From: Commensalibacter oyaizuii
GTDB taxonomy: Bacteria; Pseudomonadota; Alphaproteobacteria; Acetobacterales; Acetobacteraceae
Assembly: GCF_029953265.1 (NCBI RefSeq)
Contig: NZ_JASBAO010000001.1
Location: 434,001 to 498,000 of the forward strand
Direction: 5' to 3'
DNA length: 64,000 bases
Made by a program: the position numbers and the translations under genes. Every line of letters starts with the position of its first letter. Within the stretch, counting starts at the first letter, position 1. The notes below the pieces were generated by a model. That model was given only the letters and a program-made list of their open reading frames with translations. It ran no database searches and was not told the DNA's origin. Shown in pieces: positions 1 to 64,000 of this stretch.

Positions 1-549
1 ACAGCATCTGAAATTGTTGCTGAAACTGCAAAACGCTGCGGTCAATACTATGTAAACCACCGTTGGTTGGGTGGAATGTTGACCAATTGGAAAACAATTA
101 CAAACTCAATTAAACGTCTACGTCAAATTGAGGAAACCCTTGATGGGGATGTTGTTGGTTTAACGAAAAAAGAAGTTTTGCAATTAACCCGTGAACGTGA
201 AAAATTAGAGCGTTCTTTGGGCGGTATTAAAGAAATGGGCGGTCTTCCTGATATTTTGTTCATTATTGATACCAATAAAGAAAAGTTAGCTGTACAAGAA
301 GCAAACAAATTAGGTATTCCTGTTGTTGCAATATTGGACAGTAATTCAGATCCAGCTGGGATTACCTATCCTGTTCCTGGAAATGATGATGCTTTACGTT
401 CAATCAATCTGTATTGTGAGCTTGTCGCTGGTGCTGTTTTAGATGGTATTTCTGCTGAGCTTGGTGCTTCTGGTGAAGATATTGGTGCTTCAGAAGAATT
501 GCCTCCTGAAATTATGATGGAAGCAGAAAGTCCTGAAATTCCAGCTTAA
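1..549 (+). CDS. rpsB: 30S ribosomal protein S2 (5' end outside window)
   Basis: This is the C-terminal part of ribosomal protein S2, a small-subunit protein on the back of the 30S head/body junction. The reading frame is open from base 1, and the first residues already show the S2 stretch [17 protein letters not shown], so the true start lies upstream of the window. The later block [19 protein letters not shown] and the segment ending in a Glu-rich tail are also typical of S2. It is followed by tsf on the same strand, the usual rpsB-tsf order of proteobacteria. The ATG at base 67 is internal and should not be taken as the start. Confidence 0.97.
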
Positions 550-619
550 TCGTTGTAACGATTAAATGATTGGGTTCGTCAGATTTTTATTAAGAAAAAC
601 CTGATAGGGACATAAATTA

Positions 620-643
620 GCGTCTCGAAATTTATCGAGACGC
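620..643 (+). promoter_or_regulatory. 9-bp hairpin between rpsB and tsf
   Basis: The sequence gcgtctcga, a six-base spacer and tcgagacgc form a perfect 9-bp stem. It has no following T-run (the next bases are ttctgcg), so it does not look like a simple terminator. It may be a partial attenuator or a processing/stability structure that sets tsf expression relative to rpsB. The role is inferred; the stem is seen directly. Confidence 0.5.
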
Positions 644-669
644 TTCTGCGTTAGAAAAAGAGGAATATT

Positions 670-1575
670 ATGGCTGAAATTACAGCTGCATTAGTTAAAG
701 AATTACGCGAAAAAACCGGTGCTGGTATGATGGATTGTAAAAAAGCACTGAATGAAACCGCCGGTAATATCGAAGAAGCAATCGACTGGTTGCGTACAAA
801 AGGTCTTGCAACGGCTGCAAAAAAATCAGGTCGTGTTGCTGCTGAAGGTCTTGTTGGTGTTGCAACTGCTGGAAACAAAGCTGCGATTGTTGAAATTAAC
901 GCTGAAACAGACTTTGTTGCTCGTAATGAACAATTCCAACAATTTGTTGAAGATGCAGCAAAAGTAGCATTAACCACAGGCGATGATGTTGAAGCATTGA
1001 AAAATGCAACCATGGAAAATGGTAAAACGGTTGCTGAAAACTTAACTAACTTAATTGCAACGATTGGCGAAAACATGACAATTCGTCGCGTTCGTGTTCT
1101 AGAAGTTGGTTCTGGTGTGGTTGCAAGCTATGTTCATGGTGCGTTACGTCCAGGTTTGGGTAAAATTGCTGTGTTGGTTGCCCTTGAAGCACCAGCAGCA
1201 TCTGGTGATCTTGAAGATTTAGGTCGTAAAATCGGAATGCAAGTTGCAGCTGTTCGCCCAATCTCTTTGAGTACATCAGAGGTTCCAGCAGATGCTTTGG
1301 AACGTGAAAAAGCAATCTTTGTTGAACAAGCTCGTGCTTCTGGTAAACCTGATAATATCATTGAAAAAATGATTGATGGTCGTATTCGTAAATTCTATGA
1401 AGAGGTTGTATTGCTAGAACAAACATGGATTCATGATGGTGACAGCAAAGTTAAAGCTGTTGTTGAAAAAAGTGGTTCTAAGCTGGTAGCCTTCGAGCGT
1501 TTCCATCTTGGTGAAGGTATCGAAAAGGAAGAAAGCGACTTTGCTGCTGAAGTTGCTCAAGCTGTCAAAGGCTAA
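670..1575 (+). CDS. tsf: translation elongation factor Ts
   Basis: EF-Ts is the cytoplasmic nucleotide-exchange factor that releases GDP from EF-Tu. The 301-residue product starts with the UBA-like N-terminal domain (residues 1-50, with [19 protein letters not shown]), followed by the diagnostic EF-Tu contact motif [10 protein letters not shown] near residue 80 and two subdomains of the dimerisation core. Length fits the usual proteobacterial form. The start is supported by agaggaatatt just before the ATG. It follows rpsB by 120 bases that contain a strong hairpin, so it is probably partly co-transcribed with rpsB. Confidence 0.98.
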
Positions 1576-1602
1576 TTTTGGTTTACTGCAAAGGAGGGGA
1601 CG

Positions 1603-2346
1603 ATGTTGACATGGTCTTCTCCCTGCATTGTATTAAATGCACGTTTGTACGGGGAAACAGACGGTATTGCCAGTATCTTGTCGCTTGATCATGGACTATA
1701 TCGTGGTTTGGTCAAAGGTATGGCTTCAAAAAAGCAATCCCCAATCTGGCAAATGGGTAATTTCGTTGCTGCTTCATGGTCGGCAAGATTGCAAGACCAA
1801 CTTGGCTATCTTAAGGGTGAATTGGTTAGAGCCAACTTTGCCTCTTTATCTGGGCACCCTTTGGCTTTTACAATTTTATCTTCTATATGTTCTGTTGCTG
1901 AGATTGGGTTGCTGGAAAGACAACCTGTTGAAAATATTGCCAAAAGTTTATTTCAATTATTAACATTGCTGAGCCTTGAGCCACACGAGCAATCAATCCA
2001 AATCCTACCAGCCTTATTGCGATGGGAAGCTGCTTTATTAGCAGAGCTTGGATACGGGTTGGATTATACAATTTGTCAGCAATATGGTGCCAATGCTGCT
2101 TATTATGTTTCACCTAAAACGGGTAAAGTGGTGACCGAGGCCATGGCTGGGGAATGGAAACCACGATTATTTCGAATGCCGTCTCTATTTATTGATGAAA
2201 ATGATAATGGCAATGCGCAAGATTGGTACGATGGTCTATTAATGACGGGATATTTATTAGAAAAACATGTTTTTTCTTTGAAAAATAAGTCATTGCCAAA
2301 TGCTAGATTATTATTAATCGAAAAAATAAAACATTTGATCAAATAA
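1603..2346 (+). CDS. recO: DNA repair protein RecO
   Basis: RecO loads RecA onto SSB-coated single-stranded DNA in the RecFOR pathway. The 247-residue protein has the N-terminal OB-fold (residues 1-80, with ARLYGETDGIASILSLDHG and YRGLVKG) and the helical C-terminal domain. The four zinc cysteines found in some RecO proteins are not obvious here, as in many alphaproteobacteria. An aaaggagggg ribosome site sits just upstream of the ATG. It lies 27 bases after tsf, so the three genes may form one transcript. Confidence 0.93.
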   Translation: MLTWSSPCIVLNARLYGETDGIASILSLDHGLYRGLVKGMASKKQSPIWQMGNFVAASWSARLQDQLGYLKGELVRANFASLSGHPLAFTILSSICSVAEIGLLERQPVENIAKSLFQLLTLLSLEPHEQSIQILPALLRWEAALLAELGYGLDYTICQQYGANAAYYVSPKTGKVVTEAMAGEWKPRLFRMPSLFIDENDNGNAQDWYDGLLMTGYLLEKHVFSLKNKSLPNARLLLIEKIKHLIK

Positions 2347-2361
2347 CATAGACCTAAAATA

Positions 2362-2379
2362 TTAGGACTTTTGTCCTAA
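2362..2379. terminator. hairpin between convergent recO and FUSC gene
   Basis: ttaggac-tttt-gtcctaa forms a perfect 7-bp stem with a four-base loop. It overlaps the stop codon of the minus-strand FUSC gene and lies 16 bases after the recO stop. It could act as a weak bidirectional terminator, since A/T-rich tracts flank both sides. The stem is seen; termination is inferred. Confidence 0.45.
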
Positions 2380-4458
2380 AATATACAATAGTTTCGTAAA
2401 GCGTGTGTAATAATAAAGTTGGTTTTTAATAATCGCAATACAAGATAAAATCGGTAGTAAATTCTTTTTTGATTCTTGATTATTTAAATTAGAATAATAT
2501 CTTAGAAATCGATGATATTCATAGGTGATTAATTGTTGATTAATACAGAGTGTGCTTGGATTTTTACTCAATTTATATAATATATTTTTAATAATATCGC
2601 GCAACTCATTGTCAATATTTCTATTATTTTTAGTAAAGGAACGTATTTTAAGTATTTGTTCACCGATTAATATTATGGAGTGAGCCCCATAGAAAAAAAT
2701 TTCTTTGTTTTGGCTTGGTATATTTTTACTGTCATCAACAATGTAAACCAAATTACTGACTTGTTGATTTATCCAATATTGTCTTGATGGTAATAAATAT
2801 TGTTTTGATACTTTTTTCAAGTTTTTAATCATATCAGAGCATGTAAAAAGAAGCTCTTTTTTTGTTGTTACAGGGAAAATTAAATGGCAGATGATAGACG
2901 TAAAAATTATAGCAGCAAGCAATGAAAAACTTAAATTGATAAAGCTTGATTCATTTGCTCGGTTTTGATTATTGAAAGCCAGCAATACAAAAAAGAAAAA
3001 ATTAAAAGCAATCGCAATCAAAGCCGTTGGTGTATGACATGCGGCCAATCCTGCAACAAACATAAAAGGCAATAAAACAAAAACGAGAACTTCAAAATCG
3101 TTAATGACTGGAATAATTAAAAAATTGATAAATCCAGTGGTTATAATTGCATAACATGCCCCTTTCCAATAGGCTTTTGTGGCTATTGTTGGACGTTCAG
3201 CAATCGAACTGATAGCGCAAACAACGCAAACATACATCAAAAATTGCATACCGTGATCCCATGCCGTTATTTCCCATATTAATCCAGAAAGAACGATGGC
3301 AATGAAAACACGTAAACCGTTATAGCGGGCTTTACGAATATTACGATACGTATTGATATGATAGGAAAACCCACTACCTACCTTTAATATTGTATAGGTG
3401 CTAAATTGCGATAGCATTTCTTCAAGTTGAACTAAAGATCCATAAATAATAGAAATTTCAGTAAATAATAGATCTTTATGGTTAAAGTCAGAACAATGAG
3501 CCAGTTGATCACTAAATTTCACCAGTAATGTATAAAGATGACGTCTTACTGACTTAACTTCAGTCAGCAACTTATTCGCATTATTTTGAGAAGTAATTAA
3601 ATTCGGCAATTCGGAGAAAAAAGAAGCAGCTTGTTGTGGAAGATTTTTAACAATTTCGCCTGATTTATTCATTGTTACGAGTTTTTGTAAACAATAAGTT
3701 CTTAATAAAATATTATTCGCAATGGCTAATATTAATCGCCCATGCGCACCAAGGTGGCTGTGTGGGGCAATAGCCATATCTGCAAATTCTGATTTTTGGT
3801 TTAATTGATAAAATGTCGAGAACAAAGACCTATTTTTGTCTAATATGTAATGATTTCCTTTGAAAAATTGTGATAAGATAAAACAGGTTTTGTGAATGGC
3901 TTTGTTTAAATTATCGTGCAACCACGTAATTTGGATTTGTTTTTGATCACCCACGAAAATAGAGGTTGTTGTTTTTTGAAGTATAATTGCCAAAATAATA
4001 TAAGAGGCTCTGGCCATAGCAACGTCAAAAATCTGATTAGGGTCAGGAATGGCATCAATTGCAATTAAGGCAAATGTAAAGGCGGATACGCGCATCCCAT
4101 GGATACGAAAATTATTTAAAAAAGCGGCAACAAAGCAGCACCCACCCACCCAACTGGCCAATAAAATAACAAAAATAAAAGGTTCTTGAGGGAAAAGTCC
4201 AATTAATATTACCGCTGCTGTTGTTCCTAAAATAGTACCAAATAGGTGCCATTTTGCCTTTGCGTTGCTTTCTTGTGGTGTGATCAACGCAACCATCCAC
4301 ACAGTCAAAGGCGCCCAAAAGGGTGAATCCATTTCCATCCAAAGAGCAACATATAAAGCAAATAAAGAGGTAAAAGCCGTTCGAAACGCAAGCCCTAGAG
4401 CAGAGGAAGAAGGTGCATACAACCACTTCCATTTTCTGATTGTATTATCAAGTTCCAT
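2362..4458 (-). CDS. FUSC-family inner membrane protein, aromatic-acid efflux type
   Basis: This is a fusaric-acid-resistance/AaeB-type membrane protein of about 699 residues. Two hydrophobic blocks, near residues 20-160 and 385-530, each hold several transmembrane helices and flank a large soluble middle domain; a soluble tail follows. The first block has the family-like segment FWAPLTVWMVALITPQES. Relatives such as AaeB and plant ALMT-like proteins export aromatic carboxylic acids. No MFP partner (AaeA) or LysR regulator is adjacent, so substrate and energy coupling are unknown. I chose the ATG at 4458 because caagg lies 7 bases upstream; a GTG at 4476 and ATG at 4473 in the same frame have poorer ribosome-site spacing. 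Confidence 0.85.
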   Translation of the reverse strand: MELDNTIRKWKWLYAPSSSALGLAFRTAFTSLFALYVALWMEMDSPFWAPLTVWMVALITPQESNAKAKWHLFGTILGTTAAVILIGLFPQEPFIFVILLASWVGGCCFVAAFLNNFRIHGMRVSAFTFALIAIDAIPDPNQIFDVAMARASYIILAIILQKTTTSIFVGDQKQIQITWLHDNLNKAIHKTCFILSQFFKGNHYILDKNRSLFSTFYQLNQKSEFADMAIAPHSHLGAHGRLILAIANNILLRTYCLQKLVTMNKSGEIVKNLPQQAASFFSELPNLITSQNNANKLLTEVKSVRRHLYTLLVKFSDQLAHCSDFNHKDLLFTEISIIYGSLVQLEEMLSQFSTYTILKVGSGFSYHINTYRNIRKARYNGLRVFIAIVLSGLIWEITAWDHGMQFLMYVCVVCAISSIAERPTIATKAYWKGACYAIITTGFINFLIIPVINDFEVLVFVLLPFMFVAGLAACHTPTALIAIAFNFFFFVLLAFNNQNRANESSFINLSFSLLAAIIFTSIICHLIFPVTTKKELLFTCSDMIKNLKKVSKQYLLPSRQYWINQQVSNLVYIVDDSKNIPSQNKEIFFYGAHSIILIGEQILKIRSFTKNNRNIDNELRDIIKNILYKLSKNPSTLCINQQLITYEYHRFLRYYSNLNNQESKKNLLPILSCIAIIKNQLYYYTRFTKLLYILGQKS

Positions 4459-4560
4459 TATTTTACCTTGCATCACCTTATTTTTACTTTATTTTTAACT
4501 ATTACAATAAAAAGATGGGCATAATTAACATTGTTACCCCTTTTTTTTCGAGGTCAAATT

Positions 4561-5664
4561 ATGGCTAATGATTCTAATAATATTGCTAAAATTTCCTTAC
4601 GTGAACAACCTTATGGTCAAACAGTTGATGGTGAATACGTCAAAGAATTTATATTAAAAAATAATAATGGAATAGAGGTCAGATTTATAACCTATGGTGG
4701 TACTATCACGTCTATTATGGCCCCGGATAAGAACGGTAATTGCGAAAATATAGTGCTTGGTTTTGCATCCTTGCAAGAATATGAAAATAATCCAGGGGCA
4801 AGACCTTACTTTGGGGCCTTGATTGGACGATATGCCAATCGCATTGCAGGGAAATTTACTATCGCTGATAAAGAGTATTCTTTGTCTTTGAATGAACCCC
4901 CCAATTGCCTTCACGGGGGGATGAATGGTTTTGACAGAAAGGTTTGGAAGGCAGAGGTTGTAAGAAATACCGATCAAATAGCAGAGGTTCGGTTAACTTT
5001 GGAAAGTCCAGATGGTGATCAAGGGTTTCCAGGGAATTTATTGGCAAGAGTTACTTATAGTTTAAATAATAATAATGAGTTTTCCATTCACTATCAGGCC
5101 ACAACTGATAAAACGACAGTTGTGAATTTAACCAATCATAGTTATTTTAATTTATCTGGCGAAGGTAAAGGCACGGTTGAATCCCACTTATTAAAACTAT
5201 TTTGCAGCGCATATACACCTGTTGATCAATATATGATTCCAACGGGAGAGGTCGCTTCGGTTATAGGAACCCCTATGGATTTTAATAAACCTACGTTAAT
5301 AGGGGTGCATCTACGGGATTCTTTTGAACAATTACATAAAGCAAAAGGGTTTGATCATAATTGGGTTGTTGACGGAAAACCTGGGAAGAGCGTTAGACCA
5401 GCAGCAGAGCTGTATGATCCAATTAGTGGCAGAAAAGTTGATGTTTTTACAACGACCCCTGGTATGCAGGTATATACAGGGAATGGTTTAGATGGATCTT
5501 TGATAGGGTCATCTGGCAAAGTATATCGCCAAGGGGATGGTATTGCTTTTGAACCTCAATATTTTCCAGACAGCCCTAACCAAAATAATTTTCCATCGAC
5601 GGTGTTAAATCCAAACGAGCTTTATGATGAGAAAACGGTTTATTATTTTTCAGTGATTTCCTAA
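4561..5664 (+). CDS. galM: aldose 1-epimerase (mutarotase)
   Basis: GalM interconverts alpha and beta anomers of galactose and glucose and feeds alpha-D-galactose to GalK. The 367-residue protein shows the family blocks YFGALIGRYANRIAGKF, LHGGMNGFDRKVW and NLTNHSYFNLSG; the His residues in the last two match the substrate-binding and catalytic histidines of mutarotases, and a late FEPQYFPDSPN block carries the catalytic Glu. The ATG at 4561 has gagg 7 bases upstream, so the in-frame TTG at 4531 is unlikely. It stands apart from the galETK operon, 3 kb away and on the other strand, but serves the same pathway. Confidence 0.93.
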   Translation: MANDSNNIAKISLREQPYGQTVDGEYVKEFILKNNNGIEVRFITYGGTITSIMAPDKNGNCENIVLGFASLQEYENNPGARPYFGALIGRYANRIAGKFTIADKEYSLSLNEPPNCLHGGMNGFDRKVWKAEVVRNTDQIAEVRLTLESPDGDQGFPGNLLARVTYSLNNNNEFSIHYQATTDKTTVVNLTNHSYFNLSGEGKGTVESHLLKLFCSAYTPVDQYMIPTGEVASVIGTPMDFNKPTLIGVHLRDSFEQLHKAKGFDHNWVVDGKPGKSVRPAAELYDPISGRKVDVFTTTPGMQVYTGNGLDGSLIGSSGKVYRQGDGIAFEPQYFPDSPNQNNFPSTVLNPNELYDEKTVYYFSVIS

Positions 5665-5832
5665 ATTTTACGAAATTGGGGATGGAATTGGTAATTTGTT
5701 CTTGTGTTGACCGTATTGAATGATGCGGAAAAATGTCTGTCCCCGCAATGTCTAAGAGAAATTAATTTAAAAAAATCACGACATTGCATCATATTATTTT
5801 TTTTAGAATTGTATTAAAAATAATAAGATATA

Positions 5833-6357
5833 TTATATAAGTGGTGGATTATTCTCATTGCGAATATAAGATAAAATTTTCTTAGTGCTTTGTTCAATAG
5901 TATAAAAAGATGTATCAATCGTTATATTTGCATGATCCCATGGGACATAATTTCTGTTTATGATATCATTCCAATTTGGCTGGGTTAATCCAAAAATATC
6001 ACTTTTTCTTTTTATAATTCTTTGACGATGCTGTTGTCGATCAGAGCAAATCAGTTCAATAGTAATAAGTTGTTGGTGGGTTTTGTTTGCTGTTTCTTGC
6101 CAAACTTGACGGGTTATAGGTAGAGGGTTAACACAATCGATAACTATATTATTTCCTAAAAAACAATTGTCCAAAGCAATGCTGTTGGCAATAAAATATC
6201 CTTCTGATCCGATAGGAAGATCAGTAATATTTTGAATATTCTTTAGAGATTGTTCTATGGAATCAATTCGTAAATATACTGCCGAAAAATGTTGAGCAAT
6301 TTGTTTGGAAATTGTTGTTTTTCCAGTCCCAGGAAATCCACCAAATACAATAATCAT
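5833..6357 (-). CDS. small P-loop kinase, AAA/zeta-toxin-like fold
   Basis: A 174-residue predicted nucleotide-dependent kinase. Walker A is GGFPGTGKTT at residues 6-15, followed by the switch-like segment YLRIDSIEQSL and a later IVIDCVNPLP strand. This pattern belongs to the small kinase group that includes gluconate kinase, chloramphenicol phosphotransferase-like and zeta-toxin-like proteins. No antitoxin gene is adjacent, so a toxin role is not supported. The substrate cannot be read from the sequence. No clear ribosome site precedes the ATG. Confidence 0.75.
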   Translation of the reverse strand: MIIVFGGFPGTGKTTISKQIAQHFSAVYLRIDSIEQSLKNIQNITDLPIGSEGYFIANSIALDNCFLGNNIVIDCVNPLPITRQVWQETANKTHQQLITIELICSDRQQHRQRIIKRKSDIFGLTQPNWNDIINRNYVPWDHANITIDTSFYTIEQSTKKILSYIRNENNPPLI

Positions 6358-6754
6358 TTAATCATTTTACTATTTTATAAATTGTTTTGTAAGTTAATCA
6401 TAATCTAAAATAAGTCGATTTAAAATCTTTTATTAATTCTGATAGAGAATTACCTCTTCGTGAAACTGAATCTTGATTAAAAGAGTATATATTTCCAGAG
6501 TTATTATATAAATTTTATATATACTTAATTTGTAAGTAGAATTTTTCATGATACGATAATTTCATGTATTGATATTTATATTAGATCTTCTTATTTCTGA
6601 AAAATCACTTCTTCCTTTAAACCTATAGGAATAAATCCATGATCTTTTTTGCAAAAGTATAATAAATATAAGAAATATTATTTTTAATGGATAAGCTTTA
6701 GTTACGATGTGATAAATTCATCAAATAACAATGATTTAACCAAAGGAGTAGAGA
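6358..6754. other. A/T-rich intergenic stretch, no gene seen
   Basis: About 400 very A/T-rich bases between two divergent genes. I see no open frame with family resemblance, no tRNA and no convincing terminator. It should contain the promoter of the PEBP-family gene (an aaaggag ribosome site lies at its right end) and that of the minus-strand kinase. Confidence 0.5.
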
Positions 6755-7237
6755 ATGTTTAGATTATGGAGCAATTCTTACAAGGATGGCGACATTATGC
6801 CTAAGGCTCAACGTTTTAATGGAATGGGTCAGGATGGTGATAATTTGTCTCCTTCATTATTTTGGGAAAATGCCCCCAAGGGAACAAAAAGTTTTGTTAT
6901 TACTTGTTATGATCCTGATGCACCAACGGGTTCGGGATGGTGGCATTGGGTCGTTGCCAACATTCCAGCAACCGTTACCCATTTAGAGGAAGGAGCATCA
7001 TCAAAAGGGATGCCTGACGGATCTATTCAAGTACGTAACGATTTTAGTTTTTACGAATATGGTGGGGCTGCACCACCCCCAGGGGCAAAACATCGTTATA
7101 TTATGACTATTCATGCTTTGGATATTGAAAAATTAGAAATTACCAAAGACGTATCCCCTGCTTATGTTGGGTTCAATGTTCATGCTCATTCTTTAGGATC
7201 AGCACAACTGACTTGCTATTTTGGAACTGAGACATAA
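6755..7237 (+). CDS. YbhB/YbcL-family PEBP-like protein
   Basis: A 160-residue member of the phosphatidylethanolamine-binding/Raf-kinase-inhibitor-like family, predicted cytoplasmic (no signal peptide). Family motifs are present: NLSPSLFWENAP, the anion-binding block CYDPDAPTGSGWWHWVVANI and KHRYIMTIHAL. E. coli YbhB and YbcL are the nearest well-known models; their ligands are poorly defined. The start has an excellent aaaggagtagaga ribosome site. A strong terminator follows, so it is likely monocistronic. Confidence 0.93.
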   Translation: MFRLWSNSYKDGDIMPKAQRFNGMGQDGDNLSPSLFWENAPKGTKSFVITCYDPDAPTGSGWWHWVVANIPATVTHLEEGASSKGMPDGSIQVRNDFSFYEYGGAAPPPGAKHRYIMTIHALDIEKLEITKDVSPAYVGFNVHAHSLGSAQLTCYFGTET

Positions 7238-7252
7238 AACTATTTAATTATT

Positions 7253-7279
7253 AAAAAGCCCTAAAATAAAGGGCTTTTT
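7253..7279 (+). terminator. Rho-independent terminator after PEBP gene
   Basis: aaaaagccct, seven bases of loop, and agggcttttt form a 10-bp stem ending in a T-run. It starts 16 bases after the stop codon of the PEBP-family gene. Confidence 0.88.
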
Positions 7280-7401
7280 AATATAGCAGTAATAATATAA
7301 ATAATTAATTTTATTGATATCAATTTAATATCAGTAATTATGAAAATGATAGTGTTTAAACTATTTAACAAGATAAATTAATTATTAAGAGTTATTATCT
7401 T

Positions 7402-8304
7402 ATGAATCGTCGTCAATTTTTGACAGGTTGTGTTACTGCTGGCCTTACAATAAATATACGTACAGTGCTGGCAGCACGTTCAAATTATCATGAAAAAATA
7501 ATAAGATTGTGGCCAGAAATTCCACCAGGTGGGGGTGGACCTGTTGGCGCAATGACATTAACGATGTCAGGGGCAGTCAGTAATATTGCAGTACCAACAT
7601 TAACAATTTTAACACCCAAAAATCCCAATGGTCATGGGGTTTTGATTGCAGGCGGAGGGGGCTATAAAAAGGTAGCGGTTCGTTTAGAAGGGCGGGCAGC
7701 AGCAGAATGGTTAGTGGCAAGAGGCTATACTGCCTATATATTAACGTATCGATTACCAGGTGAAGGCTGGAAGGCTGGTGCGTTGGCACCTTTGCAAGAT
7801 GCCCAGCGGGCGATCCGAATTATCAGACAATATGAAAAAAAAGTCAGTGTTCTTGGGTTTTCTTCTGGTGGGCATCTGATGGGAATGGCAGCACTTCGTC
7901 CTGAATTCATCTCTTATGATCCTGTGGATCATTTGGATAAGACCCCTGTGATTGTGGATAGGGCGGCATTAATTTATCCAATTATTACGTTGGAACCTCC
8001 ATTTACACATACGTCCACTCATAATGTGTTGGTTGGAAAAAAAGCAACCACAGCGCAAGACGCTGCGTGGTCAGTGCAAAATTACGTCACTTCACATTCT
8101 CCACCAATTTTTCTAGTTCAGGCAGAAAATGATCCTATTGCTAACGTACAAAATACGGTGATTATGGCTGCTGCATGTCAAAAACAACATGTTCCTGTTA
8201 CGATGTATATTTATCCAAAAGGGGGGCATGGTTTTGCGTTGGGAAAACCTGGAACGCCCCCCTCTGAATGGCCCAAACATTATGAAGAATGGTTAAAAAG
8301 TTAA
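7402..8304 (+). CDS. Tat-exported alpha/beta hydrolase (esterase, BD-FAE/xylan-esterase-like)
   Basis: A 300-residue alpha/beta-hydrolase. The N-terminus MNRRQFLTGCVTAGL has a twin-arginine motif (RRQFL) and a hydrophobic core ending in VLAA, so export by the Tat route is likely. The nucleophile elbow is GFSSGG with Ser154; a later AENDPIA gives a candidate acid and GGHGFALG the catalytic His. The oxyanion region is GVLIAGGGGYKKV. The arrangement matches the esterase/lipase group that includes acetyl-xylan esterase-like and BD-FAE enzymes. Its substrate is unknown; it is convergent with galK with only 4 bases between. Confidence 0.85.
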   Translation: MNRRQFLTGCVTAGLTINIRTVLAARSNYHEKIIRLWPEIPPGGGGPVGAMTLTMSGAVSNIAVPTLTILTPKNPNGHGVLIAGGGGYKKVAVRLEGRAAAEWLVARGYTAYILTYRLPGEGWKAGALAPLQDAQRAIRIIRQYEKKVSVLGFSSGGHLMGMAALRPEFISYDPVDHLDKTPVIVDRAALIYPIITLEPPFTHTSTHNVLVGKKATTAQDAAWSVQNYVTSHSPPIFLVQAENDPIANVQNTVIMAAACQKQHVPVTMYIYPKGGHGFALGKPGTPPSEWPKHYEEWLKS

Positions 8305-8308
8305 TACT

Positions 8309-9460
8309 TTAAATGGGAACAATATCCGCACCGTTCATAGCATGGCACAAATAGAAACTTTCTTTTAACCCTGTTTGACGATAATAATTTTGTTCGACAG
8401 CATGGCGAATAATTTCGACTTGGTTATTAGGGACAAGGGCAACAACGCAGCCACCAAATCCACCACCTGTCATGCGAACACCGCCTTTGTCACCCAATGG
8501 AGTTTTGATAATATCAACCAATATATCAATAGCAGGGGTGGTAATTTCGAAATCATCTTTCATTGAATTATGGCTTTTGGCCATAAGTATCCCCATGGTT
8601 TGGATATCGTTTTGGGTCAAAGCTTTGGCAGCTTCTAAGGTACGCGTATTTTCTGTGATGATGTGGCGTGCTCGTCGGTAAACAACATTTGTCATTAATG
8701 ATTTGTTTGCTTCTAAAAGAGTGAGGGTTGCATCCCGTAATTTAGAAACTTTTAAGATACTGGATGCTTCTTCACACTGTTGGCGGCGTAAATTATACTC
8801 ACTGTCAACTAGGCCATGTTTGACGTTGCTGTTAACGATTACAACAGATAATTCAGAAGGAATAGGAATGGATTGTGTTTCAAGACTGCGACAATCAATC
8901 AATAAAGCGTGGTCTTTTTGACCTAATGTCGAGATGAATTGATCCATAATGCCGCAATTCATACCAACGAACTGGTTTTCTGCCTTTTGGCAAAGTTGTG
9001 CCAAGATTTTTGGATCAACAGAGAGATCATAAAGTGTCTTAATTGTCGTTGCAATGGATACTTCTAACGCTGCAGAAGAGCTGAGACCTGAGCCCAAGGG
9101 AACATTGCCATAAATGGTTAAGTCCATCCCTTGTATATGAGGGTATAGCTCAAAAATATATTTAAATACACCTCTGACATAATTTGCCCATCCGGTTGCA
9201 GAATTTGTTATGGGATGTCTTAAATCAAACTGATCTTGCTGTTCAAAATTTAGTGCAGCAACGTTGACTTTGTGATCATTGCGTCTACCGCTGGCAATGA
9301 CTGTACCGTAATTAATTGCACAGGGTAAAACGAAGCCATCATTGTAATCTGTATGTTCACCAATAATGTTTACGCGTCCAGGGGCCTGGATAATATGATG
9401 TGGGGTATACCCGTATATTTTTTCAAAATGCTTTAAGGATTCTTGGGCAAGTTGTTTCAT
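8309..9460 (-). CDS. galK: galactokinase
   Basis: GalK phosphorylates alpha-D-galactose to galactose-1-phosphate using ATP. The 383-residue protein carries the galactokinase signature [16 protein letters not shown] (27-42), the GHMP phosphate-binding loop [13 protein letters not shown] and the C-terminal motif [14 protein letters not shown]. Length equals the E. coli enzyme. Its ATG overlaps the galT stop by four bases (ATGA), so translation is coupled. It is the last gene of galE-galT-galK. Confidence 0.98.
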
Positions 9461-10503
9461 GGGTTAATGTCTTTAAAATGAATAGTACTTAACGCTCTTA
9501 ATCGTTCTGCTGCTTGTTCAGGGGTAATGTCGCGTTGAACTTGAGCCAGCATCTCATAACCGACAATAAATTTTTTTGTTGAAGCCGACCTTAGCAAAGG
9601 GGGATAAAAATGGGCATGTAATTGCCAATGCTGACGATTATCATTGTTAAACGGTGCACCATGCCAACCCATGGAATAAGGAAAAGAACAATTAAACAAA
9701 TTATCATATTTTATAGTCAGCTTTTTTAAGATAATCGCTAGATCTTTTTGTTGAGAGATAGTCAGTTCATTTAATCGACTGACTGTAAATTTAGGCAATA
9801 ATAAAATTTCAAATGGCCAAACCGCCCAATAAGGAACCAAAGCCACCCAATGCTCCTCTTCAACGACGATGCGTTCTTTGTTTTTTATTTCCTTTTGAAC
9901 ATAATCTAACAATAAAGAACTTTGATATTGCTTGTAATAAAGACGTTGGTTTTGATCTTCGTGTTGAATTTCATTGGGAATGAAATCACTGCTCCAAATT
10001 TGTCCATGGGGATGGGGATTGGAACATCCCATCATTGGTCCTTTGTTTTCAAAAATTTGTACCCATTGATAGGTTTTTCCCAAAACATTAAGTTGCTCTA
10101 TCCACGTGGCAATAATGGCTTCAATCGCAGTTTCTGTTAGTTCTGGTAACGTTTTGCTGTGGTCTGGGGAAAAACAAATTACTTTGCAACACCCGCGTAC
10201 ACTTTGAATTTTGAACAATGGATCTTGGTCTTGATTGTAAAAAGGGGTGTCAACCAAAAGGGCAGCAAAATCATTATCAAACACATAGGTTGATGTGTAA
10301 TCTGGATTAATATCCCCCGTTATTCTTGTGTTTCCAGCGCAAAGATAACAATTAGGATCGTGATGAACAATGGGTTTTAGGGCAGGGGCCTCTGTCTGCC
10401 CTTGCCATGGCCTTTTTGCCCGATGAGGCGAGACCAATACCCATTGATTGGTTAACGGGTTAAATCGTTGATGGGGATGATCAATGGGATTAAATTGTGT
10501 CAT
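9457..10503 (-). CDS. galT: galactose-1-phosphate uridylyltransferase
   Basis: GalT exchanges UMP between UDP-glucose and galactose-1-phosphate. The 348-residue protein starts [19 protein letters not shown], very close to the E. coli N-terminus. Zinc ligand positions Cys52, Cys55, His115 and His164 and the catalytic His166 (block SNPHPHGQ) fall at the same numbers as in E. coli GalT. The start at 10503 is chosen from this match and from the aaaggaaa ribosome site; an ATG at 10581 inside galE would add 26 unrelated residues. It sits between galE (19-base gap) and galK (4-base overlap). Confidence 0.97.
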
Positions 10504-10522
10504 GGTAATTTCCTTTGTGGAT

Positions 10523-11536
10523 TTAAACGTATCCTTGAGGGTTTTTACTTTGCCAATTCCAGGAATCTTTAACCATGTCATGTAAACTTAATTTGGTTTG
10601 CCAATTTAACATTTGTTTTGCTTTGGTTGAGTCTGCCCAGTAAGCAGCAAGGTCGCCCGCACGACGAGGGGCAAAATGCCATGCTAATTTCTTTCCAAAG
10701 ACTGCTTCAAATGCTTTAACCACTTCCAGAACACTATTTCCCTGACCCGATCCAAGGTTAAAGATATGGATCCCTTTATGGTTTTGATTATAGTTCAGTG
10801 CGGCTAGATGACCATCAGCCAAATCCATAACGTGAATATAATCACGAACGCAGGTACCATCTGGGGTTTCATAATCATCACCAAAGATTGCCAGAGATTC
10901 TCGTTTTCCGATAGCTACTTGTGTAATATAGGGCATCAAATTGTTGGGAATACCTTGGGGGTCTTCGCCCATTAATCCTGATGGATGGGCACCCACAGGG
11001 TTGAAATAGCGTAATAGGCTGATTGACCAATCTTGTTCTGCAATATTTAAATCTTGCAAAATTTTTTCAATTATTAATTTACTACGTCCATAAGGTTGGG
11101 TTGGTTCGCCAGTCTCCATTGTCTCAATATAGGGGACGATTGGCTGCGTTCCGTAAACTGTTGCTGATGAACTGAATATGATTTTTTTTATGTTGGCTTC
11201 ACGCAGTGTCTCAAACAGGATCAAAGAACCATATACATTGCTGTTATAGTATTCCAAAGGTTTATGAACAGATTCCCCTACTGCTTTTAATCCTGCGAAA
11301 TGGATAACGCTATTGATTTTGTTTTCATTAAATATTTTTAAAAGGAGCGGTTTATCCCTTATGTCACCCTTATAAAACTTTGGACGTTTTTGAGTAATTT
11401 GTTGGATACGATCTAGAACAATTTCTTTACTATTACATAGATTGTCAATAATTACGGGTTCGTATCCTTGATGAATTAACTGAACGCAGGTATGGCTGCC
11501 AATATAACCACATCCACCAGTAACTAAAATTTGCAT
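10523..11536 (-). CDS. galE: UDP-glucose 4-epimerase
   Basis: GalE interconverts UDP-galactose and UDP-glucose with bound NAD. The 337-residue SDR protein shows the NAD-binding [11 protein letters not shown] (6-16) and the catalytic Ser124/Tyr149/Lys153 set (FSSSATVYG and YGRSK), with numbering identical to E. coli GalE. It is the first gene of the galETK operon. The leader upstream holds an unusual interleaved pair of inverted repeats (see the regulatory entry at 11600-11652). Confidence 0.98.
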
Positions 11537-11599
11537 AAATTTATGACCTTTTAAAATATATTTTAAAATAATTTATCTGTTACTATATACTGAAGTCAC

Positions 11600-11652
11600 T
11601 GAGGATGAAAATAACATTTAAAAGGGTATTGATCCTCAATAAAATGTTATTT
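11600..11652. promoter_or_regulatory. two interleaved inverted repeats in the galE / L,D-transpeptidase divergent region
   Basis: Arm pairs are tgaggat (11600-11606) with atcctca (11632-11638), 7 bp, and aaataacattt (11609-11619) with aaatgttattt (11642-11652), 11 bp. The arms alternate, so an RNA from either strand could fold as an H-type pseudoknot, or the DNA could bind a regulator at the 11-bp dyad. It lies 64 bases before galE and 21 bases before the divergent gene. Function is inferred only from position. Confidence 0.45.
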
Positions 11653-11673
11653 AATTGAGATTATATATATCGT

Positions 11674-12438
11674 ATGCTTCATAAACATGTTCCTATTATT
11701 GGCTGTCTTTTTGTTTCTGGATGTGCTGGTTCATACCCACAACCCGTTATGAAATGGCAAGAAAATCAGCAAATGCTTCTGGTTTTATCAAGTGATTGGA
11801 GCACAAACACAGGAATTTTATTAAAATTTCAATATCGTTCTCATCATTGGACTATGGAAGGGGCCCCAATTTCGGTTTCTTTAGGTAAGAATGGATCTGC
11901 TTGGGGGCTGGGACTGCATCCTTTTGTTCATCAAAATCCTATGAAAGTAGAAGGGGATCTAAAAAGCCCCGCTGGTATATTTGCATTGGGTAAAAGTTTT
12001 GGCTATGCTGCCCAAGTTCAATATTCATATCCATATTTTTCGACGACTGCTGATGATTTTTGTATCGATAATACCCAATCACAATATTACAATAAAATCG
12101 TTGATCGTCAGCAAATAAAAGGAAATATTGAATCATTATCCACCGAACCAATGCGCCGTGATTTGTATTTTAAAGGGGATTCATTATATAAACTAGGAAT
12201 AGTTGTTCATCACAACGATCAACGACTTTCAAAAGCGGGCAGTTGTGTCTTTGTGCATCTAAGGACAACACCAGATGCAACAACAGCAGGATGTACAGCA
12301 ATGAACGAACAAGATATGAATAACATATTAAGTTGGTTAAAGGCTGATCATCATCCTGTTATGGTTTTGTTGCCAGTCAGTGTTTATAATCAAAAGCAAC
12401 AAGAATGGAATTTGCCCAAAGTTATAACAGAGAAATAA
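11674..12438 (+). CDS. lipoprotein L,D-transpeptidase-family protein (YkuD fold)
   Basis: A 254-residue envelope protein. The N-terminus has a lipobox-like VSGC at residues 16-19, so it is probably a lipoprotein. The C-terminal half carries the YkuD-type catalytic arrangement HLRTTPDATTAGCTAM with His195 and Cys207; the usual S/T-x-G-C motif appears as TAGC. Such enzymes cross-link peptidoglycan or attach lipoproteins to it; this subgroup resembles secreted YkuD-like proteins of uncharacterised activity. No clear Shine-Dalgarno precedes the ATG. The stop codon is directly followed by the 3' CCA of the minus-strand tRNA-Arg gene. Confidence 0.82.
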   Translation: MLHKHVPIIGCLFVSGCAGSYPQPVMKWQENQQMLLVLSSDWSTNTGILLKFQYRSHHWTMEGAPISVSLGKNGSAWGLGLHPFVHQNPMKVEGDLKSPAGIFALGKSFGYAAQVQYSYPYFSTTADDFCIDNTQSQYYNKIVDRQQIKGNIESLSTEPMRRDLYFKGDSLYKLGIVVHHNDQRLSKAGSCVFVHLRTTPDATTAGCTAMNEQDMNNILSWLKADHHPVMVLLPVSVYNQKQQEWNLPKVITEK

Positions 12439-12515
12439 TGGTGCGCCCTGCTGGATTCGAACCAGCGGCCCACAGCTTAGAAGGCTGTTGCTCTATCCTG
12501 CTGAGCTAAGGGCGC
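12439..12515 (-). tRNA. tRNA-Arg (UCU)
   Basis: On the minus strand the sequence folds as a cloverleaf: 7-bp acceptor gcgccct/agggcgc, D-arm with agctcagc, anticodon arm acagc-cttctaa-gctgt giving anticodon TCT, and T-arm with ggttcgaatcc. The 3' CCA is encoded. It reads AGA codons, which an A/T-rich genome would use often. Confidence 0.96.
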
Positions 12516-12529
12516 TTAACTCTATATTT

Positions 12530-12838
12530 CTAATGGGTCCAGTTCATTTTACGATTGTTGTGAAAATTATCTTCATAATTTTTGACAACATAGCGCTCTT
12601 TTCCAGGCTCTTCAATATCATAAGCAATTGATTTCCGATTGGCATATTCAATTGCTTGTTCTTTGGTTTGAAAAGTGAGGTTTACCTGAGTCTGTGTATC
12701 GGAACTACCAACCCAACCTGTAACGGGATCGTGTGAACGAGCAGAGGATTGACCGTAATCAAGAACCCATACATGGCTGCGACTATTACCAGATTGAGTT
12801 ACTTTTCTGGGACGCTTGTAAATACGAGCCCTTGCCAT
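12530..12838 (-). CDS. NDUFS4-like accessory subunit of respiratory complex I
   Basis: A 102-residue protein of the 'ETC complex I subunit conserved region' family, the bacterial relative of mitochondrial NDUFS4 (18-kDa/AQDQ subunit). Typical features are the basic start MARARIYKRPRKVTQSG, the block WVLDYGQSSARSHDPVTGWVGS, the FQTKEQAIEYANR helix and the YNF/YEDNF-like tail (KNYEDNFHNNRKMNW). This small subunit is characteristic of alphaproteobacteria and mitochondria and stabilises the NADH-oxidising arm. It is flanked by two tRNA genes on the same strand. Confidence 0.93.
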   Translation of the reverse strand: MARARIYKRPRKVTQSGNSRSHVWVLDYGQSSARSHDPVTGWVGSSDTQTQVNLTFQTKEQAIEYANRKSIAYDIEEPGKERYVVKNYEDNFHNNRKMNWTH

Positions 12839-12893
12839 GAAATCCTCTTTGTTTTAACAGCATCTCTAATCCCTAGGGATTAGAGTTTATTAA

Positions 12894-12971
12894 TGGTCGG
12901 GGAGCCCGGATTCGAACCGGGGGCCTCTTGTACCCAAAACAAGCGCGCTAGCCAGGCTGCGCCACACCCCG
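12894..12971 (-). tRNA. tRNA-Pro (UGG)
   Basis: Minus-strand cloverleaf with acceptor cggggtg, D-arm gcgcagcctggctagcgcg, anticodon arm cttgt-tttgggt-acaag giving anticodon TGG, T-arm with ggttcgaatcc, and encoded CCA. The C1-G72 pair expected of tRNA-Pro sets the 5' end. Confidence 0.96.
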
Positions 12972-13030
12972 AATGAGTTTTTAATTAGATGGTTCTAGTA
13001 AATAAAGCAAGCCCTTTTTTGTAAAAATTT

Positions 13031-13504
13031 TTATTTTTTTGTGGATTTAACTAAAGGAGGTGCAAAAGCAGGTGCTGCGTCCCATGGAAATAAGATCCAG
13101 GTATCTTGTTGAACTTCCATTATAAATTCATCTGTAGAGGGTTTGCCTGCAGGCTTTGCATATAAACACGCGAAATAGGCCTTAGGTAATAATTTTTTTA
13201 TTGCTTGGGCGGTTATTCCCGAATCAACCAAATCATCAACAATCAAGAAGCCTTCGCCGTCACCAGCAACGGTTGGGTGCTTAATGATTTTAAGTTCCCC
13301 TTGAATTTCCTCATCATAACTAACGATAGAGACAGTTTCAATTAGTCGACATTCTAGTTCACGAGCAATAATTGCAGCAGGAATCATTCCTCCTCTAGTA
13401 ATAGCGACAATCCCTTTGAATTTTTTTGTGCTGACACGTTCAGCAAGTAGGCGGGCATCTTTGTGCAGTTGATCCCATGAAATGACCATGTAATTTGTTG
13501 TCAT
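13031..13504 (-). CDS. gpt: xanthine(-guanine) phosphoribosyltransferase
   Basis: Gpt salvages xanthine and guanine to XMP and GMP using PRPP. The 157-residue protein matches the E. coli Gpt layout: TWD-like start (VISWDQLHKDAR), GIVAITRGGMIPAAIIAREL, the SYD loop, the PRPP motif FLIVDDLVDSGITA and the C-terminal QDTWILFPWD block. The ATG at 13504 overlaps the stop of the upstream csaA-like gene by one base (TAATG), which supports this start over the longer frame to 13582. Confidence 0.95.
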   Translation of the reverse strand: MTTNYMVISWDQLHKDARLLAERVSTKKFKGIVAITRGGMIPAAIIARELECRLIETVSIVSYDEEIQGELKIIKHPTVAGDGEGFLIVDDLVDSGITAQAIKKLLPKAYFACLYAKPAGKPSTDEFIMEVQQDTWILFPWDAAPAFAPPLVKSTKK

Positions 13505-13827
13505 TAAAATAAAGAACCTCCGTTTGGAATACAGTAATCTGGTTGAATGGGGATTGAATATCCCGTGGTATCTGGCATACAAAGCAATATAGTATGTAAA
13601 ACTTTTCTATTTTTTTTGTAACCAGAAAAATCAATAATTGCACAAACATGTTTTTCCAATAGGGATTCTGCAGAAATATGAGGTGCTGTGCTTAATAAGC
13701 AATTTCTGATACCAATAATGGATCCGAAATTGACCTTTAATTCATAAGAACCTTTTAACGTATTTGGGGTGACATGAATGATTGTGCCTGCACGTACGTC
13801 AAAAGATAAGGAGGGCTGGATACTCAT
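13504..13827 (-). CDS. CsaA-like tRNA-binding-domain protein
   Basis: A 107-residue protein made only of an EMAP-II/Trbp111-type OB-fold. Diagnostic segments are FDVRAGTIIHV near the start, a central IGIRNCLLSTA strand, and the C-terminal PIQPDYCIPNGGSLF, which closely fits the '-PNGG-L-F' end of CsaA/YgjH proteins. CsaA has been described as a secretion-related chaperone with tRNA binding in Bacillus; the general role is structure-specific tRNA binding. It is the upstream partner of gpt in a TAATG-coupled pair. Confidence 0.85.
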   Translation of the reverse strand: MSIQPSLSFDVRAGTIIHVTPNTLKGSYELKVNFGSIIGIRNCLLSTAPHISAESLLEKHVCAIIDFSGYKKNRKVLHTILLCMPDTTGYSIPIQPDYCIPNGGSLF

Positions 13828-14460
13828 AATAGTCTATCTTTATATTCAGTTTGGATGAATAGCGATAAGGAAATCAGAATATAATAGAATGTCGATATAT
13901 TTGGAATAATATTATTATAATTAAAATATTATTTGTTTAAATGTGTTTAAATTTGTCTTCTTGTGCATAGAGATATATTTAAAAATATAGATGTGAAACT
14001 ATTTTCCACGGTAATAGGTCCTACTAATTTAATATGAGCAATTACCAGTGCTTTTTGGATAAGCGTTATACGATTCGAAAATTTTGTTTTGCAATAAAAT
14101 TTATATTTAGAACAACGAATTTAAAAATATTGCCTTGAGCACTGTTTGTTCTAGTTTTCTATGTGATTCATTCAATAGGTCTATTTCATAGCCTTACTGT
14201 GCCTCGCCCAGTTATATGCAATAAGCTCAGCTGTTGAGAGATAAAGCAGATTTAATAGCTCGGGCGTGGCATCATATTCAAATTCTAATTACTAGGCATG
14301 AGAATTAAAACAACGTTTATAGGAAGGTTTAACCTTGACAGTTGACCAAACCTTAACCAGCTTTCATTGCTAATATCATTTGGTTTATCCCATAGCAAGC
14401 CTTGGCAACAAGTAACCGTGGTTATAAGAATAGAGGACGGTTCTAAAGTAAGAAAAGACC
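13828..14460. other. A/T-rich stretch at island edge, no intact gene
   Basis: Between the csaA-like gene and the left inverted-repeat copy there is no open frame that I recognise. A minus-strand reading around 14200-14420 has short protein-like stretches broken by stops, possibly another decayed gene, but I could not place its family. The promoter of the csaA-gpt pair should lie at the left edge. Confidence 0.4.
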
Positions 14461-14837
14461 AATCTATTTATTAACTGGTTAACCGATAGAAATATCGATT
14501 ACATTTTTTCCTTCTACATTGACTTCTGCTTGTATTATTTTACAGATAATTGTATGTGCTTCATTAAGGATAAAGAAGAACCCTTTTGGTGCTGATTGAT
14601 GATCTAATTTGATACGGTTCATACCACTCTTTTAAATCGATTTTTAATCACGTCCAGTTGGATCGTATCGAACTGGACTATATATCATCTCTCGAAGTTT
14701 AGAGCCTATCAATAACCTAAAATTGTCTCTAGCTTGCTTTTGACAATTTGCGCCTGCATCTAAGAACTAATGGTGCCAATATGAGCATTTTGGACACCGT
14801 ATAGAACGGCCAAACCACGTTGGTTTAAGATATAGAG
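14461..14837 (-). repeat. left copy of a ~0.38-kb inverted repeat (decayed plasmid/phage-type gene)
   Basis: This stretch is the reverse complement of 28591-29135 with only scattered base differences; a 174-base segment of the right copy (about 28674-28848) is missing here. On the minus strand it reads ANCQKQARDNFRLLIGSKL, then MNRIKLDHQSAPKGFFF and NVIDISIG, with stops between. The coding product resembles conserved plasmid/phage hypothetical proteins, though I cannot name the family. The copy is truncated abruptly at 14460 and abuts the IS1595 relic at its other end. Confidence 0.85.
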
Positions 14838-14864
14838 TGCTGTCCGCACAGCACCCTCATATCA

Positions 14865-15430
14865 ATGTCATTAACCTCTTTCTTAATTTCAGTTTTAAAT
14901 CTAGACTGGGTCGAAAGGTAAATTTACTTATATATCGATGTAAATGTTTAAAACTTGTATTGATGAAATATTCCATAATAACCATGTTTTAATAAAGTCC
15001 GAAACTTTCGATACCATGTGTATGAACTGGGTCTTTTATATATTCGTCTATGGAGTGATCAACTGTTCTGGGTGTTGAAAGCCAGATTATCCTTTGTATC
15101 CAGTAAAATTGTCAGTAAATACTTGAGTATTCTGCTCTGTGTTACTTTTAATAAAGTTATGCAATGTTTTTGCTTTTGTATCGTCGATTGCTTGAGCAGT
15201 TACTTTGCCAATTGCTCCGTGTCCATAATACAATTTTTGAGATGTATGTTTATTCTTTTCTTTATCGCCAATAAAAGTTTTATCAACTTCTATAGTTTTA
15301 TCTAGTTGATCATTATCAGTCTTTTAAGATAACCAAGACTCTCTAATTTTTTGTGCTAGAAACCATGCGCTTTTTTAAGTAATTCCAAGTTGTTGAGCCA
15401 TCTGCGTAGATGGAATGCTTTGCAAGCCGT
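14865..15430 (-). pseudogene. relic of an IS1595-family transposase
   Basis: Minus-strand translation in shifting frames gives QMAQQLGITXKSAWFLAQKI, then TIEVDKTFIGDKEKNKHTSQ, a block ending in NTQVFTDNFTGYKG, and after more breaks HTHGIESF and FKHLHRYISKFTF. These are the order and wording of IS1595-group DDE transposases ('VDE-TYIGGKEKNKH', 'NGIESFW..LKRGYYG..H', 'KHL-RYVNEF-'). Several stops and frameshifts make it inactive. A short self-complementary end, gtgctgtccgcacagcac (14838-14855), sits at the boundary with the repeat copy and may be the element's terminus. Confidence 0.8.
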
Positions 15431-15589
15431 AGTCATTATATAATTAGAGTGTTAATTTTCGTAAAATTATATAATAAAAAACATATGAACTAAAAAATAA
15501 AGTAAGCAAACTGTAAGTTTAGGTAATTTTGATGGTACTAGATGTGGCATATTTAGTAATATTCGTGGCAAATTACTATCCCACAAGTC
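15431..15589. other. short noncoding stretch between two relics
   Basis: A/T-rich sequence with repeats of tatataatta type. No gene seen. It may be the lost 5' end of the IS1595 element. Confidence 0.35.
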
Positions 15590-16190
15590 TTAATCTTATA
15601 TATCTAATTCTTTGGCTTTTTTCCGATAATTCTTTTACAGCAGGTTCAATAACTTTTTGATTAATGATACCAAAGATTCTTTGATAGCTTTTTAGTAATT
15701 CCATTGCATGGTTGAAATCACCAATAGATATTTTTAACCATCGATAATGATTTTTATCGATTTGTTTTTGTTGTTCGAACAGCTCTAATAATCTCCGCGA
15801 ATAAATAAAACGTAATGCACAAGCTTGTTATAATTTATATTTGGTAAAGTGGCTCTAAAGTTCAAACAAATACGAAAAGAGAGCATCGTTAAATCTGAAA
15901 CGCACATATCTTTCTGTATCAAAATATTTATAGGCACTCAGCCAATTTATTCTTCCAATACCAACAGTTTTTTCATGGTAAGTTGTATAAGTAATATAGC
16001 GTTTCGAAATATTATTAACAGCTTCTTTCAATTGTCGATATGCTACAGAAGGCGTAATTTTAAAAATCTCAGAAGATTCATTCACTTTTAACAGTGAAGA
16101 ATTTAAAGAAAAATGGACCATCAACGAATAAATCAATTTCATTAAATAGCTATTCAGACTTAATAACTCTCTTGCCTGATAAAGTTCAAA
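15590..16190 (-). pseudogene. relic of a Rep_3 (RepB-type) plasmid replication initiator
   Basis: A single minus-strand frame reads FELYQARELLSLNSYL at about 16187, then VNESSEIFKITPSVAYRQLK, a GIGRINWLSAYKYFDTERY block and FNDALFSYLFEL. After a TAG (about 15859) and a TAA the same frame continues with QACALRFIYSRRLLELFEQQ and IINQKVIEPAVKELSEKS. This is the order of the two winged-helix domains of Rep_3 initiators ('YGI....AY..LK', 'RWVSS..Y..G...V.F...L.PYL.EL', 'FT.Y.L....ALRS.YSIRLYELL'). The in-frame stops break it with little or no frameshift. It lies about 40 bases beyond the lpd stop, so the acetoin operon may have come in on a plasmid. Confidence 0.75.
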
Positions 16191-16230
16191 TCATTACAAT
16201 TTCTGTATTTATTTGCGTCAGGTCTAAAAT

Positions 16231-17631
16231 TTAAACATGAATAGCTTTTTGCATCGCTGATAATATTGATTCATGCATCGCTTCAGAAAGAGTAGGATGA
16301 GAGAAAATGACATGTGTCAAATCTTCATCTGTTGCTTCTAATGTTTTGGCAATAGAAAAACCTTGGATCAGTTCTGTTACTTCGTGTCCTACCATATGAA
16401 CACCCAAAATTTCTCCAGTATCTTGATGTATAATAGTTTTAACGAATCCTATCGGATAACCTAAAGCAAGGGCTTTGCCATTTGCCTGAAATGGAAAATT
16501 TCCTATCTTGACAGGATACCTTTTTGCATTAGCTTGTTGTTCGGTCAAGCCAATACTGGCAACTTGTGGGTTAGTAAAAATACAACTAGGTATAAGCGTG
16601 CGATCAAGAGGATGTATATCATTTATACCTGCAATTTTTTCAACACATAAAATAGCCTCGTGGCTAGCTTTATGTGCCAAACAAGGTGCTCCTGCAACGT
16701 CTCCAACAGCATAAACACCAACGATATTTGTTCTGCACCACTGATCGGTTTTTATAAATCCTTTTTCAGTTCCCAATCCAAGTTTATTTAATTCTAAGCT
16801 TGTAAAGTTAGGACGAACGCCAATTGCAGATAAAACATGATCAACAGTAATTTCTTGTATTCCATCCAGTGTTTTAATTTCGCAAATCACTTGATCATTT
16901 TCAATAGTGATTTTTTCTAAGGACGTCTTTGTTAGAATATGTATTCCACGTTGCTCAAATTGTTGCTGTACATAATGTGCCACTTCGCGATCTTCTGTGG
17001 GCATAATTTGTGCTGCAATATCGATTAAAGTTACTTGCGAGCCAAGATCATTATATAAACTTGCAAACTCGCTACCAATTGCACCTGATCCAACAACTAG
17101 TAAAGATTTTGGTAATTGTTTTGGAATTAAAGCTTCTTTGTAACTCCACACATACTTACCATCAATGGGTAATTGAGGTAAGGTTGCAGGCTTTGACCCT
17201 GTTGCTACAATAATATGTGGAGCTGACAAAATTTTTGTTTCTCCTTTATTATTAATAATTTGTAACTTTTCTTTAGCTAAAAATTTAGCTGTTGCTGTAA
17301 ATAAAGTTACTTTATTTTTTTCTAATAAATAATTAATCCCTTGTACTAATTGCTGAGATACTTGACGACTATAGTCCACCAGCTTGCTCATATCAAAATC
17401 ATAATATTCTATGGAAAAACCAAACTGTTGAGCGTGTTGTATTTTTTGAGCAATTTCAGCACCTGCTAAGAGAGTTTTTGTTGGAATACATCCCCAGTTG
17501 AGACAAATACCCCCCAAGTGTTTTGCCTCAATAATAGCAGTTTTTAATCCTAACTGAGCTGCACGAATTGCAGCAACATATCCACCTGGCCCTGCGCCAA
17601 TAACGATTAAGTCAAATTTTGTATCTGTCAT
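16231..17631 (-). CDS. lpd: dihydrolipoyl dehydrogenase (E3) of the acetoin dehydrogenase complex
   Basis: E3 reoxidises dihydrolipoyl groups and passes electrons to NAD. The 466-residue flavoprotein has the FAD motif VIGAGPGGYVAA (10-20), redox-active Cys43 and Cys48 in GICLNWGCIPTK, the NAD motif VVGSGAIGSEFA and the C-terminal His445-Pro with Glu450 dyad. No extra lipoyl domain is present. It is the last gene of a four-gene unit, 9 bases after acoC, so it most likely serves that complex. Confidence 0.95.
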   Translation of the reverse strand: MTDTKFDLIVIGAGPGGYVAAIRAAQLGLKTAIIEAKHLGGICLNWGCIPTKTLLAGAEIAQKIQHAQQFGFSIEYYDFDMSKLVDYSRQVSQQLVQGINYLLEKNKVTLFTATAKFLAKEKLQIINNKGETKILSAPHIIVATGSKPATLPQLPIDGKYVWSYKEALIPKQLPKSLLVVGSGAIGSEFASLYNDLGSQVTLIDIAAQIMPTEDREVAHYVQQQFEQRGIHILTKTSLEKITIENDQVICEIKTLDGIQEITVDHVLSAIGVRPNFTSLELNKLGLGTEKGFIKTDQWCRTNIVGVYAVGDVAGAPCLAHKASHEAILCVEKIAGINDIHPLDRTLIPSCIFTNPQVASIGLTEQQANAKRYPVKIGNFPFQANGKALALGYPIGFVKTIIHQDTGEILGVHMVGHEVTELIQGFSIAKTLEATDEDLTHVIFSHPTLSEAMHESILSAMQKAIHV

Positions 17632-17640
17632 CTTATACTC

Positions 17641-19173
17641 CTACACTAAACATAAGGCAGGATTTTCAACAAATCCTTTTAAACTAGCCAAAAATTTAGC
17701 TCCTGTTGCACCATCAATAACACGATGATCGCAAGATAGGGTTGCCGTTACCATATGACGCATAACAATTTCATCATTGATTACCACAGCACGTTTTTCT
17801 GATACACCTAAAGCCAGGATTGCACCTTGTGGGGGATTTACGATAGCCTCGAATTGTTTAATTCCATACATTCCAAGATTAGAGATACAGAAACTCCCGC
17901 CTTGGAACTCGTCCATTGCCAATTTCCCTGTTTTGGCACGTGTTACTAAATCCCGAACAGTCGTCGATATTTCAGATAAAGATTTTTGATCTGCTGCTTT
18001 AACAATAGGGGTAATTAATCCACCAGGAATTGCCACTGCAACAGAAATATCTGCCTGGTTAAATTGAATAATTTGCTTATTTTCTTCATCATATTGCACG
18101 TTGACCTCTGGTACAGCAACTAATGCTCGTGCAACTACTTTTAAAAACATATCATTAATTGATAATTTCACTTCAGGATGTGTGTTATTAATCTCTGCAC
18201 GTAGTTTTTGTAATAATTCAACATTGAAATCAATTGTTAGGTAAAAATGAGGAATTTCAGATTTTGCAGCTTGTAGGCGTTGAGCAATTGTCTGACGCAT
18301 TCCATCCATAGGAATGATAGTTGGTTGTTTTGCATCTTCCAAACCATCATTTTTAGAGATATTATTTGCATCACGATAATATACAGCCTCTACGTCAGCT
18401 TTACAGACGCGCCCACGACTACCTGAAGCCCGACAATCATGTAAATTAATATTCCACTTTTTAGCAACACGTCGAGCCAATGGTGTGGCTAGAACATGAC
18501 TATCATCTTCAATTGATTTAATCTGTTTTACATTAGCTTGAGATTGTATTTCTGGCCATTTTCCCCCATTTGCAATAACCGCAAGTTGAATATCCTTTAA
18601 ACTAATCCGTTTTTGAGGGCCTGTTCCTATAATTTTATCTAAATTCACATTATATTTTTTGGCCAACTTTTGCGCATGAGGTGTTGTAAATAAAGCTTTT
18701 TGTTCCTGATATCCTTGCAGTGACGAAGGTATTGAAATTGTCTGTGTTATAAAGGCTTTGTCTTTGTATGAATTATTAGCAACAGAGACTTGAGGTTGGA
18801 TTGATGTTTTAGATGTGACAGTCTTAGGTAACTCTATTTCATTAGATTTAGGTATTTCTTTATTAGGTTTGTCAAATTGTTGTACATTTAAAGACTGAAT
18901 AAATTGTTCTATTTCTTCATCAGAAATATCTTTATCAGCACAAATTGCAATAATTGAACCAACTTTCAAAGTGGATCCTGATTGTGCTAGAATTTTTCTT
19001 AACACACTATCAAAAGTGGCCTCTAAAGAGTTCGCTATCTTACTCGTTTCAATAACACAAATCTCATCCCCTTTTTTAAATAAATCTCCTTCTTTCACGC
19101 TCCATTTAGTAATTTTTCCCTCTTGCATTGAAAGGCCCCATTTGGGGATTTCTAAGGTCTGAATAGTACTCAT
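17641..19173 (-). CDS. acoC: dihydrolipoamide acetyltransferase (E2), acetoin dehydrogenase type, two E3-binding domains
   Basis: The E2 core transfers acetyl from lipoyl to CoA. The 510-residue protein has one N-terminal lipoyl domain (residues 1-80, lipoyl Lys45 in VIETSKIANS, with Ser in place of the usual Asp, as in acetoin-type E2s), then two peripheral subunit-binding domains: 162-196 (TPHAQKLAKKYNVNL) and 228-263 (TPLARRVAKKWNINL). The catalytic acyltransferase domain starts near 287 and ends with His483-Arg-Val-Ile-Asp487-Gly. A duplicated E3/E1-binding domain is unusual. Gene symbol is by context with acoA and acoB. Confidence 0.9.
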   Translation of the reverse strand: MSTIQTLEIPKWGLSMQEGKITKWSVKEGDLFKKGDEICVIETSKIANSLEATFDSVLRKILAQSGSTLKVGSIIAICADKDISDEEIEQFIQSLNVQQFDKPNKEIPKSNEIELPKTVTSKTSIQPQVSVANNSYKDKAFITQTISIPSSLQGYQEQKALFTTPHAQKLAKKYNVNLDKIIGTGPQKRISLKDIQLAVIANGGKWPEIQSQANVKQIKSIEDDSHVLATPLARRVAKKWNINLHDCRASGSRGRVCKADVEAVYYRDANNISKNDGLEDAKQPTIIPMDGMRQTIAQRLQAAKSEIPHFYLTIDFNVELLQKLRAEINNTHPEVKLSINDMFLKVVARALVAVPEVNVQYDEENKQIIQFNQADISVAVAIPGGLITPIVKAADQKSLSEISTTVRDLVTRAKTGKLAMDEFQGGSFCISNLGMYGIKQFEAIVNPPQGAILALGVSEKRAVVINDEIVMRHMVTATLSCDHRVIDGATGAKFLASLKGFVENPALCLV

Positions 19174-19174
19174 A

Positions 19175-20194
19175 TTAAACCTCCATCAGTTTACGGGCAG
19201 CCTGTTCAATACGATCGACACTAGGTAGCCATGCTTGCTCCAAGACATTAGAAAATGGAACAGGTGTGTGAGGAGGAGTGATTAATTCAATTGGTGCTTT
19301 TAAACTATAAAAAGCTTTTTGTACAATTAAAGCCGCTATATCATGACCAAAACCACAACGTGCCGCAGATTCATCAACAATTATTACCCGACCAGTAGAT
19401 GCAACTGACTCTAAAATACCCTCTTCATCCAATGGGGAAATAGTCCTCGGATCCACAACTTCAACAGATATGCCATCTGCGACAAGATTATCAGCAGCTT
19501 CGTTAGCACGATGCACCATAAACCCCAAAGCAATTATTGTAATGTCTGTTCCTTCTCGCGTATAATTAGCAACACCAAAAGGAATAGTATAAGCATCATC
19601 TGGGACTTCACACTGAGTGTCATAAAGTAATTTGTGCTCGCAAAAAACTACAGGATCATCATCACGAATAGATTGTGTTAATAATCCTTTTGCATCATAA
19701 GCATTTGAAGGAACAACAACCTTTAACCCTGGAACTGAAGCAAAAACATGATATGGGGATTGTGAATGTTGTGCTGCTGCAGAAAACCCCGCACCAATCA
19801 TTCCTCTAACAACCATTGAGGCTTTTGCTTTACCACCAAACATATAGCGAAATTTTGCTGCTTGATTATAAAGCATATCAAAACAAACACCATAAAAGTC
19901 CATAAACATTAAATCTGTTACTGGACGTAATCCAGTTGCCGCAGCCCCTGCTGTCATTCCGATAATAGCAGATTCAGTAATGGGGGTATCAATAACTCTT
20001 TCTGAGCCAAACTCGGTCCATAACCCTTTGGTAACGCCTAAAACGCCTCCAAAACCTTCTAATTTGTTTTCTTCAGTATTTTTTGCACCGTGTCCCCCGC
20101 GTACGTCTTCACCAATTACAACCACAGTAGGATCATGACGCATTTCAAATTCAATAGCTTCTTTAATTGCACTTCTATAGCTTTTTTCTGACAT
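19175..20194 (-). CDS. acoB: acetoin dehydrogenase E1 beta subunit
   Basis: The 339-residue beta subunit of a thiamine-diphosphate E1. It carries the pyridine-binding region MRHDPTVVVIGEDV, RVIDTPITESAIIGMTAGAA and a transketolase C-terminal domain with GRVIIVDESAARCGFGHDI. It works with AcoA to cleave acetoin to acetaldehyde and acetyl-lipoyl. It lies 15 bases after acoA and 1 base before acoC. A pyruvate-dehydrogenase role is possible, but size and operon order fit acetoin better. Confidence 0.92.
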   Translation of the reverse strand: MSEKSYRSAIKEAIEFEMRHDPTVVVIGEDVRGGHGAKNTEENKLEGFGGVLGVTKGLWTEFGSERVIDTPITESAIIGMTAGAAATGLRPVTDLMFMDFYGVCFDMLYNQAAKFRYMFGGKAKASMVVRGMIGAGFSAAAQHSQSPYHVFASVPGLKVVVPSNAYDAKGLLTQSIRDDDPVVFCEHKLLYDTQCEVPDDAYTIPFGVANYTREGTDITIIALGFMVHRANEAADNLVADGISVEVVDPRTISPLDEEGILESVASTGRVIIVDESAARCGFGHDIAALIVQKAFYSLKAPIELITPPHTPVPFSNVLEQAWLPSVDRIEQAARKLMEV

Positions 20195-20209
20195 GTAACT
20201 GATCTCTTC

Positions 20210-21172
20210 TTAATATGAAACATAAACATCAGTAAGTAATTCAGAAATATCTGGAAAACTTGCTGCACGAGCTTTAATTACTGCATTTTCAACAGCCTTT
20301 TTTGATTCTAAATCAATTTTATCAAGTTGATCTTTACCGATTTGTTCTTCTACTTTTTGACGAAAAATTACTAAGGGATCGTAATTTTTCTTAATCTCGG
20401 TAAGTTCTTCTTTCGATAGAACCAGTCCAGGATCTCCTTCAAAATGTCCGTAAAATCTGTTTGCTGTAGCTTCTATAACATACGGACCTTTACCAGTACG
20501 GGCATGTTCAATTGCTTTATGCGCAACCTCATAAACAGCAAAAAAATCTGTCCCATCAACTTTAGTTGATGGCATGCCAAATCCTCCAGCACGTTTTGCT
20601 ATATCTTTGCTTCCCACAGCATAATCACAACCTGTTCCCTCAGCGAAACCATTATTTTCAAATACAAATACAACGGGTAATTTAAGCACAACAGCCATAT
20701 TCATTGCTTCAAAAGTTAATCCTTGGTTTGACCCTCCATCCCCAGTAAAAGAGAGAGCAATACCTCCCGTTTTTAACGTTTTAGCAGATAATGCCGCACC
20801 AATTGCTAAAGGAGGGCCGCCACCAACAATACCATTTGCCCCTAGCATTCCTTTGTTAAGATCAGCAATATGCATGGATCCTCCTTTACCGTGGCATAAG
20901 CCATCATATTTACCGAAAATTTCTGCCATCATTCCATCGATATCACATCCTTTAGCAATACAATGCCCATGTCCTCTATGTGTTGATGTAATATAATCTT
21001 TATCAGTTAAATTTTCGCAAACACCTACTGCAATTGCCTCTTCTCCGCTATACAAATGGATAAAACCAGCAATATCACCTGTAGTATTTTCCTCATGAAG
21101 CCTATCTTCGAATTCACGAATGTCTCGCATTTTTTTATAAGCTTTGAGGATTTGTTGTTCTGTTAATTGCAT
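20210..21172 (-). CDS. acoA: acetoin dehydrogenase E1 alpha subunit (TPP-dependent)
   Basis: The 320-residue alpha subunit holds the thiamine-diphosphate motif GDGGSNQG (144-151) ending in Asn173-Asn174, plus the HLYSGEEAIAVGVCENL and THRGHGHCIAKG blocks typical of AcoA-type E1 alpha. First gene of acoA-acoB-acoC-lpd; an aaaggat ribosome site precedes the ATG. No AcoR activator or AcoX is nearby, so regulation is not visible in the window. The operon would let the cell grow on acetoin made by gut partners or by itself. Confidence 0.92.
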   Translation of the reverse strand: MQLTEQQILKAYKKMRDIREFEDRLHEENTTGDIAGFIHLYSGEEAIAVGVCENLTDKDYITSTHRGHGHCIAKGCDIDGMMAEIFGKYDGLCHGKGGSMHIADLNKGMLGANGIVGGGPPLAIGAALSAKTLKTGGIALSFTGDGGSNQGLTFEAMNMAVVLKLPVVFVFENNGFAEGTGCDYAVGSKDIAKRAGGFGMPSTKVDGTDFFAVYEVAHKAIEHARTGKGPYVIEATANRFYGHFEGDPGLVLSKEELTEIKKNYDPLVIFRQKVEEQIGKDQLDKIDLESKKAVENAVIKARAASFPDISELLTDVYVSY

Positions 21173-21299
21173 GATGATTATCCTTTTGTATTAGACATAT
21201 AAAGGTAATATTAACGATGTATTTAATACTTTAATAACGTATACACATTTCAAATATTATAAAAATCACAATAACTTGTAAGACATCAACCTACTTCGC

Positions 21300-22085
21300 T
21301 TAATTTGAAAGCTTTACCTAAAAAACTAGATTGAATTTTATCAAGGTAGAGCTTTCTTTGTTTATATTGTTGCTGTTATGCTTTGGTGATTTAGCAAACA
21401 AAGGGGTATTTAAAGCGAATAAGTTTTGAATGGGCTTGATTTGTTCGTTGATCGCCTACTTTCCTTTAAATCTAGAGGGTGTGGTCTTATATCCTTTGAA
21501 TGCTTTCTTCGTAGTATAAAAAAGACTGGGAACGGCTTTTTTTAATATAACTTTCTTAAATTTGAAATGATTACCTTCTATATTCTATACTTCGTTGTAA
21601 AAGCTTTCCTGTCATAAGTTGGTATAAGTTGGAAAAAATAATACTTTTATTTTCATTTTTTATATGACCTTTAAAAAAAAGAGGTCTTTCCAGCGTTGAT
21701 ATTAGATGGATATAAGAAGCTTGTTATTTTTAAAGGATTTACTAGATAAATGTTAAGCTACCCTAATATCCCGTCTTGTAGTGAGTAAGAAACCAACAAA
21801 AGGGTCATCTCAATTAATCGCTTTATATAAATATTTCCATTTATTGTTAATCTTGATGCAGACTTTATTAATTCTACTACAGTGAGGTTTCCTAAACCTA
21901 GGCAACTTTTGCTCTAATAAGGGCATATAATGTAATACCTATTTTTTTAAGGTTCCATAATCGATCCCCAAATTACGTTTTAGGAATAATTCTTCTATAT
22001 CTCTATAATTTAAATAATAACGTGAATATAGGTTAACAGTTTGAAGGATCAACATGGCATTAAATTGATGATTTTGGAATCAGTT
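21300..22085 (-). pseudogene. relic of an IS6-family transposase
   Basis: Minus-strand translation gives YSRYYLNYRDIEELFLKRNL, GIDYGTLKK, PRFRKPHCSRINKVCIKINN, KWKYLYKAIN, FVGFLLTTRRDIRVA and, further on, a FKFKKVILKKAVPSLFYTT-like end. These follow in order the IS6/IS26 blocks 'RWYLRY.LSYRDLEE.M.ERGL.VDHST', 'SW..DETY.KVKG.W.YLYRAVD..G.TVDF.L...RD'. The catalytic Asp after 'R-' is replaced (INKVCIKI), and there are several stops and frameshifts. It stands just upstream of the acetoin operon. Confidence 0.72.
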
Positions 22086-22964
22086 TCTTTTGCATTTCAA
22101 CAAGCATATTTCGTCGCTAAATAAAAACATTTTATTCAGATTTATAACTGATTAAAATTAAATACACTCAGTTTGCAAAAGGTCCAGATGATCAATTGTT
22201 TTCTGAAGAAGACATTTCAAAACAAAAAGAAGAGCAGCTAAAAGCTTTGAAAAGAGCATTGAACAGTGAAGCTGAAGATTTAGTTACATCATAAAATGTG
22301 AGTTTTAGACTGTGGCTAAAAACAATTGAAAAAATTGAGGCAACCATAATTAATAATATAAATAATCCCTTTATAAAAAATGACAAAATCTAAAATCCTA
22401 TGAATAATAAATCAAGGGCTTAAACTATTTCATTATGCTGTTCTTCTAAAGAACTTATATGAAATTTTAATAATCTCAAAGGTATAGTAGCAGCTGATTA
22501 TGTAAGCACAGTATAAGGTATATCTTCTATATAAAGAATGGGTTCAATTCTTTAATAATTTTACTTTTCTTATGAGTATAATGAATAAGTGGTACAAATG
22601 TTCTAGTTGCTTAATCTTTTGATTAATCTGATTGGACATCTGATATACCCCAGATTTTATGCCTTGTTAGGCATAAGGTAAACACCAAATTAGACCGTAA
22701 AATTGCCTATATTCTACTAATAGGATATTTTTGTTAGTTACAGTTTTATTCTATAGAAATTAATTGCTTTTTTGTTTTCTGCTAAGCGTAAACTTTGTTT
22801 ACAGGCTTGGGATACATTTCTACAGTATACTTTTGCCTTAAGAGTTAAATATTTTGGTAGAGTAACATTGTGGCTTTACGTAACATTATATACCTTTATA
22901 ATATATTATCACAGTAAATCAATGAATTGGTTACTCTATATTTCCCTATTTTATGGAGGAATGG
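22086..22964. other. decayed A/T-rich stretch, no intact gene
   Basis: A plus-strand frame near 22155-22290 reads KIKYTQFAKGPDDQLFSEED and on to an Ala/Glu-rich helix before a stop; it looks like a fragment of a larger gene that I cannot identify. The rest shows no recognisable gene. A hydrophobic 70-codon TTG frame at 22772-22984 lacks a ribosome site and is not listed. Confidence 0.4.
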
Positions 22965-23579
22965 TTATTGCGCTTTTTTATTGATAAGTTCATCCATAGA
23001 TATTAGCACCTTATGAAGATCTGCAATATTAAAATTGATTGTAACTGTCGTCTTATTTACCCGATGAACAACCAGATGTGCCATTTTGTTAGTTTCTAAA
23101 GACTTTTGCAATGAGCTATCAATATTTGCAGAAGCAAGACATCCGTTTGTTGTGCATGTTATCCATGGTAAGTTTTTTTGAATCCCGTGATCTATGGATA
23201 TGGTCATGGGTTGTTGTAGTGAAAAACCCAAAGGCGTAATAATTGTTAATCTAAAGGGATTAATTTTTGTCGGATTTTGATTGTCTCGTACTTTTTCTAA
23301 TAATAAAGAAGCAACGGGGGTTTGTTTGTCATCTTTTCCTTTGACCATCAGACTTTGTTGAGCAATACATCCTTGGGAATTATTTTTTTGTTTATTCATT
23401 TCATTAGGGTTGGGGTAAGCACAATGAACTTGCCAGGAACCAACTTGTCGATTTACCGTGATAGGAGATGATGCTGCACTATTGTTAGGTGTATTATTTG
23501 ATTTTTCCTGAGCAAAAGCTTGATTGTTGTTAGGGGCAAAGAGACAAATAAAAACGCTGGATAATAGTATTTTTTTCAT
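22965..23579 (-). CDS. IalB-family (invasion-associated locus B) secreted protein
   Basis: A 204-residue protein with a signal peptide (residues 1-23, ending AFA). The mature part has the IalB layout: GSWQVHCAYPNPNE, paired cysteines at GCIAQQ and TCTTNGCLA, the strand TPLGFSLQQPMTISIDHG and a hydrophobic C-terminal strand set. Family members are periplasmic or outer-membrane associated and are common in alphaproteobacteria; Bartonella IalB is linked to erythrocyte invasion, but most relatives are uncharacterised. It is intact, although it lies inside a run of decayed genes. Confidence 0.85.
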   Translation of the reverse strand: MKKILLSSVFICLFAPNNNQAFAQEKSNNTPNNSAASSPITVNRQVGSWQVHCAYPNPNEMNKQKNNSQGCIAQQSLMVKGKDDKQTPVASLLLEKVRDNQNPTKINPFRLTIITPLGFSLQQPMTISIDHGIQKNLPWITCTTNGCLASANIDSSLQKSLETNKMAHLVVHRVNKTTVTINFNIADLHKVLISMDELINKKAQ

Positions 23580-23786
23580 AAAAATCTCCTGTTTGGTTCG
23601 TTTTATAAATTGAAGTAAAACTACCTATATCGTAATTAATAGATTATTAATATAAAAATAATCAATTTTAAAAAGGTGTCTTTGTTGCAATAATTACTCA
23701 CAATTATTAAATCGGTATTTCCCAGGTTTTTTGTGTCTAAGAATTTGCATTATTACACATCTTTTTGTGTTTCATTTGCTTACAAA

Positions 23787-26700
23787 CGTATGAAAAAAAT
23801 AGTAATATCGGGGTTATTCTTTGCACGAAATTTGATTTTAACTGTACTAGTAGTGGCGATGCCTAGGCCATCAGCAATATTGTGGTGGATACAGTGTGCC
23901 TCTTGTCAATCAACGTCCAACGATTGACGTGACGCATAATAGAGTTGATCAGGTAAATATTGCTCATTCAAATGGGGCAGGTTTACCTCATAATAGGTTC
24001 GATCAGTATAATGTTAATGAATAAGGTCAGATATTAAATAACTTTCCTACGATTACTAATACAAAATTAGCAAGACAAATCTACAGGAGATTCTAATTTA
24101 AAAGATGGATCAGCTGCACATACGATTATTAATGAGGTTACAGAATACTCTCCAACGAAATTATTACGTTATACTGAGATTGGTAAGTAAACAAGCAGTA
24201 ATTATTGTTGTGATCCCCAATGGGGTCACTTGTGCTGCATGTAGATTTATTAATACCAGCAGAGCCTCTTTAGCAACGGGTAGGACTAACTTAGACGTTA
24301 ATGGTAATTTGCAATCTATTACTGTTAGTGGTGGAGAAATTGGTTTTGAGGGTGCAGGGGGGGGATTTTGCAGAAGTTTCAGTTTTAGATATTATTAGCC
24401 GTAAAGTTCGTGTTGATGCACCTGTTAATGGTCAAAATATTCGTATAATTGCGGGTCGTAATACGTACCATTATGCTGATGGTGCGGCTATGCTACTTGC
24501 TTCAGACGGTTCTCAAACACCTGAATTTGCGATTGAAACCTCTGCTTTTTGGGGGGGGATGACGGGTAACCATATTCAAATGCTTGTAAATGAAAAGGGG
24601 GCTGGGGTTCGTGTTGATAGACGCATGGCCTCTACGGCTGGGAATATGCAATTAACCGCAGATGGTAAATTAGTGGTTGCTGGGGAATTATCAGCACAAA
24701 ATAATTTGGATGCCCATGTTGATGTTATCGAAAATATGGGAACAATTGGTGCGAATAATAGGTTATTTTTACAGCGACATTCTCTAACCAATAGGGGTAG
24801 TATTATCGCTAAAGGACAGTAAAATAGCAATATTGTTATGAAATGATACCATTGATAACGCAGGTGCTATTGAGGGACAATCAGGATTGCAATTTAATGC
24901 TCGCCAAATCAATAATCATCAATCGGCAAGGGTTCATGCGCAAAAAGATATTTCACTGACAAGTCAAAACTTGGTGAATAACGGATAGATTGGATCAGAA
25001 CAATTTGGGAACATTAATCTTATTACACAAAATTATTTACAAAATAGTAATGGCAAGATTTCTTCGGGTGCTGGTAATGTTTTTCTTCAATCTAACAAAT
25101 TAACAAATAACTCAGGGAATATTTTTTCTGGAACAGAGAATAATTCTGGATATTTAACGCTCACGAGTGGGGATGTTGAGAATAGTAATGGTACGATTCA
25201 ATTCACCAATGGTTTTATCAATGTAACAATAGGCAATTATACGGATACACATAAAGGGGTTATTTATGCGGGTAAAGATCTAACCCTGAATGCTTCTGGG
25301 GATGTATCGATCGCCAATGCCATCCAAAGTCAGGGGCAGTTTACCTTACAAGCTAATAATTTAATCATTGCCAACAAAGATGCATCTATCAGTAGTCTAA
25401 ATGGAAATGGATCCCTTACCATTGCAAAAGCGCTAGTCAATAATGGGAGTATTTACGCATCCCTTGGTAGATTACAAGTAGGTGCTGCCTCTTTAGAGAA
25501 TTCAGAATCTTTATATGGTCAAGATTTTGTTTATCTAAATATTGGACAATCTTTAAAAAATATAGGTATTTTTTCGAATAATCAACTGATTGGTGGTATG
25601 ATCCAATCAGACAGAGATATTCGTTTAACTGCCGTTTCTTTTGAAAATACTGGATTTATCCAAAGTTTACAGCGAATAAATCTGCAAGTTTCTGGAGATA
25701 TACTCAATCAATCTTTAGGCGAATATTCTGGTGTTCTCCAATCGGTAATGGTCAAGATATTCAAATCACAGCACAAAATTTACAAAATAATAATAGACAG
25801 ATTTTAAGTAATGCAGATTTAAATCTGACGGTTCAAAATGCGATTATCAATTATGGTTACCTACAGGCCAATAAAGCAATCCATTTAACCACACCTAATT
25901 TAAATAATAATGGGGGTAGTATTTTGGCTTTGGGTGGTAATCTTAATATTGGGTTATTACAACCTACTGCTATTGATAATATAAATGGTAAGATCCAAGC
26001 CAATGGCAATATTATCCTTAATGGGTCTTCTTATCAAAGTTCAGACCAGTCTTATTTAATAGCGCAACAACAATTACAAGCTAATTTTTCTGATGATGTT
26101 ACGAATAATGATCAGATTGTTGGAGGGTCTAATTTAACGTTTACAGCGAATTCATTACTTAATGGCACTCAAGGATTAATGTATAGTGGGCAAGGTAATA
26201 TTAATTTAGCTGTCACAGGTCAGAATGGTCTTAGTAATTGTGGGAATATTCAAGCAACTGGGGATAATAGTCAGTTATCAATCAATAGTTCTGTTCTTAA
26301 TAATCAAGGGATTATTCTGTCCAAGAATAGTATTGTAATCAATGCTAATCAACAATTAAATAATCAACGTAATCAAGATATATTTGGCAAAGTTATTACG
26401 CAAGGTCGGGATTTAATTATCGATGCGCCGACTATTAATAATGACGGATTAATGATTAGTCCCGCCGATTTAGTAATAACGGCTCAAACCGTAGCCAATA
26501 CGGGATATGTTTCAGCAGATCAGCAATTAAAGGTTACTGCTGAGAATTCTATTGTGAATAACACTGCTGGTTCTGAGTTGATTTTTAATAACCAATCACT
26601 TGTCTCTGGCTCATTCATTGGTGGAAACCTACGACTATCAGCGCAAACCATCCAAAGTCAAAATGGTTGGATGCAAGGGAATAAAGCCATAAATTTGACG

Positions 26701-28556
26701 GCAAATAGGATTACGAATACTCAAAAAGGAGTCATTTTAAGCACGAATGGGGATGTTACTTTACAAGGGATAGGCTCAACAGAGGGGAATATCCTTCCTG
26801 TTGCTTCTGTAATGAATAATGATAGCAATATTCAGGCCTATAATCGTCTTTGGGTAGCCACACAAAATCTGGACAATACGAATGGCATTTTATCCAGTGA
26901 CAGTGGGAATATTCGTTTAGATTATGGGTCTTCGGGTATCGCGTTACAAACATTTAAGAATACAGGGGGGCATCTAAATCTATAAAATGGTTAGATAGTT
27001 AAGGTAATTCACAAGAGGTAATGACGAAGGTGGAAAACTTAATGTGATAGCGATGGTGGATTCTGGTGTATTAGAGACGTATGATAAGACCTATACACAG
27101 CAGGTTCCTATTTCTACAGATCATACCACGGGGCAACCCAATATGTGGGATACACAAGGATAAACCTTGACCATGAACCTCATCTATTACAAAATCAAAA
27201 TCGTTAGACCGATTGGCAAAGATAATCCCTCTACTTATGAAACAATTTTTGAGGGGTATGGCACAATGGATACTAATGCCCGTGATCCTGCTTATATAGA
27301 AGATTGTTTATCTTCTTCAGTTTTATATTAATATCCTACCTTATTGGGTAAAAAGTGGGTCTTTCAAATCAGTCAGCCTTTTTTTGAAGTAACCAAAGTC
27401 ATAGATGCTCCTACAAACTAACCCCTGAAATATGATAACCAAACGGATTTGAATAAGCTGGGGTTGAGTATCATTAAAGATGCGATTATTGGTGGTATGG
27501 TGGTTTTGGTTGGCATGTTAACAGGGGATCATCAGTGCTGCGGACGGTAATGAAAACCAAATCACGACGTGCGGCTTGGTTGCGAATTCTTTGTATAATA
27601 AAGATCAATAGAGCGGCCTAATTGCCAATGCCAGTATGGCTTTTAGAACGGCGTATAATTTTTCTGAAACGCCAGCCAAAGGATCAGACCAAACAATTTT
27701 GGCACTAGGTTTAGTGTTAAGTTCAGCAGGCATTCCTGCGTTAAGCTCTAGTTCAGTTTCTCATGATAAGACCTCAACCACAGTCTCAACCATTGGGGGG
27801 AATATCACGATTAATACGGGATCAACCACAGACACATTGTCACGTGATCCAGACAAAGCTAATGGGCATCTTGATTCAACCCTTGACGCTGGACAAATCA
27901 ACAGTGACCTCAGCACTTAAAAAACTGTCAGCGGATTGATGACGCAATATGGGAACATGGCCATTTAGGAAACTGGGCAAAGTGATCATTTTAACCTGGC
28001 AGTATTGGCAAGATTGGACTGGATATGGCGATTGGTGCGGGTTCTGCGGCATTAGATGGGGGCAATATTGGCTTGACCGTTGCAGGGTACCACCACTGGG
28101 GACGCCATGAACAGCGTTGCCAATGATTTCGCCCAATCCGCTGCGGATAGTTTGTTCCCTTAGGATCTAAATTTGGGGCAGCAGCATAAGGATGCTGTTG
28201 AATTGAAATCAGAAACTAAAACAGATGCTCAGAATTATAATTTGAATAACAAGAAAAATGAGGAAGATTATATTAACAACCATCTTATACCCGTTCAAGA
28301 TTCGACCTCTGACGGGAATAAGATTGTAAATAGTATTGTGCAGGGCTTACTAACAGGCGGCGCAGGTGCTGTTGCAGGTGCGATTACATCTAATAGTGGG
28401 AATATGACTGTTGATATAGTGAACTCTACGACCAGCGCGACGGCACGATCTCGTCCTAAAGTGGATGATCCTGATGTTGCTGCTGCAGAAGCATCGCAAA
28501 AACCAATAAGAGGGCAAAACCTAGTAAATAATATCAATAATATACTACAGCAATAA
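23787..28556 (+). pseudogene. ruined TpsA-type haemagglutinin/CdiA-like exoprotein gene
   Basis: Pieces of a two-partner-secretion exoprotein run through three frames for about 4.8 kb. The N-terminal TPS domain is recognisable: LPHNRFDQYNV, KDGSAAHTIINEVTEYSP and IPNGVTCAACRFINTSRASL (24000-24280). Then follow many Asn/Gly-rich filament repeats such as NNQGIILSKNSIVINAN, the longest open pieces being 24301-24822, 25598-25807 and 25924-26985. A C-terminal piece at 28173-28556 looks like the pre-toxin end of such proteins. Breaks include an eight-G run at 24357-24364 that shifts frame, a TAG at 24986-24988 where CAG would fit, and several more after 27000. No TpsB transporter is in the window. 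Confidence 0.88.
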
Positions 28557-28590
28557 ACGATTGATAAGTTAAAGCCATCATCAACTGGTG

Positions 28591-29135
28591 CTCTATATTT
28601 TAAACCAACGTGGTTTGGCCGTTCTATACGGTGTTCAAAATGCTCATATTGGCACCATTAGTTCTTAATAGAATGAAGACCTTTTAAAATCACGAATAAC
28701 TTCTATTAAAAATATTCCTCAAAAAGCCGGTTATTTTATAAATATAGCCTATATTGAAATCAATTATAAAAATATAACGCATTATTGCTATCCTGCTAAA
28801 GTTTGCCTTGCTATTTTAAATTATTACACATTTGACGTAGGCGCAAATTGTCAAAAGCAAGCTAGAGACAATTTTAGGTTATTGGTAGGCTCTAAACTTC
28901 GAGAGATGATATATATAGTCCAGTTCGATATGATCCAACTGGACGTGATTAAAAATCGATTTAAAAGAGTGGTATGAACCGTATCAAATTAGATCATCAA
29001 TCAGCACTAAAAGGGTTCTTCTTTGTCTTTAACGAAGCACATACAATTATCCGTGAAATAGTATAAGCAGGAGTCAATGTAGAAGAAAAAAATGTAATCG
29101 ATATTTCTATCGGTTAACCAGTTAAAATGGATTGG
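28591..29135 (+). repeat. right copy of the inverted repeat
   Basis: Reverse-complement counterpart of 14461-14837, with an extra segment at about 28674-28848 that reads as coding-like sequence (YPAKVCLAILNYYTFDVGAN). The two copies face each other across about 13.7 kb that contains the acetoin operon and the TpsA ruin. Confidence 0.85.
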
Positions 29136-29410
29136 AATGAACAAGGTCGCGCCACTCATTATGGCGCAAGAATAAAACACTCTCATAAATATCCAGACTC
29201 ACATTCACAAGCAAAATCTGATTTGCAAGAAGCTTGGTGCTATTCATCGGCTGTCTTATACATTTATCGTGAATGGTTTAAAAAATACATACATTGAAGA
29301 TGGAAAAATTGCTAAGCATATTGATAACAAAATTAAGAAAAAGGAATTATCACTATCTGTTGGTCAATTAGTTATTGCAGCAGTAGAGCAAGCTTTGATT
29401 GAGGAATAAT
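28600..29410 (+). pseudogene. decayed plasmid/phage-type gene (family not named)
   Basis: Joined frames read VLYGVQNAHIGTISS, ITHYCYPAKVCLAILNYYTF, GANCQKQARDNFRLLVGSKL, MNRIKLDHQSALKGFFFVFN, NVIDISIG, PVKMDWNEQGRATHYGARI, SDLQEAWCYSSAVLYIYREW and, after a +1 shift near 29290, ELSLSVGQLVIAAVEQALIE to a stop at 29409. TAA stops stand where Gln would fit (about 29070 and 29115); the first is still CAA in the left repeat copy. The layout is reminiscent of conserved plasmid or phage regulators with a C-terminal helical domain, but I cannot name it with confidence. Confidence 0.6.
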
Positions 29411-29562
29411 AACTTTTTCCTCTGCAAAACAGAATTAATTGGATAGTTAAGTATATAATTCTTATAATTAAAGCAAAAAAATAAAGCCAGCATAACTGTT
29501 CTTGGCAACAAGAGTGGAATGAATTAAAGTGATGATAATTTTTATTAAAATTTGAGAATAAA

Positions 29563-31284
29563 ATGGCGCTGCATCTGCTTGGAAAAACATATTTAAAATC
29601 ACATGAAGAAATCATTGTCCATGATCATGGAGTTTACCAAGATTTTGAAAAAATATGCCAAATTTTAAATCAACATGGTTTATCCATCCGATTGGCTGAA
29701 CCCGTTATCACAACCGACCATGAGAATGGCTCTTTTATTAGTTGGTACTGTGATACACAAGTTGAACCAGTTGTACCTTTGGCAGATCAGTACGAAATTG
29801 TGCGTCAAAAACTGACACAGGCAATATCGGTTTTGTCGACATTTTATGCGGAAGATCCTGAAAAAAGCCAGTTGTTGCATGCCGCATTAACAGTTCAAAG
29901 TCGACAAGATTTATTAATTGCAGATGATCTTGTGGTTATAAAAAATTGGGGGTTAAAATCCCTTAATCAAGGAACGCCTTCGACATTAAATTTGTTTTCT
30001 ATGTTTGCCGAAGGTAAACAGAATAATCAAGCACCTGAAACACCTTCTTTGGCTGAAAAGCCTGCACTGATTGATCAAAAAGATCCAATTGGTTCGCGCC
30101 ACGTCTATTTAAAAAATGGCAATTTCCATGGACGAGGGTGGGTTATTATAACGCGCGTGATAGCAGCGATTTTGTTTTTTATTATTGGTTTACTATTAGG
30201 ATGGCGTATTCTTTATGCAGAACGCCCCAAAAAAATTGCTGGTATTTCTGTGGTTGAGGCACAAGAACTCGTTCACAAAAAACCTGAAATTGAAAAACAT
30301 AATCATCAGTTAGAAGACGAAATCAAAAAATTAGAGGAACAACTGAAACATTCCCCATGTGATTTGCAAAAGAGCAGGGCCTTGCCTGAATTAAATAAGC
30401 ACATAGATACCCCATTTACCCCTATGAAATCAGACGGAAAAACGTTTCAAGGTAGCCTTCCAGAGTTATTGGAAAGAAGCACCGTCTTTATTCTTGTATT
30501 GTCAGCAGATGAAAATGGAAATAAAAACGTTACTTCGGGAAGTGGTTTTTTCGTAACCCCTGATTTAATTGTAACCAATCGTCACGTGGTCGAAAATACA
30601 GTTAATAATACAATATTGGTTACCAATAAATCCTTGGGTCAATTAAAGAAAGCACATATTACATCAATTAGTAATCGTTCAGATTCTGTAGATGGGTTTG
30701 ATTTGGCTGTTTTGAAAATAGAAGATGCCCCACCCCAACAGCCTTTAAGTTTTTCATTAGAAGCCCAACCTTTGCAAACTGTTGTTGCCGCAGGGTATCC
30801 AGGAATTATTATTCGCCAAGACAACGCCTTAAAACGCTTAATTCAAGGAGACAGGCAAGCCATTCCAGGGGTTATTTTAACCAAGGGTGAAATCAACGCT
30901 ATTCAGGATAATGCACATGGTGAAAAAATAATGCCTCATAGTGCCGCAGTATCCCCAGGAAATTCAGGGGGGGCATTGGTGGATTTGTGTGGTCGGGTTG
31001 TCGGGGTGAATACCTTTGTTACTGTTGATCAAGAAACATCGTCGCACAGCAATTACGCCCAAAAATCAGATTCTATTGTTCAGGCATTACAAGGGGCTAA
31101 TGTTCCAATTCAGGTACAAACAGGTGCCTGTAAAGAAAACCCACCTACGGCAGAGCAAAATCAAAAACAACCGCAATCAGATCCCAAAGGCCAAGAGCAA
31201 TCGAATAATCTAAAAGAAAAATCAGATACTCCTAATAATCACAAACCAGAAACATCTTCAACACATCATGGAGAAACACCATGA
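29563..31284 (+). CDS. membrane-anchored trypsin-like serine protease with cytoplasmic N-domain
   Basis: A 573-residue protein with no signal peptide. Residues 1-190 form a soluble domain ending in LIADDLVVIKNWGLKS, one transmembrane helix follows near 193-215, then a charged coiled-coil-like stretch (230-265), then a trypsin-like domain (about 300-525) and a Gln/Asn/Pro-rich tail. The catalytic triad is visible: His341 (TNRHVV), Asp380 (GFDLAVLKI) and Ser468 (SPGNSGGAL). The HtrA-like fold lacks a PDZ domain. The protease part should be periplasmic. It opens a five-gene cluster; its TGA overlaps the next ATG by four bases. Confidence 0.82.
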   Translation: MALHLLGKTYLKSHEEIIVHDHGVYQDFEKICQILNQHGLSIRLAEPVITTDHENGSFISWYCDTQVEPVVPLADQYEIVRQKLTQAISVLSTFYAEDPEKSQLLHAALTVQSRQDLLIADDLVVIKNWGLKSLNQGTPSTLNLFSMFAEGKQNNQAPETPSLAEKPALIDQKDPIGSRHVYLKNGNFHGRGWVIITRVIAAILFFIIGLLLGWRILYAERPKKIAGISVVEAQELVHKKPEIEKHNHQLEDEIKKLEEQLKHSPCDLQKSRALPELNKHIDTPFTPMKSDGKTFQGSLPELLERSTVFILVLSADENGNKNVTSGSGFFVTPDLIVTNRHVVENTVNNTILVTNKSLGQLKKAHITSISNRSDSVDGFDLAVLKIEDAPPQQPLSFSLEAQPLQTVVAAGYPGIIIRQDNALKRLIQGDRQAIPGVILTKGEINAIQDNAHGEKIMPHSAAVSPGNSGGALVDLCGRVVGVNTFVTVDQETSSHSNYAQKSDSIVQALQGANVPIQVQTGACKENPPTAEQNQKQPQSDPKGQEQSNNLKEKSDTPNNHKPETSSTHHGETP

Positions 31285-32036
31285 AGACACAGTTTATTCC
31301 TGGCAAGCCCGTCACCACTACGAATTTTCAATCTGCTCAACCATTGGGGGTTGGAGGGCAGCTGGTTTTAGAACACTGGGAGGCACTTTATCAAATTTTG
31401 TATCACGAGGTTGGCCCCCAATGTGCTGGATTATTGTTAGAGCCAGTCATTGATCGGCAAAGGGGAGAAGTGGATTGGTATCTTCCTTCTGGGCTTCAAA
31501 CGATCAAAACAAATCTTGATCCAAATGTAAATATTATTGAGCAAGCTCATTCTTTGATCAATCAAGGACGGATGGTTGCCCAACGCTTAATGCAATCCGC
31601 AGATGTAGAGCAACAACAAAAGGGAGCTTTGTTACAGCAAGCTCTTACTTACCCTTCGGATAATCATATTATTACGACACCCTATGGACCAGCCATTGTT
31701 TCTTGGGGGCATCAGTCTCAGGAATTAGACGCAAAAGACAAATTTGTTGCAGCCAAAGGCGATGGGCATGCTGTCCAAACCATGACAATCTTGCCACCAC
31801 CTGAATTACCAATTAAAGGACAAGGATTATTATCGCTTTGGCCGTGGATTGCAGGATTAATTTTATTATTACTGCTGATTTTCTTACCTTGGTGGACGGG
31901 GATTATTCCCATTCCTTATTGCCGATATTATTGGTTGGGGCCTGTAATTTTGTTGCTAATATTATTGCCTGTAATCGGAATTTTATTAAAAAATTATTAC
32001 AGTCGTTCACAAGTTCCCAATGTGATAAGGAAATAA
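31281..32036 (+). CDS. two-helix membrane protein with the same N-domain end motif
   Basis: A 251-residue protein I do not recognise as a named family. Residues 1-155 are soluble and end in ITTPYGPAIVSWGHQS, which lines up with the VIKNWG/VLTGWG/VITSWG motif of its neighbours. Two hydrophobic helices follow (about 179-202 and 212-234), then a short basic tail. Residues 90-125 (MVAQRLMQSADVEQQQKGAL) look helical. The ATG overlaps the protease gene stop (ATGA), so translation is coupled. Confidence 0.75.
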   Translation: MKTQFIPGKPVTTTNFQSAQPLGVGGQLVLEHWEALYQILYHEVGPQCAGLLLEPVIDRQRGEVDWYLPSGLQTIKTNLDPNVNIIEQAHSLINQGRMVAQRLMQSADVEQQQKGALLQQALTYPSDNHIITTPYGPAIVSWGHQSQELDAKDKFVAAKGDGHAVQTMTILPPPELPIKGQGLLSLWPWIAGLILLLLLIFLPWWTGIIPIPYCRYYWLGPVILLLILLPVIGILLKNYYSRSQVPNVIRK

Positions 32037-32042
32037 GGTGCA

Positions 32043-33284
32043 ATGGTTTTAGTATTAAGCAGGCAATCCTTTGATCATTTAACCGCCCTTGGTCATAAAG
32101 AGATTGGGATATATAATTACTTTATACAAGAGATCATAACGCATCTAGGTTCCGAGCACGCATCTCTTTTCGCCAAACCTAATTATTATAACAATATTGT
32201 TCGATGGGAGGCCGAGGGTCAACATTACACCCCTTGGAATAAATTATCCTCTAGTCAACAAAATCAATTATTGGCAGCTGTTCAATCGATCTTATCAGAT
32301 ATTCGTCAGATTACGCTTTCTCATCCACATACGTTATTGGCGCAATATTTTGATCAAATTAAGCAAATTCCTTCGTTTGAATATATCTATGCGGTTGATG
32401 GAAAACCAGTATTAACAGGGTGGGGGTATCATCAAAAAGATGGTGCCTTTGTGGATTTATTGGACGGATATTCTGATTCAAAAAAACGATTTATGAGTAT
32501 ACATGGTTGGAAACAATTCCCGTGGATTACATCATTATTGGCGCTGGGTTGTGGAATATTAGCCTCGGTGATATGGCATGTTTCTCAGCATTCAGAAAAA
32601 GTTTGTTATGCAACCTATCCATTAATTAAAAATGTCGAAGAGGCACTAAAAGATAAAAATCAGAACCAAGCATTAACAAAAAAGCGAGATGATTTATTAA
32701 AATCTTTGGAAAATTTGAAAAAACAATGCGCTGTCCCCCCTGTACAACCATTGGTGCCCAAGGATGTGCCTGATTTACAACCTTTACCTGAAATCCCTAA
32801 AACACCAGAGTTAGATCCTATCCCTGATAGTGAGGCACTACCTAACAGTAAGCCACCACAATCTATGGAAACACCAAAACCACCCCCTCAACCCAAGCAA
32901 AATGTCGATTTACCCAAAGAGTCATGGAATAAAAAAGATACATCCATGCTGAATGGTTGTTGGCATTTAACAACACATCTGGAATTGTATCAACGCACCT
33001 TTTTTTCCACTTCTCATCAGCCTGTTACGAATTGGACTTTATGTTTCAAACCAAATGGCGCGGGAAGACAAGTACTAACACGTCGTGATGGTGGAACCTG
33101 TACTGGTCCGTTAAATGCACAGTTTCAAGGAAATAAATTGGTCTTACAGCAACCAACAGATTGTCAGGGGGCATTTCATCTAATTCCAGGTAAAAATGTT
33201 TGTACTCGACTAAATGATAAAGAGGCCAGATGTACTTATATTGATGCAGAAGGACACCAATCAACAGGTACTTTTAAACGTTAA
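32043..33284 (+). CDS. single-pass membrane protein with C-terminal six-cysteine domain (paralogue 1)
   Basis: A 413-residue protein of unknown function. The N-terminal 150 residues form a soluble domain ending in YAVDGKPVLTGWGYH; one transmembrane helix follows near 160-180 (SLLALGCGILASVIWHV), then a helical stretch, a Pro-rich linker (about 235-295) and a C-terminal domain from about 300 that starts MLNGCWHLTTHLEL. Six cysteines in that domain are conserved in the next gene, consistent with a disulfide-bonded periplasmic fold. An aaggtgca ribosome site precedes the ATG. Confidence 0.8.
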   Translation: MVLVLSRQSFDHLTALGHKEIGIYNYFIQEIITHLGSEHASLFAKPNYYNNIVRWEAEGQHYTPWNKLSSSQQNQLLAAVQSILSDIRQITLSHPHTLLAQYFDQIKQIPSFEYIYAVDGKPVLTGWGYHQKDGAFVDLLDGYSDSKKRFMSIHGWKQFPWITSLLALGCGILASVIWHVSQHSEKVCYATYPLIKNVEEALKDKNQNQALTKKRDDLLKSLENLKKQCAVPPVQPLVPKDVPDLQPLPEIPKTPELDPIPDSEALPNSKPPQSMETPKPPPQPKQNVDLPKESWNKKDTSMLNGCWHLTTHLELYQRTFFSTSHQPVTNWTLCFKPNGAGRQVLTRRDGGTCTGPLNAQFQGNKLVLQQPTDCQGAFHLIPGKNVCTRLNDKEARCTYIDAEGHQSTGTFKR

Positions 33285-33328
33285 GGGCTAGTTATGAATT
33301 TAACGTTTAAAAAGATGGAATGATTATT

Positions 33329-34561
33329 ATGGTTTTAATTTTAAATCATCATGATCTTGAAGATTATAAACCTTTATGTAACCAAGACAGGCAATTTCAT
33401 GATAAAGTAATTCACGAGATTGCAACGCTTATTGGTCCTAAACATGCCTCTATTTTTGCAAGCCCCCGATACCAGGAGGCTAAAGTTTTTTGGTGCGTTG
33501 ATGGACAACAAATTTATCCTTGGAAAAATTTATCTACCGCTCAGCAAAAAGAAACATTAACGTTTATTCATTCTGTATTGAATGATATTGCATTGATAAT
33601 CAATCAATATCCCAAGACTTTATTATTTCAATATATAAACCGTTATTATTTATTTCCTAGTTTAAACAATATATATGTTGTGGATGGTGTTCCTGTCATT
33701 ACCAGTTGGGGATATGCTGGGGCTACGGATTATTGTGACCCTTTATTACTAGTCCATAATAATCGCAAACTTTGGCGAATATTGACTTATTTCCCTTGGC
33801 TTACGTCGCTTTTATCACTAAGTTTTGGATTGTGTGCTGCAGTAATATGGCATGGTCTGCATCATAATAATAAAACGTGTTATAAGGATTATCCTTGTAA
33901 TAAAGATGTTAAGGCTGCGCTTGATACTGAAAAGCAGTCTGATGATTTGAAACGTCATCGCGATCAATTGTTGAATCAATTTGCTGGTTTGAAGAAACAA
34001 TGTCAGATTCCTGTTGTGCCACCTATAGCCCCTCAAGTTTTACCCGACAATACTTCTGTTCCAGATTTACCCCAAATGCCAGAATTATCTGTTCCTTTGC
34101 CGCAAACAATTCCAAAGTTTTCTCCACCCTCTAAACAGGCAGATATAAAACCCCCTCCTGTTGAGAAACCAAAGAAAAAAGTTGATTTGCCTAAAAGTGA
34201 ATGGGACAAAAAAAACATATCCATGTTAGCAGGATGTTGGCATTTAACAACACGAATGGATCTCGTTGAAATGCCTAGCAGACGTAATACGCCCGTAACA
34301 AATTGGTCAGTGTGTTTTGATAAAGGGGGTTTAGGTACTCAAACAATTACAAAATCAGATGGAAAAACCTGTAATGGTCAAGTAAAGGCATATTTCAAAG
34401 GCAATCAAATGGTAATAGAACAGCCTCAAAATTGTAAAGGAGGATTTTTCCTGTTACAAGGTACGCAAGCATGTACAAGAATCAATGATTATGAGGCTCG
34501 TTGTGTATATACTGATAATCGGCACATGTTAAAAGAACGTACAGGTATTTTTAAACGATAA
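33329..34561 (+). CDS. single-pass membrane protein with C-terminal six-cysteine domain (paralogue 2)
   Basis: A 410-residue paralogue of the gene just upstream, with the same order: N-domain ending YVVDGVPVITSWGYA, one transmembrane helix, helical stretch, Pro-rich linker and a C-terminal domain starting MLAGCWHLTTRMDL with the same six cysteines (for example WSVCF, GKTCNG, NCKGGF, ACTRIND, RCVYT). The start at 33329 is chosen because the paralogue begins MVLVL and this reads MVLIL; an ATG at 33320 adds three residues and has poor spacing. The pair is an old tandem duplication judged by its divergence. Confidence 0.8.
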   Translation: MVLILNHHDLEDYKPLCNQDRQFHDKVIHEIATLIGPKHASIFASPRYQEAKVFWCVDGQQIYPWKNLSTAQQKETLTFIHSVLNDIALIINQYPKTLLFQYINRYYLFPSLNNIYVVDGVPVITSWGYAGATDYCDPLLLVHNNRKLWRILTYFPWLTSLLSLSFGLCAAVIWHGLHHNNKTCYKDYPCNKDVKAALDTEKQSDDLKRHRDQLLNQFAGLKKQCQIPVVPPIAPQVLPDNTSVPDLPQMPELSVPLPQTIPKFSPPSKQADIKPPPVEKPKKKVDLPKSEWDKKNISMLAGCWHLTTRMDLVEMPSRRNTPVTNWSVCFDKGGLGTQTITKSDGKTCNGQVKAYFKGNQMVIEQPQNCKGGFFLLQGTQACTRINDYEARCVYTDNRHMLKERTGIFKR

Positions 34562-34562
34562 A

Positions 34563-35066
34563 ATGATTAAAAAATTATTAAGTTCAATATTTTTGATTTG
34601 TAGCCCTGTTGCAGCCCATGGGGCCAATCTTGTTTATACAATGGATGGTCATGAAGAAAACTGGACTGCTTTTCATTATGAGGATAAAGTAAACGGTAAT
34701 ATTGATTCATGTTTTGCCATATCTAATGATTTGGGTTTAGGATTTAAAAGTAATAAAGAAGGCACTGGACTTGTTATCTGGGATCAACAAGGTCAACAAA
34801 AGCCACAAACAGACAAGCAAGCTGCTATTACTGTTGGTAAGCAACATTTTATCTTTACGATGAAGGCAATGGATCGGAATATGCTGATGAATCGTATGCA
34901 GCCAGATGATTTTCGAAAATTACTTCGATCTTTATCATTTGGGCAAATGGCTTTGATAGAGTATGGTCAACACCCAGTTAGCATTGTTGATTTATCGGGT
35001 ATGCCTACGATGTTAAATTATTTCAATAAATGTAATGCCAAAGCAGGTTTCACTAAAATCAAATAA
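34563..35066 (+). CDS. small secreted protein, last gene of the cluster
   Basis: A 167-residue protein with a signal peptide (residues 1-20, ending AHGA). The mature part is mostly beta-like with two cysteines (DSCFAIS and NKCNAKA) that could pair. It starts one base after the stop of the preceding gene, so it belongs to the same transcript, and a terminator follows at once. Function unknown; its place suggests a periplasmic partner of the membrane proteins. Confidence 0.78.
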   Translation: MIKKLLSSIFLICSPVAAHGANLVYTMDGHEENWTAFHYEDKVNGNIDSCFAISNDLGLGFKSNKEGTGLVIWDQQGQQKPQTDKQAAITVGKQHFIFTMKAMDRNMLMNRMQPDDFRKLLRSLSFGQMALIEYGQHPVSIVDLSGMPTMLNYFNKCNAKAGFTKIK

Positions 35067-35069
35067 ATA

Positions 35070-35103
35070 TTCAGAGTATTCAGTAATAAAAGAATACTCT
35101 GAA
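35070..35103. terminator. bidirectional terminator between the envelope cluster and ilvE
   Basis: ttcagagtattc and gaatactctgaa form a perfect 12-bp stem around a ten-base loop, between the convergent stops at 35066 and 35109. T/A-rich bases follow on both sides. Confidence 0.75.
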
Positions 35104-35108
35104 AATTA

Positions 35109-36206
35109 CTATTTAACCTCTTGAACCCAGTTATAGGGATCAGGGGCATTCCCATATTGAATATCAACTAGTGTTTTTTGAATGTCTTGGGTAATTGGAC
35201 CAGGTTGGCCGTTATGAATTGTATATTCCCCATTTTTATCTTTAACAAAACCAATAGGGGATACAACAGCAGCCGTTCCGCAGGCAAATACCTCGCGTAT
35301 TTTACCGCTTTGAATATCTTTGATCCATTGACTAGCAGCATAACGTTCTTCGCGAACGGTTAATCCTTTGGCTTTTGCCAAAGTTAGGATCGAGTTACGC
35401 GTAACACCAGGTAAAATTGTCCCTGTCAGGGGTGGTGTCATTAATGAACCATCATCAAAGACAAAGAAAATGTTCATTCCCCCCATTTCTTCAATCCATT
35501 TATGTTCAGCAGCGTCTAAAAAAACCAATTGATCACAGTTATTTTTTGTTGCTTCTTGTTGTGCAACCAAACTTGCTGCGTAATTTCCACCACATTTTGC
35601 CTCTCCTGTTCCACCAGAAGCTGCACGGGTGTAGAATTCTGAAATCCATACTGTAACTGGTTTTGCACCTTTGGAAAAATAGGATCCAGCAGGGGATGCA
35701 ATCAACATAAATAAATAATTAGGGGAGGGTTTAACCCCAAGATATGGGGTGCTGGCAATCATGAAAGGACGCAGATAAAGAGTACCGACAGATTGATCGG
35801 GCAGCCAGTCTTTTTCGACTTTTACAAATTCGTGAACAGCGTGTATAAACAAATCTTCGGGTAAAGGAGTCATAGCCATACGTTTTGCTGAATTGACGAA
35901 ACGTTGTGCGTTTGCTTCGGGTCGGAATAATAAAATACGTCCATCTTTGGCTTTATAAGCTTTTAATCCTTCGAAAATTTCTTGACCATAATGAAAGACG
36001 CAAACCGCAGGGTCCAAACTAATCGGGCCATATGCCTTGATACGGGCATTATGCCAGCCTTGTTCGGTATTATATTCAATCAATAACATATGGTCCGTAA
36101 ATGATTTACCAAAACCAGGGTCTTGTAAAATAGATTTTCTTTGTGATTCCGATAAGGGGGATGGATTTTTTTCAAATGTAATCGAAAAATTTTTTCCGGA
36201 ATTCAT
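35109..36206 (-). CDS. ilvE: branched-chain amino acid aminotransferase
   Basis: A PLP class IV aminotransferase that makes or degrades Leu, Ile and Val. The 365-residue protein is of the longer BCAT type: FGKSFTDHMLLIEYN, FHYGQEIFEGLKAYK, LYLRPFMIAS, and the pyridoxal-lysine block SGGTGEAKCGGNYAASL, followed by EMGGMNIFFVF. The 40-residue N-terminal extension compared with E. coli IlvE is normal for this subgroup. It stands alone, convergent with the envelope cluster. Confidence 0.95.
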   Translation of the reverse strand: MNSGKNFSITFEKNPSPLSESQRKSILQDPGFGKSFTDHMLLIEYNTEQGWHNARIKAYGPISLDPAVCVFHYGQEIFEGLKAYKAKDGRILLFRPEANAQRFVNSAKRMAMTPLPEDLFIHAVHEFVKVEKDWLPDQSVGTLYLRPFMIASTPYLGVKPSPNYLFMLIASPAGSYFSKGAKPVTVWISEFYTRAASGGTGEAKCGGNYAASLVAQQEATKNNCDQLVFLDAAEHKWIEEMGGMNIFFVFDDGSLMTPPLTGTILPGVTRNSILTLAKAKGLTVREERYAASQWIKDIQSGKIREVFACGTAAVVSPIGFVKDKNGEYTIHNGQPGPITQDIQKTLVDIQYGNAPDPYNWVQEVK

Positions 36207-36534
36207 TTTCTTATCTTTCGCTATATAGTTATATTTTGTAATTATATTACAAAGTGTAAAATATTAGAATATTTTTATTCGTAAGTTATTACTATTTTAT
36301 TAATTTTCTTTTGTCACTAAAATATGTCTTTTTTAAATACTTTTTCTATGCAACATAATTTGATTTTAAAATACTTATTAAAATAAGATAGACTAAACAT
36401 AGAATTATAAATTACGATTAAATGGTAATTAGATTTGTCTATAAAATGAAAATTAATCTCTTTAAACCTAGCAAAACCTCTATCTTCTATTAGTATTAAT
36501 TTATTAAAATAGAAAAAATCTGAAAGAAGTTGTC
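36207..36534. other. divergent promoter region of ilvE and gabD
   Basis: About 330 very A/T-rich bases between two divergent genes. I see no open frame or RNA gene. Candidate promoter hexamers are too many in such sequence to single one out. Confidence 0.5.
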
Positions 36535-37983
36535 ATGAATCTTAAAAATCAATCCTTATTTCGTCAACAATGCTATATTAATGGGCAATGGTTGGATGCA
36601 GATAGTGGTCAAACCATTAACGTAACCAACCCTGCGACAAATGAAGTGATTGGTACAGTTCCCAAAATGGGGCCAACAGAAACACGTAAGGCTGTCAAAG
36701 CTGCAGAGCAAGCACAAATACATTGGCGTGAAAAAACTGCCAAAGAACGTTCGGTTATTTTGCGCCGTTGGTATGACCTAGTTTTACAATCTCAAGACGA
36801 CTTGGCATTGTTATTGACAATGGAACAAGGAAAACCCTTGGCTGAAGCAAAGGGAGAAATTGCCTATGGTGCATCGTATCTAGAATGGTTTGCAGAGGAA
36901 GCCAAACGTGTATACGGAGATGTCATTCCTGGTGCCAGTCAAACCCAGCGGGTTGTTGTCATAAAGCAACCAATTGGGGTTACCGCTGCAATTACGCCAT
37001 GGAATTTTCCCAATGCTATGATAACGCGTAAGGCTGGGGCTGCACTAGCTGTTGGATGTTCGATGGTTTTAAAACCCGCCAGTGCAACCCCATATTCTGC
37101 GCTGGCATTGGCTGTCTTGGCTGAACAAGCAGGGGTGCCAGCAGGGGTGTTGAATATACTTACTGGTTCTGCTGGGGAAATTGGAGATGAATTGACCAGC
37201 AACCCTATTGTCCGTAAATTATCTTTTACTGGTTCAACAGAAATTGGCGCAGATTTAATGCAGGCATGTGCCAAAACGGTTAAAAAACTTTCTATGGAAT
37301 TGGGGGGGAATGCACCTTTTATTGTTTTTGACGACGCTGATATTGATGCCGCTGTTGAAGGGGCGATGATATCTAAATATCGCAATGCGGGGCAAACCTG
37401 TGTTTGTGCTAATCGTCTTTATGTTCAAAAAGGCATTTATGATGATTTTGTTACCAAATTAAAAGCAGCGGTTGGAAAGCTAAAGGTTGGAAATGGAACC
37501 GAGGCTGGGGTGACGGTAGGCCCAATGATTGATGCCAAGGCTGTGGAAAAGGTCAAGGAACATATTGACGATGCCATATCTAAAGGTGCGAAAATTGCTG
37601 TTGGTGGTAAAGCATTGGGGGGCAATTTCTTTGAACCGACAATTTTGTCGCATGTTCCAACATCAGCCTTAGTTTCTAAAGAAGAAACCTTTGGTCCATT
37701 AGCCCCTGTTTTTTGTTTTGATACAGAAGAAGAAGCTATACAATTGGCTAATGATACGGAATTTGGACTGGCTTCTTATCTTTATGCCAATGACATGTCC
37801 AGAATTGTTCGCGTCTCTGAAAAATTAGAATATGGTATTGTTGGTATTAATACTGGTCTTATTTCAAATGAAATGGCACCTTTTGGGGGAATCAAAGCCT
37901 CTGGATTAGGGCGTGAAGGATCAAAATATGGTATCGAAGATTATTTAGAAATTAAATATCTATGTGTTAATTTAAATAAATAG
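36535..37983 (+). CDS. gabD: NAD(P)-dependent succinate-semialdehyde dehydrogenase
   Basis: An aldehyde dehydrogenase that oxidises succinate semialdehyde to succinate. The 482-residue protein has the family's Asn in TPWNFPNAM, the cofactor loop FTGSTEIGADLM, the general base Glu in MELGGNAPFIVFDDADI and the catalytic Cys in NAGQTCVCANR, whose CVCANR wording is typical of GabD rather than of betaine or simple aldehyde dehydrogenases. The C-terminal PFGGIKASGLGREGSKYG also fits GabD. No GabT or GabP is near. A strong terminator follows. Confidence 0.92.
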   Translation: MNLKNQSLFRQQCYINGQWLDADSGQTINVTNPATNEVIGTVPKMGPTETRKAVKAAEQAQIHWREKTAKERSVILRRWYDLVLQSQDDLALLLTMEQGKPLAEAKGEIAYGASYLEWFAEEAKRVYGDVIPGASQTQRVVVIKQPIGVTAAITPWNFPNAMITRKAGAALAVGCSMVLKPASATPYSALALAVLAEQAGVPAGVLNILTGSAGEIGDELTSNPIVRKLSFTGSTEIGADLMQACAKTVKKLSMELGGNAPFIVFDDADIDAAVEGAMISKYRNAGQTCVCANRLYVQKGIYDDFVTKLKAAVGKLKVGNGTEAGVTVGPMIDAKAVEKVKEHIDDAISKGAKIAVGGKALGGNFFEPTILSHVPTSALVSKEETFGPLAPVFCFDTEEEAIQLANDTEFGLASYLYANDMSRIVRVSEKLEYGIVGINTGLISNEMAPFGGIKASGLGREGSKYGIEDYLEIKYLCVNLNK

Positions 37984-37991
37984 ATACAAAT

Positions 37992-38027
37992 AAAAAGAGT
38001 TTAGAAAATGTTTTCTAAACTCTTTTT
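37992..38027. terminator. strong terminator after gabD
   Basis: aaaaagagtttagaaaa and ttttctaaactcttttt form a 17-bp stem with a minimal loop and a closing T-run, 8 bases after the gabD stop. Confidence 0.92.
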
Positions 38028-38095
38028 AAAGAGATAGGGCAAAATAAATGCATCGTAAAAAAGCATTATATTTTTATGGTGGCGATATAGTATGT

Positions 38096-39082
38096 TTAAC
38101 CGCCCAGAGTTTTTTCAGCCAAGGCAATGGCAGATTCTTTGCTGTTTGTAACGGCAATAAACAAACCCTTGTGAACAAATTTGGAACCTTTAATACCTGT
38201 TTCAGCTTCTAGTGCTTCGCCTTCAAGTCCACCCCAACTGTTGGGAAATAACCGACGACGGTCATTGCCGTGCATACGAATAGGCACAGTGCCAATACGC
38301 CATTCATTTTCAGCAGGATAAATAACCAACTGTGTATTCCAACCATGTGCGAATATTGGATAAATATGAGGCATCCAACGAGGCAGCATTAAGATACGAC
38401 TGTCAGGGCTGGATTTATATGCCTCTTCACAACAGCTGATGGCACGAATACGGGCAAATTCGATATTTAATTGATAAATTAAAACAGTTCTGACAATTTT
38501 TGATGCTTCAAAAAAACGTTCAAGCTGTGTAGATTGATCGTCAGTATCCCAAGCAGGGTTAAACACATTAATAATTGACGAAAAATTTAATCCATTTTCA
38601 GGATGCATTTTGCCGTTGTCGATTGCATCAATGGGAATAACCAAAGCTTTTTCGATTACCCCGTGGGCCACTTTACGTGATTTTGCATCTAAATCAGGGG
38701 CTAGTTTTTGAATAACATCTAAACCGAAGGCCTGCCAAATTAAACCAGCAGAACTGTATGGAATTGTGCCTTCTAAATTTTTTGGGGTTTGTTTAATATC
38801 GCGTTCTGGGGCACCAATTTGGTGGTGATCGAAACGACGTTTTCCATCAAAAATCCCACCGACATCAAAAACAATATCTGCTTTTTCTATAATCTCTGGA
38901 TCGCGTGTTCTTTCCACTTTAAAGGGACGATTATCCAAGTCCAATGCAATGGCCAATGTGGTAAAGGCAAAAACATCATCAATATGAAACCGTCCATTAT
39001 GAGTGACGATTAGTAATTCTTTGCTTCGATCCATTAATCCTTCCGTTAAGGAATCAGAAGGAATTGCAATTGCGGTAGGCAT
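38096..39082 (-). CDS. MYG1-family (UPF0160) putative metal-dependent hydrolase/exonuclease
   Basis: A 328-residue member of the MYG1/GAMM1 family of DHH-like proteins. Signature blocks are VTHNGRFHIDDVFAFTTL near residue 25, IVFDVGGIFDGKRRFDHHQ and the PYSSAGLIWQAFG segment; these His/Asp residues resemble a metal site. Eukaryotic MYG1 has been described as a 3'-5' RNA exonuclease in nucleus and mitochondria; the bacterial role is not known. A ggagaaatc ribosome site supports the start at 39082. Confidence 0.88.
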   Translation of the reverse strand: MPTAIAIPSDSLTEGLMDRSKELLIVTHNGRFHIDDVFAFTTLAIALDLDNRPFKVERTRDPEIIEKADIVFDVGGIFDGKRRFDHHQIGAPERDIKQTPKNLEGTIPYSSAGLIWQAFGLDVIQKLAPDLDAKSRKVAHGVIEKALVIPIDAIDNGKMHPENGLNFSSIINVFNPAWDTDDQSTQLERFFEASKIVRTVLIYQLNIEFARIRAISCCEEAYKSSPDSRILMLPRWMPHIYPIFAHGWNTQLVIYPAENEWRIGTVPIRMHGNDRRRLFPNSWGGLEGEALEAETGIKGSKFVHKGLFIAVTNSKESAIALAEKTLGG

Positions 39083-39258
39083 GATTTCTCCAACATTTGT
39101 TTATAAAGGGATGGTATTTAGTTGTTGGGTATCATAAAGAAAAAACAAGTATTGTGCGAGTTTTAATTTTTTATTTCGATATAAAAATATTATGAAATAT
39201 CAATTGAATGAAGAGCAATTCACAAATAAATTCTTTAAGTATACATTACACAAACAGA

Positions 39259-39275
39259 TCTGAATTTTATTCAGA
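39259..39275 (-). terminator. weak hairpin after leuA
   Basis: tctgaat-ttt-attcaga is a 7-bp stem with a three-base loop, located 18 bases past the leuA stop on the minus strand and followed there by tctgtttgtg. It may be a modest terminator. Confidence 0.4.
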
Positions 39276-39292
39276 CCTGCTTATAAAATTTC

Positions 39293-40960
39293 TTAATCGA
39301 TGAATTGGCTTACGGCATTTAATAATGCTTTTAACGAAGATCCTAAAATATCATTATCGATTGCAACCCCCCAAAAACTATCACCATTCTTATTTGAACA
39401 TTTTATATAACTAATAGAACGGCTATCGCTACTCTTTCCTAATGTATGTTCGTTATATTCAACGATACGAAAATCTAATTGGGTTTTTGCTTTTAAGATT
39501 GCGGTTCCGGCAGATAGAACTCCGTTTCCTACACCTTCCAAAGTGACTTTTTTACCATTAATAGCCAAGGTTAATTTCAATTTAGTACTATTTGGTGCAT
39601 TTTGTTCAACGTTAAATTCCTGCAAAACCAATTTTTCTTGATTTTTTAACCCATATTGCGTGCGAAAAATGTCCCAAATTTCAGCAGGGGTTAACTCGTG
39701 ACCTGTTTGATCGGTCTGTTGTTGAATAACGCTGCTAAATTCCCGTTGTAAATGGGGGGGCAATTCAATCCCATGATTTTGTTGTAAAATCCATGCGGCC
39801 CCGCTTTTCCCCGATTGACTGTTAACGCGAATAACGGCTTCGTAACTGCAACCCAAATCAGCAGGATCAATGGGCAGATATGGTAATTCCCAATAAGAAT
39901 GTTGTTGGTTTTGACGTGCCTGAAACCCTTTTTTAATTGCATCTTGGTGGCTTCCTGAAAATGCAGTGAAAACCAACTCACCAGCATAAGGATGACGTGG
40001 GTGAACAGGTAATTCATTACATTCTTTAACGATTTCAACTATACGTTTAATATCATGAAAATCTAATTTAGGATTAATTCCTTGGGTATACATATTCATT
40101 GCCAAGGTAATAATATCAACATTACCAGTGCGCTCGCCATTTCCAAATAAACATCCTTCGATACGATCTGCCCCAGCCATCAATGCTAACTCTGCTGTGG
40201 CGACTGCGGTTCCGCGATCATTATGAGGGTGTACACTTAAGGTAATTTTATCACGTTGTGCAAAGTTAGTCGAAAAATATTCAATTTGATCTGCGAACAC
40301 ATTTGGGGTATTAACCTCGACAGAAGAGGGTAGGTTAATAATCATAGGTCGTTCTTTTGAAGGGTTCCAAACATTGGTAACTGCTTCACAGATCCGTATA
40401 GCATAATCGATCTCTGTTAACGAGAAATTTTCAGGTGAATATTCAAATGTCCATTTTGTTTCTGGATATTTTGTACATAAATCCTTGACAATCTGTGTTG
40501 CCGATGTTGCCAATTCGATGATTTCATCTTCGGATTTATTAAACACAATCCGTCTAAATATTTCTGCCGTGGCATTATATATATGAAATACGACGTTTTT
40601 AGCACCCTTTAAGGCTTCAAATGTGCGTTCAATTAAATCTGGTCGTGCTGCACTTAATACTTGAATGGTGACATCGTCAGGAATCATGTCATTTTCAATT
40701 AAAAATCGAACAAAATTGAACTCAGTTTCTGAAGCAGAGGGGAAACCGACCTCAATTTCTTTAAATCCACACTCAATCAATAATTTAAAGAATTTGATCT
40801 TTCGATCGTGGTCCATTGGATTAATCAATGATTGATTACCATCTCGCATATCAACAGCGCACCAAATAGGGGCTTGCGTAATTTTTTTATCGGGCCATGT
40901 CCGTTGTGGAAAATGGACAGGGGGAAAAGGACGGTATTTTGTTTCTGGATTAGGAATCAC
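39293..40960 (-). CDS. leuA: 2-isopropylmalate synthase, long (yeast/actinobacterial-like) form
   Basis: The first enzyme of leucine synthesis, joining acetyl-CoA and 2-oxoisovalerate. The 555-residue protein has the N-terminal extension starting MIPNPETKYRPFPPVHFPQR, the TIM-barrel metal block CAVDMRDGNQSL, the EVGFPSASETEF and VHPHNDRGTAVA segments and GCLFGNGERTGNVDI, then a linker and a C-terminal regulatory dimer domain (about 420-550) that usually binds leucine. This is the LeuA type 2 group rather than the E. coli type. No leuBCD is adjacent. Confidence 0.95.
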   Translation of the reverse strand: MIPNPETKYRPFPPVHFPQRTWPDKKITQAPIWCAVDMRDGNQSLINPMDHDRKIKFFKLLIECGFKEIEVGFPSASETEFNFVRFLIENDMIPDDVTIQVLSAARPDLIERTFEALKGAKNVVFHIYNATAEIFRRIVFNKSEDEIIELATSATQIVKDLCTKYPETKWTFEYSPENFSLTEIDYAIRICEAVTNVWNPSKERPMIINLPSSVEVNTPNVFADQIEYFSTNFAQRDKITLSVHPHNDRGTAVATAELALMAGADRIEGCLFGNGERTGNVDIITLAMNMYTQGINPKLDFHDIKRIVEIVKECNELPVHPRHPYAGELVFTAFSGSHQDAIKKGFQARQNQQHSYWELPYLPIDPADLGCSYEAVIRVNSQSGKSGAAWILQQNHGIELPPHLQREFSSVIQQQTDQTGHELTPAEIWDIFRTQYGLKNQEKLVLQEFNVEQNAPNSTKLKLTLAINGKKVTLEGVGNGVLSAGTAILKAKTQLDFRIVEYNEHTLGKSSDSRSISYIKCSNKNGDSFWGVAIDNDILGSSLKALLNAVSQFID

Positions 40961-41154
40961 TTTTTTAAACCTTTTGCTTTTGATTTCATACTATATATTA
41001 ACTATCTGTTGAAAATCAGTATAACATGGGTCGTATTTGTTTACTTTTTAGAGAACGACAATTTTCTTTTTAAAACTGACAGTTTTTTAAATTGGTATTC
41101 ATTTAAAATAATGAATATAAGGAAAAGACAGATATTCAGTATGAAAGGGTGCAC

Positions 41155-41919
41155 GTGTCTTTACTTTCGGTAAAGAAATATCATTTCTCAAATGCATTTG
41201 AACAAGAAGACCATCATCACAATTGTGTCCAGTTATTGGTAGTTCAACAAGGATTAATCCGCGTTGAAACGCAAGCAAGTTCATCAATTGTCACGGAAAA
41301 AGATGGCATTTGGATTATTGCAGGGACAAAACATCGATTAACAATGTTAAAAGATACGTATCTATACAGTATCTTTGTCGATCCACTGGCCAGGGCGGAT
41401 TTCCCTTATAAAACGCAGGTGGTTAATATTTCAGCGTTGGCGCACGCTTTAATGCCTAGATTAATTGGGATGCAAATGAAATACGCGCCCCATTCAATTG
41501 AAGAATGGACCATCGAATTATTTTTAAATGAATTGAGATACTTGTCTGATTTATACGCGTTTGAACTGCCCTATCCAACGGATCGTGCTTATTATCAAAT
41601 ATGCCAGCAGATTTCTGAAAATTTAGATTTTCCATGGTCTGTCGCAGATTTTGCAAAACAGTTAAATGTGAGTGAACGCACAGTTGCCCGTCAGTTTCAT
41701 AAACAAACAGGTTTGACCTGTGTGGAATGGTTACGCAGGAAACGTATTCAAACAGGCTTGGAATTGTTAACGCAAGGGGGCAATATTACCGATGTTGCTT
41801 TGCAGGTTGGATATGACAGCCCCAGTGCATTTAGTACGGTATTTAAACAACGATTGGGATTTTCCCCACGTGCATATATTGCAAAATTAATGGATAAACA
41901 AGGAAAGAGTATCAAATAA
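41155..41919 (+). CDS. AraC-family transcriptional regulator
   Basis: A regulator of about 254 residues. The N-terminal half looks like a cupin sensor domain (FEQEDHHHNCVQLLVVQQG), and the C-terminal 100 residues hold two helix-turn-helix motifs: WSVADFAKQLNVSERTVARQ and NITDVALQVGYDSPSAFSTV, ending FKQRLGFSPRAYI. The start is a GTG; 41155 gives six bases from an aaagg site, while a GTG at 41149 in the same frame is also possible. It is divergent from leuA, so leuA or a distant target may be regulated; the ligand is unknown. Confidence 0.88.
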   Translation: MSLLSVKKYHFSNAFEQEDHHHNCVQLLVVQQGLIRVETQASSSIVTEKDGIWIIAGTKHRLTMLKDTYLYSIFVDPLARADFPYKTQVVNISALAHALMPRLIGMQMKYAPHSIEEWTIELFLNELRYLSDLYAFELPYPTDRAYYQICQQISENLDFPWSVADFAKQLNVSERTVARQFHKQTGLTCVEWLRRKRIQTGLELLTQGGNITDVALQVGYDSPSAFSTVFKQRLGFSPRAYIAKLMDKQGKSIK

Positions 41920-41970
41920 GATATACTTGTTTTGACGCTACTTTTCATAAGAATTTTAAATCTATAAGCT

Positions 41971-44193
41971 TCATAAAAAAGATACAGGATCAATATCCAC
42001 ATCAATTTTAATAGTTTTCTTAGGCTTTACGCAAGATAACCATTGGTACAAGATGGGTTGGATAGCAATATGTTTTTGCGTTCTTAATAAAAAACGTTGA
42101 CGATATCGATTACGTAGCAAAGCCAAAGGGGCGGGGGCAGGGCCCAAAACAATAACGCCATCTTGTTTTGGCGCATATTGACCTAATTCAAAAGCTATTT
42201 GTGTAGCATTCTCATTGGTATCTGCACTGATAATAATTGCGGCTAGCCTGCCGTAAGGGGGCCAAAATCCAGCTTGACGTTCAGCAGCCTCTTGTAACAT
42301 AAATGCATCAAAGTCACCTTTGACCAAAGAAGACATAACAGGATGATCTGCTAGATAACTTTGCAACATAACAGTGCCTGGTGATTTTTCACGTCCAGCC
42401 CGTCCACCTACTTGATGCAATAATTGTAATGTTTTTTCTGATGCCCGCAAATCAGCACCACTAAGTCCAAGATCGGCATCAATAACCCCAACTAACGTTA
42501 AAAAAGGGAAATGCCATCCTTTGGCAACAATTTGCGTGCCAATTATCAGATTGACCTCTTGCTGATCAATTTGTCTAATAGCCTCAGCAGTAGCCTTGGG
42601 GCTGGTAAGGTTATCACTGGACATCACCAAAATTTTGGCATCCGGGAATATGCTGCGTGCTTCTTCAGTAATGCGTTCAATACCAGGTCCAATAGGTACC
42701 ATACTGTCTGGGGCGTTACAATGAGGGCATTCTTTGGGAATAGGAATAAAGTAATCACAATGATGACATACCAGCCGTTGGGTATTTCGATGTTCCACTA
42801 ACCATGCAGAGCAATGAGGACACTCTAGCCGATAACCACATGCCCGACATAAGGTTAAGGGGGCATATCCACGCCGATTTAAAAAGAAAAGAACTTGTTC
42901 CCCTTTTTTCAACCTTTGTTGAGTTGCTGTTATCAAGGGTGGTGATAAAAATAATCCACGTTGGGGTGGTGTTATGCGAAGATCAACAATCTGTACATCA
43001 GGCATTAAGGCACCGCCATGACGACTATTTAGTACTAAATGATCGTATTTATGATGATGGGCATTCATCAATGTTTCTAGGGACGGGGTTGCTGATACTA
43101 AAATAGCGGGACAATTTGATAATCTGGCGCGAACAATGGCCATATCTCTGGCGTGATAAATAATACCTTCTTCTTGTTTAAAGGATGTTTCATGTTCTTC
43201 ATCAACGACAATTAACCCCAAATTTGTGAAAGGCAAAAATAACGCTGAACGTGCACCGACCAAAACCGAAACTTCATTTTTGATAATGGCGTTCCATGTT
43301 TGTTTACGCTGCTTTGGGGTTAAATCAGAATGCCATAATGCTGGGCGCACCCCAAAACGTTTTTCAAAGCGTTCCACCCATTGAGTTGACAGAGCAATTT
43401 CTGGTAATAAAACAAGAATTTGTTTATTATTTTCAACGCAGGCAGCAATAGCCTGCATATAAACTTCTGTTTTTCCTGAACCTGTTACCCCTTGTAATAA
43501 TGTTGTAGAATAGTGTTGCTGTATAACTTTTTGGCAAAGAAAATCTGCCGCTGCTTGTTGTTCTGACGAAAATTGTGGAACGTTAAAATTAAGATCAGGT
43601 TTTAAAAATAAAGAAGTATCAGGGAGATTATGTTCCTCAATAACGCCTGCTTTGGCTAGTCCTTGGATCACACCGGCACTAACCTCTAATGTTTTGGCAA
43701 GATATTGCGTCGTATAAGGGATTTTTTTATCTTTTAGAAATGTTAATACTTTTTCTCGTGTTGGTGTATTGCGTGTAATTTTGGGTATCTGAGCAGAGAG
43801 CATCCATCCAGTACGGGGATGATTTTTGCTAGCCATGATTGTTTGAACACCGCGTAAAGCAATGGCTAGTACAGAACCAGAGGGGGAAAGCGTATAAGCC
43901 GCAACCCAATCAATAAATTCTAGTAAAACAAAAGGTAAAGGGGGTAAGGGAAGAATAGAAAGAATAGATTTTAATTTTGTAAATTTTTTAGGGGAGGATG
44001 TTAAGAAATCCAATCCTTTGGGTAATTTGTGATGTTGCCAGATAACCCCTATTTCTTTTCTGTTCCCCAATGGAACAATAACCAATGTTCCAGGTACCAA
44101 AATTTTAACATCTAAATATTGCGGTATTTCATAATCGAAGGGTTCTTTGAAAGGATAAGGCAACAAAACTGGAAGGCTGATAGGGTTGGTCAT
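41971..44193 (-). CDS. priA: primosomal protein N' (replication restart helicase PriA)
   Basis: PriA recognises stalled forks and reloads DnaB. The 740-residue protein shows an N-terminal 3'-DNA-binding domain (residues 1-100), a helicase core with Walker A LLQGVTGSGKTEVYMQA, the DEEH box IVVDEEHETSFKQ and SATPSLET, and a zinc-binding insertion with paired cysteines (LCRACGYRLECPHC, VCHHCDYFIPIPKECPHC). Motif VI is HQVGGRAGRE. Length fits the family. It follows the DUF421 gene by 32 bases on the same strand. Confidence 0.96.
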   Translation of the reverse strand: MTNPISLPVLLPYPFKEPFDYEIPQYLDVKILVPGTLVIVPLGNRKEIGVIWQHHKLPKGLDFLTSSPKKFTKLKSILSILPLPPLPFVLLEFIDWVAAYTLSPSGSVLAIALRGVQTIMASKNHPRTGWMLSAQIPKITRNTPTREKVLTFLKDKKIPYTTQYLAKTLEVSAGVIQGLAKAGVIEEHNLPDTSLFLKPDLNFNVPQFSSEQQAAADFLCQKVIQQHYSTTLLQGVTGSGKTEVYMQAIAACVENNKQILVLLPEIALSTQWVERFEKRFGVRPALWHSDLTPKQRKQTWNAIIKNEVSVLVGARSALFLPFTNLGLIVVDEEHETSFKQEEGIIYHARDMAIVRARLSNCPAILVSATPSLETLMNAHHHKYDHLVLNSRHGGALMPDVQIVDLRITPPQRGLFLSPPLITATQQRLKKGEQVLFFLNRRGYAPLTLCRACGYRLECPHCSAWLVEHRNTQRLVCHHCDYFIPIPKECPHCNAPDSMVPIGPGIERITEEARSIFPDAKILVMSSDNLTSPKATAEAIRQIDQQEVNLIIGTQIVAKGWHFPFLTLVGVIDADLGLSGADLRASEKTLQLLHQVGGRAGREKSPGTVMLQSYLADHPVMSSLVKGDFDAFMLQEAAERQAGFWPPYGRLAAIIISADTNENATQIAFELGQYAPKQDGVIVLGPAPAPLALLRNRYRQRFLLRTQKHIAIQPILYQWLSCVKPKKTIKIDVDIDPVSFL

Positions 44194-44225
44194 ATAAATG
44201 AATTTTATGTTAAAATTGTTTGGGG

Positions 44226-44921
44226 TTATGCCTCGATTTCTGAGGTTTTTTTATGAAGATTAACGTCAACGCTGATTTTTTTTCTGTCGTTTAAGGTTAT
44301 GGTAATTTTATAATTATAATATTCTGCGATAAAAACATCTTCTAGTGCTAGATTATGCTGTTCTAATAAATTTGTAATATAGTGATCGTCTGTTTCCAAC
44401 AATTCTAGGGGGAGTTTTTGAATATTGCCTCGTAAAATTAAAATAACCGAAGGTTCATTTTCTTGCTTCGTCAATACCGTTAATTGACCGTTAGGTTCAA
44501 TTTGGGCGTAATGTACTTCTTGTAAGGATCCAATACCTCTTGAATGTAAGATAGATAATAAATTGAACATATCAATTTTATTTTGCTTATCGTTAATGGT
44601 TTCAACCATCAAAGAACCATTCTTAATAATAACGATCGGGTCACCGACAGCCAAAGATCTGAATATTTCGAATTTTTTGGCAACCCGATTTAAAATATGC
44701 ATTAAAAAAGTGCCAATAATTAATACAATGATATAAGTATGTAAGGGAATAGTGTCACTATAAATAACGCCACCAATGATTCCACCTAAAATAAAATTAC
44801 CTATTAAATCAATAGGGGACATTTGAGATATTTGCGTTTTACCAGATAAATTGAAATAACAAATAATAATGGCAAATCCAATAATAAATTTAATAAATAC
44901 AACTAAGTAATAGTAAATCAT
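44226..44921 (-). CDS. DUF421 (YetF-like) membrane protein
   Basis: A 231-residue protein with three N-terminal transmembrane helices (about 6-26, 38-55 and 62-80; SPIDLIGNFILGGIIGGVIYS is typical) and a cytoplasmic beta-rich C-terminal domain starting with LAVGDPIVIIKNGSL. This is the DUF421/YetF family, whose role is not firmly known, with YetF-type proteins linked to spore and envelope functions in some bacteria. It lies just upstream of priA and may share its transcript. Confidence 0.85.
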   Translation of the reverse strand: MIYYYLVVFIKFIIGFAIIICYFNLSGKTQISQMSPIDLIGNFILGGIIGGVIYSDTIPLHTYIIVLIIGTFLMHILNRVAKKFEIFRSLAVGDPIVIIKNGSLMVETINDKQNKIDMFNLLSILHSRGIGSLQEVHYAQIEPNGQLTVLTKQENEPSVILILRGNIQKLPLELLETDDHYITNLLEQHNLALEDVFIAEYYNYKITITLNDRKKISVDVNLHKKTSEIEA

Positions 44922-45163
44922 TGTAGCCCCTACATGATGATATGCAGCTATAAATTTTTCTTTATATTAAATCAAAAGGTGCAAAGCTTGTGCGCTTTTA
45001 ATATTCTCTTTTATCAATGCTTAAGACGTAATGGAAATATAAAAAGCAATATTCCAATTTTTGCATATAACATATTACATAATAATTTTTTAAAATAACT
45101 CTTCTTTATTTAATTGGATATTTTATATTAAAAGTTAGGTATATTTTCAATGATAGGCACAAG

Positions 45164-45961
45164 ATGATTAAAAATATTTTAACCATAGCAGGAACAGACC
45201 CCAGTGGCGGCGCAGGGATACAAGCGGATATGAAGGTTTTCTCTGCGTTCGGTACCTATGCAATGTCTGTAATTACGGCTGTGGTTGCTCAAAATACGAT
45301 GGGGGTTCGTTCATATCGTGATATGGATGCTAATTTCGTTGGTGAACAAATCGATGTTGTTTTTGAAGATATTCATGTCGATGCTGTTAAAATTGGAATG
45401 TTGTCGAACGCTGATATTGTTAACGTTGTGGCAAGCAAATTAAAGTATTATTCTGTAAAAAATATTGTTCTTGACCCAGTTATGGTTGCCAAAAGTGGAG
45501 ATTCCTTGATTAACGAAGCTGCAATACACGCCATCAGGGAACAATTATTACCTTTGGTGACCATTATAACCCCTAATATACCCGAGGCATGCGTCCTACT
45601 AAAAAAGAAAGATACTATTTCTATTGATGAGATGTTAGAAAATGCACAACAATTGCTGCAATTTAAATCTCAATGGGTTTTGCTAAAGGGGGGGCATTTA
45701 GAGGGTAATATTTGTAAAGATGTTTTATGTAATACTGACGAATATTATGAATTTACTAATGAGCGTTTGATTACCAAAAATGACCATGGAACTGGATGTA
45801 CGTTATCGTCTGCGATTACGGCTTTATTATCCACAACAACGGTTCCCAAAGCTGTTGAAAAAGCAAAAAATTACCTAAGTCAAGCATTAAAGGCAAGCTC
45901 TCAGTTATCTGTGGGGCATGGCCATGGTCCCCTGCATCATTTTTACGGATTATGGAAATAG
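45164..45961 (+). CDS. thiD: hydroxymethylpyrimidine/phosphomethylpyrimidine kinase
   Basis: ThiD phosphorylates HMP and HMP-P in thiamine synthesis and salvage. The 265-residue ribokinase-fold protein begins IAGTDPSGGAGIQADMKVF, has VKIGMLSN and the VLDPVMVAKSGD segment, and ends with the anion-hole motif DHGTGCTLSSAI. No TPP-riboswitch-like sequence is visible in the 240 bases upstream and no other thi gene is next to it. Confidence 0.95.
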   Translation: MIKNILTIAGTDPSGGAGIQADMKVFSAFGTYAMSVITAVVAQNTMGVRSYRDMDANFVGEQIDVVFEDIHVDAVKIGMLSNADIVNVVASKLKYYSVKNIVLDPVMVAKSGDSLINEAAIHAIREQLLPLVTIITPNIPEACVLLKKKDTISIDEMLENAQQLLQFKSQWVLLKGGHLEGNICKDVLCNTDEYYEFTNERLITKNDHGTGCTLSSAITALLSTTTVPKAVEKAKNYLSQALKASSQLSVGHGHGPLHHFYGLWK

Positions 45962-45995
45962 CTAAATACATATCTAAAAGGGGCAATATTAAGAA

Positions 45996-46964
45996 ATGTT
46001 AGCATTCGAATTATTACAACAATTTTTAAGTTGGATGAAAAATAGTCAAAGAGCCTCGCCCCACAGTTTGACAGCATACCAGCAAGATCTGGTGCGGTTT
46101 TTGGAATTTCTAACTTCGCATTTTGGTCAAGAACCAACGATACAGACTTTGTCAACATTATCTCATACTGATTTACGATCTTGGTTGGCTTATGAGAATA
46201 AAAAAGCCTTGCAGAATCCACATCTGGGACAGGGAAGGCATACACAAGACGCTGCAATTCGTACTCGCCGTCGCCGTTTATCGGCATTGAAATCTTTTTA
46301 TAAATATTTAGCAAGATTTCATCAGGTTGAAAATATTGCACCCAGTTTAATTACCACCCCAAAAGTCAAACAACCCTTGCCCCATCCCTTATCACAAGAA
46401 GAAGCAAAAACCCTTGCCAAAGATATTGCCATTATTGATCCATCTCCAATGGCACAGAATCGTGATGTTGCTTTGTTTACATTACTTTATGGGTGTGGCT
46501 TGCGATTATCCGAAGCATTGGGTTTAAATTGGGCTGATCTACAAAATGCTGGAATGAACGATAAAGATGGGATTTTAAAAGTTACAGGTAAGGGCAACAA
46601 AGAACGGTTAATCCCAATCCTTCCCATAGTGGGAGAGGCATTATTACAGTGGCAAAAACATTACCCTGGCATTGCCAAAGGTGAAAGTCCCGTTTTTATC
46701 GGTGTTCGAGGTAAACGTCTAAATCCTTCCATTGCTCAAAAAACAATGCGAACCTATCGACGAATGATGGGATTGTCGGATATGGCTACACCCCATGCGC
46801 TGCGTCATTCTTTTGCAACGCATATGATGCAAAATGGGGGGGATTTACGCAGTATTCAAACTTTGTTAGGGCATGCCAGTCTGTCAACAACACAGCGTTA
46901 TACGTTGATGGACGAAGCTCATTTATTAAAAGTTTGGGAAAAAACACACCCGCGCGCCCACTAG
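45996..46964 (+). CDS. xerC: tyrosine recombinase XerC
   Basis: XerC acts with XerD at dif to resolve chromosome dimers. The 322-residue protein has the N-terminal SAM-like core-binding domain (residues 1-115, HSLTAYQQDLVRFLEFL) and the catalytic domain with Arg in GCGLRLSEALGLNW, Lys in VTGKGNKERLIP, HALRHSFATHM, LGHASLSTTQRYT with the nucleophile Tyr. Both XerC and XerD share this plan; I call XerC from the N-terminal wording and the AT-rich alphaproteobacterial pattern. It is followed closely by the aspartic-protease gene. Confidence 0.9.
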   Translation: MLAFELLQQFLSWMKNSQRASPHSLTAYQQDLVRFLEFLTSHFGQEPTIQTLSTLSHTDLRSWLAYENKKALQNPHLGQGRHTQDAAIRTRRRRLSALKSFYKYLARFHQVENIAPSLITTPKVKQPLPHPLSQEEAKTLAKDIAIIDPSPMAQNRDVALFTLLYGCGLRLSEALGLNWADLQNAGMNDKDGILKVTGKGNKERLIPILPIVGEALLQWQKHYPGIAKGESPVFIGVRGKRLNPSIAQKTMRTYRRMMGLSDMATPHALRHSFATHMMQNGGDLRSIQTLLGHASLSTTQRYTLMDEAHLLKVWEKTHPRAH

Positions 46965-46974
46965 GAAAAAAGTG

Positions 46975-47922
46975 ATGAGTAAATCTTTTAATTATGCACT
47001 TTATGTTATTATTTTCTGTAGTGCTGTTTTATTGAATGCTGTGACCAAGGCCTATGCCCAAAATAATTCATGTTCGTATCAGAAAGTGGGGCAAGTATCT
47101 TTACAAGATGTAAATGGTTTCCTACTTGCAACAGTACAAATTAATGGTCGGCCTTTTAACATGGTTGTAGATACAGGGTCAGAAGGCAGCTTGATTTCAC
47201 CTCAGGGGGCAAGATCTCTAAATTTGCCTTTGGACCCTAATCGTCAAACAGTTGTTCAAGGACCAAGAGGCGGCCAAGATCTAGTACAAAATGTATGGAT
47301 TAATCATATTAAATTGGGCAAACTGACGATTGGTCCTCTATCTGTGCCTTTGGGCAATTTACCTGCATATCCACGTCTTGATATTCCGGTAATTGGGTTA
47401 ATTGGTGGGGATATTTTATCTCATTTTGATCTTGAGTTCGATGTACCTGAAAAATTATTAACATTTTGGGATGTACAGGCACGTTCGATGTTATGCAAAT
47501 TGCCGCCATTTTGGGGAAATGCAATGCAACAAGTTGGATTGCAAATGGTAGGTCATCGTCCTTTTATACAAGTTCACGTTGATCGTTATCCACTGGTCGC
47601 TTTATTAGATAGTGGGGCCAGATCGCGGATCATTGCTTTTCACAAAGTGTTGCAAATGGGTATTAGTTATCAAACTTTGACTAAAGATCCTGGTGGAATT
47701 GCCAGTGGTGTCGACATGCGCAGTACGCGTTATTATTGGCATCACTTTAAGACATTTCAACTTGGCAATGAAATTGAGCATAACCCTATTTTGACTGTGT
47801 CCCCACTACAGGATTCAATGGACATGTTAATTGGATCAGATTGGTTTGCAACCCGCAAAGTTTGGATTTCATATGCGCGTCACATGTTATTCTTTACAAC
47901 AAATACATCAACTAAAAAATAG
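46975..47922 (+). CDS. exported retropepsin-like aspartic protease with two active-site motifs
   Basis: A 315-residue protein with a signal peptide (about residues 1-25, ending AYA). Two aspartyl motifs are visible: NMVVDTGSEGSLI near residue 63 and VALLDSGARSRII near 208, each followed by a hydrophobic flap-like stretch. Single-chain proteins with two such halves resemble pepsin layout or a fused retropepsin dimer; many bacterial 'retropepsin-like' proteins have only one. The ATG at 46975 is preferred over GTG 46972 because aggaaaaaa precedes it. Just after xerC. Confidence 0.85.
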   Translation: MSKSFNYALYVIIFCSAVLLNAVTKAYAQNNSCSYQKVGQVSLQDVNGFLLATVQINGRPFNMVVDTGSEGSLISPQGARSLNLPLDPNRQTVVQGPRGGQDLVQNVWINHIKLGKLTIGPLSVPLGNLPAYPRLDIPVIGLIGGDILSHFDLEFDVPEKLLTFWDVQARSMLCKLPPFWGNAMQQVGLQMVGHRPFIQVHVDRYPLVALLDSGARSRIIAFHKVLQMGISYQTLTKDPGGIASGVDMRSTRYYWHHFKTFQLGNEIEHNPILTVSPLQDSMDMLIGSDWFATRKVWISYARHMLFFTTNTSTKK

Positions 47923-47928
47923 AGGCGA

Positions 47929-49299
47929 TTATATTCTTTTGTTAGGTAATAGTAAAAAGATAAAAGCACTGATGGTCGTAAATCCACCAAGCCAGATCCA
48001 AGTAAAATGAAAATGACTGGCAGGTAGGGCATGAATATGGATTTTCTCATCCAAAGTCAGTAAAATTGCAGCAACTGCGACCCCAGAAGCCATAGAAACC
48101 TGCATCACAGTGGATAACAAACAACTACCAGCTGGTTGACGTTTGGGGGATAAATCAAGAACGGTGGCCGTATTCATTGCTGTAAATTGCATCGAATTAA
48201 CGAAACCCGTAATTAACATCAAAATTACCAAAAGCGTCCATGTAGAATGTTCATCAACAAAACTATATGAAACATAAGATGCGCTTAGAATTAAAGTATT
48301 AATAAATAAGAAGTTGCGATATCCAGCAAATCTAATGGCTTTTGCTACGAAAGGTTTAGCAATAATAGAGGACAGAGCTAGGGGTATCATAGCCATACCA
48401 CAAGCAACAGGGGACAACCCCATTAATTGTTGCAACATTAAAGGAATCATGAATGGAACAGCACCACAACCCAAACGAGCAACTAAATTTCCAATAATTC
48501 CAACTGAGAAACTGCGAATTTTGAATAATTTTGGATTAAACAAAGGATGATCATGGAAAAAAGAACGTACCCAATACACCCCAGATAATAATAAACCAAT
48601 TAATAAAATAATTGCAGGGCGTGTATAATCTTGACTTTCACTAAACAAGCTAAGCGCATAGGTCATTAAAGCAATAGAAACGGCAAAGAGTAAATAACCC
48701 CAAAAATCGATTTTAATCTTTTTATCTGTCGTTGTTGGAAAAAAGCGTAAAGCGAAATAAATTCCTGCAATACCAAAAGGGATATTAATCAAAAAAATGA
48801 CAGACCAATGCATATAAGATGCAATGATGCCCCCAACAATTGGCCCAATTAACGGACCTGTTAAACCTGGTATTGTCACCATTCCCAATGCTTTGATTAA
48901 TTGATCTTTGGGAAAGGTTTGGATCACTGCCAACCGTCCAACAGGTAACATTAACGCACCCCCAATACCTTGGATAATACGTGCCGCTAGCAGTTGATTT
49001 AATGTTTGCGATATGCCGCATAATAAAGAACCAAAAGTAAAGACGATCAAGGCAATGCAAAAAATTATACGACAACTATATTTTTGACATAAAATTCCCG
49101 TTAATGGAATAAACAGAGAATTTGCGATCATGTAAAATATGATGATGTTTTTGGTTGTTGATAATGGGGAATGAAAAACAGTTGCTAGATATGGAATAAT
49201 TGTATTAACAGCGGTTCCATCTAACGAAGCCATAAAAAAGGAGATAGCCGCAACAATGGGGATAAGTTGTAACTGTTTGTTTTGAATAGAATTGTTCAT
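47929..49299 (-). CDS. MFS multidrug-type exporter (DHA2 group)
   Basis: A 456-residue membrane protein with 12-14 predicted helices. The N-terminus has the LDGTAVNTIIPYLA segment of the EmrB/QacA group, and the central GLTGPLIGPIVGGIIA is a motif-C-like Gly/Pro stretch of drug-proton antiporters. Drug or toxin export is the likely role; the substrate is unknown and no MFP or TetR neighbour is present. It is convergent with the aspartic-protease gene with a six-base gap. Confidence 0.88.
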   Translation of the reverse strand: MNNSIQNKQLQLIPIVAAISFFMASLDGTAVNTIIPYLATVFHSPLSTTKNIIIFYMIANSLFIPLTGILCQKYSCRIIFCIALIVFTFGSLLCGISQTLNQLLAARIIQGIGGALMLPVGRLAVIQTFPKDQLIKALGMVTIPGLTGPLIGPIVGGIIASYMHWSVIFLINIPFGIAGIYFALRFFPTTTDKKIKIDFWGYLLFAVSIALMTYALSLFSESQDYTRPAIILLIGLLLSGVYWVRSFFHDHPLFNPKLFKIRSFSVGIIGNLVARLGCGAVPFMIPLMLQQLMGLSPVACGMAMIPLALSSIIAKPFVAKAIRFAGYRNFLFINTLILSASYVSYSFVDEHSTWTLLVILMLITGFVNSMQFTAMNTATVLDLSPKRQPAGSCLLSTVMQVSMASGVAVAAILLTLDEKIHIHALPASHFHFTWIWLGGFTTISAFIFLLLPNKRI

Positions 49300-49526
49300 T
49301 TATATTTAGTACAAAATAGCGTTATGATTAAAAGATGTTAATCGTGGGACGATGGTATGAATTTATGGCTTTTATACGTTTTTTAAGTAAGAAATTGTTT
49401 CAGAATAAAGGATCGGTATTATTTTTTAAAGTTGATTATTAAATTTATTTAAAAAAATGAATATAGTTTACTGTAAATTTATTATAAATTGTGACGATAT
49501 TAAAATATCAGGAGAATACACGCAAG

Positions 49527-52466
49527 ATGACCCGAACCATAACGTTAATACCTGACAGCGGATTACAATTTTGGCCAGTTAATTTTTCTGTTGAAGAAAT
49601 TAAAAGTGTACGTTGCTGGTTTTGGGAAGAACGTAATGGTGAATACGAAGATGGTAGCCCACGATATATATTACACAGATTAATAGAGGATACAGAAACA
49701 GGGGTAATCAAGGACCCTGAAACTGGTCAAGTTCCACCAGAGGATCAGATATACGATATTTCGTGGCGGTCAGTTGCACAATCCTTAATGGATCAATGGC
49801 TGCCTATGCCTTTTTTTGCATCCGTATCATCTGAACAAAATGGTAATGATTTTTTTCGCAATGGCCCAGGAAATTGGGTCAGGGGTCGTTTTATACAAAA
49901 CGAAGACGGGAAAATTCATCTTGATTTGGTGATTGATACAACACTTGAAACAACCGTGGAAAAAGGGGTATATAATGCCCCCACTTTGGAAGATAGCCAA
50001 AGGCAAGATCATTTTAGATTCGTTACTTCTTTAAAGGATATTGCTTGGTTTTTAAATGAAGGTTGGGTTGGTGATTGGCTATTAAAAATTCATCAAGACA
50101 ACCAGAAAAAAATACAATCTAAGAATTTAACAGATCATCAGTATTTTTGCTGGCATTATGCGGTCTATCAAACGTTATTACATATATTATCGTTAACGCA
50201 ACAAATGCCTGTATTGCATTTGCTGGACGGGGAACAAAATAAGAATTTACAAAATGCTGTCGAGGTTGATTTAGTACTAGATTTAGGGAATTCCAGAAGT
50301 TGTGGGATTTTAATCGAAGATCATCCAGGGCAGGATTTAAATTTTTCCAGTAGTTATCCTTTAATATTACGTGACTTGTCCCGCCCTCATTTGGAATATG
50401 ATGAACCATTTCCAAGTTGTATTGAATTTGCCAAGGCAAATTTCGGCAGTGACCTTTTATCAAGACGTTCTGGACGGGCCAAAGCATTTTTTTGGCCCAG
50501 TCCTGTTCGGGTCGGCTTCGAAGCTGCACATCTGGCAGGAACACGTATTGGAAACGAAGGGTTAACAGGATTATCTTCGCCCAAACGTTATGTTTGGGAC
50601 AGTCGCTTATCTTTACAAAGCTGGCGATACAACAGTCGTTCTATCAGTGATGGTGGTCGCATCATTGATCCCCCTGTAACAGGGGCTTTTATGGCGTTAA
50701 TTTCTCCAGAAGGACGTGTTCTATCAGATGAAGAACGTGCATCAGGGGCAAATATAGCAACGCAGCCTAATTTTTCCCGTAGTGCATTATTTACCTTTAT
50801 GTTTGTCGAAATTTTGATGCAAGCTCGATTGCAGATGAATTCCCCGCAAAATCGTGAGCAACGCCAAGACAAGACATTAATGCGAAAATTACGATCTATT
50901 GTTTTGACAATCCCCCCTGGTATGCCCGTAGCAGAACAAAAAGTTTTGCAAACCAGAACCAAGGCTGCCATTGATTTATGTTGGAAAATGTTGGGTCTGC
51001 CTTTTAATACACGTCCAAAACTACAATGTCGTCTAGATGAGGCAACGGCAACGCAAATCGTATGGTTGTATAACGAAATTACAGAACGGCTTGGTGGCAA
51101 TGTTGATGAATTTATGCGCCTACACGGCCGTATGCGCGATAATACAACAGGCGATAATATATCTCAATCCCCGTCAATTCGGGTTGCCAGTTTGGATATT
51201 GGTGGCGGAACAACAGATTTGATGATTAGTTCTTATAGCGTGCCTGTAGGTGAAACAATTTGCCCCAAACAAGAATTTCGAGAAAGTTTCAAGGTTGCTG
51301 GGGACGATATATTAGAACATTTAATTACGCATGTTATTTTACCCCTACTCGAAGATGCATTAAAGAAAGCAGGCGTGGTTGATACACAGGCCTTATTAAG
51401 TCGTGCAATCGGCCAGGATTGGGGGGGACAATCCGAGCAGGAACGTCACTTACGTCGTTTATTTGTTAATACAATTTTAGAACCAATCGCCATTGCTATT
51501 CTAGCCAAATATGAATCGATAACGGATCGCAATACCGAGGGATTACCCTCGTTTTACGTGCGGGATATATTGGGTGAAGACAAAGAAAATATTCAGCGGT
51601 CTGCACTTTATATTCATCGTCAGGCAGAACAGGCTGGGGCAAAAGAATTCAATATCGCTGATGTTCAGATTTCAGTAAAAATTCAACATATAGAAGCAGC
51701 CATTTCTCACGTTATGGGCGAGGTTATATCCAATTTATGTGAAGCTATTTGGGCATATGATTGCGATGTACTGCTGGTATCAGGGCGTCCTTCACGGTTC
51801 AGACGAATTGTTGATATGATTACTGCTGCTATGCCAGTTCCCCCACATCGAATTGTTGGTATGTATCATTACAGGGTTGGTGCATATTATGCATTTCGGG
51901 ATGCACGTAATCGGATTAATGACCCCAAAACAACCGTGGTGGTTGGGGCTTCGTTATGTCTTCAAGCCGAAGGGAAATTACAAAATTTTGTGCTACGTAC
52001 ACGGGATTTGAAAATGTATTCTACGGCACGTTTTATCGGACGATTGGAGAAAAACGGACAGTTAAGAGATAAAAATGTATGGATGTCTAACGTAGATTTA
52101 GAAAGCGATGTTGTAGAAAACGCAGGCTTTACAATCACGGACTTTGAAAACACAACCCGTATCGGATTTCGTCAGCTGGGAATAGAGCGTTGGCCGACCT
52201 CACCACTTTATACGTTAGAGTTTGGCAATTTTCCAGGTGCAAACAGGGTTGCATTGCCATTAACTGTAAAAATTGCCAGACAAAATATTGATTTGGATAA
52301 AGAACAAGAGAAGAATGACTATTCTGATCGTGAACAATTCAAAATTGCCGAAGTAACCGATCATAACGGAGAGCAATACCCCGTAAGAATATTATCATTA
52401 AGATTACAAACCATGCAAAATGCTGATGGCTATTGGCGCGACACAGGTCGCTTTACGTTGGCCTAG
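49527..52466 (+). CDS. SrfB-type actin/Hsp70-fold ATPase (putative virulence-factor family)
   Basis: A 979-residue protein matching the SrfB family by architecture and motifs. The ATPase core is visible: phosphate-1 loop VLDLGNSRSCGI near residue 248, phosphate-2 loop ASLDIGGGTTDLM near 556, and an adenosine-type loop LLVSGRPSRFR near 748. Outer segments are family-specific. Salmonella srfB is in the srfABC set under SsrB control, but no biochemical function is established. The ATG at 49527 has ggaga upstream; a GTG at 49491 is in frame but poorer. First gene of the seven-gene operon; 17 bases to the next start. Confidence 0.85.
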   Translation: MTRTITLIPDSGLQFWPVNFSVEEIKSVRCWFWEERNGEYEDGSPRYILHRLIEDTETGVIKDPETGQVPPEDQIYDISWRSVAQSLMDQWLPMPFFASVSSEQNGNDFFRNGPGNWVRGRFIQNEDGKIHLDLVIDTTLETTVEKGVYNAPTLEDSQRQDHFRFVTSLKDIAWFLNEGWVGDWLLKIHQDNQKKIQSKNLTDHQYFCWHYAVYQTLLHILSLTQQMPVLHLLDGEQNKNLQNAVEVDLVLDLGNSRSCGILIEDHPGQDLNFSSSYPLILRDLSRPHLEYDEPFPSCIEFAKANFGSDLLSRRSGRAKAFFWPSPVRVGFEAAHLAGTRIGNEGLTGLSSPKRYVWDSRLSLQSWRYNSRSISDGGRIIDPPVTGAFMALISPEGRVLSDEERASGANIATQPNFSRSALFTFMFVEILMQARLQMNSPQNREQRQDKTLMRKLRSIVLTIPPGMPVAEQKVLQTRTKAAIDLCWKMLGLPFNTRPKLQCRLDEATATQIVWLYNEITERLGGNVDEFMRLHGRMRDNTTGDNISQSPSIRVASLDIGGGTTDLMISSYSVPVGETICPKQEFRESFKVAGDDILEHLITHVILPLLEDALKKAGVVDTQALLSRAIGQDWGGQSEQERHLRRLFVNTILEPIAIAILAKYESITDRNTEGLPSFYVRDILGEDKENIQRSALYIHRQAEQAGAKEFNIADVQISVKIQHIEAAISHVMGEVISNLCEAIWAYDCDVLLVSGRPSRFRRIVDMITAAMPVPPHRIVGMYHYRVGAYYAFRDARNRINDPKTTVVVGASLCLQAEGKLQNFVLRTRDLKMYSTARFIGRLEKNGQLRDKNVWMSNVDLESDVVENAGFTITDFENTTRIGFRQLGIERWPTSPLYTLEFGNFPGANRVALPLTVKIARQNIDLDKEQEKNDYSDREQFKIAEVTDHNGEQYPVRILSLRLQTMQNADGYWRDTGRFTLA

Positions 52467-52483
52467 GGAAAGAACAGATAAGG

Positions 52484-55129
52484 ATGTCTGAAGGATTTCA
52501 AACAATGATTAAAACTTTACAGGCTCGTAATCATGCTGTGTCAACAGCAGCAGATCAAGCATTATCATGGTTTCATGATAATCCAAAAGCCGTCAAAGGG
52601 AATATAGAAACCGTTACAGCAAACTTACGACGTTTCAGAAGGCAGGCACGCCAATTAAATCGTGCTTCTCATCAACCTCCAGCCATTGCTGTTTTTGGTG
52701 CTTCACAGTCTGGAAAATCCTATTTGGTCTCTAGCCTTGCTACCAAACCTGGGCAGTCTTTATATGCTTATTATCATGATGAAAAATTAAATTTTCTGCA
52801 GGACATGAACCCACAGGGCGGAAACGAGTCAACAGGGCTTGTATCCCGTTTTACAACGGCAAAACCCAATGTTATTCAAGAGTCCATGCCCGTGCCGTTA
52901 AGGTTATTATCGGCTGTTGATGTTATTAAGATTTTAACAAATACTTCCTTAGAAGATTTTAAAACGAAAGAACAATCGACCGATTTTTTAATATCTGATA
53001 ATTTTTTTTCACCCTCTGAACCATTATCTGAAAAAGTTGTTAATGAAATTATTAATTTGGACGATATTGAGGGGTTGGTCGAGTATTTACAAGCTTTGTA
53101 TCCAGACCATCAACGTCTGGAAAATTTGGGGGATGGATATTGGCAACAGTTAAAAGATGTTATCCCTTATGTTTCAGTAAGGGAATGTGCGCGATTATTT
53201 TCGCCTTTGTGGAATGGTCTTGCTGAATTTACAAAATTAGCCACGTCTTTATTGACAATTTTAGAGCAGCTGGGACAAACGGATCTTGTTTATTGTAGTA
53301 CAGATGCTTTGCGCCCAAGGGAAAGAAGTATCTTAAACGTGGAAACCTTGTTTACCCTTGGACAAGAAACTTATGACGATCATATCACATTATTGACGAC
53401 CAAAGGCAAAGAGGTAACGATAAATCGATCTATGGTTACCGCCTTAACAGCAGAAATTACTGTTCCAATAGGTGAGGCCCCTTGGGATTTTTTAAAAGAA
53501 ACTGATCTGTTAGATTTTCCAGGCGCACGTTCAAGAGAAATAATTTATGAACCTCAAGCCTTTTTACAAGCACCAGAAGCAATAGGTAGATTGTTTTTAC
53601 GCGGCAAAGTTGCCTATTTATTTCAACGGTATGAGGTGGAGCGTGAAATATCTGCCATGCTGTTATGTATTGGGGATTCCATTCAAAATGTTTCCACTCT
53701 GCCTGCTATGATTGATGGCTGGATTAAAAGTAGTATCGGTGCAACCCCAGCAGATCGTGAAAAACAAAGGGATAATTTATTTATCGTTCTAACAAAATTT
53801 GATCGAGAGTTCGAACAAAAAAAGGGGGATGAACCTTCATCTGGTGCCCGTTGGACAGCCCGTATTAATGCCAGTTTGCTAGATTTCTTTAAGGCCAGCA
53901 GTTGGGTTGAAAATTGGAAAAACGATCAGCCATTTAATAATGTTTATTGGCTGCGCAGCCCTTCTATCAGCTTTCCGGCCGTTATGGATTATGACGATAT
54001 TGATGGCGTTCATAAAGAATCAGGCATAGCATCCAGATCCCAAGCACTGGTCCAAACGATGCGCCAATCTTATTTATCTAACCAGGCAATACAACGATAT
54101 GTAGCAAACCCAGATCAGGCCTGGGAGGCTGTATTACAACCTAATGATGGTGGAATTACCTATTTGGCACAAGCATTAGGTAAAGTTTGCGATGCGAAAT
54201 TAAAAGCCGAACAAATCTCAGCACAGACAGAACAACTGGCAGTAAATTTAGCACGTTTTATTTCCCCTTATCATCACAGTGGAAACAAGGAAGAAGCCAT
54301 TCGTAAAGCATCAATAGAGGCACAAACCATTGCTAGATCCTTGATGAAATGTGTTGAATCGCAAATGTTTGGACCTTTACTGTCAGGTTTACAGGTAACG
54401 CGCGATCAGATGAAAGAGGCATGGCATAGTTTGGAAACACAATCTGCAAATCAGCAATTTTTGATGGGCCGAACCAGTGATGTCGACAGCTTATTTGATG
54501 ATATGTTCCCTGATGCCGTTGATACGTCAACTGCAGAAGATTCTGATTCCAATCAACCCGAGACCGCCAAAGATCGCCATGAACAATATGCAGATCTGGC
54601 TTTGGATAAATGGAACAAGGTTATGGATCATTTTGCCAGTCAGGATCATGTTGAACAAACTTATTTTGTGCCATCTAATCAATTAACGGCTTTGACTGCT
54701 GAATTATCGTTGCTTTCCAGACGATTGAACTTACGAGATCAATTGGCAAATAAATTACGTAAAAATGCATCGCTACCAGGGAGTGCAGCATTAAGTGGTG
54801 AAACACAGGCTTTATTGGCTGAAATTGAAATTGGTAACTTTGTTAATTGGTTGGGCTATTTTGATGTTTTAGCTGAGCAAAAACCAATGACCCGAGGGTT
54901 AAAAGGGGAGCGGGTATTTATGCCAAGGCAAGCCCCTACAGGATTGTTGGTGTTACCTGAACAACCGATTCCTTATAATGAACGTTTCGTTAGAGATTGG
55001 ATTTCGGCTTTGGTACAACGTTTCGAGGAAAATGCTGGTGCCTCTGATTTAAAAGGTATAGACCCCGCCGCCAACGCATTATTAGGCCAAATTATCTCTG
55101 TATTGGAGGATAAACCTCATGAATGCTAA
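52484..55129 (+). CDS. SrfC-type large GTPase (putative virulence-factor family)
   Basis: An 881-residue protein of the SrfC family with a dynamin-like GTPase core. Motifs in order: G1/P-loop FGASQSGKSYLVSS (70-84), G3 LLDFPGARSRE near 341, and G4 LTKFDREFEQ near 434; helical regions flank them. It follows the SrfB gene, the arrangement known from Salmonella. Start at 52484 is uncertain; ATG at 52505 (MIKTLQARN) also has a good aagga site. The stop overlaps the next start by eleven bases. Confidence 0.85.
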   Translation: MSEGFQTMIKTLQARNHAVSTAADQALSWFHDNPKAVKGNIETVTANLRRFRRQARQLNRASHQPPAIAVFGASQSGKSYLVSSLATKPGQSLYAYYHDEKLNFLQDMNPQGGNESTGLVSRFTTAKPNVIQESMPVPLRLLSAVDVIKILTNTSLEDFKTKEQSTDFLISDNFFSPSEPLSEKVVNEIINLDDIEGLVEYLQALYPDHQRLENLGDGYWQQLKDVIPYVSVRECARLFSPLWNGLAEFTKLATSLLTILEQLGQTDLVYCSTDALRPRERSILNVETLFTLGQETYDDHITLLTTKGKEVTINRSMVTALTAEITVPIGEAPWDFLKETDLLDFPGARSREIIYEPQAFLQAPEAIGRLFLRGKVAYLFQRYEVEREISAMLLCIGDSIQNVSTLPAMIDGWIKSSIGATPADREKQRDNLFIVLTKFDREFEQKKGDEPSSGARWTARINASLLDFFKASSWVENWKNDQPFNNVYWLRSPSISFPAVMDYDDIDGVHKESGIASRSQALVQTMRQSYLSNQAIQRYVANPDQAWEAVLQPNDGGITYLAQALGKVCDAKLKAEQISAQTEQLAVNLARFISPYHHSGNKEEAIRKASIEAQTIARSLMKCVESQMFGPLLSGLQVTRDQMKEAWHSLETQSANQQFLMGRTSDVDSLFDDMFPDAVDTSTAEDSDSNQPETAKDRHEQYADLALDKWNKVMDHFASQDHVEQTYFVPSNQLTALTAELSLLSRRLNLRDQLANKLRKNASLPGSAALSGETQALLAEIEIGNFVNWLGYFDVLAEQKPMTRGLKGERVFMPRQAPTGLLVLPEQPIPYNERFVRDWISALVQRFEENAGASDLKGIDPAANALLGQIISVLEDKPHEC

Positions 55130-56171
55130 GTTAAAAATTAATGCTGCATCACCAGGCGAGGCTATTGTTACTGTTATTGGTCAAGCTGGGCAGTTGGATA
55201 CAAATTTAACCATTGCTTTTCCTCAATTTCCTGCAATTATATCGCAACCGATTATCCATCAAGAGGTACGGGGGGACGATTTACTATTAACCCTTGATGC
55301 CGATAGTTTGGCAGATATTTTAGAACCTGGCAGTCCTTGCCAGCTGAAAATTCCTGAATTGAATATTATTGAAACGATAATTTGGCCAGAAATCGTTGGC
55401 AAAAGAAGCGGTCAAAAAGGTGTTGTTGCAACAGCACCAAAATCAACCATACCCCCCAAAGAGGAAAAATCTTCGGAACTTGAAATGGACGAAGTTCCAG
55501 AACCATCTGTTGAAGAAAATAGTATTCCAGAACGTATGGCACCCATCCACATAGAAGAAGAAGCCCCATTGGTAGATGAAATTAAGCAAAAACGCTCTGC
55601 TTTGCCAATGATTTTGTCAGCTATTTTTGGAATATGTATTCTTGGGGCTTGTGCTGGAATTTGGTATGGTTACTATCAAAAACCCTCGCCTCAAAAAGCA
55701 CAAGCGATCAAAAAGGAAAATAAAGACAAAGAGGTTGCTAAAAAATCACCGCCACCGCCACCTGCGCCTTCCCAACCACCGCCTCAATTTACTGAAAATT
55801 TGGAAAAAATGACGGTGACAGATGTCATTAATAAGGCACCCAATACAGCACTTATCGTTAAAGAGGCAGATCGACGTCTGGCCAATAAACAGGCCGATGA
55901 TGGGGTTTTATTATTAGAAAATGCAGCCTCTAAGGGGGACAAAACAGCAATGTTAAAATTGGGACAATTATATAGTCCTGTTGATTTTAAAGTTGGAGGA
56001 GCCATTCCAAGCCCAGATATGAGGGAAGCAGCACGTTATTTTCAAAAAGCTGTTCAAAACGGATCTAAAGAAGCCGAACTACCAAGAGCAGCTTTGAAAG
56101 AATGGTTAACAAAAAAGGCAAATGACGGGGATACGATGGCACAGCTAACATTAAAGGATTTCTGGCCATGA
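55119..56171 (+). CDS. single-pass membrane protein with Sel1-like C-terminal repeats
   Basis: A 350-residue protein. Residues 1-90 look like a beta-rich soluble domain, then an acidic stretch, one transmembrane helix at about 161-183 (LPMILSAIFGICILGACAGI), a Lys-rich and Pro-rich linker (185-225), and Sel1/TPR-like helices (about 230-345; AASKGDKTAMLKLGQLYS, then AARYFQKAVQNGSKEAEL). It is likely an inner-membrane scaffold that links cytoplasmic SrfB/SrfC to envelope partners. Its ATG lies inside the end of the SrfC gene, and its end overlaps the VWA gene start. Confidence 0.8.
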   Translation: MNAKLKINAASPGEAIVTVIGQAGQLDTNLTIAFPQFPAIISQPIIHQEVRGDDLLLTLDADSLADILEPGSPCQLKIPELNIIETIIWPEIVGKRSGQKGVVATAPKSTIPPKEEKSSELEMDEVPEPSVEENSIPERMAPIHIEEEAPLVDEIKQKRSALPMILSAIFGICILGACAGIWYGYYQKPSPQKAQAIKKENKDKEVAKKSPPPPPAPSQPPPQFTENLEKMTVTDVINKAPNTALIVKEADRRLANKQADDGVLLLENAASKGDKTAMLKLGQLYSPVDFKVGGAIPSPDMREAARYFQKAVQNGSKEAELPRAALKEWLTKKANDGDTMAQLTLKDFWP

Positions 56172-58162
56172 GTATATTTCGATTAAATCATATTCTTGCG
56201 CTTGGTTTTATTGCAACGTGCCTGACAATGGGGGACAGTTGTTATGTTTATGGTGCATCATTAGATCCTGTTTTACCGTCTGTTTCTGAAAACCATAACG
56301 ATGGATCGAAACCGTTATTGATTGAGGGCAAACATAGTTTATACCAACGTATTATAACAAAACCAGGTGTCGCAATTTCTCAACAGCCCTCTGCTGAAAA
56401 TACCCAACCCATAGAGGGGTTTAAAGTCTTTTATGTTTATCAACGCCATAAAAACGAGCAGGGGCAAGAAGATTGGATACAGGTCGGATCCGATACTCAG
56501 GGACATGTTGTGGGGTGGGTTCCTGTTGATAAGGTAATGAACTGGTCACATACATTGGTTGGGGCATTTACCAATCCCGCAGGTCGTGAACGTTCCTTGT
56601 TTTTGAAAACAGAACAAGATGAAAAACAGTTAATGACTGATCCCAATGCCGCACAAAAAGCAAAAGAGTTAATTCAAGCAGCAACTTCAGAAAACCCAGG
56701 TCCAGTCGTGGCTCTTGAACCAACAACGTATGTTGATATTACCAAGAATTTTTATTTGTTACCTATTTTAGATGCCCAACAAGTTGAACGCCCCAGTGGG
56801 CCACCGTTGCGATTGTTACATGTTGTTTCTGCCCCAGCAGAAACAGGAAAAAATCAAGCCAATGCTTCACCTGCTAATTTAAGGAATTTTAAGGCTAATT
56901 TAGTATTTGTAATGGACACGACCATTAGTATGGAGCCGTATATTGAACAAACGCAAAAAGCTGTAAAATCCGTTGTTAGCACCATTCAAAACACAGCTGT
57001 AAAAGATAATTTTCGCTTTGGTCTTGTGGCTTATCGTGACAGTTTAAAAGATAATCCAGGGTTGGAGTATGAAACCAAAGTTTACGCAAAGCCTGATTTT
57101 TCACAACCATTGGATGCTATTAATACCTCAATTGCAGCAGTTCATGATGCTAAAGTTTCATCCAAATCGTTTGATGAGGATGCAATTGCTGGTATTAAGA
57201 CAGCTTTGGACGAAATTAATTGGGATCAGGCTGCTGGTCGCTATTTGATCTTGGTTACAGATGCAGGCGCTAGGGATGCAACCCACCCTAATAGCATTAC
57301 AAAATTAGGGATCGAAGAAATAAGACAACTGGCACAATCTAAAAATGTTGCTGTTTTTGTGGTTCATTTATTAACCCCAGCAGGCGAGAAAAACAATGAC
57401 CATAAAAAAGCTGAAAAACAATATAGAGCATTAAGCCAATTTGGAACCGCAGGGTCGCTTTATTATCCAGTAAAAGGCGGAACACCAGAAGAATTCGGCA
57501 AAGTAATTCAAACTTTATCTACGTCCTTATTACAACAAGTTGCCAATACAACGGGGCGTCCCGTTGCAGGTTTAAAACCAGAGGATAAAACCGCCCAAGA
57601 TAAAGCTGCACAAAAACAAATTCAGGTTGTTAGTGAAGCCATGCGATTAGCTTATGTTGGGAAAGAAGAAAAAACAGCAGCACCAGACGTGGTTTCCAGC
57701 TATACGACTGATCGCGATTTAACAAATCCTATGAAAAAATCGATAAAAGTTAGGGTATTATTAACTCGTAATCAATTGTCTGATTTAGCACAAGCTTTAC
57801 AAATTATTTTAAAAACGGGTCTTGCTGGCCGAACAGAACCCCAAACATTTTTTACACAATTACGATCAGCCTTTGCCGCTGCCGCCAGAGATCCCAGTCA
57901 GATTGCCAAAGCTCAGCAAATAGGGACAATGTTGGGCGAATATTTGCAAGGGTTACCTTATAAATCAGACATTATGAATATTTCTGAAAAAGATTGGTTA
58001 GCCATGGGGGCGATAGCGCAAAGAACGGTATTAAATAATGTGGAAAGTCGTCTACGTTTATATCAAGAATATCAAGCTCATCCAGATCTTTGGGTACAAT
58101 TAAGTGGCAGCAAAGATCCAGGAGAAGCTGTATTTCCCGTACCGCTAGAGGCCTTGCCCTGA
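56168..58162 (+). CDS. secreted VWA-domain protein with SH3-like segment
   Basis: A 664-residue exported protein (signal peptide about 1-30). An SH3-like segment lies near 60-125 (GFKVFYVYQRH, then HVVGWVPVDKV), a von Willebrand A domain at about 241-450, and a helical C-terminal region. The metal-ion site reads D250-T-T-I-S254, with Thr in the position often held by Ser (DxSxS); the metal-site partner is VTDAGARDATH. The SH3 plus VWA layout resembles the extracellular part of PpkA, the type VI secretion kinase, but no kinase domain is present. Ends with TGATG overlap with the ABC gene. Confidence 0.84.
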   Translation: MSIFRLNHILALGFIATCLTMGDSCYVYGASLDPVLPSVSENHNDGSKPLLIEGKHSLYQRIITKPGVAISQQPSAENTQPIEGFKVFYVYQRHKNEQGQEDWIQVGSDTQGHVVGWVPVDKVMNWSHTLVGAFTNPAGRERSLFLKTEQDEKQLMTDPNAAQKAKELIQAATSENPGPVVALEPTTYVDITKNFYLLPILDAQQVERPSGPPLRLLHVVSAPAETGKNQANASPANLRNFKANLVFVMDTTISMEPYIEQTQKAVKSVVSTIQNTAVKDNFRFGLVAYRDSLKDNPGLEYETKVYAKPDFSQPLDAINTSIAAVHDAKVSSKSFDEDAIAGIKTALDEINWDQAAGRYLILVTDAGARDATHPNSITKLGIEEIRQLAQSKNVAVFVVHLLTPAGEKNNDHKKAEKQYRALSQFGTAGSLYYPVKGGTPEEFGKVIQTLSTSLLQQVANTTGRPVAGLKPEDKTAQDKAAQKQIQVVSEAMRLAYVGKEEKTAAPDVVSSYTTDRDLTNPMKKSIKVRVLLTRNQLSDLAQALQIILKTGLAGRTEPQTFFTQLRSAFAAAARDPSQIAKAQQIGTMLGEYLQGLPYKSDIMNISEKDWLAMGAIAQRTVLNNVESRLRLYQEYQAHPDLWVQLSGSKDPGEAVFPVPLEALP

Positions 58163-58875
58163 TGGCACCAGAAAGGCAAAATCAAGACGTATTCTATCTT
58201 GAGAAAATATCTCGCCAATTTACAGGCGGTATTGCCATTGAAATTGCCATGGCACGGATAAGGCTAAGGGACAAGATTTTAATATCAGGTCCCTCTGGAT
58301 GTGGGAAAAGTACGATTTTGGGTCTTCTTTCTTTATCCCTAAGACCAGATAGGGGCAAAATATTCTTATGCAATCAAATTGATATTTTAGACAAATGGCG
58401 TCTTAATCGTCGTGATGATTTGGCAATGATAAGGGCCTCTTTGTTTGGGTTTATTCCGCAGACAGCTGGATTAATTCCATTTTTAACCCTTCAAGACAAT
58501 ATTCTATTGCCACAACATCTAATTGCTAAACAAGATCAAAGTTGGTTTGAACATTTAGTAAAACGACTGGAAATTGCATCGATTATTTCAAAAAAACCGC
58601 ATGAGGTTTCTGTAGGGCAGAGACAGCGTGCTGCCGTGGCTAGGGCATTAATTAATCGTCCTTTTATTGTGTTAGCAGATGAACCAACAGCCTCTGTACA
58701 TCCTTCATTGGCCGATGAAATATTGCAGCTTTTAATTGAAACTGTTGCAGAAAGCAATTCAGCGCTGATTATGACCTCACATGATACACAACGTACCCTA
58801 AAATACGGCTTGACCGAAGTTGCATGTCAACTGGATCCACAAAATCAAACGACAAGGTTGGTTTGTAATGTATAA
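58162..58875 (+). CDS. ABC transporter ATP-binding protein (LolD/MacB-like)
   Basis: A 237-residue ATPase. Walker A is GPSGCGKST at 43-51, the Q-loop Gln is at 100 (FIPQ), the signature is VSVGQRQR (149-156) instead of LSGGQ, Walker B is VLADEP and the H-loop is in MTSHDTQ. The size and partner permease fit the LolCDE/MacB/FtsE group, which move substrates in the envelope by a mechanotransmission cycle rather than across the membrane in the usual way. Start overlaps the VWA stop by one base. Confidence 0.88.
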   Translation: MAPERQNQDVFYLEKISRQFTGGIAIEIAMARIRLRDKILISGPSGCGKSTILGLLSLSLRPDRGKIFLCNQIDILDKWRLNRRDDLAMIRASLFGFIPQTAGLIPFLTLQDNILLPQHLIAKQDQSWFEHLVKRLEIASIISKKPHEVSVGQRQRAAVARALINRPFIVLADEPTASVHPSLADEILQLLIETVAESNSALIMTSHDTQRTLKYGLTEVACQLDPQNQTTRLVCNV

Positions 58876-60088
58876 ACGCTTTCATTTTTTATTATCTGCA
58901 CGATTAGCATGGCAGGATTTAAAAAGTGAACCTATCCTATCCTTGTGCCTTGTTCTAGGGATTGTTGCCGTTTTGGCCCCTTTGATTGTAATTGCTGGAT
59001 TGCGCAGTGGGGTCTTGACCAGTATCCGACAGACATTATTAGAAGATCCTCATGCTCGTGAAATTGTTAACGTTTCTAACCGCAGCTTTTCTAATGAGGT
59101 GTTAAACTCATTAAGAAATAGAAAAGATGTTCAGTTTTTAGCACCAAGAACCCGTACATTAGCAGCCAGTTTGTTTATGGAAAAAGCCAACGACCCTGGC
59201 AGTGGTCGTCATATTACGATTATTCCAACTGCAAAAGGGGACCCATTATTAACAGATATTACCCCATCTATTATCAATAATAACGAAATTATTCTTTCCT
59301 CATCGGCTGCCAATCATTTACACCTTAAGAAAGGGGATGAAATTACAGCTTATTTGAATCGTATTTTAAAAGGGGAAAAACAGCAAACTCGATTTACCTT
59401 AAAGATTATCGGAATAGCTCCAAGCTCTATCACAGATCAAGACAGTGCGTTTGTAACGTTATCCTTGGCCGTGGGGATTGAGTCTTATCAAGATGGGGTC
59501 ATGTCTTGGCCCAATACGTTACAGGAATTGGTTTTACCATCCCATACTGTTTATTCGGGATTTCGATTATACACACATAACCTTGCTGAAATACCTAAAA
59601 TTGATGCTGATTTGCGGCAATCAGGAATTGATATTGTTTCAAGAGCAGGGGATGTTTCTGGCTTATTATCCCTAGATTATCGATTATCTTTACTCTTTAT
59701 TTGTGTTGCTGCCCTTGGGGGTTTGGGGTTGTGTATCTCATTAGGCGCAGGACTATGGGCTAATACAGAGCGTAAGCGTAAGTCGTTGGCTTTGCTGCGG
59801 TTCAATGGTTTTAGTGCTGTTGATCTGATGATTTTTCCAGTAATACAAGGGGCTGTTTTGGTATGTTTGGGGGTTATAATATCATTGGGGGCTGCAGTGG
59901 GGGCTGGGCAATTAATCAATTATTTGTTTAATACTGTTTTACCGCAAGGGCATGCTTTATTCTTATTAAACATATGGATTATTTTGGGCAGTTTTATATT
60001 GACTTTGACGGGTGGAATAATTGTCAGTCTGTTATCAGGAAATCGAGCCGCCAGAATTCAACCTTGGGAAGGAATAACGGCATTATGA
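58868..60088 (+). CDS. FtsX/MacB-type ABC permease
   Basis: A 406-residue permease with one N-terminal membrane helix (LSLCLVLGIVAVLAPLIVI, about 23-42), a large extracytoplasmic domain (about 45-275) and three C-terminal helices, the four-helix plan of MacB, LolC/E and FtsX. C-terminal helix segments include LLFICVAALGGLGLCISLG. Start and stop overlap the neighbouring genes (8 and 4 bases), so it is co-translated with the ATPase. Substrate is unknown; the operon context points to a lipoprotein or protein complex. Confidence 0.85.
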   Translation: MYKRFHFLLSARLAWQDLKSEPILSLCLVLGIVAVLAPLIVIAGLRSGVLTSIRQTLLEDPHAREIVNVSNRSFSNEVLNSLRNRKDVQFLAPRTRTLAASLFMEKANDPGSGRHITIIPTAKGDPLLTDITPSIINNNEIILSSSAANHLHLKKGDEITAYLNRILKGEKQQTRFTLKIIGIAPSSITDQDSAFVTLSLAVGIESYQDGVMSWPNTLQELVLPSHTVYSGFRLYTHNLAEIPKIDADLRQSGIDIVSRAGDVSGLLSLDYRLSLLFICVAALGGLGLCISLGAGLWANTERKRKSLALLRFNGFSAVDLMIFPVIQGAVLVCLGVIISLGAAVGAGQLINYLFNTVLPQGHALFLLNIWIILGSFILTLTGGIIVSLLSGNRAARIQPWEGITAL

Positions 60089-61638
60089 ATTGCAAAATAC
60101 TGATTATAATCGCGATGGGAATAAGTATTCCCACAGCTTCATACAGTGCAGATCCTTCATGGCCTGAAAATTTTATTGATCCACATCCCATGGATGGCGA
60201 TTTTACGTTACCCATGCCATGCGGAGGGGCAATGGTTTTTAGAGCCGTTGAAGTCCCTTCTGAAGGTGGTGTTTTGGATGATATATCCGTTCAAATGGGG
60301 CAAGGGGATACAGATCAAGGATATAGTAATTACATCCATCAATCTGCTCTAGCTGGATCATTTCCATCATCAAAATCTAGTGTAAAATTATATTATATTG
60401 GTAAATATGATGTCACACGTAATCAATATAACGCCATTATGCATGCTGGTAAGGAATGCGTTAATGTTGATCAAAATGGACAAAAACCAATAAATAATGT
60501 GTCTTGGTTTGATGCTCAGGATTTTGCAAGACAATGGTCAACATGGCTGTTACAAAATGCCAAGCAATCTTTACCAAAACGTGATAATAGTTTTGGATTT
60601 ATCCGTTTACCAACCGAGGCTGAGTGGTATTACGCAGCCCAAGGGGGAAATAAAGTCAGCAATACAGATTTTTTATCGCCAACGTGGCCAATGCCCGAAG
60701 GAATAGAGCAATACGTAATGGCAGGATCTGAATTGGCGAATGGTCAAGTACAGACTGTTGGGGCGATGAAACCCAATCCTTTGGGGCTGTATGATATGTT
60801 GGGTGAAGTTGGCCAAATGATGCAGGATTATTATCATTTAAACCGAGTAGGGCGGTTACATGGACAAACAGGGGGAATTATTGTGAAAGGAGGAAATTAT
60901 ACCTTTAACCCATCTGATCTAAACACGGCCTTACGCGAAGAAATCCCCTTGTACGATTCAAATACTAATGCCCCAACAAAATTGGCAACGATGGGGTTCA
61001 GGGTTGTTATTGCAGGACCCAGTCTGGGCAGTTTGCAAGAAACGACACAGGCTGATAATGAATTCAAGGCAATATTACAAAAATCTGAAAATATTACTTC
61101 AGATACGCATCAATTAATCCAAACATTAAAAAGCCAAACAACAGAAGCAACAACCAAAGCAGGTCTTGATCGTATTTCAGCTCAGCTTGATTCAGATGCC
61201 AGGGCCCGCAATGATGCACAAGCTGCAACCATGCGTGCCCAAATTGAGGCCGCTTCTGCTTTGGCAATGAATATATGGGAACATCAACATACAATTAATT
61301 TACTGGAAAAAGAATTATCCGTCCTTAAAATGTTAAGCGATAAACAAAAGGCAGATATCCAGGCCAACGTGCAAAATCACAAAAAGATTTTACAAGGATC
61401 CGTTGAAGGATATTTAGACTTAATTCGTCAAATTGCAGATGCGGCACCAGTGGTCGATAAAAGCAAGCAATTTTCAATGGTGACAACAGCCTATAAAACT
61501 AGAAATTTAGACAATCTAGCCTTTTTTGCTGATCAAGTTCAAAATTTGTTGTCGACACCAAAGGGTAAATGGACCGTTGCTTATGTAATCCAACAAATCA
61601 GTGCTATCTCCCCAATTCAGGCAAGGGATAAGAAATAA
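60085..61638 (+). CDS. formylglycine-generating-enzyme-like (SUMF1-fold) exported protein with coiled-coil tail
   Basis: A 517-residue protein with a signal peptide (ending SYS at 21). Residues about 34-330 carry the FGE-sulfatase-type C-lectin-like fold: KYDVTRNQYNAIM, NNVSWFDAQDFARQWS, FIRLPTEAEWYYAAQGG, NPLGLYDMLGEVGQMMQD and a closing MGFRVV strand. The cysteine pair needed for sulfatase activation in real FGEs is absent; the equivalent stretch reads VKGGNYTFNPSDLN. From about 340 to 500 the protein is a long helical or coiled-coil tail. It is likely a structural or binding module, not an enzyme. Last gene of the operon; start overlaps the permease stop (ATGA). Confidence 0.83.
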   Translation: MNCKILIIIAMGISIPTASYSADPSWPENFIDPHPMDGDFTLPMPCGGAMVFRAVEVPSEGGVLDDISVQMGQGDTDQGYSNYIHQSALAGSFPSSKSSVKLYYIGKYDVTRNQYNAIMHAGKECVNVDQNGQKPINNVSWFDAQDFARQWSTWLLQNAKQSLPKRDNSFGFIRLPTEAEWYYAAQGGNKVSNTDFLSPTWPMPEGIEQYVMAGSELANGQVQTVGAMKPNPLGLYDMLGEVGQMMQDYYHLNRVGRLHGQTGGIIVKGGNYTFNPSDLNTALREEIPLYDSNTNAPTKLATMGFRVVIAGPSLGSLQETTQADNEFKAILQKSENITSDTHQLIQTLKSQTTEATTKAGLDRISAQLDSDARARNDAQAATMRAQIEAASALAMNIWEHQHTINLLEKELSVLKMLSDKQKADIQANVQNHKKILQGSVEGYLDLIRQIADAAPVVDKSKQFSMVTTAYKTRNLDNLAFFADQVQNLLSTPKGKWTVAYVIQQISAISPIQARDKK

Positions 61639-61971
61639 TGACCATTCAAAATTCGTTCGGCCACTTTTGGCATTAAGTTTAGATAGCTTGTATATAATGT
61701 TTTTAGGAATTTTTACAGGCTGTTCTTGACCAAGTTTATTCTTAATTTTGTTATATTGATAGAATAGAGGTTTAAGTATAGATATTAATCAATGAATATA
61801 TTTGGCACAGATTTCATATCTTTAAGAGGGCTGTACATGCAATTTATGATGATAAATATTATTTATAATAGTTTGCAAATTTAACTTTGTATAAATTAAG
61901 TTATATCTATTTTGCTTGTTAAGTTTATTGACTTCTTTATACATTTTCCAGGGTACGACTTGTCATTTTGT
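61639..61971. other. A/T-rich intergenic stretch after the Srf-type operon
   Basis: About 330 bases with no recognisable gene. The operon end has no strong hairpin here until the shared terminator at 61973. Confidence 0.45.
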
Positions 61972-61972
61972 A

Positions 61973-62008
61973 AAAAAGAGGCTTTTTAGATTTAAAAAGC
62001 CTCTTTTT
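61973..62008. terminator. bidirectional terminator between the Srf-type operon and putA
   Basis: aaaaagaggcttttt and aaaaagcctcttttt form a perfect 15-bp stem with a six-base loop and T-runs on both strands, just before the putA stop at 62013. Confidence 0.93.
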
Positions 62009-62012
62009 ATTA

Positions 62013-64000
62013 TTATTCGATGGTCATTAAAGAGGCATTTCCTCCAGCAGCTGTTGTATTAACACTGACAGATTGCTCTTCCATTAAGAAATCACTTGGG
62101 TTGTGATTTTTATCCACATCAAAGGCAGAGACAATACCTGATGGGGTAAAGGCCAGTAATTGACGTGACTGTTCATAAACGTCATACCCTTTCTCACCCA
62201 GAATTACAACACAGGGAAATTCATCAGCGCGTTTTACTTTTTTAATTTTTAAAGTTAATTCATGGGATAAATGTTCATACCATTGTGTAATTGTATCAGG
62301 TGCCAAGATTAATACCGAATTTCCACAATTAACGGCCAAAGTAATTTGATATAATAATATTTCTTTGGTTTGAGCCACACATAAAATTGGGCCACGTGGT
62401 GCAAGAGTATAACTGTTCTCTTCGCCAACAGGTCCTTTTAATTTTATGGTTGTACCAACTAGTGTATGTGATAAAATTTCACTGGCCGTTTGTAAAAAAT
62501 CAGGTTGGTGAATTTTAAGCCAATTCATCCAATCTTGAGCAATAGCAGGAGTGATTTGCCCTGGTAACTGTGTGTAAGCAGGACATTTAGATAATAATCT
62601 ACGTAATATGAAAGGGGTCCCCGCTTTTGGTCCAGTACCAGATAATCCGCGACCACCAAAAGGTTGCAGTCCAACAATAGCACCAATAATATTACGATTA
62701 ATATAAATATTACCAGCATGGATTTTACGGGTCGTATATTCAATCATTTCATCGATACGTGAATGTACACCAAAGGTTAAACCATAGCCCGTATCGTTAA
62801 TTTGTTGAATTAAGTTGTCCAAACTATCACGTTGATAACGGATAATATGTAAAACAGGGCCAAATACTTCATCTGGAATGTCGGATACTTTGTTAATTTC
62901 AATAATTGTTGGCATCATAAATGTGCCATTTTTTGCATCGTCAGGCAAAGGTAAAGACCAGACATTAAACCCTTGATCGCGCATATAGTCGACATGCTTA
63001 TTTAAACGATCTAGTGCCTCTTGACTAATAACAGGTCCTACATCTGTGTTTAAGGCAATTGGATTATTGACATTTAACTCTTTGGTAGCATTTCGTAACA
63101 TCGTTATTACACGATCGGCACAATCTTCTTGAACGCATAGTACGCGTAATGCTGAACAGCGTTGACCCGCACTGTCAAAAGCAGATGCCAAAATATCTAA
63201 TACTACTTGTTCTGCCAATGCAGAAGAATCAACGATCAGAGAATTTTGTCCGCCTGTTTCAGCGATAAATGGAATAATGTCACCACTGGGTGATCGTCTT
63301 TTGGAAAGAATTTTAGAAATTTCTTTCGCAACCGCGGTTGAACCTGTAAACATAACGCCCGCTATATCTTTGTGTTCAACAAGTGCTGCACCAATTTCCC
63401 CTTTACCAGGTAATAATTGTAATACGTCCTTTGGAATGCCTGCGTCATGTAAAATTTGCACAGCTTGTGCTGCGATCAAAGGTGTCTCTTCTGCGGGTTT
63501 AGCAATGACAGGGCACCCAACAGCAAGCGCTGCAGAGACTTGACCCAAAAAGATTGCAAGAGGAAAGTTCCAAGGACTGATACAAACAACAGGTCCGTCC
63601 ACTGGAACATGGGTTTTGTTATTAAAATCCTCTTCTATATTGATTGCGTAATATCTTAAGAAATCAACGGCTTCTCTAACTTCGGCCAAAGCATTTGGAA
63701 AGGATTTTCCTGCTTCTCGAATAATTAATCCAAGCAAAGGATAAATCTGCTCTTCCAAAAGATCCGCAGCTTTCAACAAAATATTTGCTCGCTCCTTGGG
63801 AGGGGTAGCAGCCCATGTTTTAGCAGCTTTCTTGGCGGACTGAATGGCTTGCCCTACTTGTTCTGTAGAAGCTTCAATAACGGTTCCAACTTTGTCTTGA
63901 TGATTCCCTGGATTTAAAACATCAATTGCAATATTTTTATTTTTAGCATTTTTTTGTGCTAATAAAGGTTGGGCTTCCCAAGTGGTAGGGGAGGCTTTTA
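62013..64000 (-). CDS. putA: bifunctional proline dehydrogenase / P5C dehydrogenase, C-terminal part (5' end outside window)
   Basis: PutA oxidises proline to glutamate. The minus-strand frame is open to the window edge (KASPTTWEAQPLLAQKNAKN at the edge), so the ATG at 63779 is internal and the N-terminal DNA-binding or PRODH part lies outside. The visible part is the P5C dehydrogenase module: SPWNFPLAIFLGQ, FTGSTAVAKEIS, the base Glu in FIAETGGQNSLIVDSS and the catalytic Cys in AGQRCSALRVLC. The end SVNTTAAGGNASLMTIE is the conserved C-terminus of long PutA proteins. Confidence 0.95.
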   Translation of the reverse strand, partial: KASPTTWEAQPLLAQKNAKNKNIAIDVLNPGNHQDKVGTVIEASTEQVGQAIQSAKKAAKTWAATPPKERANILLKAADLLEEQIYPLLGLIIREAGKSFPNALAEVREAVDFLRYYAINIEEDFNNKTHVPVDGPVVCISPWNFPLAIFLGQVSAALAVGCPVIAKPAEETPLIAAQAVQILHDAGIPKDVLQLLPGKGEIGAALVEHKDIAGVMFTGSTAVAKEISKILSKRRSPSGDIIPFIAETGGQNSLIVDSSALAEQVVLDILASAFDSAGQRCSALRVLCVQEDCADRVITMLRNATKELNVNNPIALNTDVGPVISQEALDRLNKHVDYMRDQGFNVWSLPLPDDAKNGTFMMPTIIEINKVSDIPDEVFGPVLHIIRYQRDSLDNLIQQINDTGYGLTFGVHSRIDEMIEYTTRKIHAGNIYINRNIIGAIVGLQPFGGRGLSGTGPKAGTPFILRRLLSKCPAYTQLPGQITPAIAQDWMNWLKIHQPDFLQTASEILSHTLVGTTIKLKGPVGEENSYTLAPRGPILCVAQTKEILLYQITLAVNCGNSVLILAPDTITQWYEHLSHELTLKIKKVKRADEFPCVVILGEKGYDVYEQSRQLLAFTPSGIVSAFDVDKNHNPSDFLMEEQSVSVNTTAAGGNASLMTIE

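Follow-up and report, generated by a model that had tools for sequence, protein, structure and literature searches.

SrfB and SrfC carry no annotation beyond "virulence factors," and the experiments found on them concern the enterobacterial SrfABC proteins. Xenorhabdus SrfA, SrfB, and SrfC form a complex (PMC6950479), and in Salmonella a srfC mutant, a srfB polar mutant, and a srfABC deletion mutant swarm poorly (PMC4219756). A second system, the TagQRST-PpkA pathway of the Pseudomonas H1-type type VI secretion system (T6SS), is required for the response of P. aeruginosa to outer-membrane damage (PMC11881912); within this sensory module, TagS and TagT are described as a classical ABC transporter, for which the available portion of the account names no substrate (PMC6657622). 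In 2013, srfABC was noted beside tagQRST/ppkA in oral Deltaproteobacteria (PMC3608642), so the neighborhood itself is not new. By its authors' names, that gene set is of the same kind as the one described here; in the available part of the report the VWA gene is read as PpkA, the kinase, and SrfC is regarded as an effector that may be exported, whereas the VWA protein described below has no kinase domain. Neither a missing kinase nor SrfA diversity (one putative cytoplasmic domain with variable exported domains) was found in the texts searched.

The operon compared here with these systems lies in a stretch of 64,000 nucleotides of Commensalibacter oyaizuii DNA, the whole of which is called the window. 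Within 49527..61638 the plus strand carries seven intact ORFs, which, counted from their likely starts, are separated by junctions of +17, -11, -4, -1, -8, and -4 nt (Table 1). The original prediction of one tight operon on one strand, with overlaps or short gaps, agrees with these junctions and the intact ORFs. Its outline of the parts also holds: two apparently cytoplasmic nucleotide-driven proteins (SrfB and SrfC, with nucleotide-binding motifs and without a hydrophobic segment), one membrane link (MemC, with one hydrophobic segment), and two presumably exported proteins (the VWA protein, with a signal-peptide-like start, and the FGE-like protein, with a hydrophobic start). Pfam cut-offs are exceeded by SrfB, SrfC, VWA_4, ABC_tran, and FGE-sulfatase; FtsX (24.7, cut-off 25.5), MacB_PCD (21.8, cut-off 27), and Sel1 (14.2, cut-off 30.7) fall below theirs. 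Terminator-like sites such as the stem downstream of the operon are at chance level overall (13 versus 11.8 ± 3.2 in shuffled sequences), and a promoter scan was uninformative (43 sites versus 38 ± 7).

Table 1. Features of the window. Starts of the seven operon genes (SrfB to TagR-like) are likely starts, all ATG; TM, transmembrane segment.
Feature	Position	Strand	Remarks
SrfA-type protein 1	29563..31284	+	SrfA N-domain, TM, HtrA-like trypsin domain; Trypsin_2 80.3 bits
SrfA-type protein 2	31281..32036	+	SrfA N-domain and two hydrophobic segments only
SrfA-type protein 3	32043..33284	+	SrfA N-domain, TM, Cys-rich C-domain; no Pfam match
SrfA-type protein 4	33320..34561	+	Like protein 3; no Pfam match
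Small protein, signal-peptide-like start	34563..35066	+	1 nt after SrfA-type protein 4; no Pfam match; candidate member
SrfB, 979 aa	49527..52466	+	PF07520 866.7 bits; no hydrophobic segment; motifs (see text)
SrfC, large P-loop NTPase	52484..55129	+	PF10139 688.2 bits; GASQSGKS, DFPG, TKFD motifs
MemC, one-TM protein	55119..56171	+	N-domain, hydrophobic segment 159-184, Sel1-like C-domain
VWA protein, homologue of PpkA C-terminal region without kinase	56168..58162	+	VWA_4 37 bits; signal-peptide-like start
TagT-like ABC ATPase	58162..58875	+	ABC_tran 84 bits; 37% to L106 TagT
TagS-like FtsX/MacB-type permease	58868..60088	+	Four hydrophobic segments; 34% to L106 TagS
TagR-like FGE-fold protein, hydrophobic start	60085..61638	+	FGE-sulfatase 107.7 bits; 28% to L106 TagR
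Terminator-like 16-pair stem	61973..62008	+	335 nt past last operon stop

The last four genes connect the operon to the TagQRST-PpkA pathway. The VWA protein, which has DTTIS and TDA motifs, aligns with PpkA of the Pseudomonas locus L106 at 36% over 635 positions (E 4e-131), and the ABC ATPase, permease, and FGE-like protein match TagT (E 2e-42), TagS (E 2e-50), and TagR (E 4e-50) of the same locus. By these alignments, genes 4-7 are collinear homologues of the PpkA C-terminal region, TagT, TagS, and TagR. This order recurs in all eight fetched Pseudomonas PpkA-type loci, although the ABC profile matches a pair of overlapping ORFs in L125 and L124 has a split VWA match. At E 0.1, none of the seven operon proteins matches a kinase family in Pfam; L106 and L107, two of the eight PpkA-type loci, are shown to carry a Pkinase domain together with the VWA region. 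The operon differs from the Pseudomonas pathway in having no kinase domain, with SrfB, SrfC, and MemC in the kinase's place, and in standing outside any T6SS cluster. The TagR-like protein has, by sequence profile, an FGE-like region as in PorK/GldK, TvpA, and SUMF1/FGE, and is probably not an enzyme: none of nine aligned rows has a Cys after the GG motif, in the segment that we take to be the position of the FGE catalytic Cys pair. In quick trees of VWA and FGE only, the eight T6SS rows form one clade, all from one genus; the SrfB-type VWA rows do not, a Desulfovibrio row on a long branch falling with the T6SS rows. Such two-gene quick trees do not show whether the cassette passed from T6SS to SrfB-type loci or the other way.

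The first three genes are less easily placed. SrfB has two ASKHA-like phosphate motifs, with DxGN[ST] and DxGxGTxD in all 25 rows of its alignment, and a GRPS motif that is possibly the adenosine motif. These phosphate-type motifs are compatible with the predicted actin fold; the profile tests do not reach significance (FtsA, E 0.75; MreB, E 5.5; HscC, probability 22% with the match off the motifs). That SrfC is a GTPase is likewise still a prediction, with a P-loop and DFPG in the window protein but TKxD in just 5 of 23 aligned rows (window included); G1 and G3 motifs occur together in 17 of the 23. The alignment leaves out L022 and L029 (both of which have SrfC), the fragment L008, and a second partial SrfC match of L026. 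The P-loop and DxPG are both intact, as in the window, in all 16 other rows versus one of the seven SrfABC-only rows, a comparison confounded with ancestry since those seven are all Enterobacterales; in the remaining six of the seven, at least one of the two motifs is degraded. Against PDB profiles SrfC has no significant P-loop match (E 0.15-0.42). A separate, unexplained match is to a chain named serine protease (E 0.007). The C-terminal part of MemC is presumably exported, and MemC is retained beside SrfBC even in loci without genes 4-7, among them L003, L004, L010, and L161. An identity of MemC with SrfA was considered and is too weak to claim (NCBIfam SrfA, E 0.014, 14.8 bits of 150).

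No SrfA gene lies directly upstream of SrfB, where a transporter-like gene is found on the minus strand (47929-49299). Instead, four SrfA-type membrane proteins are encoded within the window at 29563-34561, upstream by about 15 kb, and the first has the H, D, and S motifs of its trypsin domain (TNRHVV, FDLAV, and PGNSGG). The window thus resembles the srfABC operon of Salmonella, Xenorhabdus, and other Enterobacterales in its adjacent SrfB and SrfC genes and in having SrfA-type proteins in the genome; it differs in that SrfA is set apart in four copies and MemC and the sensor cassette are added. A search for ORFs with the SrfA N-domain gave 93, of which 90 were kept and three dropped for a late match start. 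A hydrophobic segment is present in 87 of the 90, starting at residues 141-239 in 80 of those 87, which fits inner-membrane proteins. Pfam and NCBIfam were run on 62 of the 90 and on L005:10804 from the dropped three, 63 proteins in all; the others, many of them near-duplicates, were omitted. From these features SrfA appears to be a family with one shared cytoplasmic N-domain and variable exported C-domains.

A pair of glycine-zipper lipoproteins is encoded beyond the end of the window, 7.7 kb downstream of the operon. One of them (G000:C1:503395-503991) scores 87 bits against the profile of SrfB-type lipoproteins, which has matches in 18 of 60 genomes, some without SrfB. A glycine-zipper lipoprotein somewhere in the genome is a possible further likeness to the TagQRST-PpkA pathway, although the similarity of this protein to the L106 candidate for TagQ, itself a glycine-zipper protein by Pfam, is weak (31 bits). 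Judged by gene content, the system is larger than seven genes, with the SrfA-type proteins and the lipoprotein pair added.

Conserved co-occurrence had been set beforehand as a test of the original prediction, and the same seven genes are found in one order and on one strand in 34 loci, window included, most of them fetched for having SrfB or a high-scoring VWA match. A scan by SrfB alone gave at least 26 loci, 24 of them with at least 6 kb downstream. Among the matches listed, six of these 24 have all seven genes and three part of the run (L023 and L029 at contig ends, L031 without an FGE match); three have SrfB-SrfC-MemC only, eight SrfABC only, and four another layout. Thus 15 of the 24 listed loci have no recognizable run of genes 4-7 after SrfC, and SrfB and SrfC can occur without the cassette. 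In one locus of other layout, L025, an ABC match and two weak VWA matches, of 35 and 46 bits, lie upstream of SrfB. Among 60 genomes (the window's own and relatives), SrfB occurs in 13, and TagR-like matches above 450 bits in those same 13 (next best, 185 bits), counts that ignore ancestry. The SrfA N-domain occurs in 14, namely these 13 and G020, an 86%-complete assembly with no SrfB and its match at a contig edge. In Pseudomonas, all 13 SrfB-type loci (L012, L112-L123) are runs of SrfA-SrfB-SrfC-MemC-VWA-ABC-FtsX-FGE, and none of 49 genomes among 119 holds both PpkA-type and SrfB-type VWA proteins.

On this gene content, the VWA protein, the TagT/TagS-type ABC pair, the TagR-type protein, and presumably the remote lipoprotein pair are a cassette of the PpkA/TagQRST type without the kinase, encoded with SrfB, SrfC, and MemC and co-occurring with SrfA-type membrane proteins. 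The function toward which we lean, at somewhat better than even confidence, is a T6SS-independent response to envelope damage. The lipoprotein, TagR-like, and VWA proteins would sense outer-membrane disturbance together with TagST, and MemC would substitute for the transmembrane link of PpkA and relay the signal inward. SrfB and SrfC would gather on MemC and the SrfA proteins at the cytoplasmic domains of these. Nucleotide turnover by SrfB and SrfC would switch the exported portions of SrfA, which in the window are Cys-rich domains and an HtrA-like protease and which may then serve envelope quality control or repair. The predicted trans-envelope machine is supported in its parts and their co-occurrence, but the prediction had missed the kinship with PpkA-TagRST, the SrfA proteins, and the lipoprotein pair.

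Control of a T6SS in trans, with the cassette acting as PpkA/TagQRST does and SrfB and SrfC as extra regulators, is an unlikely alternative. Homology of genes 4-7 to the PpkA VWA region and TagRST speaks for it, and in the window's own genome, which has the sheath gene TssC on another contig (C2:28569) and a single TagR-like match, such control is possible. SrfB and TssC are also positively associated among 299 Pseudomonadota genomes (TssC in 10 of 13 with SrfB versus 49 of 286 without), in a sample where seven of the 13 SrfB genomes are of one family and a 14th, sub-cut-off SrfB match is not counted. Yet the seven proteins have no kinase domain, and TssC is missing in seven of nine genomes of the genus (the nine including the window's own, which has it) and in 9 of the 13 SrfB genomes of the 60-genome set. 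Among the 119 Pseudomonas genomes, it is present in 36 of 36 with PpkA-type VWA and 59 of 70 others, and missing in 3 of 13 with SrfB-type VWA; this and the phylum sample are not fully independent, since they share at least one Pseudomonas genome (G308 and G146, with matches at the same place). Of the host-associated Deltaproteobacteria covered by the 2013 report, in the part available, just one Desulfovibrio has T6SS machinery genes (PMC3608642). Annotations of "ppkA/tagR" do not imply a T6SS. An exporter of the Lol/Mac type, in which the ABC pair moves lipid or lipoprotein for envelope biogenesis and SrfB/SrfC power or place it, is rather improbable. In NCBIfam the ATPase scores best against LolD, and the permease resembles FtsX/MacB, but LolD reaches 111 bits of a cut-off of 308 (MacB, 78 of 966), both the partners and the order of the genes match TagT/TagS, and no substrate gene was identified. 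Of the predicted ABC exporter, the FtsX/MacB-like ABC pair is borne out and the export role is putative; the homologues TagS and TagT belong to a sensory module in the available account (PMC6657622).

That place of TagS/TagT also counts against a secreted tripartite toxin of SrfA, SrfB, and SrfC with the other genes as its export machine, as do SrfB and SrfC without hydrophobic segments and with nucleotide-binding motifs, the hydrophobic segments of the SrfA-type proteins, and SrfB loci that come also from water, soil, and plant isolates; we give it little credence, even though Xenorhabdus SrfA, SrfB, and SrfC are reported, in the part available, to be toxic to cells and to form a heteromeric complex (PMC6950479). 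Equally slight is the chance that genes 1-3 form one module and genes 4-7 another, unrelated one, under a common promoter. SrfBC with or without MemC does stand apart from genes 4-7 in the 15 loci above, and Tag-type cassettes occur without SrfBC in the eight Pseudomonas PpkA loci, L072, and L156; against this, starts and stops overlap, the order is identical in 34 loci, and SrfB coincides with strong TagR-like matches in the 60 genomes (ignoring ancestry).

The envelope-damage reading links SrfB and SrfC to a sensor whose input is known in Pseudomonas, outer-membrane damage, and so gives them a testable role, as a possible means for a cell to answer envelope damage without a kinase. Tentatively, the Tag cassette may be a module re-wired to several outputs, its SrfABC form belonging to a separate class of trans-envelope signaling in which the relay is no longer phosphorylation but an actin-like protein with a P-loop NTPase. 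In the same speculative reading, the outputs might be a kinase with a T6SS, SrfB/SrfC with polymorphic SrfA effectors, and at least two more contexts (L072 and L156). Two other candidates were rejected. PADLOC, as regards a phage-defense system, gives one weak SrfC match (E 0.008), generic ATPase matches for the ABC protein, and none for the other five. A plasmid origin is at odds with the size of the window's contig, 2.34 Mb, though 142 plasmid records, 114 from Klebsiella, do contain SrfB relatives.

The operon consists of seven intact ORFs with junctions of +17, -11, -4, -1, -8 and -4 nt, which bears out the original prediction of seven genes on one strand with overlaps or very short gaps. 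SrfB, SrfC (Pfam "Virul_Fac"), the VWA protein, the ABC ATPase and the FGE-like protein (FGE-sulfatase) match the predicted families above the Pfam cut-off. The permease has four hydrophobic segments, although FtsX and MacB, the families proposed for it, fall below the cut-off; the third protein (MemC) has the expected membrane character, with one hydrophobic segment (residues 159-184), but Sel1 lies far below the cut-off. The FGE-like protein begins with a hydrophobic stretch. The VWA protein has a start that is signal-peptide-like by eye, its hydrophobic stretch staying under the threshold used, and no segment of SrfB or SrfC is hydrophobic enough to pass that threshold.

Positions of the operon and of related features (L-numbers, fetched loci; G-numbers, genomes; C-numbers, contigs)
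Feature	Sequence	Position	Strand	Remark
Filamentous-haemagglutinin-type gene pieces	window	24105-28556	+	by eye; short ORFs in several frames, upstream of the SrfA cluster
Four consecutive SrfA-type genes	window	29563-34561		about 15 kb upstream of SrfB
Protein with signal-like start	window	46972-47922		by eye; two aspartyl-protease-like motifs (DTGS, DSGA)
Seven-gene operon	window	49527-61638	+	SrfB, SrfC, MemC, VWA, ABC ATPase, permease, FGE-like
Lipoprotein pair	own genome, C1	503374-504537		7.7 kb past the operon, outside the window
T6SS sheath gene	own genome, G000:C2	28569-29471		contig other than that of the operon
Possibly diverged cassette	L025	1189-8405		upstream of SrfB: weak VWA matches (35, 46 bits), ABC match
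VWA-ABC-FtsX-FGE-lipoprotein	L156 (G195:C35)	8510-15792		VWA ORF of 757 aa

In Pseudomonas aeruginosa, H1-T6SS assembly in answer to outer-membrane damage depends on TagQRST/PpkA, according to the available text of PMC11881912 and PMC6657622. The VWA profile matches 49 of 119 Pseudomonas genomes: 13 matches score 939-1037 bits in ORFs of 665-690 aa, and 36 score lower (35 of these lie in ORFs of 968-1292 aa and reach 625-650 bits; the other, in G143, is split and reaches 434 bits). Both family-scanned members of the lower-scoring group combine Pkinase with VWA, and are thus PpkA; length and score indicate that the other 34 are probably PpkA as well. The window VWA protein shares 36% over 635 positions with the PpkA of the Pseudomonas locus L106 (E 4e-131), in an alignment that spans PpkA from residue 406 to its final residue, and the ABC, permease and FGE-like proteins match the genes next to it (E 2e-42, 2e-50 and 4e-50). 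The order PpkA-ABC-FtsX-FGE recurs in all eight fetched PpkA-type loci, with the VWA match split in L124 and two overlapping ABC matches in L125; SrfB, SrfC and MemC have no match in the 20 kb read around these loci. Upstream ORFs in L106 and L109 were named by eye as putative TssK, TssL, TssM, TagF and PppA. The window cassette thus keeps the gene order of Pseudomonas TagQRST-PpkA and encodes a PpkA without its kinase domain, then TagT, TagS and TagR. The interpretation originally proposed, a trans-envelope machine, is right in outline and was too cautious in one respect, since a named sensor is recognisable; the ABC pair stands, but the label "exporter" was too bold.

To read the neighbourhoods of SrfB, profiles were made from seven loci, the window plus six on plasmids; those for genes 4-7 were built on four sequences. 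The proposed co-occurrence is conserved: all seven genes stand in the same order at 34 loci (the window, 19 in a first survey, 12 in a second and 2 in a third), most of them chosen for retrieval by the presence of SrfB or a high-scoring VWA. Examples include Gluconobacter albidus (L002), Cereibacter azotoformans (L005), Enterobacter sp. 638 (L007), Pseudomonas (L012, L027), Vreelandella, Terasakiella, Arboricoccus and an uncultured Rhodopila. A scan by SrfB alone gave at least 26 loci; among the 24 of those listed with at least 6 kb downstream, 6 carry all seven genes and 3 a portion of the series; SrfB-SrfC-MemC stands alone in 3 and SrfABC in 8, and the remaining 4 are arranged differently. 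SrfB/SrfC therefore forms the more widespread core, which MemC often accompanies and to which genes 4-7 add a further module.

SrfB keeps DxGN[ST] and DxGxGTxD in 25/25 aligned rows, motifs of the kind seen in ASKHA ATPases. However, the matches of its profile to FtsA and MreB have E values of only 0.75 and 5.5, and the match to Hsp70-type HscC (probability 22%) lies away from the motifs; an actin fold was too bold a claim. The GTPase assignment of SrfC went similarly too far: GxxxxGKS and DxPG are present in 17/23 rows, but TKxD in just 5/23, the window among them. Both of the former motifs are intact in 16/16 other rows versus one of seven SrfABC-only rows, all seven from Enterobacterales. 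This loss suggests a relaxation of NTPase function in loci that lack MemC and the cassette; ancestry could explain it too. In the SrfC alignment, L017-L021 and L033 (SrfABC-only Enterobacterales) have a degenerate P-loop and/or DxPG.

The sensor cassette of the operon is not tied to a T6SS. In a sample of 60 genomes (the own genome and relatives), SrfB occurs in 13, and a TagR-like protein scores above 450 bits in exactly these 13 (G036 follows with 185 bits, and no other genome reaches 80). The sheath protein TssC, a marker of T6SS, is present in 21 of the 60, but no more than 4 of the 13 genomes with SrfB have it; within the genus it occurs in two of nine genomes, one of them the own genome, which has a single TagR-like match. 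The trend is opposite among 299 Pseudomonadota genomes, 7 of whose 13 SrfB genomes are from one family: TssC accompanies SrfB in 10/13 versus 49/286 without SrfB (Fisher 8e-6, ignoring ancestry). VWA matches above 400 bits occur in 11 of the 299: 6 of the 13 SrfB genomes (ORFs of 661-738 aa), 4 genomes with PpkA-length ORFs, all with TssC and none with SrfB, and a third kind (G195) with neither. In Pseudomonas, TssC is found in 36/36 PpkA-type, 10/13 SrfB-type and 59/70 other genomes, and both VWA types occur together in 0/49 (hypergeometric 0.007, ignoring ancestry, with the best 10 candidates scored in some genomes).

Quick trees place the eight T6SS rows, all from one genus, in one clade each for VWA (99) and FGE (100); a single branch (82) sets the SrfB-type FGE rows apart from all others, whereas none does so for the SrfB-type VWA rows. 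Locus L072 (G036:C100) has the order MemC-VWA-ABC-FtsX-FGE, the MemC match being weak (34 bits), and also carries an SH3/Gly-zipper lipoprotein; SrfB and SrfC are absent from the 19 kb read, and the genome has no SrfB. L156, where SrfB, SrfC and MemC are unmatched in the 20 kb read, is a third wiring. From these two contexts, the Tag-type cassette looks like a reusable sensor. Two large proteins (ORFs of 681 and 1044 aa), neither with a Pfam match above cut-off, adjoin the L072 cassette.

The system extends beyond the seven-gene operon. With a profile built on the N-terminal domain of SrfA, four window genes are picked out, and in each product one or two hydrophobic segments come after this domain; the C-terminal part of the first protein is an HtrA-like trypsin domain (80 bits) in which the H, D and S motifs are present, and the third and fourth have a common Cys-rich end. 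The domain occurs in 14/60 genomes (the 13 with SrfB, and G020), with 3-4 copies in each genus member. Family scans of 63 SrfA-type proteins give NCBIfam SrfA in 57 (at E 0.001), trypsin in 6, VWA in 11 and subtilase in 1; 87/90 have a hydrophobic segment. These features mark SrfA as a family whose members share an N-terminal domain, presumably cytoplasmic, and differ in their C-terminal domains. Gluconobacter has four SrfA-type genes, SrfB, SrfC, MemC, VWA, ABC, permease, FGE-like and two lipoproteins in one row. The first lipoprotein of the window-genome pair is present in 9/9 genus genomes (18/60 in all, at E 0.01) and, at 31 bits, is only weakly similar to the candidate TagQ from L106; the glycine-zipper of the window-genome lipoprotein was read by eye, the Pfam matches belonging to the L106 and L072 lipoproteins.

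The available text of PMC3608642 (2013) describes host-associated Deltaproteobacteria with srfABC, a Hap-like gene, tagQ, ppkA and ligA, with tagR, tagS and tagT added in most genomes; T6SS machinery is in only one of them, and independence from T6SS was therefore already noted there. PpkA was taken as a kinase and SrfC as a possible effector. The seven-gene observation is confirmed. In Xenorhabdus, srfABC lies near T6SS-control genes, and SrfA, SrfB and SrfC are toxic and form a heteromeric complex (PMC6950479, available part). Among the matches listed from the open-licence literature, no other treatment of a combined SrfABC-Tag system was recognised, and no earlier statement of a kinase-less VWA gene or of SrfA as a polymorphic family was found in the available text.

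The sequences show the parts, their order, their co-occurrence and their hydrophobic segments. By analogy with TagQRST, the cassette would sense outer-membrane damage; the signal would pass via MemC in place of the PpkA transmembrane helix, the targets of SrfB/SrfC would be the cytoplasmic domains of MemC and of SrfA, and exported SrfA domains would be the output. Salmonella srfC and srfABC mutants swarm poorly (PMC4219756, available part), which fits a surface or envelope role, short of proof.
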